From: Gammaproteobacteria bacterium
Lineage (GTDB): Bacteria; Pseudomonadota; Gammaproteobacteria; Arenicellales; JAJDZL01
NCBI GenBank assembly: GCA_022823625.1
Contig: JAJEHQ010000030.1
Coordinates: 1 to 64,000 of the forward strand
Direction of reading: 5' to 3'
DNA length: 64,000 bases
Shown in pieces: positions 1-64,000 of this stretch. A model generated the notes under the pieces. That model was not told the origin of the DNA. It saw only the letters and a list, made by a program, of their open reading frames with translations, and searched no databases. Each line of letters opens with the position of its first letter. Position 1 is the first letter of the stretch. Position numbers and translations under genes: made by a program.

Positions 1-1238
1 CCTCGATTCGCTGCATGATCCCGGCAGCGAATTCCGACTTTCAAATCAGATTGAAAACGTTGGTGTGTTGCTTTGTCTTCAACCAGTTCAATTGCTGCAA
101 TCAGCCCCACACCTCGTACTTCTCCGACAAGGGGATGATGGCTGAGTTCTGCGAGTCGACTCTGAAAATAAGGGCCTATTTCAGTCCCGACTTTTTTCAC
201 TATCCCTTCTTCAGATAGGAGACGAATATTCTCAGAAGCGACGGCACACGAAACCGGGTGACCGGAATAGGTGAATCCGTGAGCGAATTCCCCACCGTCA
301 TCGATCATAACTGATGCTACATCGTTCGACACCATAACACCCGCAATGGGCAGATAACCCGAAGACAAGCCCTTGGCCAGCACCATCAGATCCGGTTTAA
401 GACCGAAATAGTCTGTTGCAAACCACTTGCCGGTTCGGCCGAAACCGCAGATCACTTCATCAGCAACAAACAGAATCTGGTAAGCTTGACAAATTCTGGA
501 AATTTCATTCCAGTAGGTCTGTGTGGGTACGATGACGCCTCCTGCTCCCTGAATCGGTTCTGCGATGAAAGCAGCAACGTTCTCAATGCCCAGCTCAAGG
601 ATTTTTTCCTCAAGACACTGAGCGGTTTTCTTGCCGAACTCGTCGGGATCAAGATCACCACCTTCCTGATACCAGTAAGGTTGCTGAATATGCTCGATTC
701 CGGGAATTGGGATACCGGATTCGTGCATGGCCGACATGCCGCCCAGACTTGCCGCTCCGAAAGTACTGCCGTGATATGCATTGGTTCGACTGATGACGAC
801 AGTCTTTGATTCCTGGCCTTGAAGGGCCCAATAGCGACGAACCATTCGAATGACTGTGTCATTCGCTTCCGATCCAGAATTAGTGAGAAAAACGTGATTG
901 AATTGGGACGGTGTAATCTCAGCCAGGCGCTGTGATAACTCGATCACCGGTGGGTGAGATGTCATGAAAAAAGTGTTGTAGTAGGGTAATTTTCGAAGTT
1001 GACCAGTTGCAGCTTCGATAAGCTCTTCACGTCCATACCCAATATTGACGCACCAAAGACCAGCCATTCCATCGATGATCTTGTTGCCATCTGAGTCCCA
1101 AACATAAACACCTTCAGCGTCCGTAATGATTCTGCTGCCAACTTTGTGAAGATGTTTGGTATCTGTAAATGGGTGAAGATGAAATTCGTTGTCGATTGAC
1201 TGAAGTTCTCTTGTGTTGAGCAGTTGGAGATCGTTCAT
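1..1238 (-). CDS. Class III PLP aminotransferase, 3'-truncated by window edge (putrescine/omega-amino acid--pyruvate type)
   Basis: The reading frame is open from an ATG at 1238 to the left window edge, so about 412 residues are present and the C-terminal end is missing. The product starts MNDLQLLNTRELQSIDNEF. It contains the N-terminal signature GMAGLWCVNIGYGR, the PLP-phosphate motif SGSEAND, the aspartate motif ADEVICGFGRTG and the Schiff-base lysine in LAKGLSSGYLPIAG. These are typical of fold-type I omega-amino acid:pyruvate aminotransferases, most like SpuC putrescine-pyruvate enzymes; taurine- or beta-alanine-pyruvate transaminases are alternatives that sequence alone does not exclude. 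The enzyme is cytosolic and would move the amino group of a terminal amine to pyruvate. A second class III aminotransferase lies at 18.0-19.4 kb, so the window has two paralogues. The gene is followed upstream by a GNAT gene on the same strand, about 120 bp away. Confidence 0.88.
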   Translation of the reverse strand, partial: MNDLQLLNTRELQSIDNEFHLHPFTDTKHLHKVGSRIITDAEGVYVWDSDGNKIIDGMAGLWCVNIGYGREELIEAATGQLRKLPYYNTFFMTSHPPVIELSQRLAEITPSQFNHVFLTNSGSEANDTVIRMVRRYWALQGQESKTVVISRTNAYHGSTFGAASLGGMSAMHESGIPIPGIEHIQQPYWYQEGGDLDPDEFGKKTAQCLEEKILELGIENVAAFIAEPIQGAGGVIVPTQTYWNEISRICQAYQILFVADEVICGFGRTGKWFATDYFGLKPDLMVLAKGLSSGYLPIAGVMVSNDVASVMIDDGGEFAHGFTYSGHPVSCAVASENIRLLSEEGIVKKVGTEIGPYFQSRLAELSHHPLVGEVRGVGLIAAIELVEDKATHQRFQSDLKVGIRCRDHAANR

Positions 1239-1361
1239 TTTTTCTTGGTGATTAACGCTATTGATAACGGGCAGAAGACAGCGATTCTGTTAAGCCGACT
1301 AGTTTACTTTGAGAAGTGGATGAAAAATGCCAATAGATCGGCGTGGACTGAAAAGAGAAAT

Positions 1362-1973
1362 TCAGTGAAGACGCGGATCGTCGATTAGTATTGCTTCTCG
1401 CTTGTATGGAGTGAAGCCGGCTTTTTGATAAATCGCAATGGCGTGTGGAGAGTCAAAATTACAGCTATGCACCCATAAACGTTTGGGCTCTTTCACCCAA
1501 GCTTTTTCGATGGTCCATTGAAGAAAGTACGATCCTAGGCCACGACCGATAAATTCGGGCATCAAACCGAAATAGGCCAGTTCAATTTCATCCTTCTGGC
1601 GACTATCCAGTTCACTAAATCCAGCAGGTGTACCATTGACATACAGGACAAAAACTTGAACTTTTTTGTGCTGGATGATTGATTCGAGCTGAGCATCAGC
1701 CATTTGGTTTCTTTCGTACCACAGCCATTCCTCACCAACGCTTTGATATAAAAATCGGTAAAACCTAACGGTCGGCTTTTGGGTTCGAATAATGGAAATG
1801 TTTTCGGCTCGCTTTGACTGATGAGGAAATTTTGGCAACTTAAACATTTCCAGATAGGTGATAACCATTCGTAGTTGACCCGGCGGAATATCTTCGTGTT
1901 CAGCCAGCTCAAAATTCTGTTTACCGCGCAGTAGCGTGACGGGATTGGATGATGAATCAGAGTCGCTTGGCAT
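1362..1973 (-). CDS. GNAT family N-acetyltransferase
   Basis: A protein of about 200 residues with a GCN5-related acetyltransferase fold in its C-terminal half. The acetyl-CoA pyrophosphate-binding loop is visible as GRGLGSYFLQW (R/Q-x-x-G-x-G/A pattern), preceded by the strand ELAYFGLMPEFI and followed by LWVHSCNFDSPHAIAIYQKAGF, the usual motif B with the conserved Tyr and the turn ending in the KAGF sequence. The family acetylates small amines or protein N-termini; the substrate cannot be told. The start is uncertain: an ATG at 1973 is chosen, but an in-frame TTG eight codons upstream (1997) is possible and neither has a clear ribosome-binding site. It may be cotranscribed with the aminotransferase, which lies about 120 bp downstream. 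Confidence 0.85.
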   Translation of the reverse strand: MPSDSDSSSNPVTLLRGKQNFELAEHEDIPPGQLRMVITYLEMFKLPKFPHQSKRAENISIIRTQKPTVRFYRFLYQSVGEEWLWYERNQMADAQLESIIQHKKVQVFVLYVNGTPAGFSELDSRQKDEIELAYFGLMPEFIGRGLGSYFLQWTIEKAWVKEPKRLWVHSCNFDSPHAIAIYQKAGFTPYKREAILIDDPRLH

Positions 1974-2147
1974 GGTGAGTTTAAGGTGGTGCTTCAATCA
2001 TTTTATTTTACATGCCTTTGCAGATGATTAAGTAATGTAGTACAAATATTTCATCTATCTTGTTGAATTTGCGTAAGAAACTTACCGATATAGCAACAAT
2101 CCACGTGTTTCCTCGAATGGTGCACAAAACACGCCACTGAGAAGGTT

Positions 2148-2390
2148 TGCAAGGAAACTCTGGTTCGTCAGCACTGGCGCAACGGATTCATGCTCGAAGT
2201 GCGGTCACAAACACGCCCACCATCTGAATGACCGATATTTATGATAGTGAGCCAACTGCCACGACCAAATTCGAGTACAGATCAGTGCCGCTGACCAAGT
2301 GGTTCGTAGCGATTGATTTGACGAGCGCCGACAAGTGCGGTATTTCAGCACCGAGACTGTCGAAGATGATCGGGGTGCAGCATGTACAAC
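2148..2390 (+). pseudogene. Decayed IS1595 (ISXO2-like) transposase fragment
   Basis: Three pieces in different frames line up with the N-terminal part of IS1595-family transposases. First CKETLVRQHWRNGF (from 2148), then CSKCGHKHAHHLNDR (2191-2235 region, the zinc-ribbon with CxxCGH), then KFEYRSVPLTKWFVAIDLTS and GISAPRLSKMIGVQ (2260-2390). In intact proteins these appear in this order as a W-x-x-GF, C-x-x-CG-H, then PLTxWFxAIYL and GISAxxLxxxLGV. At least two frameshifts and no catalytic DDE/N domain are present, so it cannot encode an active transposase. No terminal inverted repeats were recognised. The identification rests on remembered family motifs, not a search. Confidence 0.6.
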
Positions 2391-2434
2391 CTTATTGGCC
2401 GCTCAGCAGTGAACTGATCATAGAACTGACGATA

Positions 2435-3979
2435 TTACTTACGTGCACCCTGAACAAGACGATCAAGAATCATGGCACAGAACAGGATGGAAAACCCTGC
2501 TAGAATTCCCTGTCCTACATTGGCGTATTGCAGTGCTTCCAAGACATCTTCGCCTAAGCCCTTGGCACCAATCAATGAAGCGACGACTACCATAGCCAGA
2601 GACAACATAATCGTCTGGTTGATCCCAGCTCGTATTGACGGAGCGGCCAGTGGAAGGTCGACTCGCGTAAACAGGTAAAACTTACTGGCACCGAACGAAA
2701 TTGCTGCTTCGCGGACACTCTCAGGAACTCCGCGTAATCCCAACACCGTCAGACGTACCACGGGGGTTCCACCAAAGATCATTGTGGTGACTACGGCGGC
2801 CGGTTTACCGGTTCCAAAAAATGCAATCACCGGAATCATGAAAACGAATGCAGGCATGGTTTGCATGAAATCCATGATCGGTTGAATAAAGGCGTAGAAA
2901 CGAGGTCTACGCGCACTGAACATGCCCAATGGAATTCCAATCACGATGGAAAGACATGCAGCGGTTCCGAGGAGTGCCAAAGTCGTCATAGCTTTATCCC
3001 AAAAACCCAGCAGCCCCATGTAGGCCAAAAACGCACCGGAATAAATTGCGGTACGAATGCCAGCCGTAAGCCATGTCAATAAGACAATAAAACTAAAGAT
3101 TACGATCCATGGAGTGCTGACGAAGACAAGCTCTAGAGCGTCAAGGATCAGGCGTATACCGTAAGTGATGAAATCGAACAACGCCTCACCTTGTGTTACA
3201 CAGAATGTAAAGAAAGCCTCCACCCAAACGATACCGGTAAGACGAATATCGGGATCAGTGGGAAATTCAGCTAAGGTTTCCAGCTGTCCAGGGAAACTGT
3301 AGTGGTACATGGCTGTACCAACAATCACAGCCATAAAAAGTGTACTCAATATTACTTGCCGGAGTGACACACCAGACCGGATACTTCGGTCGGACAACCA
3401 ATCCGAAAACCTCGCTTCTAGCGCTGAATTAGCGATTACAGATTGTGCGAATTTAACAGCGATCAAAATGATCAAGCCGGTTAACGCAATCCAAATTCCC
3501 TGATCTGCAATTTCCTGTGCCTCCAGTCTAATTCCGTCAATCGAATCTTCTAAAGATTTAACTGTACGTTTATAGACATCGACCTTGTCGGACTGAGACT
3601 CAATTGCTGATGCCAACTGCTGACGACGCAATTCCAGGGTACCCTCAATCGACTCGATTCGGGCTCGCGCATCAGCCGCCAAGTCACCAATCAGTCCACG
3701 TGCAATCTGCACATAACCCAGTGTTTCGATGATTAAAAAAGGCAAAGCCCACATCCACAGCCCGCGAGCGCCAAACCAGATAGGTCCAAGTATTCCGGCA
3801 GACGCGTTAAATGTTGGTGTAAAGCGAGAACTACCCCCGATCTTGTCAAATTGTTTGATGTAGTAGTCTGGATTGGTTTGCACGAAGGTACGAATGTTGT
3901 CCAGACGTTCCTCAGCAAATTTTTCTGCAACTTTGAAATCGATAGCATCATCAAGTTGGGTTTGTACTGTTTCTGTCAT
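2435..3979 (-). CDS. proW: Glycine betaine/proline ABC transporter permease ProW (copy 1, long form)
   Basis: Inner-membrane permease subunit of an osmolyte ABC importer, 514 residues, longer than the usual 280-350 residue ProW. The C-terminal half holds the BPD-type permease domain with several hydrophobic helices and the EAA cytoplasmic loop, seen as VREAAISFGASKFYLFTRVDLPLAAPSI, which docks on ProV (given here only to mark the loop at about residues 417-444). The N-terminal ~200 residues contain extra membrane segments (FGARGLWMWALPFLII and IWIALTGLIILIAVKFA) separated by a charged, coiled-coil-like stretch. The ATG overlaps the TGA of proV in ATGA, so translation is coupled. Known role of the family: uptake of glycine betaine, proline betaine, choline or carnitine; which one here is not shown. 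Confidence 0.92.
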   Translation of the reverse strand: MTETVQTQLDDAIDFKVAEKFAEERLDNIRTFVQTNPDYYIKQFDKIGGSSRFTPTFNASAGILGPIWFGARGLWMWALPFLIIETLGYVQIARGLIGDLAADARARIESIEGTLELRRQQLASAIESQSDKVDVYKRTVKSLEDSIDGIRLEAQEIADQGIWIALTGLIILIAVKFAQSVIANSALEARFSDWLSDRSIRSGVSLRQVILSTLFMAVIVGTAMYHYSFPGQLETLAEFPTDPDIRLTGIVWVEAFFTFCVTQGEALFDFITYGIRLILDALELVFVSTPWIVIFSFIVLLTWLTAGIRTAIYSGAFLAYMGLLGFWDKAMTTLALLGTAACLSIVIGIPLGMFSARRPRFYAFIQPIMDFMQTMPAFVFMIPVIAFFGTGKPAAVVTTMIFGGTPVVRLTVLGLRGVPESVREAAISFGASKFYLFTRVDLPLAAPSIRAGINQTIMLSLAMVVVASLIGAKGLGEDVLEALQYANVGQGILAGFSILFCAMILDRLVQGARK

Positions 3980-5052
3980 GACACATCGGCTCCTTCTATC
4001 ACGGTACGTAAGATATCTTTCCTGGTGATTACACCGACATCGGTATTCCCGCTTTGCACCAGGATTGCTGAATCACTGTTGATTGCCATTTTAATGAGTT
4101 TACTAAGCATTTCGTCTTCACTGACACGTTGCATATCGACGGGCAGGGGGGCGTTGTTGGCTAGATACTGGTCCAGCGGTTGCATGACGACGTGCGCACG
4201 TACTATCTTTAGCCGGGAAATGCCTGCCACGAAATCGGCCACATAGTCGTCAGCCGGGTTCATCACAATATCTTCGGCAGTTCCGATCTGAACCACTCTT
4301 CCGTCATGCATAATCGCGATCCGGTTCCCGATTCGCACGGCCTCGTCCAGATCATGAGTGATGAACACAGTTGTTTTTTTCATTATTTTTGACAGTCTGA
4401 GAAATTCATCCTGCAGCTGGCGGCGGATCAAGGGATCAAGTGCGCTGAAGGGTTCGTCCATCAACAGAACATCGGGATTGGCAGCCAGTGCTCGTGCAAG
4501 GCCGACACGTTGCTGCATTCCTCCGGACAACTCATGGGCAAATTTACTGCCCCATGCCCCAAGTTCCACAATGTCGAGGATCGCCGCAGCATGACGCATC
4601 CGATCATTTTTGCTCATCTGCCGAATTTCCAAGGGCATCGCCACATTGTCGAGAACCGATCTGTGTGGCAACAGTGCAAAATTCTGGAATACCATCCCGA
4701 TTCTGCGATTTCGAAATTGTTGCAACTCCGCAGGTTTCAGAGCTAGTACATCGGTTCCGTCGATCTCGATCTTTCCTGCAGTTGGTTCCAGCAAGCGGTT
4801 GAAATGGCGCACAAGGGTGGATTTACCGCTGCCTGACAGCCCCATCACACAAAATATTTCACCCCGATTGACGCTTAGGCTGACATCGGCGACGCCAACC
4901 ACCGCATTGTATTTTGCTAGCGTTTCCGCTTTCGTCAGCCCTTCCTCCTGAACGGCACGCATAGCTTCAATAGCTTTCGTTCCAAAGACTTTCCAGACAT
5001 TCGAAATCTTAATGACAATGTCTTCTGTCGTTTCTGGCGAATCGACTGACAC
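3976..5052 (-). CDS. proV: Glycine betaine/proline ABC transporter ATPase ProV (copy 1)
   Basis: Cytoplasmic ATP-binding subunit of the betaine importer, 358 residues with a GTG start. Walker A GLSGSGKST is at 71-79, the ABC signature LSGGMQQ at 175-181, Walker B VLLMDEP at 195-201, and the H-loop in FITHDLDEA. The insertion between the first beta-strand and Walker A (KAIEAMRAVQEEGLTKAE) is characteristic of ProV/OpuAA. The C-terminal ~100 residues form a degenerate CBS pair that in OpuA senses ionic strength. It lies between proX (99 bp upstream, separated by a perfect hairpin) and proW (4-nt overlap). It is a clear paralogue of the ProV at 26.6 kb. Confidence 0.95.
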   Translation of the reverse strand: MSVDSPETTEDIVIKISNVWKVFGTKAIEAMRAVQEEGLTKAETLAKYNAVVGVADVSLSVNRGEIFCVMGLSGSGKSTLVRHFNRLLEPTAGKIEIDGTDVLALKPAELQQFRNRRIGMVFQNFALLPHRSVLDNVAMPLEIRQMSKNDRMRHAAAILDIVELGAWGSKFAHELSGGMQQRVGLARALAANPDVLLMDEPFSALDPLIRRQLQDEFLRLSKIMKKTTVFITHDLDEAVRIGNRIAIMHDGRVVQIGTAEDIVMNPADDYVADFVAGISRLKIVRAHVVMQPLDQYLANNAPLPVDMQRVSEDEMLSKLIKMAINSDSAILVQSGNTDVGVITRKDILRTVIEGADVS

Positions 5053-5091
5053 TAGGTTGGATCCACTTTAATGAGATAATTTGATTGTTGA

Positions 5092-5125
5092 AATAACACC
5101 TGGAGCACTCACTCCAGGTGTTATT
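5092..5125 (-). terminator. Perfect hairpin between proX and proV (attenuator or mRNA-stabilising stem)
   Basis: Arms 5092-5105 (AATAACACCTGGAG) and 5112-5125 are exact reverse complements, giving a 14-bp stem with a 6-nt loop. No run of T follows in the transcribed direction, so it is not a classical intrinsic terminator. It sits just after the proX stop and before proV, where such stems usually raise the amount of binding protein relative to the membrane subunits by partial termination or by protecting the 3' end of the proX message. Confidence 0.6.
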
Positions 5126-5150
5126 GATTACTTGTTCTAACTGTTGCGAA

Positions 5151-6116
5151 TTAAAGCCCAAGCCAGGCGTCTACGCGATCAGGATTGTTGTTAACCCATT
5201 CTACCGCGACATCTCTCGCCTCTCGGCCTTTGCCTGAGACTTCAAATGCAAAGCCACTGACATCATCCGCGGTGAGTGCGAATCGTTCGAAAAACTCGAC
5301 AATTGCGGGTGATCGATCAGCCAGGGAGTTGGACCAGGCGATCTGAACGTTTTTCAGTGCATCTTTGCTGGCAACCATGGATTGTTCATACCAATCTGGG
5401 GAGTCAGATGGTTGCAACATGACGTATTTTTCTGGATCGTAAGGTGGTTCACTCAGCATTTTTACATCAAACATGAACCAGATCGCGTGTGGTTTGTAGC
5501 AGTAGAATGCATAACCTTCGTCTTTGGCAATCGAGTCCTTGACGCGTGCGGTTTTTACACTTTCCTCGGCTCGAATCGGCTCGATGAAGTCCAATAATCC
5601 ATAGTCGCGTACCTTGACTTCATTAACATTGGCTGAGGCCCAACCTGGGGCACCGATCCACATCTCGCCTCGCCCGTTGCCATCACTGTCCATGAGTGCT
5701 GCAACTTCGGGACGTCCCAGATCCGCAATGTCTGTAATGGAGTTTGCCTCTCCGAAATTCTTGGAAACGCAAAAACCTTGGTTTCCTTCATAGGGATTGC
5801 TTGACAACGTAACCGTGCCTGCACCATCTACGTATTTCTTGGTGAAACTCTCTTGGTTTGGAAGCCAAACGTCTGGGTGCACGTCAATATCGCCTTTGCC
5901 CTGGTCCATTGCCTGAAAGATCGTCGCATTGTTACCGGGTACCAGTTCGGCCTTTCCGCCAATACGCATTTCAACGACAGCTGCCAGCAAATTGGCAATT
6001 GCCTGGGCACCAGTCCATGATGGCACACCAATTTTTACTTCCTCAGCTGCAAATGCCGGGGCAGTGAACATGGTGATCGCTACAGCCAATACCATTGCTT
6101 TAAATTTTGATTTCAT
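5151..6116 (-). CDS. proX: Glycine betaine/proline ABC transporter substrate-binding protein ProX (copy 1)
   Basis: Periplasmic OpuAC-type binding protein of 321 residues. An N-terminal signal peptide runs to about residue 23 (MKSKFKAMVLAVAITMFTAP followed by AFA-AEE, a signal peptidase I site). The mature part starts KIGVPSWTGAQA and contains the aromatic residues expected in a betaine cage, for example DIDVHPDVWLPNQ and YKPHAIWFMFD, but which Trp/Tyr residues bind ligand cannot be assigned by eye. The gene has a good ribosome-binding site (GGAGAAA) before the ATG and is the first gene of the proX-proV-proW unit. Its sequence differs greatly from ProX copy 2 at 28.9 kb, so the two systems probably have different ligand preferences (inference). 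Confidence 0.92.
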   Translation of the reverse strand: MKSKFKAMVLAVAITMFTAPAFAAEEVKIGVPSWTGAQAIANLLAAVVEMRIGGKAELVPGNNATIFQAMDQGKGDIDVHPDVWLPNQESFTKKYVDGAGTVTLSSNPYEGNQGFCVSKNFGEANSITDIADLGRPEVAALMDSDGNGRGEMWIGAPGWASANVNEVKVRDYGLLDFIEPIRAEESVKTARVKDSIAKDEGYAFYCYKPHAIWFMFDVKMLSEPPYDPEKYVMLQPSDSPDWYEQSMVASKDALKNVQIAWSNSLADRSPAIVEFFERFALTADDVSGFAFEVSGKGREARDVAVEWVNNNPDRVDAWLGL

Positions 6117-6195
6117 AGTTTTCTCCGAATTGAAGTGAATACCGGTTTCTCCGGCGTTTGGTGATTTCGGGACAAGTCTTTGTCCGAGCGAAAGG

Positions 6196-6226
6196 GTAAC
6201 TATATATTACGTATATACACAGTTAC
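6196..6226 (-). promoter_or_regulatory. Operator-like imperfect palindrome in the proX promoter region
   Basis: A 31-bp element with outer arms GTAACT (6196-6201) and AGTTAC (6221-6226) around an AT-rich core centred on 6211; ten of the fifteen possible pairs match. On the minus strand TTGTAA, 16 bp, then TATATA can be read as a sigma-70-like -35/-10 pair overlapping the element. This placement, about 80-110 bp upstream of proX, suits a dimeric repressor or activator controlling the transporter. The regulator is not identified. Confidence 0.4.
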
Positions 6227-6699
6227 AAAAAATCAGCGCTGTTGTAGTTCGATGAGCCCGGTAAGGTTGCAGTATGGAAGCGTATTACCACACACATACT
6301 GGTCGCATCCATACGTACACATTAACGATTAGGGCGTTCTATCCTAAGTGATTGACGGCAATCCAGCCAAATATCTACTGTATCTGCAAATGAGTCAGCA
6401 CCGAATCGAAGAAGTATGCTTGTGCTCGTACCTTCTAATCCAGAATTTCCAACTTGCGAGAAATTCAAAGTGATCTGAAAGTAGGTTACAAATTTGAATG
6501 TTTCTGGAAATTAAGCAGCAAAATCTGGACGTTCTTCAACCTTTTTTGACAATCATCTTTGCATTGTTGAACTTAGGTTTGAATTTTGCTAGGGAATTAA
6601 TACTGGTTAACCAGGGAAAATTATGTGAATACACAAAAAACTCGGCGTTTCCGCGAAAGGTATTTTTTCGTTGAGGGTAGCTCACTGAACTACTAAACT
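6227..6699. other. Intergenic, no gene recognised
   Basis: This stretch between the proX promoter and the end of the Uma2 gene is AT-rich and has stops in all frames. No RNA gene, repeat or strong terminator was recognised in it. Confidence 0.5.
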
Positions 6700-7356
6700 T
6701 CACTTTGATGTTTCAGCAAACTCCGTTTCAGATTTAACTACCTGTTTGATTGGTGGTGGCTCTTTGTGTACAGCATGAGGTGGCCATAGATCACCGAGAC
6801 TGAAACTGATCGCCTCAAATGGCGGCAGCGAAACTGGCGCATCATCGAACAGCGTGTCCATCAATACCCACTCGGAACCACGCAACTTAAATGCTTCCAG
6901 CGACCGTGCATCTGGATCCACCAACCAAAGATAGGTGACCCCTTCACGGGCATAGATAGCCCTTTTGCCGCCAAGGTCTAGCGCTCGGGTCGAAGGTGAA
7001 ATCACCTCACACACCCAATCCGGAGCCAACGTGAAGTAGGCGGTGGTTGGCAACTCGAGCATTCGTTCACGTCGCCATCCGGCGATATCGGGCACCAGAA
7101 TGTCCTCTCCTAGATGCACTTCAGGCTCAAAGAGAATCCACCAGCCACCGGGTCCACCGCGACCTTTGTGAAAAGGCGAACCAATGCAAAGTCCAAGCTC
7201 CGAGCTAGCTAAGGAGTGACGAGGGCCCGGTCTTGGCTGGGTGTATAAAGTACCGTCGACAATTTCTGCAACCATGTGTGGCGGTGCATTCAGCACGTCC
7301 TGATAGGTCGCCCGAGTTGAAGTCGGCTCGGGATTGGCTGTTTGCGATTTAGTCAT
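6700..7356 (-). CDS. Uma2 family (DUF820) putative endonuclease
   Basis: About 218 residues with the PD-(D/E)xK-type core of the Uma2 family: VDGTLYTQPRPGPRHS near the N-terminus, EPEVHLGEDILVPDIAGW with the PD pair near residues 89-90, DWVCEVISPST with the conserved Glu near 117, then KRAIYAREGVTYLWLVDP. These proteins have a restriction-endonuclease-like fold and unknown cellular function; they are very abundant in cyanobacteria and scattered elsewhere. The ATG at 7356 is preferred over an in-frame TTG at 7374 because GAAGG lies upstream of it. It stands alone between proX and the cox cluster and may be a transferred gene. Confidence 0.8.
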   Translation of the reverse strand: MTKSQTANPEPTSTRATYQDVLNAPPHMVAEIVDGTLYTQPRPGPRHSLASSELGLCIGSPFHKGRGGPGGWWILFEPEVHLGEDILVPDIAGWRRERMLELPTTAYFTLAPDWVCEVISPSTRALDLGGKRAIYAREGVTYLWLVDPDARSLEAFKLRGSEWVLMDTLFDDAPVSLPPFEAISFSLGDLWPPHAVHKEPPPIKQVVKSETEFAETSK

Positions 7357-7374
7357 TGTGTCTTGAACCTTCAA

Positions 7375-7881
7375 AGGTGTTGTAATTCAATTTTATTCGA
7401 AGTGTGTAGTATTCAATAAATCCATGACGTTCCGCTTGATTACACTCAATTGACTGACCTATTACCACCCCCTCGAAATTCGCTTGCTTTTTGAACCACT
7501 GATAAATTGAAGGTGCGTCTGGGTTTCGCGACACTGGGTTGACAGACGGATCTACGTGGTTTGGTTACTACATTGCCCCGTATCGTCGCAGACCGTTCTC
7601 GCAAAAAACCTAAGATCTTCGCCAATCACAGGTTGACGAGTCAACATAGATAAATTGAGGGTTACCACCGGGATCGCACCATCAACGTTAAATTAAATTG
7701 TTAAAGACGAAATATACCAACCTGTACTACAACTTAAGTAGCTGATATTAAGTAAATAAAATATTTTCTGATGATTTTTCTGACAGATAATTGCAAGTGT
7801 GTGAATGCTGTGGCAATCTCTTAAAATTCTCTTTGGTCAGTTTGATGATTTCAAATTATTAATATGCTCAGGTGGAATTAA
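7375..7881. other. Intergenic region upstream of coxG
   Basis: No convincing gene. It contains a short segment (about 7452-7505) resembling one at 47290-47345, listed separately, and an AT-rich stretch at 7680-7800 that probably carries the promoter of the cox operon, although no clear -35/-10 pair stands out. Confidence 0.4.
7452..7505. repeat. Dispersed short repeat, copy A (see 47290-47345)
   Basis: The segment begins CTGACCTATTACCACCC and matches 47293 onward (CTGACCTGTTACCACCC) with one mismatch in 17, then continues at roughly 70% by eye through TCGAAA, the GCT region and CACTG. On the minus strand copy A lies in a short open frame, while copy B has stops, so a protein-coding origin is not excluded. 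It may be the end of an unrecognised mobile element. Confidence 0.4.
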
Positions 7882-8361
7882 ATGGAATTATCTGGAAGCA
7901 CGATTGTGCCATATCCGCGGGATGTCGTTTGGCAATCGCTTTTTGATGCGGAAACCATGCGTCGCTCAATTTCCGGTTGTACAGAGTTGGAGTGGATATC
8001 AGAAAACGAACTTCAGGGAAAAATCAAGAAAAAATTCGGTCCCATAAAAGCTACATTTCCACTGAATTTATCGGTCAGCGATGTTGTGCAATTCGAAAGT
8101 TACACCATGCAAGGTTCTTCAAAAGGTGGTTCTTTCGGCTATGTTAACGGTGAAGCGCGATTTAATTTGGTCGATATAGACGAAGACTGTGAATTCTTTT
8201 ATGAGGCTGAAGTCAAAATGGGTGGTAAATTGGCTCAGATCGGCTCGCGGTTGATGAGCAGCGCAGCAAAAAAAATCGTTGGAGATTTTTTCGAGGCTCT
8301 TTTGGCAGAAATTGAGTCCCAGAATTCTCCTGAAACTGATGAGGAGAAAGAACCAGATTGA
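7882..8361 (+). CDS. coxG: CoxG-like SRPBCC protein (carbon monoxide dehydrogenase subunit G family)
   Basis: A 159-residue protein of the CoxG/SRPBCC superfamily. It begins MELSGSTIVPYPRDVVWQSL, continues with the family pattern CTELEW and ends in a long helix (LMSSAAKKIVGDFFEALLAEI). In Oligotropha-type systems CoxG has a C-terminal membrane anchor and helps attach CO dehydrogenase to the membrane; here the protein stops right after the domain with an acidic tail (ETDEEKEPD), so it should be soluble. An AGGTGG ribosome-binding site precedes the ATG. It is the first gene of the cox cluster, 173 bp before coxS. Confidence 0.88.
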   Translation: MELSGSTIVPYPRDVVWQSLFDAETMRRSISGCTELEWISENELQGKIKKKFGPIKATFPLNLSVSDVVQFESYTMQGSSKGGSFGYVNGEARFNLVDIDEDCEFFYEAEVKMGGKLAQIGSRLMSSAAKKIVGDFFEALLAEIESQNSPETDEEKEPD

Positions 8362-8534
8362 ATTCGGTAAGTTCAAGCACAAGCTACAAATTGCTAAGTT
8401 GCCCCAATCACCGAATAATTCATTAAAATTGTTTGAAGGAATTCATTTGAATCAAGTACTCGTTTCGTGCTCAATCGTTCGAGAGTGGATGGTTTGAGTT
8501 AGCGATTTAGGTAATCTAAAGAGGAGGTCAGTTT

Positions 8535-9008
8535 ATGACTGTATCAATTTCAATGACGATTAACGGAAGCAGTGTGTCAGCTGATGTAGATGCACGGACT
8601 CTGTTGGTCGATTTTTTGCGGGTAAACCAGCGATTGACAGGCACACATGTCGGATGTGACACGAGTCAGTGTGGCGCATGTGTCATCCATGTAAATGGGA
8701 AGTCCGTCAAGAGTTGTACGATACTCGCGGCACAAGCTAACGGTGCGGATGTCACGACAATTGAAGGCGTTGCCAACGGCAGTGAATTGCATCCAATGCA
8801 AGAGGCGTTTCGCGAAAATCATGGCTTGCAATGTGGATTCTGTACGCCCGGCATGATCATGAGTGCGTTGGATCTCATCAACGTAAATGCTGACCCTTCC
8901 GAGCAGGAAGTTCGGGAGTGGCTGGAAGGTAACTTGTGTCGATGCACGGGTTATCACAATATTGTCAAATCGATACAGGCTGGCGCTAAAGCCATGCGGG
9001 AGGCATAA
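8535..9008 (+). CDS. coxS: Molybdenum hydroxylase small subunit, [2Fe-2S] protein CoxS
   Basis: A 157-residue iron-sulfur subunit of an aerobic CO dehydrogenase/xanthine dehydrogenase-family enzyme. The N-terminal plant-ferredoxin cluster has Cys 41, 46, 49 and 61 (CDTSQCGAC...C). The C-terminal helical cluster has Cys 100, 103, 135 and 137 (CGFCTPGM and [10 protein letters not shown]). All eight ligands are present, so the protein should carry both clusters and pass electrons from the Mo centre in CoxL to the FAD in CoxM. The ribosome-binding site GAGGAGGT is strong. coxL begins 2 nt after its stop. Confidence 0.96.
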
Positions 9009-9010
9009 GA

Positions 9011-11374
9011 ATGAGTGGTACCGGAATTGGCGCCTCCGTGCGCCGAAAAGAAGACCTGAGATTTGTCCGTGGTGCAGGTAAATACACCGACGATATGAAT
9101 TTACAGGGTCAGGCATATGCGTACATTCTGCGCTCGCCGCATGCTCACGCAGCCATCAAATCGATCGACGCATCTTCAGCTGCAAGCAGCGATGGAGTCG
9201 TCGCTGTGTATACGTCCGAAGATATGGCTGCGGTTGGCGGCATTCCTTGCGGTTGGCAAGTACACGGTAAAGATGGTAGCCCGATGCATGAACCGAAGCA
9301 TCCGGCTTTGGCTGAAGGCAAAGTAAGGCATGTGGGAGATCCCGTAGCAGTCGTTATCGCTGAGTCGCGTGAACAGGCCCGAGATGCGGCGGAAATGATC
9401 GATGTTGACTACGATGTGCTCGAAGCCGTCTTGGATATGAATCAGGCCATTACAGATGATTCACCCAATGTTCATGATGATGTAGGCACTAATGTTTGCT
9501 ATGACTGGGCCTTGGGAGACCCAGATGTAGTTAACGAAGCGTTCTCCAACGCTGCACATGTTGCAAAACTGGACCTCATCAATAATCGGCTGATTCCGAA
9601 CGCAATAGAGCCGCGATGTGCTATTGGTGATTTTGACCAGGCGTCCGGGCAATACACGCTACACACCACCAGCCAGAATCCTCACGTCATTCGACTGCTG
9701 ATGGGTGCTTTCGTTCTGGGTATTCCAGAGCACAAGCTGCGCGTCAATGCCCCGGATGTTGGTGGTGGATTTGGCTCGAAAATATATCACTATGCGGAAG
9801 AAGCGATCGTAACCTGGTCGGCTGCTCAGCTTAACAGACCAGTCAAGTGGACTGCAGATCGAAGTGAGTCCTTTATTTCTGATGCTCATGGGCGAGATCA
9901 CGTAACTTCGGTCGAACTGGCACTGGATGAAAACGGAAAATTTCTCGCACTTCGCGAGTCGACTCTTGCCAATATGGGTGCATATTTGTCGACTTTCGCA
10001 CCGTGTATTCCGACCTATCTACATGCTACATTGCTGGCGGGACAGTATTCAACTCCGCTCGTCTACTGTGAAATAAAGGCGGTGTTTACCAATACTGTAC
10101 CGGTTGATGCTTATCGTGGCGCAGGACGCCCTGAGGCAACTTATTTGCTTGAGCGAATCGTTCAGGTTGCTGCCGATCAGATGGGATTGGATCCAACGGA
10201 AATTCGACGACGCAACTTCATTCAGCCCGACCAGTTTCCATATCAGACACCTGTCGCACTGGTGTACGATACTGGCGACTATGAGTCGAGTCTGAACAAA
10301 GCACTTGAGTCCTCGGATTACGCTGGTTTTGCGGCCCGAAAAGAAGCTTCAAAAGCAGCGGGTAAATTGCGGGGAATCGGAGTTTCCTCCTATATTGAAG
10401 CCTGCGGAATTGCACCGTCCAATGTTGTTGGTTCACTTGGTGCAAGAGCTGGACTTTATGAAGCAGCAACGATTCGAGTCAATCCAACCGGTTCAATTAG
10501 CGTACTGACTGGTTCACATTCGCACGGTCAGGGCCATGAAACAACTTTTGCACAGGTGGTTTCTGAAAAGCTGGGAGTTGATATTGACAGTGTCGAAATC
10601 GTTCACGGTGACACCGACAAAATTCCATTTGGAATGGGCACTTACGGTTCACGTTCAATCGCAGTGGGCGGTACGGCAATTGTGAATGCGCTTGACAAAA
10701 TTATTGCCAAGGGTAAAAAGATTGCCGCACACCTGCTTGAAGCGTCTGAATCGGATATCGAGTTTGAAAACGGAAGTTTTGTGGTGCCGGGAACCGACAA
10801 AGCGAAGGCTTTTGGTGAAATTGCCCTCACTGCTTACGTTCCTCATCAATATCCATTAGAGGAATTGGAACCCGGGCTCGAAGAAACCGCATTTTACGAC
10901 CCGAAAAACTTCACGTTTCCGGCCGGCACGTATATCTGCGAGGTTGAAGTCGACCCGGAAACTGGTGTTGTGGATATAGCGAGTTTTCATGCAACAGACG
11001 ATTTTGGAACGGTAATTAATCCGATGATCGTGGAAGGTCAGGTACATGGCGGACTCGTCCAGGGTATTGGACAGGCGTTGCTGGAATCAGCTGCCTATGA
11101 TGAAAATGGTCAGTTGCTATCGGGTTCGTATATGGACTACACCATGCCGCGGGCCTCTGATGTGCCTTCTTTCTCGGTCGACACGACCGTTACGGTATGT
11201 GGGCATAATCCGTTGGGTGTGAAGGGCTGTGGTGAAGCCGGTGCAATCGGATCGCCGCCAGCGGTAATTAACGCAATTCTGAATGCGCTAGCTGAGGTTG
11301 GCGTTACCAATATCGACATGCCTGCGACACCGCATCGGGTCTGGCAGGCCATTCGAAACGCTCAGGCTTCCTGA
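9011..11374 (+). CDS. coxL: Molybdenum hydroxylase large subunit CoxL, form II (AYRGAGR)
   Basis: Molybdopterin-cytosine-dinucleotide-binding catalytic subunit, 787 residues. It starts [20 protein letters not shown], the normal beginning of CoxL-like proteins. Visible motifs are GGGFGSK (251-257), the active-site loop AYRGAGR at 367-373 and the catalytic-base region GVKGCGEAG with Glu742. True form I CO dehydrogenases have AYxCSFR with the Cu-binding Cys in the active-site loop; AYRGAGR marks form II (BMS-like) enzymes, whose substrate is generally unproven. The enzyme is cytoplasmic and hydroxylates its substrate with water-derived oxygen. It forms an LMS heterotrimer with its neighbours; coxM follows after 14 bp with an AAAGGAGG site. 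Confidence 0.95.
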
Positions 11375-11388
11375 AAGGAGGAATAATC

Positions 11389-12192
11389 ATGTATTCATTT
11401 GACTACAAAAGTCCATCAAGTCTGAGCGAAGCAGTTGCAATGCTGCAAAGCTCGGATGACGGATTATTACTCGCTGGAGGACACACGTTGCTGCCGACTA
11501 TGAAACAGCGACTTGCCTCGGCGAGTGATTTGATCGATCTCGGTGGAGTCAGCGAACTTAGAGGAATCTCGGTGTCTGGCGACGCCGTTACAGTCGGCGC
11601 TATGACCACACATGCAGAAGTTGCTGCTTCATCTGATGTCAGAGGCGCCATATCGGCGCTGGCAGATCTTGCAGGTGGCATTGGTGACCCTCAGGTTCGA
11701 AATGCTGGCACCATTGGTGGTTCTATCGCCAATAGTGACCCATCAGCCGATTACCCGGCTGCTTTAGTGGGTTTGTGTGCGACAGTAAACACGAACTCGA
11801 GATCCATTGCAGCTGAAGATTTTTTCACCGGGATGTTTGAAACAGCACTAGCAGAGAATGAAATCATCACTTCGGTATCGTTTCATATTCCAAAGTGTGC
11901 TGCATATTGCAAGTTTCCAAACCCAGCGTCTCGGTATGCGATTGTCGGAGTGATGTTTGCCGATTGCAGTCATGGAATGCGGGTTGCGGTAACCGGAGCT
12001 GGGCCGAGTGTTTTCCGGGTCAGTGAGATGGAATCCGCATTAGCGCAATCGTGTGCCGCCTCTAGTATCGCAGACATCAGCATCTCAGCTGATGGTCTCA
12101 ACAGTGATATTCATGCGAGTGCTGAGTATCGGGCGCACCTGGTGACTGTAATGGCGAAACGAGCCGTTGAAAAGGCCTGTGCTTCCTGTTAA
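11389..12192 (+). CDS. coxM: Molybdenum hydroxylase medium subunit, FAD-binding CoxM
   Basis: A 267-residue flavoprotein of the CoxM/XdhB family that passes electrons from the iron-sulfur clusters to the acceptor. The FAD-pyrophosphate motifs AGGHTLLP (29-36) and TIGGSIANSDPSADYPA (from 108) are intact. The C-terminal CO_deh_flav_C domain is shorter than usual: family members have about 280-290 residues. It completes the S-L-M gene order. A strong hairpin follows the stop. Confidence 0.94.
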   Translation: MYSFDYKSPSSLSEAVAMLQSSDDGLLLAGGHTLLPTMKQRLASASDLIDLGGVSELRGISVSGDAVTVGAMTTHAEVAASSDVRGAISALADLAGGIGDPQVRNAGTIGGSIANSDPSADYPAALVGLCATVNTNSRSIAAEDFFTGMFETALAENEIITSVSFHIPKCAAYCKFPNPASRYAIVGVMFADCSHGMRVAVTGAGPSVFRVSEMESALAQSCAASSIADISISADGLNSDIHASAEYRAHLVTVMAKRAVEKACASC

Positions 12193-12216
12193 TCTGCTTG
12201 GTAAATAACAAACTGT

Positions 12217-12253
12217 TTGGGCGCTTGAACCCACAAAAGGCTCAAGCGCCCAA
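12217..12253 (+). terminator. Hairpin after coxM (attenuator or terminator before coxD)
   Basis: Arms 12217-12228 (TTGGGCGCTTGA) and 12242-12253 are exact reverse complements: a 12-bp GC-rich stem with a 13-nt loop, followed by GAGCCTTTC but no real T-run. It separates the structural genes from the maturation genes coxD onward and could lower expression of the latter. Confidence 0.5.
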
Positions 12254-12306
12254 GAGCCTTTCAAATCCGTGATTGTGAGTGATCACTTTCAATCGAATTT
12301 TCTTCA

Positions 12307-13221
12307 ATGAACTTTCCTTCCGACATTACGGCAACTGAATCCCTACTGGCATCTGGTAACTACATTGCAGATCGAAGCCTGGCGACTGCCGTTTACCTTT
12401 CTTTGTCTCTAGGCAGGCCGCTGTTGTTGGAAGGTGAGGCTGGTGTCGGTAAGACCGAAGTCGCTAAAGTTCTGTCAGCGACTCTGAACTGTGAGTTTAT
12501 CCGCCTTCAGTGTTATGAGGGACTTGATGTAGCCTCTGCAGTCTATGAGTGGGACTATTCCAGGCAAATGATTGAAATTCGTTTGGCCGAAGCAGAGGGC
12601 GTGCATGATCGGACAACCATTGCCAAAGACATTTACTCTGAAAAATTTTTAATTGCGCGACCTTTGTTAAAGGCGTTGAGAGCAGGTGCGGGTGAAGCAC
12701 CACCGGTTCTGCTCATTGATGAAATTGACCGGACAGATGAACCCTTTGAGGCTTATCTACTGGAACTGCTTTCCGAATATCAGGTTTCGATTCCTGAAAT
12801 AGGCACAGTCAAGGCAACACACCCACCCGTAATCATCATCACGTCGAATCGGACGCGGGAAATTCATGACGCACTGAAACGAAGGTGTTTCTATCACTGG
12901 GTGGATTACCCGAATGCTGATCGGGAGCTTGAGATTTTGCGGGTGAAAGCACCTGATACCAGACTTCATCTTGCCAGACAAATCGTTGGCTTTGTGCAGA
13001 AGCTGCGCGGCGAAGATCTCTATAAAGCTCCCGGGGTCGCTGAAACAATCGATTGGGCACATGCGCTGGTGCAAATTGATGCGATTGAATTAAAACCTGC
13101 GGAGGTTGACAGCACTCTCGGTGTGTTATTGAAATATCAGGATGATCTTGAAAAAATTCGCGGTTCCGAAGCTGCTCGTCTGCTGGAAACCATACCTGTC
13201 GCCGCTGGAATCAACGTGTGA
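12307..13221 (+). CDS. coxD: CoxD-like MoxR-family AAA+ ATPase
   Basis: A 304-residue AAA+ ATPase of the MoxR/CoxD group. Walker A GEAGVGKTE is at 43-51 and Walker B VLLIDEID at 134-141; sensor 1 is in IIITSNRTREIHDALKRR with the arginine finger region. In Oligotropha, CoxD is a chaperone-like ATPase needed to build the sulfurated Cu-Mo site of form I CO dehydrogenase; MoxR proteins generally work with a partner carrying a VWA domain, here the next gene. Finding it with a form II enzyme implies a maturation step, probably Mo-site sulfuration (inference). coxE follows after 19 bp. Confidence 0.92.
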   Translation: MNFPSDITATESLLASGNYIADRSLATAVYLSLSLGRPLLLEGEAGVGKTEVAKVLSATLNCEFIRLQCYEGLDVASAVYEWDYSRQMIEIRLAEAEGVHDRTTIAKDIYSEKFLIARPLLKALRAGAGEAPPVLLIDEIDRTDEPFEAYLLELLSEYQVSIPEIGTVKATHPPVIIITSNRTREIHDALKRRCFYHWVDYPNADRELEILRVKAPDTRLHLARQIVGFVQKLRGEDLYKAPGVAETIDWAHALVQIDAIELKPAEVDSTLGVLLKYQDDLEKIRGSEAARLLETIPVAAGINV

Positions 13222-13240
13222 ACCATGGGGGCTTTGACCA

Positions 13241-14509
13241 GTGGATTCTACTAACCATGGTACGTTCGTTAATAACATCGTCCATTTTGGTCGGATACTA
13301 AGAGCTGCAGGTTTACCGGTAGGAACCGGTAGAATTCTGGATGCGGTTCGCGCGGTTGAACTCGTTGGCGTTGCTGACAAGGACGACTTTTATTGGACGT
13401 TGCACTCGGTTTTTGTGAGCCATCCACGACATCGATATCTATTCGAACAGGCATTTCAGGTTTTCTGGCGGAATCCGAGAATTCTCGAACGTTCAATTTC
13501 AGCACTATTGCCTGAAATACGAGTACCTGAGTCTGAAAAATCCACCAAGGAGATAGCTCGTCGCCTGGCCGAATCTCTTTATCCACAACAAGTTTCTGAT
13601 GATCTACTTGAAGAATTGGAACCCGAGTTTGAGTTTCGAGCGTCAATGACATATAGCGACCGGGAACGACTACAGAGTGTTGACTTTGATACCATGTCGA
13701 CGGCCGAGATGCAGCAGGCCAAACAGGCGGTAGCCGATCTCGGAGTGGCGTTTCGTGAAATTCCGACCCGCCGGTTCCGAGCAACTGAACTTGGCGAGAA
13801 ACTTGATATGAGAAATTCACTCAGGGCGAGTCTGAAAGGATCGGCAGACGTAATCACGCTGATTAGGAAGAAGCGTCGAATGGAACCGCCGCCGGTCGTG
13901 CTTATTTGTGACATATCAGGCTCCATGAGTGAATACTCGCGGATGATTTTGCATTTTGCACATACCCTGATGTTTAACCGAAAACAGGTTTTCTGCTTTG
14001 TATTTGGAACGCGGCTGACCAATGTTACCCGGCAGTTGAGAGTTCGCGATGTAGACTGTGCGTTGGCGGATGTTTCTGAATCGGTTGAGGACTGGTATGG
14101 CGGTACTCGTATCGGAGAGTGCCTGAAGCTTATTAATCAAACCTGGGTACGTCGATTGCCGTTGCACAAGGCAACTATACTGCTCGTTACAGACGGGTTA
14201 GATCGTTCAGAGTCTGTTGCTCTCACACCGCAAATTCAAATGCTGCATCGTTCTTGCAAAGAATTAATTTGGCTGAACCCATTGCTTCGCTATACTGAAT
14301 TTGAACCAAGAGTTAGTGGAATTCGGGCAATGCTTCCGCATGTTGATGCCTTCCTGCCCGTGCACAATTTAAATAGCTTGCAGTCTCTAGCTGAGATGTT
14401 AAGTCGAAGGTCTAGCGCGAACAATTTAGAACTCAATAAACAAAGGTTCTTTTGGCGACGGAAATTACACGATTCGACACCATTTATTCCTCAGACTTCA
14501 GTGAGTTGA
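13241..14509 (+). CDS. coxE: CoxE-like VWA domain protein
   Basis: A 422-residue protein, GTG start, of the CoxE/VWA family. The first ~200 residues match the helical CoxE N-terminus; the VWA domain starts with the MIDAS motif DISGS (224-228), with the later pattern GGTRIGECL and LLVTDGLDR. In known systems CoxE partners the CoxD ATPase during cofactor maturation of CO dehydrogenase. The next gene begins 1 nt after its stop, so the genes are translationally coupled. Confidence 0.9.
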   Translation: MDSTNHGTFVNNIVHFGRILRAAGLPVGTGRILDAVRAVELVGVADKDDFYWTLHSVFVSHPRHRYLFEQAFQVFWRNPRILERSISALLPEIRVPESEKSTKEIARRLAESLYPQQVSDDLLEELEPEFEFRASMTYSDRERLQSVDFDTMSTAEMQQAKQAVADLGVAFREIPTRRFRATELGEKLDMRNSLRASLKGSADVITLIRKKRRMEPPPVVLICDISGSMSEYSRMILHFAHTLMFNRKQVFCFVFGTRLTNVTRQLRVRDVDCALADVSESVEDWYGGTRIGECLKLINQTWVRRLPLHKATILLVTDGLDRSESVALTPQIQMLHRSCKELIWLNPLLRYTEFEPRVSGIRAMLPHVDAFLPVHNLNSLQSLAEMLSRRSSANNLELNKQRFFWRRKLHDSTPFIPQTSVS

Positions 14510-14510
14510 C

Positions 14511-14867
14511 ATGCTGAATAAAGACGAAGAACACTCGGCATTGGAAACTGCACTCGGTTGGTATGAACAGGGGCTAAACGTAGCGATAGCAACGGTTATC
14601 TCAACGTGGGGTTCGTCACCACGGCCGACTGGTAGTCAGTTGGTGGTCAACGAAGAGCGACAGTTTGAAGGTTCGGTATCCGGAGGCTGCGTTGAAACAG
14701 CTGTGATTGAGGAGGCTATGGATGTGATGGACACCGGGTTACCACGACTTTTGTCCTATGGCGTGAGTAATGAACAGGCTTGGGAAGTAGGATTGGCGTG
14801 TGGTGGTCAAATTGAAGTTTATGTAGAGCCTTTGTGGGACGAAAAATCGGCCCCCGAGCAGTCGTGA
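14511..14867 (+). CDS. XdhC/CoxI N-terminal domain protein
   Basis: A 118-residue stand-alone XdhC_CoxI domain (PF02625 type) with the motifs STWGSSPRPTGSQLVV and GSVSGGCVE (54-62). XdhC-family proteins bind the molybdenum cofactor, favour its sulfuration and deliver it to the apo-enzyme. In most bacteria this domain is followed in the same polypeptide by a Rossmann domain; here it is a separate gene, as in coxF/coxI-type clusters. The stop overlaps the likely GTG start of the next gene in GTGA. Confidence 0.85.
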   Translation: MLNKDEEHSALETALGWYEQGLNVAIATVISTWGSSPRPTGSQLVVNEERQFEGSVSGGCVETAVIEEAMDVMDTGLPRLLSYGVSNEQAWEVGLACGGQIEVYVEPLWDEKSAPEQS

Positions 14868-15553
14868 AGGCATCGACACTCAAGACGCTGATTCAGGCAA
14901 AGGAGCAGGGACAGGCGATTGTGCTTGCAACCTCGCTTGAAAATCACTCTCAACTAGTTTTCTTTCCGGAGGCTGCAGAAACTGATGGGCCATTGGGAGT
15001 CGCAGTTCGTGATGGGTTTCGAACGGACCGTAGCCGGGTAGTCGAATTTGAAGGAAAGCGACATTTTATTCAGGTTATCAATCAGCCCTTAAAGTTGCTA
15101 GTTGTTGGTGCGGTTCACATTGCACAGACACTGATTCCAATGGCTCAGTCCTGTGGTTACGCGGTGACCTTGATCGATCCAAGAAAGGCGTTTGCGTCGA
15201 ATGATCGATTTCCTGGAGTAGCCGTCAGAAACGAGTGGCCAGACAAGGCTTTAGCCGCTCTTGGACTGAATTCAAGAACAGCGATGGTAACCTTGACGCA
15301 CGATCCCAAACTTGATGAACCAGCATTGATCAAGGCACTAGATTCCGATGTGTTTTACATCGGTGCTTTAGGAAGTCGCAGAACTCACCATGGGCGTTGC
15401 GAACGTTTAAGCGAAGCTGGTGTTTCTGAGGAAAAACTTGAACGGATTCATGCGCCGATTGGCCTGGATATCGGCGCAACTTCACCTGCTGAGATCGCAG
15501 TCTCCATAATGGGTGAGATTACATCAGCACTTAGAAAGAGAGTGAATCGATGA
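14864..15553 (+). CDS. XdhC Rossmann domain protein
   Basis: A protein of about 230 residues with a short N-terminal XdhC-like piece and the XdhC Rossmann domain (PF13478 type): KLLVVGAVHIAQTLIPMAQ is the nucleotide-binding loop, followed by VTLIDPRKAFA, MVTLTHDPKLDEPAL, FYIGALGSRRTH and PIGLDIGATSPAEIAVSI, all characteristic. It should act with the preceding gene in Mo-cofactor sulfuration and insertion. The GTG at 14864 in a GTGA overlap is preferred; an ATG ten codons earlier (14834) lies inside the previous gene. Its stop overlaps the next ATG (ATGA). Confidence 0.86.
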   Translation: MKASTLKTLIQAKEQGQAIVLATSLENHSQLVFFPEAAETDGPLGVAVRDGFRTDRSRVVEFEGKRHFIQVINQPLKLLVVGAVHIAQTLIPMAQSCGYAVTLIDPRKAFASNDRFPGVAVRNEWPDKALAALGLNSRTAMVTLTHDPKLDEPALIKALDSDVFYIGALGSRRTHHGRCERLSEAGVSEEKLERIHAPIGLDIGATSPAEIAVSIMGEITSALRKRVNR

Positions 15554-17211
15554 AGTTTGGGCGAATTCCAACTACTGAAGGCGTGGGCACTATTCTCGGA
15601 GCACCACTTTCGGTCTTGGGCAAGAAGTGGAAGAAAGGTCGAGAACTCACTCGTTACGATATCGAAGTCCTGCTGAGCCAGAATATTGACAGCATAGTTG
15701 TTGCACGGCTGGAAGACGGTGACGTCAGTGAAGATACTGCTGCAGAAGCCATCGCACGGGTTATTTGTGGTGATGGACTGGAAGTCCGCTCAGCTGCCAC
15801 CGGACGTTGTAATCTCTATGCAAAACATCGTGGCCTGCTGCAACTGCGTTCCGACCGCATACATGCAATCAATTCAGTTGATGAGGCGTTCACCATTGCA
15901 TCTCTTCCGAATTACAGCACTGTCTATGCTGGCAGGCTGGTGGTTTCTGTCAAAATCATTCCGTACGCTGTTGACCGCGTACTACTCAATGAATGTATCA
16001 CAGAGGCAAGCTTCGGAGTGCCTCCGATCAATGTATTCAAGTTTCAATCACTGTCGATAGGTTTAATTCAGACCCAGACCGACTGGTTTGCACAGAAGTT
16101 GCTGGATAAGGGTAAATCAATGCTTGAGAGCAGGGCGGAGCTTGTTGAATCTGAGATCACGGAGTACGATGTTTGTGAACATCATGAAGATGCAGTATCT
16201 AAACTGATTGTTGAGTACGGCAAGAAAAATTTGGATCTCATACTTCTGCTTGGCGCTTCGGCGATTCAGGATCGGGAAGATGTCATACCGAAAGCGATTG
16301 TTAATGCGGGTGGTCGAATTGAACATTTAGGGATGCCAGTCGATCCCGGAAACCTGCTGCTGACGGCGAAGTACAGAAAAATCGATGTTTTGGGACTGCC
16401 TGGATGTGTAAGATCACCGAAACGGAATGGATTCGATTTCGTGTTTGAACGACTAGCAGCCGGGATCGAAGTGTTACCGGAAGATGTTATGCATATGGGT
16501 ATTGGTGGGATTATTCCTGAACCACCTAAACGGCCGGTACGACGTACTGTTGTCGAATCTTCTGAGTTGACAGGCGAAATGCATGTCGCCGCTGTTGTAT
16601 TGGCAGCCGGTCAATCAACACGTATGGGAGATCAGAACAAACTGTTTCTCAAACTAGGGGAACGCAGCATGATTCAGCAGGTGGTAGCCAACCTGACTGA
16701 TTCAGCAGTTGACAGAGTATTTGTCGTGACTGGCCATGATAGAGAGCGAGTGCGAGAAGAACTGCAGGGTACATCGGTTACGTTCATACACAACAGCGAA
16801 TATGCAAAAGGTCTTAGCACTTCGCTTCGAACCGCTCTGGCGCAAATACCAAAGAAAACGACTGCAGCGTTGATATGTCTGGGAGACATGCCGTTTGTTG
16901 GAAGTGCCAATGTCAATGCATTGATTTCTGCATTCGATCCGGCCAATCAGCAAACAATCTGTGTGCCAACTTTTCGGGGCAAGCGTGGCAACCCGGTGTT
17001 ATGGGGAAGAAATTATTTTCAGCAGATAATGGAAATTCAGGGGGATGTCGGTGCCAAGCACATCATTGGTGAGTACGAAAATTGTGTGGTCGAAATAGAA
17101 ATGCGTGATGTTGGCGTTCTAACTGATTTTGATACACCGGAGGCATATGCCAAGTTTGGTATCAAACAGGAAAAAGAAGATTCGGGTGTCGCGGTAGAGG
17201 AACCCTCCTAA
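15550..17211 (+). CDS. Fused molybdopterin-binding domain / MobA-like nucleotidyltransferase
   Basis: A 553-residue fusion. The N-terminal ~335 residues resemble the MoeA/MogA-type molybdopterin-binding domain (TEGVGTILGAP at 9-19, LILLLGASAIQDREDVIP near 230-247, LGLPGCVRSPKRNGFD near 281-296). The C-terminal part is a MobA/MocA NTP transferase starting AAVVLAAGQSTRMG (347-360) with Lys364 and the later LICLGDMPFVG metal-binding motif. Its role is probably to form molybdopterin cytosine dinucleotide, the cofactor form used by xanthine-dehydrogenase-family enzymes. This architecture is known from other proteobacterial cox-like clusters. It is coupled to the XdhC gene by ATGA, and the sterol desaturase gene follows after 14 bp. 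Confidence 0.88.
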   Translation: MKFGRIPTTEGVGTILGAPLSVLGKKWKKGRELTRYDIEVLLSQNIDSIVVARLEDGDVSEDTAAEAIARVICGDGLEVRSAATGRCNLYAKHRGLLQLRSDRIHAINSVDEAFTIASLPNYSTVYAGRLVVSVKIIPYAVDRVLLNECITEASFGVPPINVFKFQSLSIGLIQTQTDWFAQKLLDKGKSMLESRAELVESEITEYDVCEHHEDAVSKLIVEYGKKNLDLILLLGASAIQDREDVIPKAIVNAGGRIEHLGMPVDPGNLLLTAKYRKIDVLGLPGCVRSPKRNGFDFVFERLAAGIEVLPEDVMHMGIGGIIPEPPKRPVRRTVVESSELTGEMHVAAVVLAAGQSTRMGDQNKLFLKLGERSMIQQVVANLTDSAVDRVFVVTGHDRERVREELQGTSVTFIHNSEYAKGLSTSLRTALAQIPKKTTAALICLGDMPFVGSANVNALISAFDPANQQTICVPTFRGKRGNPVLWGRNYFQQIMEIQGDVGAKHIIGEYENCVVEIEMRDVGVLTDFDTPEAYAKFGIKQEKEDSGVAVEEPS

Positions 17212-17225
17212 CGGGAAGTTCGGCG

Positions 17226-18020
17226 ATGGAAAACGAGATTTACTGGCGATTGGGTATGTTCTTCATACTGCTGCTGACAATGGCACTATGGGAAACGATC
17301 AGTCCGAGGCGACAGTGGCAGCTGTCGAGAGGTGCGAGATGGCTTAATCACTTGACGCTTTCCGTAATCAACACACTTGTCGTTCGAATCCTGATTCCAA
17401 TGACTGTCGCAGCATTCGCGCTCATTCTTGAGAGCCGAGGAATCGGATTGCTGAATTGGCTGAGTCTTCCAGTTTGGCTCTCGGTTCTGGCCGGAGTATT
17501 ACTGCTGGATCTTGCCATCTATGCTCAGCACTACTGGTTCCACAAAATTGATTTCTTCTGGCGATTTCACAGGATGCATCATACTGATCTGGATTGTGAT
17601 GTCACCACGGGTGTGCGGTTTCATCCAGTAGAGATTGTTATCTCAATGATCATTAAATTTGCTGTGGTCGCGGTCATTGGTGCGCCGGCACTCGCCATCG
17701 TCTTATTCGAGATATTGCTGAATGCCACTTCCATGTTCAATCATGGCAACGTAAAGATGCCGCACGCGTTGGATCGGGTGCTGAGATCTGTGATTGTGAC
17801 CCCCGACATGCACCGGGTACATCATTCAATTATTCGAAACGAGACTGACAGTAACTTTGGATTTAATCTGTCGGTCTGGGACCGAATCTTCGGAACTTAC
17901 CGAGCCCAGCCAGAAGAGGGACATCTGGGCATGACGATTGGCTTGCCGATCTATCGCGATGAAATCGAAAATCGGCTGGATCGGTTAATAACCCAGCCGT
18001 TCAGAAAAATCGAAACTTAA
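17226..18020 (+). CDS. Sterol desaturase / fatty acid hydroxylase superfamily protein
   Basis: An integral membrane di-iron enzyme of 264 residues. The three histidine boxes are present: HYWFH (102-106), HRMHH (115-119) and HRVHH (196-200), with several hydrophobic segments between residues 10 and 165. The family hydroxylates or desaturates lipids, sterols or carotenoids; the substrate is unknown. It is the last gene of the cox-type cluster and converges with the aminotransferase on the other strand (4-nt overlap of the 3' ends), so its link to the molybdenum enzyme is by position only. Confidence 0.88.
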   Translation: MENEIYWRLGMFFILLLTMALWETISPRRQWQLSRGARWLNHLTLSVINTLVVRILIPMTVAAFALILESRGIGLLNWLSLPVWLSVLAGVLLLDLAIYAQHYWFHKIDFFWRFHRMHHTDLDCDVTTGVRFHPVEIVISMIIKFAVVAVIGAPALAIVLFEILLNATSMFNHGNVKMPHALDRVLRSVIVTPDMHRVHHSIIRNETDSNFGFNLSVWDRIFGTYRAQPEEGHLGMTIGLPIYRDEIENRLDRLITQPFRKIET

Positions 18021-19363
18021 GCTGCAACAGCAGTGATTTCGGCCATACTGTCGTCAATCGACTGGCTCATTTTTTCGACGATTTCATCAACTATGGCATC
18101 ATTGATGATGAAGGCCGGTGCCAACATGACGTGATTACCACGTACGCCATCTATGCTTCCTCCTCCCGTATAGCACATAAGTCCGTTGCGTTCTGCGTTG
18201 CGTTTCAGGACGGAGTGAAAGAGAAAATTTGGATCGAGTGGCTCTTTGCTTGTCTTATCTGAGACAAACTCTATTCCGATAAAGAGTCCTCGTCCTCTGA
18301 TGTCACCGACGTTTGAATGAGAACCAAGTTCTGACCTCAGTTTCGCAATCAGGTTCTTGCCTTGGATTCGGACGTTTTCCAACAGATTTTCTGACTCAAT
18401 TGTGTTCACTACAGCAAGTGATGCGGCACAGGCGATGGCGTGTCCCATGTAAGTGTGACTTTGCATCAATGCACCACTGCCACCATGAACCGCTTGGTAG
18501 ATTGTCTGAGAGACGATCGTAGCGGCAATTGGCTGGTAACCTGCTCCCAATCCTTTAGCCAGTATTACCATATCAGGTGCGATGTCGTCTTGCGTGAAGC
18601 TGAAAAACGTACCGGTCCGTCCCGAACCGCACATGACTTCATCGAGAATCAACAAAATGCCATACTGATCACAAATTTCCCGGATACGCTTCAGATAACC
18701 GGGAACTGGAGGAAGCACTCCTGCGGTAGCGCCACCCACTGTTTCGGCGACGAATCCAATGACTTTGTCAGCTCCGAGTTCAAGAATTTTCTCTTCAAGT
18801 TCATTTGCAACCCGAATGCCGTACTCATGCGTGGACTCATTCTCCCGCTGTTCCCGGTAGGGAAAGCATGGAGCGATTGTGTGATGATCAGAGTTGAGCA
18901 TAGGCAGATACGGTTTGCGACGCGCTACGTGGCTGCCGATAGATAGTGCGCCAAATGTGTTACCATGAAAACTCTGGCGACGTGAAATCAAGAATTTTCT
19001 GCTGGTTTCTCCCGTCTCAACAAAATACTGTCGAGCGAGTTTGAAGGCTGTCTCCATTGCTTCTGAACCGCCGGATAGAAATACAACATGATCCAGTGGT
19101 GCCGGTGCCAGATCAGCCAGCTTTTCGGCCAGTGATTCAGCGGTAAACGACGTGAAAAATTCCGAATGAATGTAAGCAAGTTCAGTAGCCTGTTTTCGAA
19201 TGGCCTCGATAGGGGCGGGATGGTTATAACCAAGACAGGATACGGCTGCGCCACCGCAGGCATCCAGATATTGACGATTATTCTCATCGTAAACATAAAC
19301 GCCTTCACCTCGGATGGCAGTTGGAGGAGTGTGTATAGGATGGCGGTGGATGATCTTTGTCAT
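18017..19363 (-). CDS. Class III PLP aminotransferase
   Basis: A 448-residue fold-type I aminotransferase. The N-terminal substrate region is YLDACGGAAVSCLGYNHP, the phosphate-binding motif LSGGSEAME (96-104), Asp241 lies in LDEVMCGSGRTG, and the Schiff-base Lys270 is in LAKGLGAGYQPIAA. It belongs to the aspartate aminotransferase-like class III group, which includes enzymes acting on omega-amino acids, 2,4-diaminobutyrate and similar amines; its exact substrate cannot be told. It is divergent from the ornithine-cyclodeaminase-family gene, with a 367-bp shared upstream region. Confidence 0.93.
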   Translation of the reverse strand: MTKIIHRHPIHTPPTAIRGEGVYVYDENNRQYLDACGGAAVSCLGYNHPAPIEAIRKQATELAYIHSEFFTSFTAESLAEKLADLAPAPLDHVVFLSGGSEAMETAFKLARQYFVETGETSRKFLISRRQSFHGNTFGALSIGSHVARRKPYLPMLNSDHHTIAPCFPYREQRENESTHEYGIRVANELEEKILELGADKVIGFVAETVGGATAGVLPPVPGYLKRIREICDQYGILLILDEVMCGSGRTGTFFSFTQDDIAPDMVILAKGLGAGYQPIAATIVSQTIYQAVHGGSGALMQSHTYMGHAIACAASLAVVNTIESENLLENVRIQGKNLIAKLRSELGSHSNVGDIRGRGLFIGIEFVSDKTSKEPLDPNFLFHSVLKRNAERNGLMCYTGGGSIDGVRGNHVMLAPAFIINDAIVDEIVEKMSQSIDDSMAEITAVAA

Positions 19364-19730
19364 GATGCTAAATTCTGAATTGAATTAATGATTGGCGGAA
19401 TGGTTTCTTTGCTAGAAATTTTGACGAGCAAATCAAGGTATTAACTGATTGAAATTATATAGAACAGTATGACTTGCGAATTGGTCATGGGTCCGATTTC
19501 AGCTTTCAAAATTCATTTTGAGATCATTTGAGTTGTATCCAGTAGAGCAACAATGCCGATACAATCTGTCTAACGTCTTCACCTCGTCAGCCAATCTTTA
19601 AGCAACGTAACTTCACGCGCTTGACACGGCTTGAAACTCCTCTAGAGTGTTGCTCAATAACACATAATGTGGCGTGAGTTTGAGCCAGTTCAAACTGTAC
19701 GAATAATCTGAATCTATTGTTTAGAGACTC
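19364..19730. other. Divergent upstream region between aminotransferase and cyclodeaminase genes
   Basis: No gene is seen here. The plus strand carries one acceptable sigma-70-like promoter (listed separately). The minus-strand promoter for the aminotransferase was not recognised. Confidence 0.45.
19621..19648 (+). promoter_or_regulatory. Putative sigma-70 promoter of the cyclodeaminase-family gene
   Basis: A perfect -35 TTGACA at 19621-19626, 16 bp of spacing, and TAGAGT at 19643-19648 (four of six matches to TATAAT). It would give a leader of about 75 nt before the ATG at 19731. Confidence 0.35.
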
Positions 19731-20747
19731 ATGAGTGACATAAAAATTTTATTCCTGTCGAAAGATGACATAGACACCTTGAATGTTGGTATTGACGATG
19801 CGTTGGATGCAATTGAGAAAGGTTTGATCGCACATGGCCAACAAAAGGTCATCATGCCTTCCAAGAGCCATCTTGTTTTAGACTTTCCCAATAAGCTGTT
19901 CAACATCCTCAAAGGATATGTTGAGCCGGTAAATGCCGCAGGAGTCAAAATCATTGGTGATTTTCACGATAACTATCAGCATAATTTACCGTCTGAATTG
20001 GCATTGGTGACACTTTATGATCCGAAGACTGGGATGCCAATGGCAATCGTCGATGGAACCGTCAACACTTGGATGAGGACTGGTGCAGTCACAGCTCTGG
20101 GTGCTAAATATCTGGCGAGCAAGGACTCTAAGGTGTTGGGGCATATCGGCGCACGGGGAACTTCGTGGTACAACGTTCGAATGCTGGACAAGTTCTTTGA
20201 TTTTGAGGAAATTCGTGTTACCAGTCGACGTCCTGAATCGAGAGAAAGGTTTGCTGAGACACTGTCAGCGGAATTGAACAAAGAAATTAAAGTAATGGAC
20301 AACTGTAAAGATACGGTGAAGGATGCTGACATCATTATTGACGCATCTCGATTGCTCGAACACCAAGTGTTAGTTGCCGACTCCGATGTTAAACCTGGAG
20401 CGCATCTGCAGGCCTATGGAGCTGTGCTGTCAGTTGCGCCGACGCTTCCATTCACTGTTGACAAGTTTGTTGTTGATGACTGGAATCAGTGCAAAATTTC
20501 TCCTTATGGACAGTTTGCAGACCTTTGCCAGAGAGGTGAATTGAGAGACGAGCACGTATACTGCGATATTGGAGAAATTGCTGCAGGCCTCAAGCCCGGC
20601 AGGGAATCTGAAACTGAAAGAAGTCTTTTTTGGCATAAAGGTTTCGCAATCAGTGACATTATGTTGGGTATGCTGGCAGTCGAAAAAGCCCGCGAACGCG
20701 GGATTGGCACCGAATTGGTGTATTACAAAGCACCGCGCGACATGTAA
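19731..20747 (+). CDS. Ornithine cyclodeaminase / mu-crystallin family protein
   Basis: A 338-residue Rossmann-fold NAD(P)-dependent enzyme of the ornithine cyclodeaminase/mu-crystallin superfamily. The pattern MPSKSHLVLD, then KIIGDFHDNYQ, the substrate-binding block VDGTVNTWMRTGAVTALGAK and the nucleotide-binding loop GHIGARGTSWYNVRML are typical. Members include ornithine cyclodeaminase, alanine dehydrogenase and delta1-pyrroline-2-carboxylate reductase. With the aconitase X genes 0.8 kb downstream, the last is attractive (inference): aconitase X-type cis-3-hydroxyproline dehydratase makes the substrate of pyrroline-2-carboxylate reductase. The oligoribonuclease gene follows after 24 bp. 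Confidence 0.88.
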   Translation: MSDIKILFLSKDDIDTLNVGIDDALDAIEKGLIAHGQQKVIMPSKSHLVLDFPNKLFNILKGYVEPVNAAGVKIIGDFHDNYQHNLPSELALVTLYDPKTGMPMAIVDGTVNTWMRTGAVTALGAKYLASKDSKVLGHIGARGTSWYNVRMLDKFFDFEEIRVTSRRPESRERFAETLSAELNKEIKVMDNCKDTVKDADIIIDASRLLEHQVLVADSDVKPGAHLQAYGAVLSVAPTLPFTVDKFVVDDWNQCKISPYGQFADLCQRGELRDEHVYCDIGEIAAGLKPGRESETERSLFWHKGFAISDIMLGMLAVEKARERGIGTELVYYKAPRDM

Positions 20748-20771
20748 TTGGAAATGAACTAGGAAGATTTT

Positions 20772-21350
20772 GTGGCCAAAGATCACTTAGTCAGGAAAAA
20801 ATCCAATTTGGTTTGGATTGACCTCGAAATGACTGGACTGTCACCGGAAAATGACCGAATAATTGAAATTGCGACAGTTGTAACCAACATTCACCTGGAG
20901 GTAGTCGCAGAAGGACCAGAGATCGTAATTCATCAAAGCGATGAGAGACTTGCAGCGATGGATGACTGGAATCAGACGACGCATCGTGAGAGTGGGTTAA
21001 TCAAACTCGTCAGAGAGTCAACGGTTGATGAAAAGGAAGCGGAACGGAAAACGCTGGCATTCTTAAAACGCCATGCAACAAAGCAACGATCTCCGCTATG
21101 TGGTAACGCGATCTGTCAGGACCGGCGGTTTCTGGATCGATATATGCCTGAACTTTCTGGCTATCTGCACTATCGACATCTCGATGTAAGCACGATTAAG
21201 GAATTGGCAAAACGCTGGCGGCCAGACCTTGCAGACATGCACATCAAGAAAAGTGCCCATCGGGCTAAAGATGACATATTGGAATCAATTGAAGAACTTC
21301 GTCGCTATCGAGACAATTTTTTCTTGACTAATCCAGTCGAATTCGAGTGA
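20772..21350 (+). CDS. orn: Oligoribonuclease
   Basis: A 192-residue DEDDh 3'-5' exoribonuclease that degrades 2-5 nt RNA and pGpG to mononucleotides. The first acidic motif is WIDLEMTGL, the second is around GNAICQDRRFL, and the third carries HRAKDDILESIEELR with the catalytic His. Length matches the family (about 180-200). The start is GTG, preceded by AGGAAG. Orn is characteristic of gamma- and betaproteobacteria and actinobacteria and is usually essential there; its position between catabolic genes is probably accidental. Confidence 0.96.
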   Translation: MAKDHLVRKKSNLVWIDLEMTGLSPENDRIIEIATVVTNIHLEVVAEGPEIVIHQSDERLAAMDDWNQTTHRESGLIKLVRESTVDEKEAERKTLAFLKRHATKQRSPLCGNAICQDRRFLDRYMPELSGYLHYRHLDVSTIKELAKRWRPDLADMHIKKSAHRAKDDILESIEELRRYRDNFFLTNPVEFE

Positions 21351-21511
21351 GAAAAAAGCAAATGTGCTGCAACGGTTCGTTTGCAGAGTTTCATTCAGTT
21401 GAAGATTGTGAGAACAACACCTGTAACAGAGCTTACGGGTTGAAATAATTCAGCTCCCTAGGATTCATCCGTAATCCAATAGATTCGGAAAGTATTCCTC
21501 ACGCCGTCCTG

Positions 21512-22753
21512 ATGAAAATAAGAAAAATCGAAAAAGAAATGCTCGAGGGAAAACACGGTTATCCTCGACAATGGGCCATGCAGCAGCAACTGCAAGTTGG
21601 CCAATTTTTCTCAGCTGATTGCTTCGTTGAAGTTACACAGGCACACATAATGTGCGATACCGAATCGTTGGGCTTGGCTGGAATTGAGCATTTGGAGCGC
21701 CTGGCGAGTTACAGTGAGGAGGAACGGTCAGTTGGAATACCAACCATCACTGATCCTCGAGGCATGGATCTCATGAATTATCGTCGGCTCAATCAGTCGG
21801 AAGACTTTGCGGAGCGCGAACGTCGTGCAACGGCGGCACTGGAAGCGATGGGAATTATGATGACCGATACATGCATCAATTACCAGACCATATCACCTCC
21901 AGTACTCGGGGAACATGTCGCGTTTGGCGATACAGGTGTTGTCATTTATTCCAACAGTGTATTTGGCGCGCGTAGCAATTTCGAAGGTGGGCCGGCAGCT
22001 TTGGCTGCTGCACTGACTGGCCGCGTTCCGTCTTATGGTTATCACGTCGATTCCAATCGTCAGGCAACTCAACGATTTACATTGAATTTTGATCCGAAAA
22101 CACTGACGGACTGGGGTGCATTCGGGGCGATTGTAGGGGAGTTCACCGGTGATTATTGGGAAGTGCCAATCATTGAGGGACTTGGTGACAGTCCGACTTC
22201 AGACCAGCTTAAGCACTTTGGTGCAGCACTTGCCAGCCATGGTTCCGTTGCACTTTTCCACCTTGACGATATCACACCGGAAGCACTCGACTTTATGGCG
22301 GTTGCAGCGGATCTCGACGGACAAGAACCCATTTCAATCACACGGGATCAAATTAGATCAATGTATGCAAAGGCAGATGGTTCCATTGACGTAGATGTGG
22401 TCGTGTTTGCTGCACCACAGTTGTCGTTGTTTGAAATACAGGAAATAGCCAGACAACTAGATGGAAAACAAATCAACAAGAGAACGGATTTGTTGATTGC
22501 AACATCGCCTGAAATCAAATCTGCCTGCGATCGATTTGGAATTACTGCCCGAATTGAGGACAGTGGTGCAATTCTGTTGAGTGGCGTATGTTTTTATCAA
22601 ATGTATGCCAGGGAGTTGAGTGAGGCGAACAGCTGGAAGACTCTCGTATCCAACTCAGCTAAATTGGTGAACATTATTTCTGGTTACGGATACGAACCCA
22701 AGTTTGCGACAACTGAACAATGCGTCGAGGCAGCGATTACAGGTAGACTATGA
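21512..22753 (+). CDS. Aconitase X catalytic (large) subunit, DUF521 type
   Basis: A 413-residue protein of the aconitase X (AcnX) large-subunit family. It has conserved cysteines in HIMCDTESLG and MTDTCINYQTISPP and the ARSNFEGGPAALAAALTGRVP block. The small subunit (DUF126 type) is the next gene, overlapping by ATGA; together they form the dehydratase. In bacteria characterised two-gene AcnX enzymes are cis-3-hydroxy-L-proline dehydratases with a labile Fe-S cluster; archaeal ones dehydrate phosphomevalonate. The hydroxyproline role is favoured here because a cyclodeaminase-family gene lies nearby. No clear ribosome-binding site precedes the ATG. Confidence 0.9.
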   Translation: MKIRKIEKEMLEGKHGYPRQWAMQQQLQVGQFFSADCFVEVTQAHIMCDTESLGLAGIEHLERLASYSEEERSVGIPTITDPRGMDLMNYRRLNQSEDFAERERRATAALEAMGIMMTDTCINYQTISPPVLGEHVAFGDTGVVIYSNSVFGARSNFEGGPAALAAALTGRVPSYGYHVDSNRQATQRFTLNFDPKTLTDWGAFGAIVGEFTGDYWEVPIIEGLGDSPTSDQLKHFGAALASHGSVALFHLDDITPEALDFMAVAADLDGQEPISITRDQIRSMYAKADGSIDVDVVVFAAPQLSLFEIQEIARQLDGKQINKRTDLLIATSPEIKSACDRFGITARIEDSGAILLSGVCFYQMYARELSEANSWKTLVSNSAKLVNIISGYGYEPKFATTEQCVEAAITGRL

Positions 22754-23196
22754 GCAATAAGCGAACGTATAGTTTCGAAGCCGGGATTGGAACTTCCGTT
22801 ACGGGTGAAGCGCTGGTAGCCAGTGATAACTTCAGTGCCCGTTATGATCTTGACCGACTCCGAGGAATATTTTCCAGGCGTTCGCACCAACTTTACGGTC
22901 AGAGTTATGTTGGTAAGATACTGGTGCTGAATACTGCCAAGGGTGGGGTCGCAACCGCCTGGATGCTTTTGGATATGGTTGAACGAGGAATGGCACCAGC
23001 CGCGTTGGTGTTGAATTTAACTAATCCAATTTTGGCTCAAGGAGCTGCGTTTGCGGCGCTTCCACTAGTTCATGATTTTGCTGTTGACATCACCTTGTGT
23101 ATTGAAACGGGTGATCAACTTTCAATTTTTCCAGACGAAGGGCTATTGATTCAAGAATCAGCTGCAGGTATCAAAGAGAGTGTCAGAACTGTCTAA
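22750..23196 (+). CDS. Aconitase X swivel (small) subunit, DUF126 type
   Basis: A 148-residue swivel-domain subunit. It shows the family pattern GEALVASDNFSARYDLDRLRG, GKILVLNTAKGGVATAWML and PILAQGAAFAALPLVHDF. It completes the active site of the AcnX dehydratase encoded just upstream (4-nt overlap). In some bacteria the two are fused; here they are separate. A hairpin that may end the transcript lies at 23422-23448. Confidence 0.9.
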   Translation: MSNKRTYSFEAGIGTSVTGEALVASDNFSARYDLDRLRGIFSRRSHQLYGQSYVGKILVLNTAKGGVATAWMLLDMVERGMAPAALVLNLTNPILAQGAAFAALPLVHDFAVDITLCIETGDQLSIFPDEGLLIQESAAGIKESVRTV

Positions 23197-23421
23197 ATTC
23201 AAGTGGGTGGGGTTCTCAAGAAACAGACTTGCCAAGTGTCGCTTTCGGTAATTTTGGGGTTAAATCATCTATGAGTTCATACAAGTTGAATTGAATCAGA
23301 ACTCACCTCATTTGTTTTATTGGTGGATGATGTCAGTGCCGACTGGACTATTCAATTTCTGACACCTCTCCTACGAATCCACAAATTGCCAATTCTGTCA
23401 TCAGAATCTCCTACGCGGCTT

Positions 23422-23448
23422 GAATGAGTGAATTCGCTTCACTCGTTC
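23422..23448 (+). terminator. Hairpin downstream of aconitase X genes
   Basis: Arms GAATGAGTGAA (23422-23432) and TTCACTCGTTC (23438-23448) pair over 11 bp with one G-T pair around a 5-nt loop; CTAC/GTAG flanks could extend it across a bulge. No T-run follows, so termination is not assured. Confidence 0.4.
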
Positions 23449-23534
23449 GTAGACAAAGGTTCCGCATTTCAAGTAATAGATTCCTATTTGGCAAAATTAA
23501 TCAAACACATCAAATTGCTAAATTACGCATTGGT

Positions 23535-23599
23535 TATAATTCTCGTGCCTCGCTACCAAACAATCGATAGGAAGCAAACTTGGGTAGAGAGTTTGCTTC
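23535..23599 (+). promoter_or_regulatory. TATAAT box and leader hairpin upstream of tRNA-Lys
   Basis: A perfect TATAAT is at 23535-23540; a good -35 at normal spacing was not found (TTGCTA lies only 14 bp upstream). About 30 nt downstream, GAAGCAAAC (23571-23579) and GTTTGCTTC (23591-23599) form a 9-bp stem with an 11-nt loop. It may be the tRNA promoter with a processed leader, or a short RNA of its own. Confidence 0.3.
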
Positions 23600-23682
23600 T
23601 CCAATCTCGATTTGCGGACTTTTGTTTAATGAAATCAACTGACAGGTTGATATTGGTTCATCAAAGCAATTGTGCGGAAATA

Positions 23683-23758
23683 GGGCCGTTAGCTCAGTCG
23701 GTAGAGCATCTGACTTTTAATCAGGGTGTCGCAGGTTCGATTCCTGCACGGCCCACCA
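23683..23758 (+). tRNA. trnK: tRNA-Lys (anticodon UUU)
   Basis: A complete 76-nt cloverleaf. Acceptor arms GGGCCGT (23683-23689) and ACGGCCC (23748-23754) pair fully, followed by discriminator A and an encoded CCA. The anticodon stem CTGAC/..GTCAG-type pairing encloses the loop CTTTTAA with anticodon TTT. The T-loop is GGTTCGATTCC. It reads lysine AAA/AAG codons. It is the only RNA gene recognised in the window. Confidence 0.97.
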
Positions 23759-24092
23759 ATTACTTGCAAAGGGATTCACAAAGAGTGCGAGGTATTTCGC
23801 TTTTTAGCAACCACTTCTTAGTGATAGTCTAGGAGCGACCAGTGTTCTGAGATTGATGAGGACCATCAACAAAGAAAACTCAATTTTATTCACAACATCC
23901 TTGAACATTTCGGTCGCAAACAAGTATGCCATTGGAAGTGAATATTCCCAGGTGAGTTTAATGCCGTGGAGGCGAAGCACCGTTTAACTCGTTTGAATTT
24001 TCAAGTTAATGATCGCCGCGAAAAAAGAAAATCATACCTCTAAACATGAGTGGCACGAATTGGAACAAGAACGTAATTGACGGCATTTGTTC
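23759..24092. other. Intergenic after tRNA-Lys, nothing recognised
   Basis: The stretch is AT-rich with stops in all frames. No copy of the tRNA 3' end and no integrase remnant was seen. Confidence 0.45.
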
Positions 24093-24827
24093 TCATGTTT
24101 TTTCTATGGCTCTGCACTTAGGAAAACTCTTGCATCCCCAGAATTGACGACCTTCATTCGGCCCCCTTTGCGTTGTCCTTAACACCATTTGCTCCCCGCA
24201 TCGCGGGCATCGCCTTTGGTCGGATTCCTTCCACTTCTTCAAATTCCTGACATGTTGCTGGTTAGTCGCCCACGACTGGTCCATACGGGCGGACTCGATT
24301 ACCGCGCAGATTTGCAGAACCTGTACCGCGGTCAACACTTGGGATTTGAACGAGCGAATGTACTCGGCAGCACCGAATCCCAATGTCACGTTCTCTGGCA
24401 TTTCCGTCTTAAACTCGGCATCGCCCACAAACACAACCACTGATTTCACAATTCCTCCCGGTAAATCCATCCCATTCAGAACCTCCTGAATTGCTTTTAC
24501 ATGTCCGTAGTTCTGTCGAAGGGGATTCTGGAACTTGTATTTTTGCCCATTCGGAAACGTCTGAGTCCATTCCCGACCTCTTTCGCTCCCGAAAATCCAC
24601 CCACCCTTATTCTTCGTTTCCACCACAAAAATTCCAAACACTGAAACGAACACATGATCAATTTGTGTTGTGTTCCCCACTGCCGTTGTGAGCGTAACAT
24701 CGTGATACCGTCGGTATACCGACGACGGGAGTGTCAGTGCCGCTCCAACCTTCACTCCAGATTCGCCCAAGGCTCCTTTAACCGGCGCGCGGAAAACGGA
24801 CCAGAGTAGTCGACCGAAAGTTCTCAT
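24093..24827 (-). CDS. NERD domain protein with C-terminal topoisomerase-type zinc ribbon
   Basis: A 244-residue protein. Residues ~18-130 form a NERD nuclease-related domain: TTQIDHVFVSVFGIFVVETK carries the PD-(D/E)xK-like residues Asp57, Glu70 and Lys72, followed by GWIFGSERGREWTQ and NPLRQNYGHV. The C-terminus is a C4 zinc ribbon of the topoisomerase I type: CPRCGEQMVLR, then FWGCKSFPKCR. Such NERD-zinc ribbon proteins are widely scattered and are suspected of DNA processing or defence roles. It lies alone in the AT-rich region next to tRNA-Lys and a toxin-antitoxin pair, which suggests horizontal acquisition (inference). Confidence 0.88.
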   Translation of the reverse strand: MRTFGRLLWSVFRAPVKGALGESGVKVGAALTLPSSVYRRYHDVTLTTAVGNTTQIDHVFVSVFGIFVVETKNKGGWIFGSERGREWTQTFPNGQKYKFQNPLRQNYGHVKAIQEVLNGMDLPGGIVKSVVVFVGDAEFKTEMPENVTLGFGAAEYIRSFKSQVLTAVQVLQICAVIESARMDQSWATNQQHVRNLKKWKESDQRRCPRCGEQMVLRTTQRGPNEGRQFWGCKSFPKCRAIEKT

Positions 24828-25124
24828 TAATTTCCATGTTCAATTACTCATTCCTCTCGTTTCAACAATTGACTGCTGCTGAATCATTGAAGACAGAGTA
24901 ATCTGATCTTCTTGAAACTTCATCTTTGAACAATGTGTTCCAATGATATGTTGTTATATATAAATGTGCAGATTCGTCCGACAGCATGTGTGCTCCAGTC
25001 CAGAAGATTCTAGAATTAATAAACGTTTTTGTGGAAGTTCAATAAAGTGTTAAACAAATCGGCATCAAAAATGACAAGTGTATATATTTGAAGCGATTTA
25101 TTTCTAGAAGTGAGTAATGAGAAT
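24828..25124. other. AT-rich intergenic, nothing recognised
   Basis: Strongly AT-rich spacer between the NERD gene and the higBA operon, with no open frame or clear terminator. Confidence 0.4.
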
Positions 25125-25415
25125 TTATCCGACAGGCGATAATCGCTTAACTTTGATTCGATCTGCTTTTTTCAATGCCTGAGCCATTTCATAAGTAGCT
25201 TGGAGGCGATACCAGGTTTCCGCTCCACCACCAAATGCCTTGTCTAAACGGATTGCCATTTCGGGCGAGATTCCAGCCCGGCAATTTACAATGTCTGAAA
25301 GTTGTTTTCGACTCACCCCTAGTTGCTGTGCAGCTTCTGTGACACTGATATTCAACGGTTCAAGGCAATCGTACCGTACCGATAATCCTGGATGCGGGGG
25401 ATTTTTCATAGGCAT
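25125..25415 (-). CDS. higA: HigA-family antitoxin (XRE helix-turn-helix)
   Basis: A 96-residue antitoxin. The HTH is seen as [20 protein letters not shown], followed by [20 protein letters not shown] and [15 protein letters not shown], the standard HigA/VapI pattern; the N-terminus PMKNPPHPG is also typical. It neutralises HigB and, with it, represses the operon. GGAG precedes the ATG. The gene follows higB by 11 nt, giving the reversed toxin-first order characteristic of higBA. Confidence 0.94.
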
Positions 25416-25426
25416 ATTGACTTCTC

Positions 25427-25705
25427 CTAGTGGTAATCGACCAAATCAACATCTCGAACATTTTGACCTTCAAATCGAAAGACAATTCGCCAATTCTTCG
25501 ACACTTGGACGGCCCAAAAACCGGCTAAATCACCTTTTAATGGGTGAAGTCTGTATCCAGGCAGATTCATGTCCTGTGGCTGAGTTGCTTCATCTAAACG
25601 AGCGAGTATACGACTAATTTTGTCCTTGTAATGTGGTGTGATTTTTCTACGGTCATCATTTTCGAATAACTGCTTGAGTCCTCTGTGGCGAAATCCAAGA
25701 ATCAT
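25427..25705 (-). CDS. higB: HigB-type toxin (RelE/ParE superfamily)
   Basis: A 92-residue toxin when started at the ATG at 25705, which matches the usual HigB length; a GTG seven codons upstream is possible. Motifs: [15 protein letters not shown], then [30 protein letters not shown] and [13 protein letters not shown]. HigB is a ribosome-dependent mRNA interferase. TACAAT lies just upstream of the chosen ATG on the minus strand, so the transcript may have little or no leader (speculative). Confidence 0.92.
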
Positions 25706-26567
25706 GTGTGTATTGTAACCTATCACCTCTCAGATAATTCACACCAATTTTCCATCCTATATCACCTCAATCTGCTGGATATTTTTTGACAAATCAGTTT
25801 GCTACACATAATAAGAGCGTTGAAATACATTGCAAGATCTCTCATACAAGTCAAATATCGTCAATTTCATAAATTAATGTTTTCTGGTTGTTGGCTGAAT
25901 TTCGTCTAAGTCGAGATGGAGTGATGATGCGATTGTTTTAGAATTGTAGAATTGATTGAATGTTAACGACGGAAGTTCAAGTCTCAGCATAGCAGGCAGA
26001 CCGAACCAAGTTAGATGAAAGGTGGATTGGAAGTTCACAACAGAGCATATATGGATCAATTAAAAAACGACTTTATCCGACAATTGAGAGTTAAAACGAT
26101 AGTTGGCGAGGACGACACGCAATTCACAGCATTTGTCCTACAGGTGAGATTCAATAAAGTTAAATATCAACCATTGTTCATCATGTCAATGAATGAACAG
26201 TTATTTTTCCAACATACATTTGTTGTCAAATGTCCAAAGATTTCACTCACTGAAAAAGTAGTTCAATAGCATTTCACAGTTTACGCTGATGACGGTTCAA
26301 AACTTTTCATACATATTTGTATAAACACGCCAGATCCTTGATCTGACTGTATCTAATTGAAAAGATTAAATAAATAGAGTGTATTAAGCGAAAGCGGGAA
26401 CGATTGGACATTATCATTGCCGCAATCAATGAAAAATTATTGCCATAATTAACAACTTTATGTGAGTTCATTGACAGCCAAGCGCGCTGTTGGGGAAAGA
26501 ATTTCGAGATCGCAAAATCGCAAGTTTCACTGTCTCTTGCGAAAAATCCGAACAGGGAATAAATTGA
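25706..26567. other. Long AT-rich intergenic region before the second proVWX operon
   Basis: More than 800 bp without a supported gene. Small open frames (for example 26015-26269 plus) show no recognisable motif and biased codon use is not apparent. It contains the promoters of higBA (minus) and proV (plus); a TTGACA at 26471-26476 lacks a convincing -10 at normal spacing. Confidence 0.4.
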
Positions 26568-27647
26568 ATGCCCGCTGAAAAATCCCAATTGTCGAATAAC
26601 ACTGATGCGGTTATTGAGTGTCGCCACCTTTGGAAAATATTTGGTGACCGTTCAGCGGACGCAATGCAAGCGGTTCAGAATGAAGGGTTGTCGAAAAACG
26701 AAATTCGCGATAAGTACCGCTGTGTCGTGGGTGTTCAGGATGCAAGCTTTTCCGTAGGAGAGGGTGAAGTTTTCTGCATTATGGGATTGTCAGGGTCTGG
26801 TAAATCAACACTAATTCGCCACATCAATCTCCTGATTGAACCAACTTATGGAGAAGTACTTATCGAAGGACAGGACATCAGTCAGCTTGGTACTTTAGAA
26901 CTCAGAGCTTTGCGGTCCACAAAAATTGGAATGGTATTTCAGAATATGGCATTGATGCCGCATCGGACAGTTCGAGATAACGTTGCTTTTGCACTAGAGG
27001 TTCGAGGGATTGATCGCGATGTTCGGTATCAAACTGCAGACCAGGCAATTGAAACAGTAGAGCTTCAGGGTTGGAACGATCGATATCCAGACGAATTATC
27101 CGGCGGTATGCAACAGCGTGTTGGATTGGCACGGGCAATAGCAGCTGATCCACACATTTTGCTGATGGATGAACCATTTTCAGCGTTAGATCCTCTCATT
27201 CGAAGACAGTTACAAGATCAGTTTCTGACTCTGTCAGCCGAAATGAAAAAAACAACATTATTCATCACTCATGATCTTGATGAAGCAATTCGCATTGGGC
27301 ACCGAATAGCCATCATGAAAGACGGAGCACTGGTTCAAATCGGTACACCAGAAGAGATCGTTACAGATCCGGTCGATGAATACGTGGCAGATTTTGTTGC
27401 TGGTATCTCAAAGTTGCAATTGGTGACCGCTCAGAAAGTGATGCAGTCGATAGAACAATACGAAAATAGTTATGGCCCCCTAAATTCCACTGATTGTCCA
27501 GTGGCAAAATTAGACGATAGTCTCGATCATTTGGTTGACCTGTCAATTGACACGGATCATCCAATCATTGTGAAACAAGATGACACGGTAATCGGAGTTG
27601 TGTCAAAACGCACTTTGCTGCGCGGAATTCAAGGGAAGCAGGAGTAA
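26568..27647 (+). CDS. proV: Glycine betaine/proline ABC transporter ATPase ProV (copy 2)
   Basis: A 359-residue ATPase subunit of a second osmolyte importer. Walker A GLSGSGKST is at 73-81; the signature LSGGMQQ, Walker B ILLMDEPFSALDP and H-loop FITHDLDEA follow in the normal order. The ProV-specific insertion DAMQAVQNEGLSKNEIRDKY is present, and a C-terminal CBS-like region ends in IVKQDDTVIGVVSKR. It is plainly paralogous to ProV copy 1 but diverged. The order here is proV-proW-proX, against proX-proV-proW in copy 1, so the two operons did not arise by a simple recent duplication. Confidence 0.95.
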   Translation: MPAEKSQLSNNTDAVIECRHLWKIFGDRSADAMQAVQNEGLSKNEIRDKYRCVVGVQDASFSVGEGEVFCIMGLSGSGKSTLIRHINLLIEPTYGEVLIEGQDISQLGTLELRALRSTKIGMVFQNMALMPHRTVRDNVAFALEVRGIDRDVRYQTADQAIETVELQGWNDRYPDELSGGMQQRVGLARAIAADPHILLMDEPFSALDPLIRRQLQDQFLTLSAEMKKTTLFITHDLDEAIRIGHRIAIMKDGALVQIGTPEEIVTDPVDEYVADFVAGISKLQLVTAQKVMQSIEQYENSYGPLNSTDCPVAKLDDSLDHLVDLSIDTDHPIIVKQDDTVIGVVSKRTLLRGIQGKQE

Positions 27648-27677
27648 GAAGCACATTTCTGGTGTGGGAGTGAATCA

Positions 27678-28637
27678 ATGGCCGACAAAGAATCAGTAAA
27701 CCTGCTAAGTCCATTCAGAAGCATAGATTTTGGAATTGCAGATTGGGCTGACGGTATCAAGAATTGGGCTGCAGAAAATCGGGATGTGGTTCAACCGATC
27801 AAGTGGTTTGTAAATGACCTGATTGTTACAGTAGAAGCCATCATGCATGCCATTCCGCCAGTTGCGATGCTTGGATTAATTTTTCTTCTTGCTTGGCAGG
27901 CAGCAGGTGTCAGAGTTGCAGCTTTTGTAGCTTGCTGCCTAATATTCTTAGGTCTAAGCGACCCATATGCCTGGGGATTGGCTATGACGACGCTCGCAGT
28001 TGTGACAACTTCTGTAGCCATCTGTGTATTTTTTGGTTTGCCATTGGGATTATTGGCAGGAAAAAGCGACCGATTCGAAATCGCGATTCGGCCAGTTCTG
28101 GACACAATGCAAACCATTCCCGCATTTGTGTATCTGGTGCCTGTAGTTATGCTAATCGGTATTGGCAATGTTTCTGGCGTCATTGTTACGGTTGTTTTCG
28201 CTTTACCGCCGATCATTCGTTTGACTTCACTTGGTATCCGACAAGTCGATGTGAGTGTGGTAGAGGCAGCAAGAGCATTTGGATCTTCACCCAGGCAAAT
28301 TCTGTTCAAAGTAGAACTACCACTCGCAACCCCTTCAATAATGGCTGGATTAAATCAAACCATAATGATGGCGCTGTCAGTCGTTGTGATTGCGTCACTC
28401 ATCGCTGTAAAGGGACTTGGAAATGAGGTATTGCGCGCGATGGGACGTCTAGACGCAGGAAAGGCTTTGGTGGGCGGTTTCGGAATCGTCGTTTTGGCGA
28501 TTGTGCTGGACAGAATTACACAGGGATTGGGACGGACTGGTAGAGAACGAGGACATCGACACTGGTGGCAAGGTGGACCTGTCGGACTTTGCCTCCGTTT
28601 ACTCGGAAAAAATCCTAAAGAAACCAGTCCAGTCTAG
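27678..28637 (+). CDS. proW: Glycine betaine/proline ABC transporter permease ProW (copy 2)
   Basis: A 319-residue inner-membrane permease of normal ProW length. After an amphipathic N-terminus it has several hydrophobic helices beginning with VAMLGLIFLLAWQAAGVRV. The EAA loop reads VVEAARAFGSSPRQILFKVE and continues [20 protein letters not shown]. It lies 30 bp after proV. Unlike copy 1 it lacks the long extra N-terminal membrane region. Confidence 0.94.
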   Translation: MADKESVNLLSPFRSIDFGIADWADGIKNWAAENRDVVQPIKWFVNDLIVTVEAIMHAIPPVAMLGLIFLLAWQAAGVRVAAFVACCLIFLGLSDPYAWGLAMTTLAVVTTSVAICVFFGLPLGLLAGKSDRFEIAIRPVLDTMQTIPAFVYLVPVVMLIGIGNVSGVIVTVVFALPPIIRLTSLGIRQVDVSVVEAARAFGSSPRQILFKVELPLATPSIMAGLNQTIMMALSVVVIASLIAVKGLGNEVLRAMGRLDAGKALVGGFGIVVLAIVLDRITQGLGRTGRERGHRHWWQGGPVGLCLRLLGKNPKETSPV

Positions 28638-28930
28638 TCTGATTCACTTTCAATCTGGTCCTCCTCTCTGAATGCAATAGAAATGGGTCGTTCCACAGGA
28701 TCATCCCGTCTGGAGTGATAGGAACAGCTTGTTCAGACCAGATTTTTCAACTGCAACGATAAATTTCAAGTGCTATAGTTACTTCCAAGGATGAGACTCT
28801 CTTTTTGAGGAGTTTGATTCGAAGTTGCCGCTGTACTGCGAACCGTAGTTATTTGAGGCTAGAGAGTTGAAATACAACATAGTTCTCGCACGGTTCTGTT
28901 GCAGCAATTTTTTATTTTGGAGGAACATAT

Positions 28931-29935
28931 ATGTTTAGTGTAAAAAAACTCGTTGGCTCTCTAGCGCTCGGAATTGGACTATTTGCTGTAGCCACTGCTA
29001 GTATGGCTGATTCAATGATGCCGGGCAAGGGCGTTACGGTTAGGCCAATTGAAGGTACAAATTTGGAAGAAAAGTTTCAACACCAGATTATTTACAAAGC
29101 GCTGATGGAATTGGGGTATGAAGTCGCCGAACCGCAGGAAGTTGAGTACCAAACCATTCACTTAGCACTTGGTACCGGCGATGGTGATTTCACTGCCGTA
29201 CATTGGGACCCGCTTCATAAAGCCTTTTTCGAAGAATCTGGCGGTGATGCCAAGATGACAAAAGTTGGCAGTTATATTGAAGGCGCTCTTCAGGGTTACC
29301 TGGTTGATTCAGCTTCGTATGCCGCAGGCGTACAGAATTTGGGCGATCTGAAGGACCCGGAAGTTGCTAAGAGATTTGATGCTGATGGAAATGGAACTGC
29401 TGATCTGGCAGGCTGTGTTCCTGGATGGGGCTGTGAACGTGTCATTGAACACCATCTGACTGAGTTTGAATTGCGAGACACAGTAACGCACAATCAAGGC
29501 GCTTACAATGCAATTATTGCTGAAACCGTTGCAAGAGAACAGAATGGCGAACCAATCATTTATTACACGTGGACACCTTTTTGGGTATCTGGCGTTCTTG
29601 TTCCAGGCGACAACGTCGAATGGATTTCTGTACCGTACTCTTCATTGCCAGACGGTCGGGAAGCCGATACGATGTTTAAAGGAAAAAACCTGGGTTTTGA
29701 AGTCAATGCACTGCGTGTTGTAGCGAACAATGACTTCCTGAGCGCAAATCCTGCCGCTCATGCCGTTTTTGAGATGGCAAAACTTGATATTAACGATGTA
29801 TCCGCACAGAACAATAAAATGCGTGATGGCGAAGATTCAATCGACGACATTGCCAGACATGTTGATGAGTGGATTGCTGCTAATCAGGATACTTTCAACA
29901 GTTGGGTTGAAGCGGGGCTAGCAGCCGCTAAGTAA
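28931..29935 (+). CDS. proX: Glycine betaine/proline ABC transporter substrate-binding protein ProX (copy 2)
   Basis: A 334-residue periplasmic binding protein. The signal peptide MFSVKKLVGSLALGIGLFAV ends near ATASMA-DS. The mature protein follows the E. coli ProX-like pattern: GKGVTVRPIEG, YEVAEPQEVEYQT, DFTAVHWDPLHKAFF, LAGCVPGWGCERVIEHHL and IIYYTWTPFWVS. The Trp residues in HWD, PGWGC and TPFW are the kind that form the quaternary-ammonium cage. A ribosome-binding site GGAGGAA precedes the ATG. The 293-bp gap after proW probably holds its own promoter, and a strong hairpin follows the stop. Confidence 0.93.
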   Translation: MFSVKKLVGSLALGIGLFAVATASMADSMMPGKGVTVRPIEGTNLEEKFQHQIIYKALMELGYEVAEPQEVEYQTIHLALGTGDGDFTAVHWDPLHKAFFEESGGDAKMTKVGSYIEGALQGYLVDSASYAAGVQNLGDLKDPEVAKRFDADGNGTADLAGCVPGWGCERVIEHHLTEFELRDTVTHNQGAYNAIIAETVAREQNGEPIIYYTWTPFWVSGVLVPGDNVEWISVPYSSLPDGREADTMFKGKNLGFEVNALRVVANNDFLSANPAAHAVFEMAKLDINDVSAQNNKMRDGEDSIDDIARHVDEWIAANQDTFNSWVEAGLAAAK

Positions 29936-29955
29936 GTCTAGAATTTACACCTAAA

Positions 29956-29987
29956 GCAAGGAAAGCACTGTTCTGTGCTTTCCTTGC
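29956..29987 (+). terminator. Hairpin terminator after proX copy 2
   Basis: Arms GCAAGGAAAGCAC (29956-29968) and its exact complement (29975-29987) form a 13-bp stem with a 6-nt loop 20 nt after the proX stop. No clear T-run follows, but position and strength suit the operon end. Confidence 0.6.
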
Positions 29988-30391
29988 CATCCATTGAATC
30001 TCTTTGCTGACTTGTCCGCGGTTGCGGTTCCCAACTGAAGACGCTGGGTTTTTAAATTTTGATATTTTTTATTTGAGAATTAATTTCTTCCGGCGACAAG
30101 GGATAGGTTAGAGAAACTGTTGGTTTTACTAAAAATTCAACAACTGTTCTTCCGTTTTCCATCTATGTCTATTCATTCCATTTGGCGTTGATGATCCTGG
30201 CGGAATTTATATCGGCCCTGTCCGAGAATTCACACTTGACACGCTGAATGCGAGACTGCGAGCCGCGAATCTTGCTGTTGACAACGAACACAATAATTAA
30301 GGTGTGCTTCTACAATCAATCGGGCACCAACTCGTGTATAGAGTAAAGTACATAATGTGCTTAAATTGAAACCAACCACGGTATCCTTCTG
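29988..30391. other. Intergenic between proX and NnrU-like gene, with a coding-like remnant
   Basis: No complete gene. The plus frame 30133-30300 is open and, from 30181, reads FGVDDPGGIYIGPVREFTLD and onward to a TAA at 30298, with no start codon. It looks more protein-like than the surrounding spacer but no family was recognised; it may be a gene remnant. Confidence 0.3.
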
Positions 30392-30949
30392 ATGAATGTT
30401 CTGATAATTGGACTGACTCTATTTGTAGCTCTGCATCTAATTCCCAGTGTCCCGCCATTACGTACTTCACTGATTGAAAGTCTCGGTGAAAAAAAGTATC
30501 GAGCGATATTCGCGGCCGTTGCATTTGCGGGCCTGGCGCTGATCATATGGGGTTTTTCCAGGGCTGATTTTGAACCTGTCTATCAGCCTGCAACTTGGGG
30601 ACGCTCACTGGCGTTTGGATTGGTACCCATCGCAGTGATTCTATTCGCGGCAGCAAACATGCCAACGCACATCCGGGCATTTGTACGTCACCCCATGCTA
30701 GCTGGACTTTTCTTGTGGGCGATCGCTCACCTTGCAGCAAACGGTGATCTCAGGTCGATTCTGCTATTCGGGACGCTAGGTGCGTTTTCTGTACTTGCAA
30801 CGGTAAGCATTGTCATGCGAAGCAATCAGTCTTCCCAAGAAAAGGCTCCCCGGTTGACAATGGATGCTGTGGCAATCGTGTCTGGAATTGTTGTCGCTGG
30901 GTTGCTCGCGAAATTTCATGGCGTATTGTTCGGAATGCCTCTGATGTAG
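30392..30949 (+). CDS. NnrU family membrane protein
   Basis: A 185-residue integral membrane protein with about five hydrophobic helices. The family signatures are visible: LFVALHLIPSVPPLR at the N-terminus, YRAIFAAVAFAGLALIIWGF, and the conserved VRHPMLAGLFLWAIAHLAANGD loop (near residues 107-128), which resembles isoprenylcysteine methyltransferase-like folds. NnrU was named from denitrifiers, where it is needed for nitrite/NO reduction; most homologues, including this one outside any denitrification cluster, have no proven role. It is a single gene. Confidence 0.88.
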   Translation: MNVLIIGLTLFVALHLIPSVPPLRTSLIESLGEKKYRAIFAAVAFAGLALIIWGFSRADFEPVYQPATWGRSLAFGLVPIAVILFAAANMPTHIRAFVRHPMLAGLFLWAIAHLAANGDLRSILLFGTLGAFSVLATVSIVMRSNQSSQEKAPRLTMDAVAIVSGIVVAGLLAKFHGVLFGMPLM

Positions 30950-31211
30950 AATCAATTACGCAATCAATATTTGACTGCATATCGCCACAGGTTAATTCCA
31001 TGGGTTCAAAAAGAACTTCCTTGGAGCACAATCTTACCTTTCAATTGAGTTGCATTGCTTCTGTTTATCCATAGATTGAAAAAAATTCAAATCAATCTGA
31101 CGGGTGTGGTGCTGTGATCTCTTGTTTCATGGTGAGAAGAATTCGCCAGACAGTTCAAATTGCCTGTTCACAATCAAAGTACAGGTTACTACCTTTTTCA
31201 GGATGCTATGA

Positions 31212-32777
31212 ATGATCGAAGGATTAAGTACTGAAGAGCTTAGACAAAGGCGAGGTGGGCGTCAAAAACGACGGAGTATAAGAAGCAATGTTATAGAACC
31301 GATGCTTCCGGCATTGATGAATCGATTGCCCTTGACAGAACCGATGACGCAGGAAGAGGTTGAGCGTATTCATAATGCGTCCTTGGAAATTCTCGAAAAT
31401 GTTGGGGTTGTATTTCGAGATCCGCAAGCAATCATGGACTGGAAGTCTGTCGGTGCAGACATTCGGGATGAATACAGGTTGCACCTGGATCGTGGATTGC
31501 TAAGTGAGCTGATTTCATCCATTCCTTCAGAGATGACGCTTCATGCCAGGGACCCCGAAAAGTCTGTCAGGGTCGGAGGACGCTCTACCATATTTGTACC
31601 AATGGCTGGAGCACCGTACATACGAGATCTGGAAGATCGTCGTAGAAATCCAACGCTGGATGATCTTGCTATGCTGCACAGACTTGCTCATCTTTCTCCG
31701 GCAATTCACTCGACTTCACATCACATTGTAGAGCCGATGGATCACCCCGTATCACACCGTCATCTTCGTATTGCATACTCGTCGATGAAAAACTCCGACA
31801 AAACAATGATGGGAATGACGACTTCTCCCAAAAATGCTGCCGACGTACTGGAAATGTGCGCAATATTGTTTGGAGAGGAGTTCATGGAATTACATCCGGT
31901 TGTAGTCGGCAACTGCAATGGGAATTCCCCTCTGTTATGGGATGAGACAATGTTGGGAGCACTGCGAGAATTTTCTAAACGTAATCAGCCCATACTTTGC
32001 TCACCTTTTGTCTTAGGTGGTGCCAATACCCCCGCCTCTACTGCACCCGCTGTGGCACAGCTTAATGCAGAAGCCTTGTCTGCACTCGCGTACACGCAGG
32101 TTGTAAGAAAGGGCAGCCCGGCGATTTATGGGCATTACCTCTCTACAGTATCGATGGCCTCAGGTGCACCTATGGCCGGCACTCCTGAGATCAGTTTGAT
32201 GAATTTCATGATCGGCCAGATGGCACGTTTCTACAATCTGCCCTGGCGAACTTCAAACACATTGGGTGGTTCAAAAACTTTAGATGCACAAGCAGGCTAT
32301 GAGAGTGCATCGACAATGATGGCAGTCCTGCTTTCTGGTGGAAACTATCTGTGGCACTCAGCGGGATGGAACGAAGCAGGGATGCATTGTTCAGTGGCGA
32401 AGTTCATTGTTGATGCAGAGCAGTGTGCTATGGGATATCGAATGGCTGAAGGAATTCGTTGGGATGATTTTGAGGAGGCTTTGGCAGCTGTTTCGGACAT
32501 CGGTCCCGGAGGGCATTACTTAGGCCACCCGCACACCTTATTGAACTTTCAGCGGGGATTCTTCATGCCTAAGCAGTTTGACAACAATACTTACGAGCAG
32601 TGGGAAGCAGATGGCGCAACGACCATCACTGAACGCGCTTTGCAGACTGCAAAAGAGATGCTCATGTCCTATGAGTTGCCACCTCTGGATGAATCTTTGG
32701 ATGAAGCTTTACTGGACTATATTACCCGTCGGGAAAGGGAAATCCCAACATCCGACGAACTGAACTGGACACATTAA
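31212..32777 (+). CDS. MttB family trimethylamine/betaine methyltransferase, non-pyrrolysine
   Basis: A 521-residue TIM-barrel protein of the trimethylamine methyltransferase (MttB) superfamily. Evidence is the RRGGRQKRRSIRSN start, the helix block MTQEEVERIHNASLEILENV, VFRDPQ, GRSTIFVPMAGAPYIRDLED, VVVGNCNGNSPLLWD, and the C-terminal SAGWNEAGMHCSVAKFIVDA. The frame has no internal TAG, so pyrrolysine is not used; non-Pyl relatives such as MtgB demethylate glycine betaine, and others act on proline betaine or carnitine. These enzymes hand the methyl group to a corrinoid protein, but none is encoded in the window. It is followed 80 bp later by an FAD oxidase, and lies close to the betaine importer, which supports a quaternary-amine substrate (inference). 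Confidence 0.92.
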   Translation: MIEGLSTEELRQRRGGRQKRRSIRSNVIEPMLPALMNRLPLTEPMTQEEVERIHNASLEILENVGVVFRDPQAIMDWKSVGADIRDEYRLHLDRGLLSELISSIPSEMTLHARDPEKSVRVGGRSTIFVPMAGAPYIRDLEDRRRNPTLDDLAMLHRLAHLSPAIHSTSHHIVEPMDHPVSHRHLRIAYSSMKNSDKTMMGMTTSPKNAADVLEMCAILFGEEFMELHPVVVGNCNGNSPLLWDETMLGALREFSKRNQPILCSPFVLGGANTPASTAPAVAQLNAEALSALAYTQVVRKGSPAIYGHYLSTVSMASGAPMAGTPEISLMNFMIGQMARFYNLPWRTSNTLGGSKTLDAQAGYESASTMMAVLLSGGNYLWHSAGWNEAGMHCSVAKFIVDAEQCAMGYRMAEGIRWDDFEEALAAVSDIGPGGHYLGHPHTLLNFQRGFFMPKQFDNNTYEQWEADGATTITERALQTAKEMLMSYELPPLDESLDEALLDYITRREREIPTSDELNWTH

Positions 32778-32858
32778 CCATCTTCGGTTGCAGTTTTTCT
32801 TTATTTTGAATGTCGCTCAGCGATTCAGCAATTTAGGTAACTAACGGGTCACTTTTCT

Positions 32859-34193
32859 ATGCAAGTCAGTCGTCTGCCATTTGATCCTGGGCCAGCCGGG
32901 TGGGCAAGCATTGTAGCCCGTGGGCCGACTTACCCGAAACTGGAAAATGACATAACGGTCGATTTTGCAGTAGTTGGGGCAGGATTTGCCGGTTTATCTG
33001 CCGCCAGACGCCTACGACAGTTGGAACCAAAGAGCAAAATTGCGATTTTTGAAGCAAGAGAAATTTGTGAAGGTTCCTCAGGACGAAATTCCGGCTTTAT
33101 GATTGATTTGCCTCATAACTTGGGTTCGAAAGATTATGTTGGGCAGATCGAAATTGATCGACAGCAAACAGCACTGAATCGCGAAGCCATTCAGTTTGCT
33201 CAGGAAGCCGCTGAGGAATACCATCTGACGGAAGAGACTTTTAGTATTGCTGGAAAAATAAACGCGGCAGCTACTAAAACCGGACTCAAACACAATTCAG
33301 ATTATGCGGCACATCTGTCGAAACTGAACGAGCCTTGTGAAATTCTTGACGCAAAACAGATGTATGAGATTTGCGGGTCACGTTACTACCTTGGTGGGCT
33401 TGCAACCCCAGGCAACGGTCTGATTAAACCAGGGCTGTATGTCCGCGGCATCGCGAAGGGTATAAGTCAAAGTGATGTTCAAATTTACGAAAAATCTCCG
33501 ATCTTAAGCCTGAAAAAATTTGGAAACGCCTGGAAGTTAAAGACACCAGAGGGTGCTGTTGAGGCAAAAATCGTTGTCTTGGCAGTGAATGGTCACATTG
33601 AGAGTTTTGGTTTTTTTCGCCATCGATTGATGCACATTTATCTGTACGCTTCGATAACAAGGCAATTGACCAGCGACGAGATCAAAACACTGAGTGGAGA
33701 GCCAGCCTGGGGATTTACTCCTGCGGATTCCTTGGGTTCAACTGTACGCCGAATATCTGGGGCAGGGGGAGATCGTATTGTGATGAGAAACGGAATCAGT
33801 TGGGCGCCAAACAGAACCGTACCGATTTCACGACTGGAAAGAGCAAGGCGGTCTCACGTTCGATCCTTTAAGCGGAGGTTTCCTAACTTGGCTAAAGTGA
33901 ACATGGAATACAGTTGGGGCGGTTTATTGTGTCTTAGTCGAAATGCTGTACCTGTGTTTGGAGAGCTTGATACGGGTCTTCATTCTGCTTGTTGTCAAAA
34001 TGGTCTCGGTACGGTGCAGGGTACACTGCACGGAAAATTGGTTGCTGAATTCATCTGTGGACATCGATCAAGTTCAGTAGATCATGTCCTTAAGCTCGCT
34101 AAGCCAGTTAAATTGCCACCTGAACCATTCTGTACGATTGGAGCCGAAGTTGTTACACGCTGGGGTGAATTCAAAGCGGGAAGAGAACGTTAA
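32859..34193 (+). CDS. FAD-dependent oxidoreductase, DAO family
   Basis: A 444-residue D-amino-acid-oxidase-fold flavoprotein. The dinucleotide-binding motif is FAVVGAGFAGLSAARRL (GAGFAG at 40-45), with the family continuation GSSGRNSGFMID. The C-terminal WGGLLCLSRNAVPVFGEL and CQNGLGTVQGTLHGKLVAEF match the gamma-glutamylputrescine oxidase/sarcosine-dimethylglycine oxidase-like group. It would oxidise an N-methyl or primary amine to an imine, releasing aldehyde. Pairing with the MttB-type gene on the same strand suggests a shared methylamine or betaine pathway (inference). Confidence 0.9.
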   Translation: MQVSRLPFDPGPAGWASIVARGPTYPKLENDITVDFAVVGAGFAGLSAARRLRQLEPKSKIAIFEAREICEGSSGRNSGFMIDLPHNLGSKDYVGQIEIDRQQTALNREAIQFAQEAAEEYHLTEETFSIAGKINAAATKTGLKHNSDYAAHLSKLNEPCEILDAKQMYEICGSRYYLGGLATPGNGLIKPGLYVRGIAKGISQSDVQIYEKSPILSLKKFGNAWKLKTPEGAVEAKIVVLAVNGHIESFGFFRHRLMHIYLYASITRQLTSDEIKTLSGEPAWGFTPADSLGSTVRRISGAGGDRIVMRNGISWAPNRTVPISRLERARRSHVRSFKRRFPNLAKVNMEYSWGGLLCLSRNAVPVFGELDTGLHSACCQNGLGTVQGTLHGKLVAEFICGHRSSSVDHVLKLAKPVKLPPEPFCTIGAEVVTRWGEFKAGRER

Positions 34194-34239
34194 AATTCTT
34201 CATCCATAAAGTTCTTCAATTGAATATTTTCGTACCGTA

Positions 34240-35016
34240 TTGATTCAAGTCTTGAAAAATCAGAGCATATTGCTGAGCTCAAACGGAGTATTCAGACTTT
34301 GTCTATGTTTGGCACTTTCTTTGGTTGTCGGTCGCGTATCTGCAGATACCTGGCAGGGACTCAATGTCGAGCCAGAATATCGATGCTCACCCTATAACTC
34401 AAAGGATTACACCTATCCTCAAGCTGTAGAACCCGAAATTATTCGTCTGATTGGAAAAATTTACAGCCCTTATACGGGGCGATGTTTTGCCAGCCGTTAC
34501 GAAACCGATATTGAGCACATTGTTGCTCGGAGTGAAGCGCATGACAGCGGTTTGTGTGCGGCTAGCTTAGCTGTTCGCAAGAAGTTTGCTTCAGATCTGT
34601 TGAACCTCACCCTCGCAAGCCCCTATGTCAATCGAAATCAAAAGTCTCATCACGATGCCGCAGAGTGGGTGCCGGACTTGAATCAATGCTGGTTTGCAAA
34701 CCGGGTCATTGCTGTCAAGCGAAAGTATGGCTTAAGTGTTGACCAACGTGAGGCTGCGGCTCTACGGGCAATCCTATCTCGTTGTGATTCATTCGAAATG
34801 ATTGTGCTCGAATGTTCCGATACGACCGAAGTAGCGCCTACTCAACCCACACTACAGCAATCAACGTCAGATCCCTTGGCGGTATGGGACGACAACCGAA
34901 ACGGTCGCATCACTTGCAAGGAAGCCTTGCGACACGGTATTGCACCTGTTTACAGAGACCATCCCGCATATCCGTTCATGCGAGATGCTGATGGTGACGG
35001 TGTCGTCTGCGAATAG
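34240..35016 (+). CDS. Secreted HNH/DUF1524-type nuclease with excalibur calcium-binding tail
   Basis: A 258-residue exported protein with TTG as best start. An N-terminal hydrophobic signal (CLCLALSLVVGRVSA-D) leads to a GmrSD/DUF1524-like HNH nuclease domain: DIEHIVARSEAHDSGLC with the catalytic His93, then DLLNLTLASPYVNRNQK and DAAEWVPDLNQCWFA. The C-terminus is an excalibur domain with an EF-hand-like loop: DDNRNGRITCKEA and DADGDGVVCE. The predicted role is an extracellular or periplasmic endonuclease for DNA use or defence. Six or more cysteines suggest disulfides. It converges on ilvE. Confidence 0.82.
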   Translation: MIQVLKNQSILLSSNGVFRLCLCLALSLVVGRVSADTWQGLNVEPEYRCSPYNSKDYTYPQAVEPEIIRLIGKIYSPYTGRCFASRYETDIEHIVARSEAHDSGLCAASLAVRKKFASDLLNLTLASPYVNRNQKSHHDAAEWVPDLNQCWFANRVIAVKRKYGLSVDQREAAALRAILSRCDSFEMIVLECSDTTEVAPTQPTLQQSTSDPLAVWDDNRNGRITCKEALRHGIAPVYRDHPAYPFMRDADGDGVVCE

Positions 35017-35022
35017 TCCTGA

Positions 35023-36099
35023 TTAAGAGATAGCGACTTCTCTCGTCCAGTTATGAGTGTCTTCGACCTCGCCTCGCTGAATTCCCAAGATTAACTTGTA
35101 CAGTTTTTGACTGAGTGGCCCGATCTCGCCATTTCCAATTACATACTGCTGGCCGCGATAGCCGATGCTGCCAACAGCATTGACCACAACTGCTGTCCCA
35201 CAACCAAATGCTTCCTGGAGTGTTTGATTTTTAATTCCGTCAATCACTTCATTGATATCAATCATTCTTTCTTCGCACTCAATTCCCATGTCGTGCGTCA
35301 ACTGAATGACACTGTCTCGAGTAACGCCTGGTAAGATAGTACCCCTCAACGGTGGGGTAACCAGTTTTCCGTCAAGGACGAAGCAGATGTTCATCTGTCC
35401 GACCTCTTCGATGTACCGGTGCTCAACCCCATCTAACCACAAAATCTGGGCAAAGCCCTCATCTCGTCCTTGACATGAAGCTAGAAAGGTTGCTGCATAA
35501 TTTCCTCCAACTTTGGCAGATCCAGTACCGCCTTGAATCGCGCGGGTGTACTTTTCCTCAGCTTTGAGTGCGACTGCAGGTGAACCCGCACCAAAGTATC
35601 CGCGTACCGGGGAGGTGATGATCAGAAAACGGTATCGATTTGCGGGCCGAACATCCAGACTACCTTCATCGGCGAAAAGTACGGGCCGAACGTAAAGCGC
35701 CTGACCTTCATAGGGTGGTACCCATTGATGATCAACTCGAACCAACTCCTCGATAGCACTCAGAAACGTTTCTAATTCGACTGGTGGTATGCACATTCTG
35801 ATGCATGAGTCGGTCAGTCGCTTGTGATTCATATCCGGACGAAAAAGCCGGATTTTTCCATCTACTCCGCGGTACGCCTTCATTCCTTCGAATATTGTCT
35901 GACCATAGTGAAGTGAGGCGGATACCGGATGAACTTCGATCAATCCAAATGGCTCAATTCGATGATTCTGCCATTGACCATCGATGTACTCCATGGCAAA
36001 CATATGGTCGCTGAATTGGGAGCCAAATTGTAAATTTTTGAAATCGATTTCTGATATTCGGCTATGTTTGGTTCTGCTGATTTTTATCTGGGTAACCAT
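35023..36099 (-). CDS. ilvE: Branched-chain amino acid aminotransferase
   Basis: A 358-residue fold-type IV PLP aminotransferase of the long (eukaryote-like) BCAT form. HYGQTIFEGMKAYRG (64-78), Lys196 in GGTGSAKVGGNYAA as the Schiff-base lysine, LWLDGVEHRYIEEVGQMNICF and the C-terminal AFGCGTAVVVNAVGSI are diagnostic. It catalyses the last step of Leu, Ile and Val synthesis and the first step of their breakdown. It stands alone on the minus strand and converges with the nuclease gene, 6 bp apart. Confidence 0.96.
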   Translation of the reverse strand: MVTQIKISRTKHSRISEIDFKNLQFGSQFSDHMFAMEYIDGQWQNHRIEPFGLIEVHPVSASLHYGQTIFEGMKAYRGVDGKIRLFRPDMNHKRLTDSCIRMCIPPVELETFLSAIEELVRVDHQWVPPYEGQALYVRPVLFADEGSLDVRPANRYRFLIITSPVRGYFGAGSPAVALKAEEKYTRAIQGGTGSAKVGGNYAATFLASCQGRDEGFAQILWLDGVEHRYIEEVGQMNICFVLDGKLVTPPLRGTILPGVTRDSVIQLTHDMGIECEERMIDINEVIDGIKNQTLQEAFGCGTAVVVNAVGSIGYRGQQYVIGNGEIGPLSQKLYKLILGIQRGEVEDTHNWTREVAIS

Positions 36100-36546
36100 T
36101 GAATTTGTTGGTGTTTTCTAAGTGATTGACGATTCAGCTGTTGAATCGCGCTGAGGGAATCTGACCTGAAGTGGGATAAAGTACGTCAAGTCAAATTGTC
36201 GAACAGAGCACTATTTTATGTATCGATCCACTTCCAAGCTATCACGTGGACACACTTGACACAGTAGACAAGGTGATATTCAATCATTCGCATACAAATT
36301 GGTTTGTGGCAATTCCACAATGGTACGGTCAAGTGGTTCAAGCGTGCGTGTGTTCGTGGAGATTATACGTGCAGCACACTAGCGAGGCAGTTGCGCGAAT
36401 GTGGCCAATTGCGCACTAGCAGAAAGCGGTTGCGCGAAGCTCACGCCCACAAGATACTGCTGGAAACTGGCAAGCGAGTTAACGATTCAGTTGTAGGCTG
36501 AGTCATTCACAGTAGATCTATAAGGTTATCTACGCTTGTTGATATT
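36100..36546. other. Intergenic upstream of ilvE, nothing recognised
   Basis: Contains the ilvE promoter region but no clear boxes. A GTTGCGCGAA motif occurs twice, at about 36390 and 36431. A short plus frame at 36304-36501 reads HNGTVKWFK, which recalls the start of cold-shock proteins, but the rest does not match. Confidence 0.4.
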
Positions 36547-37338
36547 TCAATCAGATTGCTGGTAAAAATTCTTGACGGTATCATGCGCCACTTGTTGCAA
36601 AAATAGCCTCGTTTCGGCATCGATCGCACCAAAAATATCGTATTGGTTGCCGACAGGTGACTGATTGTACAGGCTCGCAAACACCGTGGCTGCGCCTAGG
36701 TAAGTACCGAGTAGAGATGGATGCGTACCGTCGTACGCCTTGTGCAATTGAAGATCTGGGCGACGACGATACGACTCCTCGAATGCGAGACCCACTGGCA
36801 CAACCAAAGCGTCAACTTTATTCCCCATGTTTGTATACAGTGAATCGATATCTCGCATCATATCGTTTCGCTGAAGTTTGTGAGGAAACACATAAGCTGG
36901 AGTCATGTAGAGGGCAACTTCGCCACCTCGGCTACGGATGGATTTCGCATGCTGTTCGACAGCATTTTCAAATTGTGCACTTTGTTCCTCGATCAGAGCC
37001 GCAGAACTATGTCCTTGCAGAATCACCACCTGAAATGGTTCGTCAACTCCTAGTTGACCGGGTTTAAGGTAATTTGCCACTTCGTGATGGTTAAGTCTCG
37101 CACCGTTGATCGTAACGGATTTAAAATTTGTGTCAGCGCGGTCGTGCAGTCCCGCGGAAATTACCATTCGTAGCAGATGATCGTGAAGGCTGTCGTTGTA
37201 GTAAAAATAACTGTTTCCGACAAAAAGCAGGTGTGAAGGATTGGTGACAGCTAATGTCTTGACCGATGGTGATTCGCTCGCAAGAGCGGTCCCTGATAGT
37301 CCGACAATTGTGAAAAGCAGCAAATGAATAATCTTCAT
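36547..37338 (-). CDS. Secreted SGNH/GDSL-like hydrolase
   Basis: A 263-residue exported protein. The ATG at 37338 is chosen because AAAGG precedes it and the signal peptide MKIIHLLLFTIVGLSGTALA follows directly. The SGNH pattern is seen as LLFVGNSYFYYNDSL (block I, GNS with the serine nucleophile), VVILQGHSSAAL and the C-terminal YDGTHPSLLGTYLGA with the Asp-x-x-His pair. The likely activity is a periplasmic esterase or deacetylase; the substrate is unknown. It lies 65 bp downstream of fhcC on the same strand and may be read through from the fhc operon. Confidence 0.8.
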   Translation of the reverse strand: MKIIHLLLFTIVGLSGTALASESPSVKTLAVTNPSHLLFVGNSYFYYNDSLHDHLLRMVISAGLHDRADTNFKSVTINGARLNHHEVANYLKPGQLGVDEPFQVVILQGHSSAALIEEQSAQFENAVEQHAKSIRSRGGEVALYMTPAYVFPHKLQRNDMMRDIDSLYTNMGNKVDALVVPVGLAFEESYRRRPDLQLHKAYDGTHPSLLGTYLGAATVFASLYNQSPVGNQYDIFGAIDAETRLFLQQVAHDTVKNFYQQSD

Positions 37339-37403
37339 TTTTGTGCCTTTCAGATTTATTCTGTAAAGGTTCATTTTTCTTCATTGGTGGTCAAATCGCT
37401 TGT

Positions 37404-38225
37404 TCAAATGACGAAAATCTCACCCATTCCGTGAATTTTGAGATCGCCGACAAAGCGTTTTCGAGGAGAACAGGAGAGAAGGGTTTGATGGATTCTTTCA
37501 TTACAACCTTCCATGTATGAACAAAAGATATTCCAATATGTGTTGTCTTTACATACCTGTTCGAAGAACGAATCAGCCGATAAACTCGGTTCGGATGCGC
37601 AAATGATTGTACCGCGCCGCATATGGGTGCCAGGTAGGTTCGCCTGACCGCCAAGTAACAGTACAGTGCCACTAATCATACTGCAACAGGCACCAACACC
37701 AACATCACCGTAGACTGCGATAAGCCCTCGTCTCATCCGATTTCCCAATCGAGACCCGGCGTTGCCTTTAACGACAATCCTTCCCTCATTCATACCAATT
37801 TTTTCACCTGGTAAGCTCGCTCCAAGCCCATTTCCTGCGTCTGCGTCAATCACGAGTTGACCACCATTTAAACCGCATCCTGAAAAATCACCAACTGAAC
37901 CTTCGACGTGAACACATCCTCCTCGCTGTGACTGCGCTGTAAACGAACCAGCGTTACCAATCACCTTAATCGTTCCGCGTTTCCAACCTGTACCGATTCC
38001 TTCTAACTTGGCATTTGAATTTTCGATCACAATGTTCTGGTGATCTTTTCCTGAAACTTTGAATAAGTCTCCAATCCGTAACGCATCGGGTCGACTTGAC
38101 ATCAGAACCTGCTCAGCCTTCTTGTTTGACATCCTCGAATCGACAATTTTTTTCAAAATTCTCATATCAACAGGAAAGTCCATTTTTTCCTTGCGAGTGA
38201 ATGTTAGTGGTTTTACAGAACTCAT
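37404..38225 (-). CDS. fhcC: Formyltransferase/hydrolase complex subunit C
   Basis: A 273-residue homologue of formylmethanofuran dehydrogenase subunit C (FwdC). It is a repetitive beta-helix protein: repeated glycine-rich turns such as GTIKVIGNAGSFTAQSQRGG, VEGSVGDFSGCGLNGGQL, VKGNAGSRLGNRMRRGLI and GDVGVGACCSMISGTVLLL are diagnostic of the GXGXXG repeat domain. In methylotrophs FhcABCD transfers the formyl group from H4MPT to methylofuran and hydrolyses it to formate. It is the last gene of fhcB-A-D-C. Confidence 0.94.
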   Translation of the reverse strand: MSSVKPLTFTRKEKMDFPVDMRILKKIVDSRMSNKKAEQVLMSSRPDALRIGDLFKVSGKDHQNIVIENSNAKLEGIGTGWKRGTIKVIGNAGSFTAQSQRGGCVHVEGSVGDFSGCGLNGGQLVIDADAGNGLGASLPGEKIGMNEGRIVVKGNAGSRLGNRMRRGLIAVYGDVGVGACCSMISGTVLLLGGQANLPGTHMRRGTIICASEPSLSADSFFEQVCKDNTYWNIFCSYMEGCNERIHQTLLSCSPRKRFVGDLKIHGMGEIFVI

Positions 38226-38292
38226 TACTTACTGTTTGCTATCAGATCGGTAGTTTCAATTCCAGATCACTTTGTTGGATTCAATTTGAAGC

Positions 38293-39210
38293 TTAAGCGC
38301 AGTCAATCAAGGAGTGTAGGTGAAAATGATAGGGTCCGAGTTTACCGCCAAAGTTTGAAGCGGTAATTTCCAAAATTCTTTCGGATCGTTCTCCCAAACA
38401 GGCGGCAACAATCCCGTCGCGCATCGCATCACCGACGGCAGATTCATTTAACCCATCAATGACTATCTCCAATACAGCATTTGCGTCATCTGGCAAATTG
38501 GTTGGCACCAGTCCTCGAAGAGTCGGGCAGTAAGCATCGTTTGTGGATGCAATGAGTCTGCGGTATTTTGAACCAACTTTGGAACCCGAACGTACCACAC
38601 CACCAGGAAAAGGTGTAATCACACTGGCTACTTTATTGATTGCTGCGACGGCAGATTCTGCTACACTCAGCGCACTGTCAATGTCTTTTGCGACAATCAG
38701 AAAATTTCCACCACCAATAGCATCAATCCGGTGTGTCACATCTTCGCAGACAAACTCGCCATCCATAACAGGAATTCGCCAGTACCGCTTGTTTCCTAGC
38801 TTCTTAGAGATCTGATAACCGTCACCGAAGTACCGGATTGCCCTTCCCAATGCAACTGGTTTGCCTTCGTCCATGCCAGAAAAAACTGCACTAGTTGGTG
38901 AAGTCAAAAGACATTGACCGACTCTGTCTCTTAGTTGGGCTTCCAACTGATCGCCCGACATTGCAAAGAACAAAATTGCAGCGCCTTCACGTCCATCTGG
39001 AGTTTGCGAAGGTTTCAGCCACCGCTCAACTCCTGCTTCAACCTTGCAGGCAATGACTGATGTCGCAAATCCTGTAACCGAGTTGACGGCATGCTTCAAC
39101 CAAACTGTGTTTCGCGCGGTTACCACGATACGAGTCGCTTTCATCGGAAATGCCTCAGCAAAGGTTTTCCGAATCAGTATGCCATTGAGTGTGATGTTGG
39201 GATGACTCAT
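38293..39210 (-). CDS. fhcD: Formylmethanofuran--tetrahydromethanopterin formyltransferase (Fhc subunit D)
   Basis: A 305-residue Ftr homologue. It begins ITLNGILIRKTFAEAFPMKATR, the canonical Ftr start, and has AILFFAMSGDQLEAQLRDRVGQC, GNKRYWRIPVMDGEF, IGGGNFLIVAKD, PFPGGVVRSGSKVGSKY and the C-terminal SNFGGKLGPYHFHL. It catalyses formyl transfer between H4MPT and methylofuran within the Fhc complex. It is 6 bp downstream of fhcA and 67 bp upstream of fhcC. Confidence 0.96.
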   Translation of the reverse strand: MSHPNITLNGILIRKTFAEAFPMKATRIVVTARNTVWLKHAVNSVTGFATSVIACKVEAGVERWLKPSQTPDGREGAAILFFAMSGDQLEAQLRDRVGQCLLTSPTSAVFSGMDEGKPVALGRAIRYFGDGYQISKKLGNKRYWRIPVMDGEFVCEDVTHRIDAIGGGNFLIVAKDIDSALSVAESAVAAINKVASVITPFPGGVVRSGSKVGSKYRRLIASTNDAYCPTLRGLVPTNLPDDANAVLEIVIDGLNESAVGDAMRDGIVAACLGERSERILEITASNFGGKLGPYHFHLHSLIDCA

Positions 39211-39216
39211 ACCTGC

Positions 39217-40863
39217 CTAATAGTAAACGACATCTGATCCGATCGCATTGGACATTTCATCGTCGCTGATTTTGAAATTGCTGAATCGTGTGGTTCTATA
39301 CATCTCAAAGTGTGGTTTTAGTTCCTTTTCAATTCCTGAATCGAAATCGACGCCTTGACGAAGGGTACGTCCTCTTGGCATATGAATGATTTCACCATTC
39401 CTGACAACGGTTTGACCGCCCTTGATGACGAGAACTGGATGCCGAAAAACGGTATCCCAGTTTTCAGCAGGGCGATAGAGAACAACATCAGCGACGGCAC
39501 CTGCTCCAAGATGTCCACGGTCTTTCAGTCCAAGTGACCGGGCAGGACCGGCACGTGTTAAAACAGCTATCTCGTACAGTGAGTATTCGCGCGAAATGTC
39601 TTTGATTGTGCTCATTTCCACTGCACCGCGATGAATGGTTGACAGCATGTCGTTTCGAAAACTTCGATCCATCAGTAATCGAATAAGGTGGGGATAAGTT
39701 GTAAAGGATGCCCCGTTTGGATGATCGGTGGTAAGGAATACCTGCCACGGATTGTCAATCGTTAGAAATAGCTCAAGTCCGATTGCCCACTGCAGAGCAT
39801 TGACAAAATTCTTTGACCGATATTTGAACGGGACGACACCACAGCCTGCTTCACATTCAATATCCATAAACGTAGATTTATTGGGTGATGCCAAATCTTT
39901 GGTTCTAAATTGTGCCATCGTATCGGCAGATATCGTTACTGTTTGTCCAAACATTACGTGTCCGACATCAACCGAGACGCTAGAGTCGCTGTTCACCGCC
40001 TGGGCAATCTCCAACGTTGCGGAGGAAAATTTCCGCTTGCCTTCAGTACCGTAGCTGTGAAACTGGACATGCGCCAGATGAATCGGTTTGCCATCAGCTG
40101 CATTGATCGTGCTTAACGTTGATCCAAAATTTCCAGGTATTCCCAGATTGCTGCAATGCGTATGCAAAGGATGGGACAATCCAATATCCGAAATTGCAGT
40201 GGTAAGGGAACGCACGATCTGTCCGGGAGTGATGCCAAAATGTGAATGGGGTTCATCCACATCCAGCTTTCGCTGATTGAATTTAAAAGCACTGATTCCA
40301 CCGGGATTGACTGCTTTGATCGCAATGCATTGAGTTGCATCCAACATCCATGCAACGTAGTCACGCAACTTCTGTGCATCAGCTTTTTCTGCCAGCAGTT
40401 TCAGAAAATAGTCATCATTTCCCAACACCAAATAACCACCAGTATCAAGGAGTGGGGTATCCGCCATTTCCAGATGTGCCTGTCGGGCGTTTGATGGCAC
40501 AACCGCAGGCTCAAAGCACAGCGTGTATCCAAGTCTGGCATATTCTTTACCAGTGATTAGAGTTGATGGCACGGCATGTTTACATACTGAATGATCAGCA
40601 TCAAGTTCATTCAAATGTTCAGGTTCAAAGTAGTTCGCCATCATCATTCGCGCAATGTTCGCTTTTCCGCCACCGATGTGAGAGTGAATGTCGATGCCAC
40701 CTGCCATGACAATCATGCCGTGCGCATCAATGACATGATCAATGTGCTGATCAGTTGCAGGGCAGGGCACTAGTCGATCACTATCGATATAGAGGTCTCG
40801 GACCTCTCCGTTGATACCATTGGCTGGGTCGTAGATGGTACCGCCTTTAATTACTGTCAACAT
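39217..40863 (-). CDS. fhcA: Formyltransferase/hydrolase complex subunit A
   Basis: A 548-residue amidohydrolase-superfamily protein of the FwdA/FhcA family. The metal motif HSH (H60, H62) lies in GGIDIHSHIGGGKANIARMM; later blocks are CFEPAVVPSNARQAHLEMAD, KAVNPGGISAF, HTHCSNLGIPGN and LTTDHPNGASFTTYPHLIR. It hydrolyses formylmethylofuran to formate and free methylofuran, the last step of H4MPT-linked C1 oxidation. Its ATG overlaps the fhcB stop by 7 nt. Confidence 0.96.
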   Translation of the reverse strand: MLTVIKGGTIYDPANGINGEVRDLYIDSDRLVPCPATDQHIDHVIDAHGMIVMAGGIDIHSHIGGGKANIARMMMANYFEPEHLNELDADHSVCKHAVPSTLITGKEYARLGYTLCFEPAVVPSNARQAHLEMADTPLLDTGGYLVLGNDDYFLKLLAEKADAQKLRDYVAWMLDATQCIAIKAVNPGGISAFKFNQRKLDVDEPHSHFGITPGQIVRSLTTAISDIGLSHPLHTHCSNLGIPGNFGSTLSTINAADGKPIHLAHVQFHSYGTEGKRKFSSATLEIAQAVNSDSSVSVDVGHVMFGQTVTISADTMAQFRTKDLASPNKSTFMDIECEAGCGVVPFKYRSKNFVNALQWAIGLELFLTIDNPWQVFLTTDHPNGASFTTYPHLIRLLMDRSFRNDMLSTIHRGAVEMSTIKDISREYSLYEIAVLTRAGPARSLGLKDRGHLGAGAVADVVLYRPAENWDTVFRHPVLVIKGGQTVVRNGEIIHMPRGRTLRQGVDFDSGIEKELKPHFEMYRTTRFSNFKISDDEMSNAIGSDVVYY

Positions 40864-42128
40864 TTGAATTGCGAGTAGATCTCTTCTAGCGTTTCAGCAC
40901 CAGAATGACCGTCGTTCATGTGAAGATTTTTAAGGTAGTGCGCTAATGTCAAGTCGGTTCGAAAAAGGTGTGCATCATGATCGAGCCCAGGGATTGCAAT
41001 CGGAATAAAAACATCCGCGTCTTCATGATCTTTACTGGAAAGCACAATTTTTTGCATGGAGCAATCCGGCATTTCAATGGATTGATCCAATCCCCCGACC
41101 CAAATGACAAGATCTGTGTCTCCGCGATTGATAATCGAATCCCATGCGTAGTAATCTGGATGATGTTCCGGGCCGCCACTTCTGAAACTAAGCGGTAGCG
41201 GCTTACCGTATCTCCATGTCGAAACAGCGTTGGCAGTGGTGGTTGATGGAGTCGTTGTCAGCATGAGACCGGCTGCTCGACGCGACTGGTTGATTACATC
41301 AATCAACCGAAAGATAGAGTCTACTACCAGGTCGCCTAACGGAAATGAAATCTCTTCTGCTGCCCAGACAAACACAGTGTAATCCGACTGTTCAAGGTCC
41401 TGGACTAACGATTGAATTGCAGAGATTGGGAAACTGTGAGTGATTGGAGCACGATCTTTTCTTTTTCCCAACTGGTTCTGAATGACTGATATTACATGTC
41501 CTGATTGCTGCAAATCACACTCGATGGTAACGCTAACATCAATCTTTTCCAGAATCGTTGCAAATTCCTCACATGGCTCCCCAATGACGGTGATCTTTCG
41601 AGGTCTCTTGAACCGAGGATTGTCTGTTTTTGAGAAATCAAGAATCTCTATCAGTCGTGGAAATATTTTTGGAATTTGTGAGCCAATCAGCACCAACATG
41701 TCAGCTCTGTTTCGCGTTTCAGAAAGAGTGGTGAAGTACCCACCATTGGTCTGAATGTGGCTCGCGTTAATTCCAAAAGAGCGATTTGAATATTGATCAA
41801 TTGTGGCGTGCAAGTACTCAACCAGGTTCAGTGCAGTACGAATACCAGCAACATCAGTCATCAACCCTGTGACTAGAGGTAGTTTTGCATTCGAGATTAG
41901 ATTTACTGCGGCCTGAATAGCCGTCTTTCGAGTCACGAACTTTCCGTTAACCCGGGGTTTCAGAGCAGTGCGCGTACTTGCTTCAAGAAAGCCTGCTTTA
42001 GATAACGGGCAATCCGATGAATCGATTTGAAATGAATTGCCTTCAACTTGCAGGCTTAAGTCATCGCAAAGCAGCCCGCAAAAAGGACACACGACATCAA
42101 GGAACCTGTACATTTTCTGATCAGTCAT
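40857..42128 (-). CDS. fhcB: Formyltransferase/hydrolase complex subunit B
   Basis: A ~423-residue FwdB/FmdB-like protein. ATG at 42128 is preferred to an in-frame TTG four codons upstream. The N-terminal VVCPFCGLLCDDL keeps three closely spaced cysteines as in FwdB. The molybdopterin-type fold continues with KLPLVTGLMTDVAGIRTALNL and LVIWVGGLDQSIEMP. In Methylorubrum-type Fhc complexes this subunit lacks the metal-pterin cofactor of the archaeal dehydrogenase and has a structural role; whether this one differs needs a structure-based alignment. It is the first gene of the minus-strand fhc operon, divergent from the beta-RFAP synthase gene. Confidence 0.92.
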   Translation of the reverse strand: MTDQKMYRFLDVVCPFCGLLCDDLSLQVEGNSFQIDSSDCPLSKAGFLEASTRTALKPRVNGKFVTRKTAIQAAVNLISNAKLPLVTGLMTDVAGIRTALNLVEYLHATIDQYSNRSFGINASHIQTNGGYFTTLSETRNRADMLVLIGSQIPKIFPRLIEILDFSKTDNPRFKRPRKITVIGEPCEEFATILEKIDVSVTIECDLQQSGHVISVIQNQLGKRKDRAPITHSFPISAIQSLVQDLEQSDYTVFVWAAEEISFPLGDLVVDSIFRLIDVINQSRRAAGLMLTTTPSTTTANAVSTWRYGKPLPLSFRSGGPEHHPDYYAWDSIINRGDTDLVIWVGGLDQSIEMPDCSMQKIVLSSKDHEDADVFIPIAIPGLDHDAHLFRTDLTLAHYLKNLHMNDGHSGAETLEEIYSQFKC

Positions 42129-42140
42129 TTTTAGCTGCAA

Positions 42141-42365
42141 TGCGCTGGCGTTCTGCAGACTGACATCAGTAGGTAGATCAATTGACTGAATATTTTTTGT
42201 GTAGAGAAACTTTCTGAATTAAGTTTAGAGCATAAAATCAGATAGATATCACAGTTGATTCTTACGTTAACTCATTGCCTAAGAAACTGGAATTGTGAAA
42301 TTACAGCCGCGTTCTGGCCCAATTTATAATGCAACTTAAACTCGATTAAGGCCAACAATTTATCG
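42141..42365. promoter_or_regulatory. Divergent promoter region between the two H4MPT operons
   Basis: An AT-rich 225-bp spacer separates fhcB (minus) from the beta-RFAP synthase gene (plus). The plus strand has a perfect TATAAT at 42325-42330, about 36 bp before the ATG, with only a weak -35 (TTACAG at 42301-42306, 18-bp spacing). A shared regulatory region would keep the two halves of the pathway in step. Confidence 0.45.
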
Positions 42366-43352
42366 ATGAAGAGCATTAAGATCACCGCACCAGCGAGATT
42401 ACACCTGGGATTTGTTGGACTTGGAGGGCGGTCAGCAAAGACTCATGGTGCTCTGGGATTGGCGATTGACCAGCCTGCCACTGTGCTGGAAGCGCACCAC
42501 CATCCACAGTGGAAATCTTCGGGAATCGCTCCGAACAAGACTGTGAAATATATGAACACTGTCAGAGCGGCTTTTGCGCTGAAACAGCCAATTTACATAA
42601 AATCAATTCAGAGTATTCCAGAGCACATCGGACTCGGTTCAGGAACCCAGTTGGCATTGTCGGTTGCCACAGTCTGTATGCAACTTAATGGTCATGATGT
42701 ATCACCAGAAAAGATTTCCGGACTGCTAGGTCGAGGTTCCCGATCCGGTATCGGGACAGCGGCATTTTTCAAAGGTGGTTTTCTGGTCGACTGCCAGGCA
42801 GAAAAAACCCGTTACGCAAGAGCAATATCCAAACGACTGGAATTTCCGGAAAGTTGGCGAATTATCCTGATCATTGATGAGACCTACCAAGGCATACATG
42901 ATGAATCGGAAGTCAATGCATTCGAAAGCTTGGGTGGATTTTCTGAAAAACTGAGTACCGATTTGAAGGGTGTATTACTGAATCAGGTCGTGCCGGCGTT
43001 GGAAGTCCAAGATATCACAGCATTTGGCAGTGGAATCTCGTTGATTCAGAAACAGGTTGGAGACTTCTTTAAGCCAGCTCAGGGCGGTAGATTTCTGAGT
43101 CAGCAAGTGGCGAAGATTCTGGATTATGCTGAACGAAATGGCGCTGCCGGAATTGGTCAAAGTTCGTGGGGACCCACTGGATTCATAATTGTTGATGGCA
43201 CAGCAGCCGCCCTTCGAATGAAATCAAATCTGGAGAACCTGTCACGTGGCAGTGATGTACGATTTGAAGTACGTGCCCCGCGAAATTCTGGAGCAACGAT
43301 CGAGGTGGAACTTTTGGATGCTCTAGCTCATCATGCCATGACCGGGAATTGA
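42366..43352 (+). CDS. Beta-ribofuranosylaminobenzene 5'-phosphate (beta-RFAP) synthase
   Basis: A 328-residue GHMP-kinase-fold protein of the beta-RFAP synthase family, the first committed enzyme of tetrahydromethanopterin biosynthesis: it joins 4-hydroxybenzoate (or pABA in some lineages) to PRPP with loss of CO2. Evidence is ITAPARLHLGFVGLGG, IPEHIGLGSGTQLALSVA (GHMP phosphate-binding glycine loop), RGSRSGIGTAAFFKGGFLVD and the C-terminal GAAGIGQSSWGPTGF. Its place next to mtdB and mch fits. mtdB follows with a strong site. Confidence 0.93.
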   Translation: MKSIKITAPARLHLGFVGLGGRSAKTHGALGLAIDQPATVLEAHHHPQWKSSGIAPNKTVKYMNTVRAAFALKQPIYIKSIQSIPEHIGLGSGTQLALSVATVCMQLNGHDVSPEKISGLLGRGSRSGIGTAAFFKGGFLVDCQAEKTRYARAISKRLEFPESWRIILIIDETYQGIHDESEVNAFESLGGFSEKLSTDLKGVLLNQVVPALEVQDITAFGSGISLIQKQVGDFFKPAQGGRFLSQQVAKILDYAERNGAAGIGQSSWGPTGFIIVDGTAAALRMKSNLENLSRGSDVRFEVRAPRNSGATIEVELLDALAHHAMTGN

Positions 43353-43371
43353 AGTGAACACAGGAGGAGTT

Positions 43372-44265
43372 ATGTCAAAACGCAGGATAATGCACATGAT
43401 TACACCAACTGACAGTGTAAGTCCCTTCGATGTCAACATGGCCGTCGATGCGGGTTATGCGGTCATTGTTCCACACTGTGGAATCGGTGAATCAAGTGTT
43501 GCCGACTTTGTTCAGGATGCAATTTTTTCGCGACCACCAAAGAGTGCATCAACAACTGGAATGTTTATCGGAGGTGGTGATGTCAATCGAGCTTCCGAGA
43601 TGCTGGAAATTGCAAAAGGAGCAATGGTGCCTCCATTTGAAGTGTCTGTGTTAGCCGACCCCAATGGTGCATTTACGACTTCAGCTGCTTTAGTTGCAGT
43701 CATTGAAAGGTGTTTGAAAGAACATGCCTCTGCAAATCTGAAAGGCAGCAATATGAAGATCTTTGGAGGTGGTCCTGTCGGATTGTCGACTGCAGTTCTT
43801 GCAAAAGAGCGCGGTGCTTGTGTGAGCCTCATCAGATTGACAGCGAGTGCGGATGATGGATCAGTGAGTGAATTTTCGGCACGATTTGGCGTTGACATTG
43901 ACTCACGGCGGGCAGTCGAAAATTCAGAAAGACTTGCAGAAGCTGCTGATGCTCAAGTGATCGTAACCACTGCAAAGGCAGGCATTCAGGTTTTAGGTCA
44001 GGAAGCCGTGGATCAGGCAAGCGGCCTGCTGATCGCTGCAGACGTGAATGCAGTACCGCCAACCGGAATTGAAGGGGTCGAGGTGATGCACAATGGAGAT
44101 GACGTTGTCTGCAAGTGGGGCTCTTTCAAGTCAATTGGTGCCTTGGGTATTGGACGCGTCAAGTACAAAACACAGTTGGAAATGTTGAAGTCAATGCTAA
44201 CTTCAGAAGATTCACTGGTGTTGGGTCTGTCAGATGCCTATACCGAAGCCGCTCGGCACGCTTGA
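43372..44265 (+). CDS. mtdB: NAD(P)-dependent methylene-tetrahydromethanopterin dehydrogenase
   Basis: A 297-residue enzyme oxidising methylene-H4MPT to methenyl-H4MPT with NAD(P)+. The start SKRRIMHMITPTDSVSPFDV and MAVDAGY are the family signature; the nucleotide-binding loop is IFGGGPVGLSTAVLAKERGA and the C-terminus has LLIAADVNAVPPTGIEG and IGALGIGRVKYKTQ. The ATG at 43372 is chosen because GGAGGAG precedes it, rather than the GTG at 43354. MtdB versus the NADP-specific MtdA is decided by these motifs and by the H4MPT-only context. Confidence 0.94.
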   Translation: MSKRRIMHMITPTDSVSPFDVNMAVDAGYAVIVPHCGIGESSVADFVQDAIFSRPPKSASTTGMFIGGGDVNRASEMLEIAKGAMVPPFEVSVLADPNGAFTTSAALVAVIERCLKEHASANLKGSNMKIFGGGPVGLSTAVLAKERGACVSLIRLTASADDGSVSEFSARFGVDIDSRRAVENSERLAEAADAQVIVTTAKAGIQVLGQEAVDQASGLLIAADVNAVPPTGIEGVEVMHNGDDVVCKWGSFKSIGALGIGRVKYKTQLEMLKSMLTSEDSLVLGLSDAYTEAARHA

Positions 44266-45385
44266 GGTGCAGGATTGTCTCCTAATCGGTTTGACGGTTC
44301 GCTCTCTGGTCGCTTCGGTTCATAAGGCTGGAATCGGCGCTTATGCCCTGGATTTGTTTAGCGATCTGGACACTCGAGAAAAGTCAATTAAGTCGTTCAC
44401 TGTCGAGTACGATGGACGCGGATTTGAATCGAATTCTCTATTTGCGCGCATCGAACAGTTAGACCCGAATGCGACACTTCCAGTCGTGTATGCTGGTGGA
44501 TTTGAACACAATCCAAGCCAGATTGAGCGAATTGCTGATGGCCGACAGGTGCTAGGAAACTCAGCGTCGGTACTGGCCAAACTCAAGAACCCCAGGCTTT
44601 TTTCAAACACAGTCAGCGAGTTGGGAATTCCAGCGCCTCGAACTCGTTTTGATTGTCCGGAAAATTCCGACGGCTGGCTCTACAAAAGTGCTGGCGGCTC
44701 TGGAGGTCTTGAAGTAAGGCGAGCAACAGAATTCGATTTTGAGTGCCACTCAGATAATTACTATCAGGAATTCAGGAGTGGACAGATCGTAACAGCAACT
44801 GTGCTTTGTACTGACAAGCACACTCAAACCGTGGGATTTTCTGAGCAATGGTGTGCTGAGTCACATTCAGACGGTGAGTTTATTTATGGTGGAGCTGTAG
44901 CACGTAGTTCTAACTCGCTAGAATCGAATGTTAGAAGCTCAATAGAAAATGCTGCAGCTTTGCTGGCCGCACATTATCAATTTCGAGGGCTAGTATCTCT
45001 CGATACCATCGTTCAGAATGATGAATGGTGGCTATTGGAAGTGAATCCGCGACCTGGAGCTACGTTTGAGTTGCACGAAGGTGCTGAATCATTTCTGGCG
45101 GCACATTGTCTTGCATTTTCTGATCAAAGTCCGACATTGAAGTCCGTCACAAATTTGGGAGAATATACTGCGCACTCTGTCATCTATGCCTCAAATGCAA
45201 TGACTTTACCTTCAGATTGGGTATGGCCGATGTGGGTTCGGGATCGGGCTGCACCGGGAGAGTCATTTGAACCGGGCGACCCGGTCTGTACTGCTTATGC
45301 TACAGCTGGAAGCTCCGAAGTGGCAAGACAACTTGTTGAAGACAGACACCATCATATAGTTGATATGATTGGTAAACTGCGGTAG
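44234..45385 (+). CDS. ATP-grasp superfamily protein of the H4MPT cluster
   Basis: A 383-residue ATP-grasp protein. The N-terminal pre-ATP-grasp segment is LLIGLTVRSLVASVHKAGIG; the ATP-grasp fold is marked by GWLYKSAGGSGGLEVR (glycine-rich loop with the ATP-binding Lys), VSLDTIVQNDEWWLLEVNPRPGATFE (metal-binding Glu and Asn). Homologues of this type are found in C1 gene clusters of methylotrophs and are thought to help build the cofactors; the reaction is unproven. Start uncertain: the ATG used overlaps mtdB by 32 nt, a GTG at 44267 is possible. mch follows after 9 bp. Confidence 0.85.
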   Translation: MPIPKPLGTLEVQDCLLIGLTVRSLVASVHKAGIGAYALDLFSDLDTREKSIKSFTVEYDGRGFESNSLFARIEQLDPNATLPVVYAGGFEHNPSQIERIADGRQVLGNSASVLAKLKNPRLFSNTVSELGIPAPRTRFDCPENSDGWLYKSAGGSGGLEVRRATEFDFECHSDNYYQEFRSGQIVTATVLCTDKHTQTVGFSEQWCAESHSDGEFIYGGAVARSSNSLESNVRSSIENAAALLAAHYQFRGLVSLDTIVQNDEWWLLEVNPRPGATFELHEGAESFLAAHCLAFSDQSPTLKSVTNLGEYTAHSVIYASNAMTLPSDWVWPMWVRDRAAPGESFEPGDPVCTAYATAGSSEVARQLVEDRHHHIVDMIGKLR

Positions 45386-45394
45386 ATCTAAAGA

Positions 45395-46372
45395 ATGGAG
45401 AATAGACGCGACAACTGGCCTGGTGTCAATCAATTGTCGGCACCTTTGGTTGATCAACTGGTTGCAGATGCGTCAGATTTGGAGATTCAGGTGAGTCGGA
45501 GTGCTAATGACAGTCGAATTATTGATGCAGGCCTCAAATCTCCTGGCTCCGTTGAGGCAGGACGCCGAATTGCTGAAATTTGCATGGCTGACCTGGGGCA
45601 TGTAACGATTGTTCCTTCAGATATCACAGAGATGAATTTTCGTATCGTGCATGTCGATTCCGAGCATCCGGTATTGAGTTGTCTGGGCAGCCAATACGCC
45701 GGTTGGAGTCTGAAATACGACGCTGCAAGAAAGTTTCGGGCCTTGGGTTCAGGACCTGCTCGTGCACTGGCGGTTAAGGAACCGCTATTTGAAGAGTTAG
45801 GTTACCGTGATGAATTTGACCGAACTTGCCTGATCATTGAAACGTCAGATTTACCACCAGACGATCTACTGGACAAAGTCAGTCACGATTGTGGTGTTTC
45901 GCCCGATAGTCTGACAGTGATTTTGACTCCGACGGGCAGTTTGGCTGGTGTAACTCAGATAGCAGCGAGGGTGGTTGAGGTGGCTCTTCATAAAGCTCAT
46001 GAAATGAAGTTCAATCTGGATTCCATTTTAAGTGCTGAAGGGTCAACGCCATTACCGCCTCCAACAGATGATGATCTGCTGGCCATGGGCCGTACGAATG
46101 ACACGATTCTGTTTGCAGGGTCGGTCTCAATTCGAGTCGATTGTGGCGACGATGCGGCACGTCAGTTAGCAGAATCCATGCCGAGCAGCAATTCCAGAGA
46201 CTACGGCAAACCCTTTGCTCAAGTGTTCAAAGACTACAACTATGATTTTTTTGAAATAGATCCGATGTTGTTCAGTCCAGCACAAGTGACCGTCCATGAA
46301 ATCTCCACTGGGCATACATTCACCGGAGGAGCCTTGGACTACGGACTTCTCTGCAAATCGTTCTTTGGCTGA
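45395..46372 (+). CDS. mch: Methenyl-tetrahydromethanopterin cyclohydrolase
   Basis: A 325-residue cyclohydrolase converting methenyl-H4MPT to formyl-H4MPT. Family blocks: NDSRIIDAGLKSPGSVEAGR, ISTGHTFTGG, LSCLGSQYAGWSLKYD, GSGPARALAVKEPLFEELGY, VILTPTGSLAGVTQIAARVVE, and DYGKPFAQVFKDYNYDFFEI with the end DPMLFSPAQVTV. Length equals the family norm. It supplies the substrate of FhcD. Its TGA shares a base with the start codon of the next gene (TGATG). Confidence 0.96.
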   Translation: MENRRDNWPGVNQLSAPLVDQLVADASDLEIQVSRSANDSRIIDAGLKSPGSVEAGRRIAEICMADLGHVTIVPSDITEMNFRIVHVDSEHPVLSCLGSQYAGWSLKYDAARKFRALGSGPARALAVKEPLFEELGYRDEFDRTCLIIETSDLPPDDLLDKVSHDCGVSPDSLTVILTPTGSLAGVTQIAARVVEVALHKAHEMKFNLDSILSAEGSTPLPPPTDDDLLAMGRTNDTILFAGSVSIRVDCGDDAARQLAESMPSSNSRDYGKPFAQVFKDYNYDFFEIDPMLFSPAQVTVHEISTGHTFTGGALDYGLLCKSFFG

Positions 46373-47280
46373 TGTCTGAGATTCGAATTGTTGTTTTTAC
46401 TGACGCCAGGGGATGGCACGAAAAACATCTTGAAAGTGCTTTTCTGGGTGTTGGTGCCAATCTACATTTTGTTTCGCTATCTCAGTGCAGATTTACTGAT
46501 CATACCGATTTCGGCGGGTTAACCATACCTGGATTAAAGAATGCATTACCGCAGGGAGTTTTCGTAAGAAGTATTTCAGCCGGCACCTTCGAACAGGTTA
46601 CTTTGAGGCTTGGGTTTCTTCACGCTTTGGCGGCAATGTCTGTACCGGTGATGAATTCTGCCAGTGTGATCGAAAGAACGGTTGACAAGAGCATGACCAG
46701 TCACCTCCTGCAAAAGGAACAGGTTGCAACAGTACCTTCGTGGACTTGCGAGTCTAGAGAATCTGCAACGCAACAACTCGAAATGCTACTGTCTGAGGGC
46801 AAGAAAGTGGTTCTTAAGCCACTATTTGGTTCAAGGGGGAGAGGGTTGAGATTAATTGAGTCGACTGACCACCTACCTGGGCCGGAAGAAGTCAATCATG
46901 TTTACTATCTTCAGGAATACATTCCGTCAAAAGACAGATATTGGCGAGATTGGCGGGTTATGGTTGTCGACGGAAAGGCAATTTGTGCAATGGAACGCCG
47001 GTCTGATCAATGGATAACAAATCGAGCACAAGGGGCTCAGTGTTTGCCGACAAAGCTGGATTTTGAGCCACAGCAATTGGCTGAGCGCGCTGCTGATGCA
47101 GTTGGTGCAGATTATGCTGGCGTCGATTTGATTTGTACTAAAGAAGGAAAATGGCTGGTGCTTGAGGTCAATGGTGTACCAGCCTGGCAGGGTTTGCAAG
47201 CGGTTTCAGAGGTGAATATTGCAGGCCAGTTTGCCGATAAGATGGTGAAAATGACTTTCCTTGGTAATTTCTCAACTTAA
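46372..47280 (+). CDS. RimK-like ATP-grasp ligase of the H4MPT cluster
   Basis: A 302-residue ATP-grasp protein of the RimK/MptN type. Motifs: VIERTVDKSMTSHLLQKEQV, the ATP loop VVLKPLFGSRGRGLRLIE, QEYIPSKDRYWRDWRVMVVDG, and the metal-binding YAGVDLICTKEGKWLVLEVNG-type end with VNGVPAWQGLQ. Archaeal MptN adds glutamate to tetrahydromethanopterin and CofF does so for F420; related genes occur in methylotroph C1 clusters. The likely role is L-glutamate ligation to the H4MPT or methylofuran side chain (inference). It is the last gene of the plus-strand operon. Confidence 0.9.
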   Translation: MSEIRIVVFTDARGWHEKHLESAFLGVGANLHFVSLSQCRFTDHTDFGGLTIPGLKNALPQGVFVRSISAGTFEQVTLRLGFLHALAAMSVPVMNSASVIERTVDKSMTSHLLQKEQVATVPSWTCESRESATQQLEMLLSEGKKVVLKPLFGSRGRGLRLIESTDHLPGPEEVNHVYYLQEYIPSKDRYWRDWRVMVVDGKAICAMERRSDQWITNRAQGAQCLPTKLDFEPQQLAERAADAVGADYAGVDLICTKEGKWLVLEVNGVPAWQGLQAVSEVNIAGQFADKMVKMTFLGNFST

Positions 47281-47289
47281 GACTGCTAT

Positions 47290-47345
47290 GTTCTGACCTG
47301 TTACCACCCTTCGAAAATTGCTAACATTTTTAGTCACTGGTCAAT
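47290..47345. repeat. Dispersed short repeat, copy B (see 7452-7505)
   Basis: Begins CTGACCTGTTACCACCC at 47293 and stays similar to copy A for about 50 nt by eye. It sits in the spacer between two convergent genes, a common landing place for mobile-element remnants. Confidence 0.4.
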
Positions 47346-47442
47346 ATCAACCCAGTCTGCCAATATGCGAGGAGAAGGCAATATCTGTCGAATCCGGGAA
47401 TTGATGTCGACGAGTTCCCTAAATTGAATTTGAGTGCCTACT

Positions 47443-48756
47443 TCAGATCACTGTTAGCAATGGCTTGATGCGTTCGACTACCCAGAAAGAAGAGATCAGT
47501 AAGCAAGGTACAGCTACGGCCCACTTCGTGAGGTACTTCAAGTCGAGATTTTTCACTTGCGCTTTCAACCGGCCAATCAACATCAGCAACACCCATATTA
47601 CCAGCACAATCCCAACTTGGCCAATCTCAACTCCAATGTTGAATGACAGCAAAGATTTCCACAAATGAGCGCCATCAGGTAGTAGTATTTCGTGCAAAAC
47701 AAAAGAGAATCCAAGTCCATGCAACAGCCCTATGGCCAGTGTGACGATAAACGACGCATGACGGTCGATTGACGCAGTTGAGGTGCGAAGAGCAATCAAT
47801 GCGACATAAATGATTGAAAGAGCAATACAAAGCTCTACAGTTGGTACGAACCAGGCACCTTCTGGAACGAATCCCCAAAATCCCGCAATCAGAGTAATTG
47901 TGTGTCCAATCGTAAATCCGGTAACGCGCCACAAAAGATTAATGAGATGAGCTGCTCCAATTGTGAGACAGACTACGAATAAAACATGGTCGAGTCCAAT
48001 AAGAATGTGAACGATGCCTGCGACCACGAAAGATAGTGCTGCATCAAACCATGAGTTCGATATTTCGACCGGCTCGTGAAGCAGCCCGGAAACACGGAAT
48101 ATTTGGGCACTGCCGGGATAATGATCAACAATCAGATTAGCGGTGTCTTCCACACCCGGTAAATCGGGGTTAAACGTACTCCGTATGGAATATGTATCGA
48201 TAGTTCTGTCAAATTTGAATCTCAAAAACAAATCCGTTACGGTATCCCCGACATAAATTTCCTCATACGGATAGTTGATTACATCACCTTCCAATGCGAA
48301 CTTCGCCTCCGAAACCGAGGCAAATGGAGGTTGAAGCAATGCCTCATGAACCCTGACGGCGATGATCTCATGTTTTAGTGGAGTGCCTTCCACAGAGAAT
48401 TCCAATCCTCTTGCTGCAATTGCTGCAAACCCGAATGGATCAGTCCGCACTTTGTCGAGATCAAGATTATGTAGGACTACGCCACCTTCAGTTTCGTTGT
48501 AGGTAAAAGGTGCGGGTGTAGCCCTTTCAGGGTCGGTGGAATCAATAAACAACTCTGCTAGAAAATAGGGTGTTGGCATTCGTACATACACATCCATTCC
48601 GGAGTTGGTATGAACGACATGAATGGTTCGAATATTGACATCCAGATTGAAGTGGGCAAAGGCTGTATTACAACCTAATGCAAGAATTAGGACGGTTGCA
48701 ATTCGCAAAGTGATTGAGTTCTTCAGCAGTCGCTCATGAAATGGGGCATCTGGCAT
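47443..48756 (-). CDS. HupE/UreJ family membrane protein with exported N-terminal domain
   Basis: A 437-residue protein. A signal or anchor helix (LRIATVLILALGCNTAFAHF) is followed by a ~210-residue periplasmic beta-rich region and a C-terminal HupE/UreJ_2 membrane domain with about six helices. Characteristic histidines are in GIVHILIGLDHVLFVV, TGFTIGHTITLIAGFWG and GLLHGLGFSFVLHE, which suggest metal (Ni, Co or Cu) handling. Homologues are often annotated as putative membrane proteins; the function is not proven. It is downstream of the MBL-fold gene, separated by a hairpin. Confidence 0.85.
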   Translation of the reverse strand: MPDAPFHERLLKNSITLRIATVLILALGCNTAFAHFNLDVNIRTIHVVHTNSGMDVYVRMPTPYFLAELFIDSTDPERATPAPFTYNETEGGVVLHNLDLDKVRTDPFGFAAIAARGLEFSVEGTPLKHEIIAVRVHEALLQPPFASVSEAKFALEGDVINYPYEEIYVGDTVTDLFLRFKFDRTIDTYSIRSTFNPDLPGVEDTANLIVDHYPGSAQIFRVSGLLHEPVEISNSWFDAALSFVVAGIVHILIGLDHVLFVVCLTIGAAHLINLLWRVTGFTIGHTITLIAGFWGFVPEGAWFVPTVELCIALSIIYVALIALRTSTASIDRHASFIVTLAIGLLHGLGFSFVLHEILLPDGAHLWKSLLSFNIGVEIGQVGIVLVIWVLLMLIGRLKAQVKNLDLKYLTKWAVAVPCLLISSFWVVERIKPLLTVI

Positions 48757-48787
48757 TATGCACCAATTACAGAGAAAGGGGAATAAT

Positions 48788-48819
48788 CTGCCTGGAAGTG
48801 GGTAGTTTCTTCCAGGCAG
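48788..48819 (-). terminator. Hairpin between MBL-fold gene and HupE-like gene
   Basis: CTGCCTGGAAG (48788-48798) and its exact complement (48809-48819) form an 11-bp stem with a 10-nt loop, 19 bp after the stop of the MBL gene. On the minus strand ATTATTCCCCTTTCTC follows, only partly T-rich. Confidence 0.5.
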
Positions 48820-48837
48820 TTCAGTTCTTCAGTAGAC

Positions 48838-49770
48838 TTATCCGTCTTGTGGAACAGCTAAATTGTGCGAGCCGAAATACATGACGTGGCCATTCATGTC
48901 AGCGATATCAGCAGCGCTGATCTGAATTGTTGGGCCATCAAGTATGGTGTGTGGGTGGGTTTGAGTCCACTCCATCGCATCTAGCAGGGTAGATGTATAG
49001 AAAGTTGTCTCAGGAACTAAATAATGGTGCGGAATGCCGACTTTGGCACCAACCGCGGCCATTACATCGTCAGCCTGTTGGTAATCCAGAATGTGTCTGG
49101 AACCGTCAACAGGGACAAATACGATGTCAACCTGTCCGACTTTGTCAAGAACTTCTTGTGGTGGATACGGTCTGTTGTCGCCCCACATTAGCAGGCGAAG
49201 TCCACCAGTTTCAATGACATAGAGGCTGTTGTCCATGTGTCTGAAATTATTCGTGCATGGATCATCACGGCCTTCGAACTGTTTCACAGCTTCGGTCCAC
49301 GGCACAATACCGGGAGCAACACACTGGTGTTTGTCTGCGATGCCTGTGATTTTGACATCGCCCAATTCAAAGGATCCACCCATTCGATCTAACAGCATGT
49401 TTGCATCAAGCCGGTCCAGTGCATCGTGATCGAAGTGTGCATGTGTTGATAGTCCAATGTCAACTTCAACTTGAGGGAATTCCATTCTGTACCAAAGACC
49501 CCAGGCTCCCGATGGATCATTTCGCCAAGGATCAACAATCATCGATATACCTCGTGGTGAGGTAATTCCAAAAGATGAATTGCTGTAAAAAGAAATTTCG
49601 ACGGAATCTGTCGAAGCGCGGGTGCCACCCTCATTTTGGATCTGAATGATACGATCGTGGTTCTTGCCGGACATCCAAGCATTCATTTGCCCGACAACAT
49701 CATCGCCTAAACCGATCATCCCTCCAACAGAAATTGCAACTGCAATTACGGTAAATTTCAATATTTTCAT
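48838..49770 (-). CDS. Exported MBL-fold metallo-hydrolase
   Basis: A 310-residue protein with an N-terminal hydrophobic export signal (ILKFTVIAVAISVGGMIGLG). The metallo-beta-lactamase motif HAHFDH is at 110-115, preceded by DPWRND and followed by DKHQCVAPGIVPW, LLMWGDNRPYP, VDIVFVPVDG and GIPHHYLVP, the pattern of UlaG-like (lactonase) MBL proteins. The substrate is unknown. It lies upstream of the HupE-like gene on the same strand. Confidence 0.86.
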   Translation of the reverse strand: MKILKFTVIAVAISVGGMIGLGDDVVGQMNAWMSGKNHDRIIQIQNEGGTRASTDSVEISFYSNSSFGITSPRGISMIVDPWRNDPSGAWGLWYRMEFPQVEVDIGLSTHAHFDHDALDRLDANMLLDRMGGSFELGDVKITGIADKHQCVAPGIVPWTEAVKQFEGRDDPCTNNFRHMDNSLYVIETGGLRLLMWGDNRPYPPQEVLDKVGQVDIVFVPVDGSRHILDYQQADDVMAAVGAKVGIPHHYLVPETTFYTSTLLDAMEWTQTHPHTILDGPTIQISAADIADMNGHVMYFGSHNLAVPQDG

Positions 49771-49963
49771 AGACTATTCCCCATTCTTATTGATACAAAT
49801 ATTAAGATGTATTCTATATCAACTTAATACGGCTGAATTGTTATTGTTTCTGAAGAATAATTGCATTGAATGACTTTCAATCTTTGAACTGACCAACATT
49901 CAGACATGCTACAAATTGAATGTTTGTAGTCTCACCATCCAAAATCTGCCAGAATAATTCAAT

Positions 49964-50500
49964 CTATCTTCTCAAGAGGAGTGAGCGAAAAAACTCCACA
50001 AAAGATTGCAGGTAGCTTCTATCGACAAGAGCATTGACCTTGTCATTCGAATGCCACCAAATAACTAGTTCATAGTCGATAATTCGAGTCTTCACCACTC
50101 GGTTCTGTGAAATTCGATTGCAAAATATATCAGTGGAACAGTAGTCACCAATAATCTCCAATATTGATTCACCTTGAATTGTAAGCATGCATTTCCCGTG
50201 ACTGATATCGAAAAACTTCTTCCGATGTTCAGAACTAAATTTGGCTGGTTGCTGTTGTTCCAGTACGACATATACCGAAAAAGGACTAAATCGCAATAAT
50301 TGGATACCATTCGAAGCAGCCATCTGTCCTGGTTGGATGTCAAGGTGCGTGATTGAATGACAGGTATGGTCCAGTTCATTTTTACTTCTAAACTGGCCTT
50401 CATAAACGAAAACCGGGCATTCAATAATCGAAATGCCGTGGCCGATCATCTCACACTCGATGAAGTCAAAAACGGTTTCACGGACCAGATAGTCAGCCAT
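49964..50500 (-). CDS. soxG: Sarcosine oxidase gamma subunit (position-supported)
   Basis: A 178-residue protein overlapping the end of soxA by 8 nt, last in the soxB-D-A-G order. Its sequence fits the diverged SoxG/YgfZ-GcvT-like small subunit: SRNEL-like start region, ASNGIQLLRFSPFSVYVVLE, CSTDIFCNRISQNRVVKTRI and WWHSNDKVNALVDRSYLQSFVEFF, where the ending helix is typical. In isolation the match is weak, so the call rests mainly on context. It folds with SoxA to bind tetrahydrofolate and the covalent FMN region. Confidence 0.82.
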   Translation of the reverse strand: MADYLVRETVFDFIECEMIGHGISIIECPVFVYEGQFRSKNELDHTCHSITHLDIQPGQMAASNGIQLLRFSPFSVYVVLEQQQPAKFSSEHRKKFFDISHGKCMLTIQGESILEIIGDYCSTDIFCNRISQNRVVKTRIIDYELVIWWHSNDKVNALVDRSYLQSFVEFFRSLLLRR

Positions 50501-53402
50501 TCAATTGCTCTCCTGCTTCATCGTAAAAGTTTGTGGAGCGTACCCTGACCTCGGTTGATTGACCAGTAATTGGTGATACCACCCAAATCGTGTCGTCATA
50601 CCGGTGATGGCCATTGCGCAGAAGGCCCAGAGCGATCCACATGTTTAGAGTGGGGCTGTAAATGGATGCTGTTAAGTGTCCGATAACATCTTGTCGGGTG
50701 CCTTTTGAATATTGTTGGGAAGCAAGTACTCCGCCCGTTGATATTGTTGAATGTTGGTTCGTGGCAGTTAATCCAACCAACTGCATTCTCTCAGTACTTT
50801 TTAAGCCGGATCTATTGAGGAGGGAACGGCCAATAAAGTCCTTATTTACAGATACCATCTTTTCCAGCCCGAGATCGTAGGGGGTTGTTCTACCGTCGAT
50901 TTCCCGTCCCACGCTAATGTGACCTTTCTCGATTCGCAATACGTCCAGCGCTTCAAGACCGTAAGGTGTTAGACCGTAGTTCTGACCGATGTCTACAAGT
51001 TGATCAATAAAACTGTTTGCGTATCCTGCTGGAATATTGACTTCAAAACTCAACTCACCAGAGTAGCTGATAGAGTAAATTCGGCAGGGCACGTCAGTGT
51101 CTACGACTCCCACTCTGATTGAGGCAAATGGAAATTCACGTCGGTCTGTTTCAAAATCAAAATTAAATTTGCTCAATACATCACGTGATCTTGGTCCTGC
51201 GATTGCAATTGTCGCCCAATGCTCGCTAACGTTTGCCAGTGTTACATTCAATTCTGACCATTGAGTTTGAGCAAGTCTTGTCATCCAGCGCCATACTGCC
51301 TCTGAATTTGCTGTTGTTGCGGTAACAACATAGTGGTGATCTCCCATCCGTGCAATAGTGCCATCATCAAAAAGGATGCCGTCTTCCCGAAGCATCAAGC
51401 CATAGCGAACCTTACCGATCGGCATAGCAGCAACGTTACTGCAGTAGAGTCTGGAAAGAAACGTTTCTGCATCGGGACCTTTAATTTCGAATTTGCCAAG
51501 CGTGGACATGTCTACGAAACCCACACTGCTGCGAACTGCACGGACTTCTCGGTTGACAGCCTGTTCCAGAGTCTCGTCTTCTTGTGGAAAATACCGGGAA
51601 TAAAGCCAGTCACCGGATGTTTGAAATACACAGTTCAATTTTTTAAGTGCTTTATGGAGTGGCGTTCTGCGAATGGGTTTCATGAAATCGCCTATTCTCG
51701 CTCCAGCAATCGCTGAAAATGGTACCGGGGAGTAGGGCGGACGAAAAGTGGTGTGACCCATTGCTTCTGGTTGTTCTCCGATGGCTGCAGCAATGCGTTG
51801 AGATGCGTTGACCCAACTGGTTTTGCCCTGATCGGTGCCCATCCCTGTCGCGGTATACCGCTTTACCAACTCAATGTCGTGATAACCCTCTGCTACGGCC
51901 TGTGTCAGGTCAGCTTGAGTCACATCATTCTGAAAATCGACAAACGCGTTGTGACCGGCAACTGGTTTTATGCTCACAGGAAAAGAAGCCGACTCAACTG
52001 TAGCGGGTTGTGAAACCGTGAAATCTGCTGTAACTTCTATCTGAGACATGGCTTGATGTGCCTGGTACTGGCCATCTTTGAGAATGGAATTCAAATCAAA
52101 GATTCCGCGGCTTGCACCAACCGAGAACAGTGGCCCGTTTTGGTTGGGAGGAATGGGCACCTGCATGTTTTTATCAACACTGAGTTTGCCTTGGATATGA
52201 GCTGCAAGATGCACAGTTGGCGTCCAACCGCCGGATACACACATAAGGTCGCAGGTGTACCGGACTTTTTCACCATTTGATTTATTGACTGAAACTGCTT
52301 TGACTCTGTGTCGTCCATGTACATTGACGATCTCTTGGTCTGGTTTCAAGCACTCGACAACTTCAATACCAGCGGCTCCACAGTTAGCAATCGCTGCATC
52401 TCTTTCAGTTTCATCTGCAATTGCTACAAATGCCTTAGTTCCCGGCTTGACAGCATAGCAATTGATGTACTTTCTAACCGCACCAGCTAGCATGATGCCT
52501 GGTCGGTCATTGTTGGGAAATGTCAGGGGTCTTTCGATTGACCCACTCGCCAATAGAATTCGATCAGCACGAATTTTCCAGAGAATATCAGAATCATTAA
52601 TTGAACGCTTTTGATAAGCAAGTGCCAGCCCATGATCGTAGTGTCCAAAGACCATTGTGTGCGAGAAAAGATCAACATTAGGATTCTGTTTCAACTCTTC
52701 AACAGTCTGTGAAATCCATTGATTCCCGGCAACTTCTCCGACGAAACCCTTTCGCCACAAAAGGCTACCTCCAAAAACTGGCTCTTGCTCAACCAGAACG
52801 ACGCGAATTCCGTTTCTGGAACAGGACAATGCCGCACTCAAACCCGCTGGTCCACTTCCAATGATCAAAACTTGGCAGTATTTGTGTCTCTTATCCGCAG
52901 TTTCAGCAAAGGTACCCGACCCATTAATTTGAACACGTCCTATGCCAGCAAAGATCCTGATCACTTTCTCATAAATTCGATGCCAGCCCCAACTAGGCCA
53001 AAGAAAGGTTTTGTAGTAGAAGCCTGTTGTTAATAACCGAGAGCCGCACGACAATACACCAAATGCATCAAATTTTCTAGAAGGCCAGTTATTCTGGCTT
53101 TTGACTACTAGTCCCTCTGAAAGCAATACCTCGGTGGCTTTCAAGTTCGGGACAGGTCCGTCTCCGGGCATTGCACACTCCACAATTGCGGAAGGTTCTT
53201 CGATACCGCTCGATAGTATCCCGCGGGGGCGGTGGAGTTTTATTGATCGTCCAACCAGATGAATGTTATTCGCCAGTAGTGCTGAGGCGACCGTATCACC
53301 AGCAAATCCAGTGAGTTTTCGGCCATCAAAAATGAACTCTAAAGGTTTGGACCGGTCAATCGCGTTCCCGAATTCTAATGAGGAAATGCGGTTAGTCTGC
53401 AT
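50493..53402 (-). CDS. soxA: Sarcosine oxidase alpha subunit
   Basis: About 969 residues from the ATG at 53402 (AGGAA upstream; an earlier in-frame start at 53429 lies within soxD). Domains: an N-terminal Fer2_4-like region with FIFDGRKLTGFAGDTVASALLAN, an NAD/FAD-binding domain with LIIGSGPAGLSAAL (GSGPAG at 182-187), and a C-terminal GcvT/aminomethyltransferase domain with VDMSTLGKFEIKGPDAE and YGLEALDVLRIEKGHISVG. Heterotetrameric sarcosine oxidase demethylates sarcosine to glycine, giving methylene-tetrahydrofolate and H2O2. It overlaps soxD and soxG. Confidence 0.95.
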   Translation of the reverse strand: MQTNRISSLEFGNAIDRSKPLEFIFDGRKLTGFAGDTVASALLANNIHLVGRSIKLHRPRGILSSGIEEPSAIVECAMPGDGPVPNLKATEVLLSEGLVVKSQNNWPSRKFDAFGVLSCGSRLLTTGFYYKTFLWPSWGWHRIYEKVIRIFAGIGRVQINGSGTFAETADKRHKYCQVLIIGSGPAGLSAALSCSRNGIRVVLVEQEPVFGGSLLWRKGFVGEVAGNQWISQTVEELKQNPNVDLFSHTMVFGHYDHGLALAYQKRSINDSDILWKIRADRILLASGSIERPLTFPNNDRPGIMLAGAVRKYINCYAVKPGTKAFVAIADETERDAAIANCGAAGIEVVECLKPDQEIVNVHGRHRVKAVSVNKSNGEKVRYTCDLMCVSGGWTPTVHLAAHIQGKLSVDKNMQVPIPPNQNGPLFSVGASRGIFDLNSILKDGQYQAHQAMSQIEVTADFTVSQPATVESASFPVSIKPVAGHNAFVDFQNDVTQADLTQAVAEGYHDIELVKRYTATGMGTDQGKTSWVNASQRIAAAIGEQPEAMGHTTFRPPYSPVPFSAIAGARIGDFMKPIRRTPLHKALKKLNCVFQTSGDWLYSRYFPQEDETLEQAVNREVRAVRSSVGFVDMSTLGKFEIKGPDAETFLSRLYCSNVAAMPIGKVRYGLMLREDGILFDDGTIARMGDHHYVVTATTANSEAVWRWMTRLAQTQWSELNVTLANVSEHWATIAIAGPRSRDVLSKFNFDFETDRREFPFASIRVGVVDTDVPCRIYSISYSGELSFEVNIPAGYANSFIDQLVDIGQNYGLTPYGLEALDVLRIEKGHISVGREIDGRTTPYDLGLEKMVSVNKDFIGRSLLNRSGLKSTERMQLVGLTATNQHSTISTGGVLASQQYSKGTRQDVIGHLTASIYSPTLNMWIALGLLRNGHHRYDDTIWVVSPITGQSTEVRVRSTNFYDEAGEQLNG

Positions 53403-53685
53403 CACAGTTCCTGGAGGATTCCTCCTCATCGCCTGCCGACGGTTCGCTGAATTCGTGAGTTAGAGAGTTTCGGGTAGTTGATATCCAGCGTTCGCACCCG
53501 GATCTGTGATACCAAATCTCTCGGATTTCACCCTTGGCGTTTTCTCTCAAGTGAACTGCCTTGTGCCAGTCATCAATTGAAGTTTCGGGAGAGTGACGAA
53601 GATCGGGGAATTTAACATTAGCACCGCCGTAATCAAACTCGCATTGATCACGCGGACCGCACCAGGGACAGGGAATCAGCAACAT
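53392..53685 (-). CDS. soxD: Sarcosine oxidase delta subunit
   Basis: A 97-residue zinc-binding subunit starting MLLIPCPWCGPRDQCEFDYG at the ATG at 53685. The Zn ligands Cys-x2-Cys, then HRSGCERW further on, and the block IREIWYHRSGCERW-ISTTRN are diagnostic of SoxD. It lies 4 bp after soxB and overlaps the soxA start by 11 nt. Confidence 0.94.
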   Translation of the reverse strand: MLLIPCPWCGPRDQCEFDYGGANVKFPDLRHSPETSIDDWHKAVHLRENAKGEIREIWYHRSGCERWISTTRNSLTHEFSEPSAGDEEESSRNCDAD

Positions 53686-53689
53686 GACA

Positions 53690-54958
53690 TCAATGGAGCC
53701 AGGTGTAAGGGCCAGTACCGCTGTCGTCAATCAGATTTCCTGCTTCAAATCGACTGAGCGAGAAAGGTGCAATTAGATCTGGAGGTTTTTCTTGAGTCAG
53801 CAATTCAGCCATCAGCAAACCGACTGCTGGGGTTGCCTTAAATCCGGAATAGCCCCATCCGCTATTGAGATACAGGTTTTCGATCGGGGTGCTACCCAGA
53901 ATTGCGTTTCCATCCATCGGGATGTCAGCAGTGCCAGACCAATGACGCATGAGTCTGAGTCCTGACAGAAAGGGAAAGATTTGGATTGATCTAACAATAA
54001 CATCTTCAATACTGGAAAACGAGCCTCGTTTTGCATATGACGGATACCCATCCGTCGCACCACCCAAAATAAACTCTCCCTTGTCAGTCTGACTGATATA
54101 GCAAAGTCCTGCGTTGTAGTTCACAACGACATCAAGGGCAGGTTTAACTGGTTCGGATACAAATGCCTGGACATTAAGCGATTCAATCGGCAGCAACAAT
54201 CCAGCGAGTCTAGCAACCTCAGAACTTGCACCAGCAACACTGATCAAAACCTTCTCACATCCGATCACACCTTGGTTCGTCCTTACCCCTGTAACTTTTC
54301 CAGCATTGATCTCGAAACTGGTAACTGGACAGTTTTGAACAACATCAACTCCAGCTTCAACAGCAGATTTTGCGAATCCCCAGGCCACGGCATCATGTCG
54401 AACGATGCCTCCTTTCTCCTGAACCAGTCCGCCAACAATGGGAAAGCGCGTTGATTCACTGAGGTTGATTTGTGGCACTCGCTTCTGGAGTTGATGTCGA
54501 TCAAGAATTTTTGCTTCTGCACCCCGCAGGCACATGGCATTCGCCCGCAGAATGAAGTCCTCAAGTTCGCCATCAGAGTGTGCAAGATCAATGTATCCCC
54601 TAGGTGAATACATCAAGTTAAACCCAAGTTCTGACCCGAGAGTTCCCCACAACTGCAGGGCCAGATTTTTCAGTTCAAAACTTGCGTCCAGCAGATAGTC
54701 GGAGCGAACGATTGCTGTATTTCGAGCAGTATTTCCACCGCCCAGCCAACCGGCTTCCAATACCGCTACGTTAGTTTCGCCGAAGCGAGAGGAAAGATAG
54801 TGTGCAGTTGCGAGTCCGTGACCGCCGCCTCCAACTATGATGATGTCGTAGTGTGGCCGAAGCTCTGGAGTAGGGAAGATGTTCGGCCAGAAATTAGACC
54901 CTAACGAATTTCGTAACAGCGAGAAACCTGAATACTTGACTTTACGCGATTTGCGCAC
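53690..54958 (-). CDS. soxB: Sarcosine oxidase beta subunit
   Basis: A ~422-residue FAD/FMN subunit. Homology begins at YSGFSLLRNSL, and the FAD motif IIIVGGGGHGLATAHYL (GGGGHG near 43-48) is followed by GWLGGGNTARNTAIVRSDYL, the SoxB hallmark that includes the flavin-attachment area. The end WGYSGFKATPAVGLLMAELL also fits. The GTG at 54958 gives the normal length; a TTG at 55000 inside the upstream gene is the longest alternative. It is probably cotranscribed with the AruI-like gene. Confidence 0.93.
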   Translation of the reverse strand: MRKSRKVKYSGFSLLRNSLGSNFWPNIFPTPELRPHYDIIIVGGGGHGLATAHYLSSRFGETNVAVLEAGWLGGGNTARNTAIVRSDYLLDASFELKNLALQLWGTLGSELGFNLMYSPRGYIDLAHSDGELEDFILRANAMCLRGAEAKILDRHQLQKRVPQINLSESTRFPIVGGLVQEKGGIVRHDAVAWGFAKSAVEAGVDVVQNCPVTSFEINAGKVTGVRTNQGVIGCEKVLISVAGASSEVARLAGLLLPIESLNVQAFVSEPVKPALDVVVNYNAGLCYISQTDKGEFILGGATDGYPSYAKRGSFSSIEDVIVRSIQIFPFLSGLRLMRHWSGTADIPMDGNAILGSTPIENLYLNSGWGYSGFKATPAVGLLMAELLTQEKPPDLIAPFSLSRFEAGNLIDDSGTGPYTWLH

Positions 54959-54984
54959 AAGAATTAGAACTTCACAGGAGGTGT

Positions 54985-56595
54985 TTAACCGATGAGCCAA
55001 TCATCGTCTTCAACTACCACAATGATTGATGGACCTTCGTGTTCAAGTGCGTCATTCAAGGCACTGAAAAAGTCTTCCTGATTACGAGTCAGCGACCCTG
55101 GGCATCCAAAGGCATCAGCGAGTTTAACAAAATCCGGTGCGCTCGGGTTGACACCAATTTCCGGAATCTTTCGTTTGACCATACCATCCCGAATCATGGC
55201 ATAGCTGTGATTGTGCCAAATCACAATTGGAATGCAAAGAGATTCTTCAACCGCAGTGGCGACTTCGTTGACAGTAAACATAAATCCACCATCTCCGACC
55301 AGCGCCACGACGGGTGTGTCGGGTTTGGCGAGTTTCGCACCAATCGCGCCGGGTACGGCACAACCCAGCGTGCCGAACCCGGCAGGGTAAAACCAGGTAC
55401 GTGGCAATTCCACTTTCATCACTGCTGTCCCGGTGTAGACAACCTGGGCTATATCTCCCATGATGATGGTTTCATCTGGGAGTACAGAGCGCATTGCGTC
55501 GAGTACCTTAATGTGCTGCCGTTCAACATCGGTGAATTCATTCTCCTGATCAGTTCGCACCTGATCAAGTTCTGCAATAACATCTCTTTCACTACCGGAT
55601 ATTTCTCTTGCCAGCCATTCGGTGATCATCATCTCACAAGCCGCTTTTGAATCGCCGTGCACTGCGACAACTGCAGGAAATGCGTCATTGAAACGCGACG
55701 AATCGATGTCAATGCGGATAACTTTACCATTGACAGGCAAATCGTAAATAAAACTGTCAGCTTCAGCGAGTTCTGTACCGATTGCAAGAACTACATCTGC
55801 TTTAGCGAGATAGCGTTGGACTGCAGGGCTCAAAACACCGCCAGTCAAACTCAGGGGGTTGGAGTCCGGGACGATACCTTTACCTGCATTGGACGAGATG
55901 ACACCTGCATTTACGAGTTCCGCCAGCAATATGACCTCCTTGGAAGCATGTTGAGCACCGCCGCCTACCGCAATAACCGGTGAAGTCGCTTTGCTTAGCA
56001 GATCAACAGCTGAATTGATTGCAGCAGGGGTCGGAAGTGGTTTGTCTGAAGGAGCTGCAATATGCCATTCTTCATCAACAGGTAATTCCATGACATCAAT
56101 CGGAATGGCGATATGAACCGGACGCGGTCGGTCTGATTCAAAAATGGTGAATGCTCTTGCGATTAATTCCGGCACTTCATTCGGGTGATGAACCATCGCA
56201 CTGAACGCAGTCAGTGGTCGGGTGATGGCACAAAGATCGGTGGTTTCATGCAGTCTGCCCCAGCCTTTACCCAACGAAGGGCTGTCGTTTGCACTCGAAA
56301 TAACAAGCATGGGAATTGAGTCTGCGTAAGCCTGACCGATTCCAGTTGTAGCATTGGTCACACCTGGCCCGGTGATCAGTGCGCAGACTCCAGGCTTACC
56401 AGTCACGCGAGCGAAGCCATCGGCCATGAAACTGGCTCCCTGTTCGTTTCTGGGAGTTACGGCTTTCACCTTGCTCGCTTCGATGCCTCTGTAAAGTTCC
56501 AGTGTGTGCTCACCTGGAATTCCAAACACCAGTGACACGCCGTATTGCGCCAGCAGGTCCATCAAAGCTTCTCCGCAGGTTCTAGTTTTGATCAT
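54985..56595 (-). CDS. ThDP-dependent acetolactate synthase-like enzyme, AruI (5-guanidino-2-oxopentanoate decarboxylase) type
   Basis: A 536-residue ThDP enzyme. The catalytic Glu51 is in TPRNEQGASFMADGFARV, preceded by VFGIPGEHTLELYRG; the ThDP/Mg motif starts GDGGFMF at 434 and ends near WHNHSYAMIRDG. LITGPGVTNATTGIGQAYADSIPML and the GRLHE block match the AruI group, which decarboxylates 2-ketoarginine in arginine transaminase catabolism, better than acetolactate synthase. Sulfoacetaldehyde acetyltransferase and oxalyl-CoA decarboxylase look less likely. The AGGAG site before ATG is good. It is the first gene of the sox transcript and divergent from hisC. Confidence 0.85.
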   Translation of the reverse strand: MIKTRTCGEALMDLLAQYGVSLVFGIPGEHTLELYRGIEASKVKAVTPRNEQGASFMADGFARVTGKPGVCALITGPGVTNATTGIGQAYADSIPMLVISSANDSPSLGKGWGRLHETTDLCAITRPLTAFSAMVHHPNEVPELIARAFTIFESDRPRPVHIAIPIDVMELPVDEEWHIAAPSDKPLPTPAAINSAVDLLSKATSPVIAVGGGAQHASKEVILLAELVNAGVISSNAGKGIVPDSNPLSLTGGVLSPAVQRYLAKADVVLAIGTELAEADSFIYDLPVNGKVIRIDIDSSRFNDAFPAVVAVHGDSKAACEMMITEWLAREISGSERDVIAELDQVRTDQENEFTDVERQHIKVLDAMRSVLPDETIIMGDIAQVVYTGTAVMKVELPRTWFYPAGFGTLGCAVPGAIGAKLAKPDTPVVALVGDGGFMFTVNEVATAVEESLCIPIVIWHNHSYAMIRDGMVKRKIPEIGVNPSAPDFVKLADAFGCPGSLTRNQEDFFSALNDALEHEGPSIIVVVEDDDWLIG

Positions 56596-56858
56596 GAGTG
56601 TCTCCTGGACCGAATGGGGACAGAAACGAAGGATTGTGACATTAAAATTTGAAATCTGACGATTGCAAAATTTCGAATTAGTATACCAGCAGTGAAAATG
56701 TTCTGAATGCTGAACGGATTCAACAGATTGAAGATAGACATCCGCAGTTGTAGGAAGACACAGAGAGGCCAGCGAATTTGACTTCTAGTACTAATTTCAA
56801 GTGATTTTGCATAATTGTCATTAATTCAAAGTATTAGCAAACACTGGACTCCATAGTT
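56596..56858. other. Divergent upstream region, AruI-like gene / hisC
   Basis: An AT-rich 263-bp spacer that must hold both promoters. No -35/-10 pair with normal spacing was convincing. Confidence 0.35.
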
Positions 56859-57962
56859 ATGCGAAATAGCGCTTCAATTGCACCAAAACCGGTACTGAAA
56901 ACAATTGACTATTACATGGTCGGAATTTCCAAGCTTGAAGGATTTTCCAAACCGATTAAGCTTTCTTCCAACGAATCTGCTCTTGGCATGAGCCCATTGG
57001 CAATTGAAGCGGGTATGAAGTCGCTTGAAAGGGGTTATTTATATCCGGAAGTGGACACAGAGCAACTCGCAGTTGCTATCGGAGACTACTATCAGCTGAG
57101 TCCCGAGCGGATGGCTTTTGGACCGGGTTCCGATGAATTGCTTCAGAGAATCGTCAATACATTTGCTGGACCGGGTGAAGAGATGATTTACAGCAAGAAC
57201 GCGTACATGCAGTTTCCGATTTATGCAATGCTGGCGGGTGCGACTCCAGTTGCAGCAGACGACATAGATTTCCGCTATAGCGTTGACGATATTCTCAGTT
57301 TGGTCAATGATCGGACACGAATTGTGCTACTGGCGAATCCTGACAATCCTTCGGGCACATATTTGACGGGTCCTGAGATGCGGTACTTGCACAAAAGATT
57401 GCCATCCAATGTGCTTCTGATCATTGATGCAGCTTATGAAGAATATGCGCGGGTTGATGACTATGAATCAGGAACGAATTTGGTTCACGAATTTGACAAT
57501 GTCATTGTGACTCGAACCTTTTCCAAGGTTCACGGTATGGCTGGTCTTCGTCTAGGTTGGTGTTATGGACCGGAGTGGGTTGTTAATCTGATTACCAAAA
57601 TTGGTCCTTCATTTCCGGTTAACTGCGCGGCCTACGCTGCGGGTATTGCAAGTCTGAAAGACACAGAATTTACCCAGAAGGTACTTGATCACAACGAGCG
57701 ATGGACCAAAACGCTGATCAGTGAGTTCAGAGGTCTGGGTCTCAACGCTTATTCCAGTCAAACTAATTTTGTTCTATTGGGGTTTCCGCCAGAGTGTGGG
57801 CGAAGTTCGGATGAGACAAACAGGCATCTCAATTCGAAGGGAATTATTCCTCGACAATTTGCACTTTCAGATTTTGTGGACAAATTGCGAATTACCGTAG
57901 GGACAGATGAAGAGATGCAAAAGACAATTGATGTCATGCAACAGTTTCTTCGTTCAGCGTAG
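56859..57962 (+). CDS. hisC: Histidinol-phosphate aminotransferase family protein
   Basis: A 367-residue fold-type I aminotransferase. LSSNESALGMSP, PEVDTEQLAVAIGDYY, FGPGSDELLQRIVNTF, LANPDNPSGTYL, DAAYEEYARVDD and TRTFSKVHGMAGLRLGW (with the Schiff-base lysine) are the HisC hallmarks. The enzyme makes histidinol phosphate, but HisC-like paralogues also act on aromatic amino acids. It is not in a his operon and is divergent from an AruI-type decarboxylase, so a catabolic aminotransferase role is possible. Confidence 0.92.
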   Translation: MRNSASIAPKPVLKTIDYYMVGISKLEGFSKPIKLSSNESALGMSPLAIEAGMKSLERGYLYPEVDTEQLAVAIGDYYQLSPERMAFGPGSDELLQRIVNTFAGPGEEMIYSKNAYMQFPIYAMLAGATPVAADDIDFRYSVDDILSLVNDRTRIVLLANPDNPSGTYLTGPEMRYLHKRLPSNVLLIIDAAYEEYARVDDYESGTNLVHEFDNVIVTRTFSKVHGMAGLRLGWCYGPEWVVNLITKIGPSFPVNCAAYAAGIASLKDTEFTQKVLDHNERWTKTLISEFRGLGLNAYSSQTNFVLLGFPPECGRSSDETNRHLNSKGIIPRQFALSDFVDKLRITVGTDEEMQKTIDVMQQFLRSA

Positions 57963-58081
57963 ATGAGTATTAGATTAGTTCAGATGAGTCAGAATCTGAA
58001 TCTGAGGGTTTCAAACTTCAGATTGAAAGAGGGCAGTTGCCCATTTTCGGCTCAGGAAATTTCAAAAACTAAGGTAGTGAG

Positions 58082-59002
58082 TTAGTTTGTGAAGTGTATT
58101 GGTGGGTACTGTGCGCTGTCCAGTAGTTGTCCGTCCTTCAGTTCTGGATTGTTGATGAGTTGGTTGATTTCTCCATCGGTATGGTACGTTGCTCCTGCAC
58201 CGGTGTAGCGGATGGCATACCCTCTGCGCGTTGCCTGTGATATATTTGCTTTTGCACCGTGCACCGTCATACCGTCAAACACGAGAACATCTCCTGGCTC
58301 CATTTCCCAACAGAGTATTTTGTGTTTTTCTCTTTCTGATTCAAAATCAGGCAACGGATCAAATTTTCCATCTGTGCCTTCATAATAATCAGCCTGACTG
58401 CCATCTTTCACGACCGTGAAAGGTTGAAACCACTTATCCCACAAGTGGGATCCGGCAATAAATTCCAAAGGTCCTGATTCAAATTTGATTGGATCAACTG
58501 TTAGCCAGACAGTGAGTGCCTTCCCGTTTCTTACCGGCCAGTAGGGCAAATCGTTGTGCCAAGGAGTTGCAGGATCACCAGTAACTTTGGCAAATACCTG
58601 ATCGTACAGCAGGTTGATTTTTGACGATTGGAGGAAAGTGGCGGCAATTTCTGGTGCCACGGAATCGAGGCAAAACTCACGACAGGCTTCATCGTGCTCC
58701 CATACTCTTTGACGGTGAAAATAACTGTCGACCAGTTCGAGAGAATGATCTATGGAAGTGCGAAGGTTGGAAAGCATGCTTTCGTCAACCACAGACTCAA
58801 GTAATATTGCACCATCTATAAGGTAGGAGTTTAGTGTTTCCGGTTCAACTTCAAAAGTGTTCCGAAGCAGATTTGGTTCATTATGAAGATCTGTCAACAT
58901 GGTCAGTACACAAGATGGGTGAGAAGGTATGAAAACCTGGGTTTCTACATGAATGAATTTGGATTTCCGGCGGTAGTGTTTCAGATTTGTAATAAGTTGC
59001 AA
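58082..59002 (-). CDS. Phytanoyl-CoA dioxygenase (PhyH) family protein
   Basis: A 306-residue Fe(II)/2-oxoglutarate dioxygenase. The metal triad is H149 and D151 (TPWHNDLPYW) with H248 (MTVHGAKANIS); Arg259/260 in TRRGYAIRY should bind 2-oxoglutarate. LEFIAGSHLWDKW also fits PhyH. The substrate is not known; members include ectoine hydroxylase and many secondary-metabolite enzymes. Start uncertain: an ATG at 58900 would remove a poorly conserved N-terminus. It is divergent from the TPR gene. Confidence 0.86.
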   Translation of the reverse strand: MQLITNLKHYRRKSKFIHVETQVFIPSHPSCVLTMLTDLHNEPNLLRNTFEVEPETLNSYLIDGAILLESVVDESMLSNLRTSIDHSLELVDSYFHRQRVWEHDEACREFCLDSVAPEIAATFLQSSKINLLYDQVFAKVTGDPATPWHNDLPYWPVRNGKALTVWLTVDPIKFESGPLEFIAGSHLWDKWFQPFTVVKDGSQADYYEGTDGKFDPLPDFESEREKHKILCWEMEPGDVLVFDGMTVHGAKANISQATRRGYAIRYTGAGATYHTDGEINQLINNPELKDGQLLDSAQYPPIHFTN

Positions 59003-59241
59003 CGAAGTATATTACAGAAATCAAAGATATCCAGACAGCAGAGACCAGACTATTTGGTATCTGATCAATTGCGCTTGAATCACGTCAATTGTTCAACATA
59101 TTTTTGTTCTGGAGTAACCTTGTTCTATGATTGACGTTTCTTGCAGTCTACAAGAAGGTCAATATCAATTTTGTTAACTTAAAATGTTGAACAAACGCCT
59201 TAATTCATTGGAATTCTAGTCGAAGTAGAGGAGCTCTTGTG

Positions 59242-60918
59242 ATGTCTTATTCGTATAACCTCGGTCCATATTTTGACTCAATAAACAGCACTAGCAACGA
59301 GCAGGAGACCTGGTTAAACCGCGGCCTAGTCTGGCTCTATGGCTTTGATCTGGAAATGTCATTTCAGTGTTTCAAGCAAGCTTCTGAACTCAATCCGTCA
59401 TCTGGAATGGCCTTTTGGGGAATGGCATGTACCTCTGGAAGCTACTACAACAAACCTTGGGCGAGGATGCAGAAAGACGAACTGGTTCAGAAGCTGGAAA
59501 AGACTTATCGGTTGTCCCGCGAAGCGAAGCTAAGAGTATCAGATGCTACAGACTGGCAGGCGATGATGATTGAAGCGTTGCCGGCGCGCTATCAGTCTCC
59601 AACTCCGGTTGCTTTGGAAGAATATGAACGTTGGAATGATGAATACGCTGAGGCAATGCGACATGTGTATGAGGCTTTCCATGAAAATGATCACGTCTGT
59701 GCCCTATTTGCTGAAGCGCTGATGACGCGAACACCATGGGCGTTATGGAACTTGAGGTCAGGTAAACCTTCTGAAGGTTCATCGACTCTAGAGGCAATTG
59801 AGGTTCTGGAAAAGGCGATGGAGCGAAGAGAAAGCTCCGGAAAAATTCCACATCCAGGTGTACTGCATATGTACATCCATGTGATGGAAATGTCTCCGGT
59901 TCCAGAAAAAGCCCTTAGGGCGAGTGACCAACTCCGACAGCTTGTTCCAGATTCAGGTCATTTGTGTCACATGCCATCTCATATCGATGTACGGTGCGGT
60001 CTTTACTACGAAGCCGTCATTGCGAACGACAGAGCAGCTGTCGCAGACAAGACTTACGTGAAAAACGAAGGCATCCTAAATTACCATGCGTTTTCGCGTA
60101 TCCATAATTTGCATCTGAAAGTGTATGCAGCCATGTTTCTGGGTCAGTATTTTCCTGCACTTGATGCTGCGAATAAAATCATTGAAACCGCCCCAGAGGA
60201 GTTGCTCAGAATTGAGAATCCGGCAATGGCGGACTGGTTGGAAGGCTATGTTGCAGTTGAGGCACACGTTTACATACGTTTCGGACGCTGGGAGGAAATC
60301 ATCCATCACCAACTTCCCGAAGATTCGGACCTTTACTCAATGACGACTGCCACCTGGCACTACGCAAAAGGTATAGCCCATGCAGTACGCAGCGAGACCG
60401 ATGATGCGAAGGCAGAACAGAAAAAGTTCTACGATGCTGTAAAACGGGTTCCCAATTCTCGCTATTTGTTTAACAACTCTTGTCAGGATGTTCTAAAGAT
60501 TGCAGATCAGATGCTTTGTGGTGAACTTCACTACCGACAGGAAAACTACGATGAAGCATTTAAGCATTTGCGAAGGGCGGTCTACCTCGATGACAACCTG
60601 AAGTATGACGAACCTTGGGGATGGATGCAACCAGCCCGTCATGCATTGGGTGCCCTGTTGCTGGAGCAGGGGCGAATAGAAGAAGCCAGACAGGTTTATC
60701 TGGATGATCTAGGACTCTCCGATACATTGGTTAGCACATCTCAACACGTCGATAATCTTTGGAGCCTGCATGGCCTGGTAGAGTGTCTGGAACGAATGGG
60801 TAAAAAGAAGAAAGCCAAGTATTTCCGGAGTCGGCTAAATCTCGCCAAGGCCAGAGCAGACGTACCCATAAACGCATCCTGCGCCTGTAGGCTTGAGCAT
60901 CACTGTTGTGACGGATAG
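59242..60918 (+). CDS. TPR repeat protein with Cys/His-rich C-terminus
   Basis: A 558-residue protein starting at ATG 59242, with GAGGAG 8 nt upstream (an adjacent GTG at 59239 is less likely). It has helical TPR-like repeats: LNRGLVWLYGFDLEMSFQCF and ASELNPSSGMAFWGMACTSG, later QENYDEAFKHLRRAVYLDDN and ARHALGALLLEQGRIEEARQ. A conserved central block reads CHMPSHIDVRCGLYYEAVIA. The C-terminus ends NASCACRLEHHCCDG, with cysteines 547, 549, 555 and 556 and His 553-554, which could bind metal. Function unknown; homologues are large TPR proteins of marine bacteria as far as is remembered. Confidence 0.82.
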   Translation: MSYSYNLGPYFDSINSTSNEQETWLNRGLVWLYGFDLEMSFQCFKQASELNPSSGMAFWGMACTSGSYYNKPWARMQKDELVQKLEKTYRLSREAKLRVSDATDWQAMMIEALPARYQSPTPVALEEYERWNDEYAEAMRHVYEAFHENDHVCALFAEALMTRTPWALWNLRSGKPSEGSSTLEAIEVLEKAMERRESSGKIPHPGVLHMYIHVMEMSPVPEKALRASDQLRQLVPDSGHLCHMPSHIDVRCGLYYEAVIANDRAAVADKTYVKNEGILNYHAFSRIHNLHLKVYAAMFLGQYFPALDAANKIIETAPEELLRIENPAMADWLEGYVAVEAHVYIRFGRWEEIIHHQLPEDSDLYSMTTATWHYAKGIAHAVRSETDDAKAEQKKFYDAVKRVPNSRYLFNNSCQDVLKIADQMLCGELHYRQENYDEAFKHLRRAVYLDDNLKYDEPWGWMQPARHALGALLLEQGRIEEARQVYLDDLGLSDTLVSTSQHVDNLWSLHGLVECLERMGKKKKAKYFRSRLNLAKARADVPINASCACRLEHHCCDG

Positions 60919-61645
60919 GTTAACGGCCACAGAGGGTTTGTGCTACAGGAATCAGTGAATGCACAAGCTTTATTTGATGATGACAGGTTCTTCCGACATA
61001 GCCTGGCGAAATTATTACCGGTTGCGTCGACCGCAGGTTGTAACCCTTTCAAGAGTCTCCATCTTTTTGTCTGCTGTTGTCATACAGCCGCTTAAAGTTG
61101 AGCTTTCCCAAAAATCGGCTACTCGGTTAATTTTTTTAAATTTCGAGAAATCTCAAGTAGCCGTGAGCACAGCAGGACAAACTGAATTGTGGTTTCTGGA
61201 ATTGGATCTCCAAGCCTCTCAACCTTAACGTCACTAAAGTTTCGCATTGTAACTAGCCAGATTCCCAATTCGATCTGGATTACCTACCTGGCTGGCACCG
61301 TCTCATTTACAGTATGCGGTCCCTAAATTTTTCATTTTAAAATTCATCGCTTCAAACGGAGGAAACGCAGCTTCGCTGAAATCACCAATATTTCATACGA
61401 GCATAACATCCTTTTCAGATCATTCGTTTAGGGAATTTTGTCTTTTTTACAGCAGGGTACTTGAGAGCGACAGTCTATTGTGACAAAAGTCAGCGTTGTA
61501 ACACATGGGAATTCGGTAACTCTGTACTAACTTTAACTAAAATTGCAATACGTTGCGATTCGGGATGTGTGTAGACAATAGTTGATGCAAAGCCTGAGTC
61601 CGGATGGTTTATCACTTTGATAATTCAAATTTGAGGAGATGAAAT
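60919..61645. other. Long intergenic region, nothing recognised
   Basis: Over 700 bp without a supported gene. A plus frame at 60959-61228 has no motif. A GAGGAG site near the end belongs to the VOC gene. No RNA structure or repeat was recognised. Confidence 0.4.
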
Positions 61646-62041
61646 ATGGCTAAAGCGATACATTCGATGCTTCGGGTTCTTGACGAGGAACGTTCGATTG
61701 ATTTTTATGATAGGGCCTTTGGTCTACAAGTTGCCGAAAGAATGGATTTCCCTGAATTCACCTTGGTGTATTTGCGTAATTCTGAAGCCGATTTCGAACT
61801 TGAACTGACGATTAACAAAGACCGAACCGAACCTTACGAACTCGGAGACGGGTATGGACATCTAGCGGTTACGGTACCCGATCTGGATTCCGAACACGCT
61901 CGATTTGAAGCTGAGGGGCTCAGTCCGCGCAACCTCGTTGAATTTGCTCCAGGAGGCGAAATAGTAGCACGATTCTTTTTCGTACAGGATCCCGACGGTT
62001 ACCAGATTGAGGTAATCGAATCCGGTGGTCGCTACGTATAA
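61646..62041 (+). CDS. VOC family protein, lactoylglutathione lyase (GloA)-like
   Basis: A 131-residue glyoxalase I-like protein with two betaalpha-beta-beta-beta modules. Start AIHSMLRVLDEERSIDFY is the classical GloA beginning with ligand His6; Glu51/53 in DFELELTIN, His72 in GYGHLAVTVPDL and Glu122 or 125 in GYQIEVIE complete the metal set. It would convert the methylglyoxal-glutathione adduct to lactoylglutathione. A GAGGAG ribosome-binding site is 8 nt before ATG. It appears to be a single gene. Confidence 0.9.
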   Translation: MAKAIHSMLRVLDEERSIDFYDRAFGLQVAERMDFPEFTLVYLRNSEADFELELTINKDRTEPYELGDGYGHLAVTVPDLDSEHARFEAEGLSPRNLVEFAPGGEIVARFFFVQDPDGYQIEVIESGGRYV

Positions 62042-62081
62042 ACCAACAATACAGGGTAATTAGGCAAGCTAATATTAATGA

Positions 62082-62300
62082 ATATCAGAATCTAAAACTT
62101 CTGACGCGGCAGAAGCCGCAGCCGCCCTTGAAGGCAGGCACCTGACTAATGTCAATGATTCCTTTGACATCGTCGTCGTCAAAAAACATGGCACCATCGA
62201 AGCGGTGCAATCGGTATTCAGACAACAGGGATTTGACGGATCTGTTAACTCCAATGCGTCCAATTACAGGAAACCGGCACTCGTCATGATCGCTGCCTGA
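62082..62300 (+). pseudogene. Coding-like remnant without a start codon
   Basis: An open frame of about 72 codons with realistic amino-acid composition (DAAEAAAALEGRHLTNVNDS, FDIVVVKKHGTIEAVQSVF and so on) ending at TGA 62298-62300. It has no in-frame ATG or GTG near its beginning; an ATG at 62078-62080 lies in another frame and would join by a single-base shift. It may be a decayed or frameshifted small gene, or the frameshift may be real regulation. No family was recognised. Confidence 0.35.
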
Positions 62301-62595
62301 ATCAGTTTCACTAACAACTAACCTTCCCAGAATCGACTGTCGAAACGGAACAGAAACTTATAGATATACTCTTGCAGAATTTTGCGCGACATACCATGAC
62401 ATGTGCGTCTGATGAATTGTTTTGCGGTGGAACCGATCCTAAATTGAATCTAGCTCGGCAGTAGGTGCAAGCCAAGGTAAAGGATTCGAAATCTACAGGC
62501 CAAATTTGTCGGTATCGACCCCAATCAAAAACGCTCGACTGGATTCAGGGCGCGACAACTGATGATGAAGCAGTGTCGCGAACCTGAAAATTCCT
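62301..62595. other. Intergenic, nothing recognised
   Basis: Short spacer between the remnant and the 3' end of the TauD gene with no visible structure. Confidence 0.35.
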
Positions 62596-63468
62596 TTAAG
62601 CGGCTTTTTCGAAAGAGGGTGGATTGTAAAAAGGCCGGTCGCCAACGATCGTAACACGATTCATGAGCCGGTGTTCTGCTCCATAGTCATGTGATGCGTA
62701 GTGTTGCGTGCACCGATTGTCCCAGAATGCGATATCACCTGTCTGCCACGTATGTCGAATCTGAAAATCGGGCAACTGGGAATGACGAAACAGCAGTCTT
62801 AGCAGGGCATCGCTTTCGAGCTCCGATAATTCATTGATCCGCTGTGTGTAGTATTCATTCACATAAAGCGAGGTTCGTCCGGTCTCTGGATGCGTTCGAA
62901 GAACTGGGTGAGTCATTAGCGGGAAAGCTTCTTTGAGTTTCTGAACTCGCTGCTCTCCACCTGGCTTCAATCTTAAAGCAGTACCCCAGCCACGCTCAAT
63001 AGAATGTTGAGCAGTCAGTTCATGAAGTAGATTCCTGATCGGTTTAGACAGCTTGTCATAAGCAGCATACATACTGGCGAAAAGGGTGTCTCCGCCAGCT
63101 CCTGGTATTTTCCTGGCAATCAGGATGGAACCCATAGATGGCGCTTCCTGATAAGTCACATCAGTGTGCCACTGGTGCTCGGAATCGCCGGCTCGACCCT
63201 TTGATTCAATGACGGTGAGACGCGGATCTTCGTCTTTGCAATCAAACACCGGGTGAGGTTCGTCAAGCTCACCAAAATAAGCGGCAAATCGCAAATGATC
63301 GGATTCGGAAATTGATTGTTTTCTGAAAAACAGAACACCAAATTCCAACAGTGCACTTCTGATTTCTGATACCGCCTCTTGAGAAAGAGGTTGACTCAGA
63401 TCTATATCGTCGATAAACCCTCCCAAATGAGGCGATCGGCGGGTGGCGGTGAAATGTTTGAATTTCAT
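62596..63468 (-). CDS. TauD/TfdA family dioxygenase
   Basis: A 290-residue Fe(II)/2-oxoglutarate dioxygenase. It begins FTATRRSPHLGGFIDDIDLS, the TauD start. The metal ligands are H101 and D103 (HQWHTDVTY) and H256 (RCTQHYASHDY); Arg267 or 271 (RLMNRVTI) should bind 2-oxoglutarate. LEFGVLFFRKQ, TLFASMYAAYDKL and GDIAFWDNR are also diagnostic. Family members release sulfite from taurine or cleave 2,4-D and related ethers; the specific substrate is not shown. A GGAG site precedes ATG. Confidence 0.92.
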   Translation of the reverse strand: MKFKHFTATRRSPHLGGFIDDIDLSQPLSQEAVSEIRSALLEFGVLFFRKQSISESDHLRFAAYFGELDEPHPVFDCKDEDPRLTVIESKGRAGDSEHQWHTDVTYQEAPSMGSILIARKIPGAGGDTLFASMYAAYDKLSKPIRNLLHELTAQHSIERGWGTALRLKPGGEQRVQKLKEAFPLMTHPVLRTHPETGRTSLYVNEYYTQRINELSELESDALLRLLFRHSQLPDFQIRHTWQTGDIAFWDNRCTQHYASHDYGAEHRLMNRVTIVGDRPFYNPPSFEKAA

Positions 63469-64000
63469 AATTACTCCACGAATTCAGGCGTTAGGTGTTA
63501 TCTGGTTGGTAAGCCTAATTGCGTTGATAGACTGCTACACGTAGCGATAAACCTTGTTATTCTAATCCGTTGATTTCATTTGATGCAAATAATTTTGATC
63601 GCTAGCAGCCAACTGATGTGACCCGATATTTCAGATTCAACGTCTATCAGCACGCTACAAAAATACTGATTCTCGCCTGGCAGAAAATCGTATTTGGTGA
63701 ACAGGAAGGCTCCAAATTGGCCGGAGTAGTGGTAGCAAAAGGTGATAGTCATTCAATTGCACCTACGAAATTTTCTTCCGGCTCAACGACTCGAACGTAA
63801 TCCCATAATACATTGTAGTTACAAGATTGAAATCTTCTAAATGAATCCTGTCCTGCACTAACTTGCATAATACGCGGTTAGGAACTCATGGTTCAATGTA
63901 GAAATAGGCACATCAGTCAGCAAAATTTTGGTATCAAGTTAGTCGTGTTTGCTCTTTCGGATTTTTAATCGCTCTACAGCCAGTGCAGTTCGCTGTATTC
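63469..64000. other. End-of-window spacer, nothing recognised
   Basis: Stops in all frames and no RNA gene, repeat or edge-crossing coding frame was recognised. It should contain the promoter of the TauD gene. Confidence 0.4.

Follow-up and report, generated by a model that had tools for sequence, protein, structure and literature searches.

The window analysed here (the whole stretch of 64,000 nucleotides) contains a compact C1 cluster in which two ATP-grasp ORFs flank mch, and it raises the question of which cofactor side chain the encoded ligases would glutamylate and how the acceptor of the glutamates would be obtained. The cluster is composed of fhcBADC on the minus strand (37404-42140) and, divergent from it, mptG-mtdB-myfA-mch-myfB on the plus strand (42366-47280), with Mch identified unambiguously by its family model and mtdB likely starting at 43372, where the alignment to MtdB begins. 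The earlier note had reported the two ORFs as flanking mch and translationally linked to it: both are present, and the genes are tightly packed (32 nt of overlap between mtdB and the 383-residue ORF, 44234-44265; a 9-bp gap from the latter to mch, 45385/45395; one base, 46372, in common between mch and the 302-residue ORF), so that translational coupling is plausible. The order mtdB-myfA-mch-myfB recurs in the congeners as well as in members of the Alpha-, Beta- and Gammaproteobacteria (named methylotrophs included), and the same arrangement was found in annotated plasmid records and in the 80 named loci listed. Given this conserved order and the dN/dS values of the 383- and 302-residue genes against the nearest congener (0.25 and 0.20, respectively), the locus is not a product of chance.

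Features of the C1 cluster and its flank in the window, with the matches on which the assignments are based
Feature	Position	Strand	Evidence
IlvE-type aminotransferase, downstream of fhcC	35023..36099		
fhcC	37404..38225	-	TIGR03122, 176.3 bits (cut-off 130.65)
fhcD, Fhc formyltransferase subunit	38293..39210	-	TIGR03119, 411.9 bits (cut-off 292.6); PDB 6s6y chain D, 1.3e-89
fhcA, Fhc hydrolase subunit	39217..40863	-	54% identity to Azospirillum FhcA; PDB 6s6y chain A, 4.7e-129
fhcB	40857..42140	-	34% identity to Azospirillum FhcB; no match in Pfam search
mptG-like beta-RFAP synthase (H4MPT synthesis)	42366..43352	+	TIGR00144, 118 bits (cut-off 113.5)
mtdB, methylene-H4MPT dehydrogenase	43354..44265	+	PF09176, 1.3e-32
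myfA (orfY), 383 aa, putative ATP-grasp enzyme adding glutamate to the methylofuran tail	44234..45385	+	ATP-grasp_3 (PF02655), 6e-14
mch, methenyl-H4MPT cyclohydrolase	45395..46372	+	TIGR03120, 391.7 bits (cut-off 228.8)
myfB (orf5), 302 aa, putative RimK/MptN-like ligase extending the polyglutamate tail of methylofuran	46372..47280	+	TIGR00768, 151.9 bits (subfamily cut-off 143.4); Pfam RimK, 1.2e-23

The 383-residue protein, which the earlier note had left without an assigned reaction, is MyfA by its sequence relationships, and the role of OrfY under that name had already been published in 2021 (PMC8141765). It shares the ATP-grasp_3 family with MfnD (tyramine:glutamate ligase) and matches the latter weakly (14.7 bits). 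In a tree with 34 MyfA and 18 MfnD rows it is placed inside the MyfA clade, whereas the MfnD paralogs encoded in the same clusters as MyfA form a clade of their own (100/100 support for each), so that the tree separates the two families and rejects an identity with MfnD. The AlphaFold model describes a full-length ATP-grasp fold (pLDDT 94.4) that is closest to PurT and PurD (PurT, Z 31 over 348 residues). By its domain, its position between mtdB and mch in an archaeal-like C1 cluster, its merely partial similarity to MfnD and its separate clade, the protein resembles MyfA of Methylobacillus flagellatus (Mfla_1659), and by analogy it would add glutamate to methylofuran-Glu1. It is a divergent member, with an identity of 24-33% to MyfA proteins outside the genus (a range that refers to these relatives and not to Mfla_1659 itself), and in contrast to the setting of Mfla_1659 its source genome is devoid of the enzymes that make the published MyfA substrate.

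The 302-residue protein is likewise recognizable from sequence as MyfB, situated directly downstream of mch as is the RimK/MptN-like ligase Orf5 of Methylorubrum extorquens (META1p1764). Its best equivalog model is that of MptN, the H4MPT:alpha-L-glutamate ligase of methanogens (MptN_Meth, 180 bits), which is the closest described family, yet the score amounts to half of the cut-off of 350; it also stays below the cut-offs for RimK, the ligase of ribosomal protein S6 (48.8 of 331 bits), CofF (65.2 of 300) and LysX (134 of 276). Matches to MptN_Meth and RimK-family models are a property of all 43 MyfB relatives (43/43). As for MyfA, the structure prediction is confident (pLDDT 94.8) and returns an ATP-grasp fold, here of the RimK/LysX type (Z 30-31; RimK, Z 30.7). 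The protein differs from other MyfB in several near-invariant residues that are altered genus-wide (G90S, P121V), and it is 41-49% identical to MyfB from other genera (these, rather than META1p1764 itself, being the reference). Following the published analogue, it would elongate the methylofuran polyglutamate tail.

The functions of both families were established through deletions in methylotrophs at the same cluster positions, by which OrfY was renamed MyfA and Orf5 became MyfB (Hemmann 2021, PMC8141765). Loss of MyfA led to the accumulation of MYFR-Glu0/Glu1, loss of MyfB arrested the tail at MYFR-Glu2, and overexpression of MyfB produced tails of up to 40 glutamates; thus, MyfA adds glutamate to methylofuran-Glu1 and MyfB lengthens the polyglutamate tail (PMC8141765). 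The ligases are therefore members of known families with published roles, and the question from which we started is mostly answered in the literature. The earlier interpretation, that glutamate-ligase-type ATP-grasp enzymes act on the side chain of a C1 cofactor, holds in this general form, but H4MPT drops out as the substrate: the dH4MPT of M. extorquens lacks alpha-hydroxyglutarate, the group glutamylated by MptN, and with this acceptor missing from bacterial dH4MPT and the MptN cut-off missed, glutamylation of H4MPT is rejected. The tail would belong to methylofuran.

The origin of the acceptor was approached by profile searches in the source genome and five marine congeners of the order Arenicellales (G001-G005, of which G003 and G004 are single-contig assemblies). 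MfnB (PF04476), MfnF (TIGR03123) and MfnE (profile built here) were each found in 0/6 genomes. The Orf17 profile (also built here) gave matches at the level of HisA (55-63 bits), as against 149-280 bits in 9/9 controls, and the MfnA profile (TIGR03812) gave generic decarboxylase-level matches only. No MfnD-type paralog was detected in the six genomes, in which the corresponding matches were fragments of ORFs of ~1,090 residues, probably carbamoyl-phosphate synthase. Since MfnE also escaped detection in two controls with strongly reduced genomes and was fragmentary in a third, its absence alone is weaker evidence. By the same search approach Fae was recovered from five of the six genomes and MyfA from the same five (both are absent from G002, 87% complete), and FhcABCD was found in the source genome, G001, G004 and G005. 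Thus, as far as profile searches reach (very divergent enzymes would escape them), the known head-group genes (mfnB, mfnE, mfnF, orf17, mfnD) are absent from the genus. Contamination or missing contigs are an unlikely cause, as Fae and MyfA were found in both single-contig congeners.

This configuration is exceptional within the class sample. The whole set is present and clustered in G006, a relative that belongs to a different family of the order. Among the 50 FhcD-bearing genomes (out of 369 sampled class-wide), 47 encode MfnB and 45 MfnF, and the source genome is the sole one without both; the other genomes with a gap keep the second of the two genes, are mostly fragmented or incomplete, and in several cases have a congener that carries the missing one. 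Genomes in which mfnD is missing or the clusters are lost in part were already known (PMC5020050); our literature searches found no description of a head-less configuration, nor any publication on H4MPT in this genus.

The H4MPT side, in turn, is retained, which indicates that the loss concerns the methylofuran head. The genus keeps orf7 and fae, and the source genome has a second C1 locus (contig C19, L031:10066-16003) with the order orf7-fae-PCD-folK/folP fusion-orf19-orf20-dmrB; pterin dehydratase, orf19, orf20 and dmrB occur in the second locus of 3/5 congeners, and in all five the locus is preceded by HtrA and a two-component system. Orf17 is essential for methylofuran in M. extorquens, with a role listed as unclear. 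Its absence, shared with the head genes in a genus that retains the tail ligases, lends independent genomic support to a role in head synthesis and not in the synthesis of H4MPT or of the tail.

The remaining system appears to be alive. The fhc, myfA and myfB genes are under purifying selection (dN/dS 0.13-0.25, source genome vs. nearest congener), FhcD and FhcA keep 92/104 and 105/119, respectively, of the positions that are near-invariant elsewhere, and the metal-site His/Lys residues of FhcA are retained. Three of 20 conserved basic positions of FhcA are replaced (R107E, R214G, R374Q) in 4/4 genus members; at most one of the 20 is lost in the other most divergent FhcA sequences listed (top eight). 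Judged from these alignments, the arginine replacements may reflect an altered cofactor interface, though the genus also shows the greatest overall divergence.

We consider it probable (about 80%) that the two ligases are MyfA and MyfB and that the acceptor of their tail comes from a source other than the known methylofuran head pathway. The likeliest options are a different carrier head or an imported one, and production of the same furan head by unrecognised enzymes is less likely. For the first of these options we tentatively suggest, while regarding it as doubtful in this specific form, that the carrier of the genus bears a methylofuran-type polyglutamate tail, attached by MyfA and MyfB, on a non-furan head built by novel enzymes, to which Fhc would have adapted through the FhcA arginine changes. 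That the genus makes ordinary methylofuran with head enzymes that are non-homologous to the known ones or have diverged beyond recognition is a possible, if unlikely, account: non-homologous replacement of mfnD is documented in Methylobacterium (PMC5020050), the formyl-acceptor site of FhcD looks ordinary (with most near-invariant positions kept), and an IlvE-type aminotransferase adjoins fhcC both in the window and in G001 (69% identity between the two), the bacterial MfnC transaminase being unidentified. This account would, however, require the replacement of four consecutive functions (MfnB, MfnE, MfnF and Orf17) while orf7, orf19, orf20, dmrB and PCD on the H4MPT side remained recognisable. 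In addition, the second C1 locus, when searched for replacement head genes, showed no novel conserved gene, its neighbours (HtrA, the two-component system, FolK-FolP and a BepA-like protease) offering nothing suggestive.

Import of a methylofuran core or short form from neighbouring organisms, to be completed by the cell's own MyfA and MyfB, would fit the pattern of loss well, as the missing steps are exactly those before MyfA and the tail steps are retained; moreover, the Arenicellales include sponge-associated families and some named congeners stem from symbiont metagenome projects. We regard it as rather unlikely: no protein that could carry such a compound into the cell was identified, and methylofuran core is not known to occur as a free pool. 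That the cluster is a decaying remnant without a functional carrier is very unlikely: partial H4MPT clusters have been described in Nitrosococcus species (PMC5020050) and G002, which lacks MyfA and Fae, could be read in the same way, but the ORFs are intact in five species, the active-site motifs are conserved and the genes evolve under the constraint described above. Least probable is that the MyfA and MyfB homologs glutamylate another target (ribosomal protein S6, F420, LysW or H4MPT); the RimK/LysX fold of MyfB would allow it, yet the scores lie far below the RimK, CofF, LysX and MptN cut-offs and the linkage to mch and fhc is fixed.

Returning to the reading of a MyfA/MyfB tail on an acceptor from outside the known pathway, we infer the following course from the cited work. 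Formaldehyde bound to H4MPT would be oxidised by Fae, MtdB and Mch to formyl-H4MPT, from which FhcD would pass the formyl group to the amine of the carrier and FhcA would free formate. MyfA, using ATP, would add the glutamate after the first (by analogy with Methylobacillus and Methylorubrum), and MyfB would then extend the chain to many glutamates. The polyglutamate tail would anchor the formyl carrier in Fhc and allow it to swing between the two active sites. A lineage with Fhc and tail ligases and without the head pathway thereby constitutes a natural experiment, and its configuration leads one to expect a carrier head of a new kind, a head pathway that has escaped recognition, or the sharing of a cofactor within the microbial community.

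Outside the cluster, the window (26568-34193 and 50493-56595) encodes ProVWX, an MttB-family methyltransferase, DAO oxidases, a sarcosine-oxidase-alpha-like protein and a TPP enzyme. With betaine uptake, MttB-type demethylation and sarcosine-type oxidation encoded so close by, methylated amines suggest themselves as the C1 source, and the region is probably one of methylated-amine degradation that could supply formaldehyde.

Several further loci deserve mention. In G003 (C1, ~3,075,000-3,095,000; L033, L121-L124) the genes mptG-mtdB-myfA-mch-myfB lie apart from fhc, and a search reaching about 50 kb from the cluster found no Fhc gene; if Fhc were absent from this genome, the tail ligases would have outlasted the enzyme they serve. 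Azospirillum sp. 412522 (L073) harbours a second, Phyllobacterium-like myfA/myfB/fae/fhc set, which suggests lateral transfer. In two loci of gammaproteobacterial MAGs (L044, L052) MyfB and a divergent MyfA are encoded on opposite strands, with no mch nearby. Lastly, a MAG labelled as Rhizobium sp. (L049, L054) encodes MyfA and MfnD nearly identical to those of Thiobacillus thioparus and is probably a mislabelled or contaminated bin.
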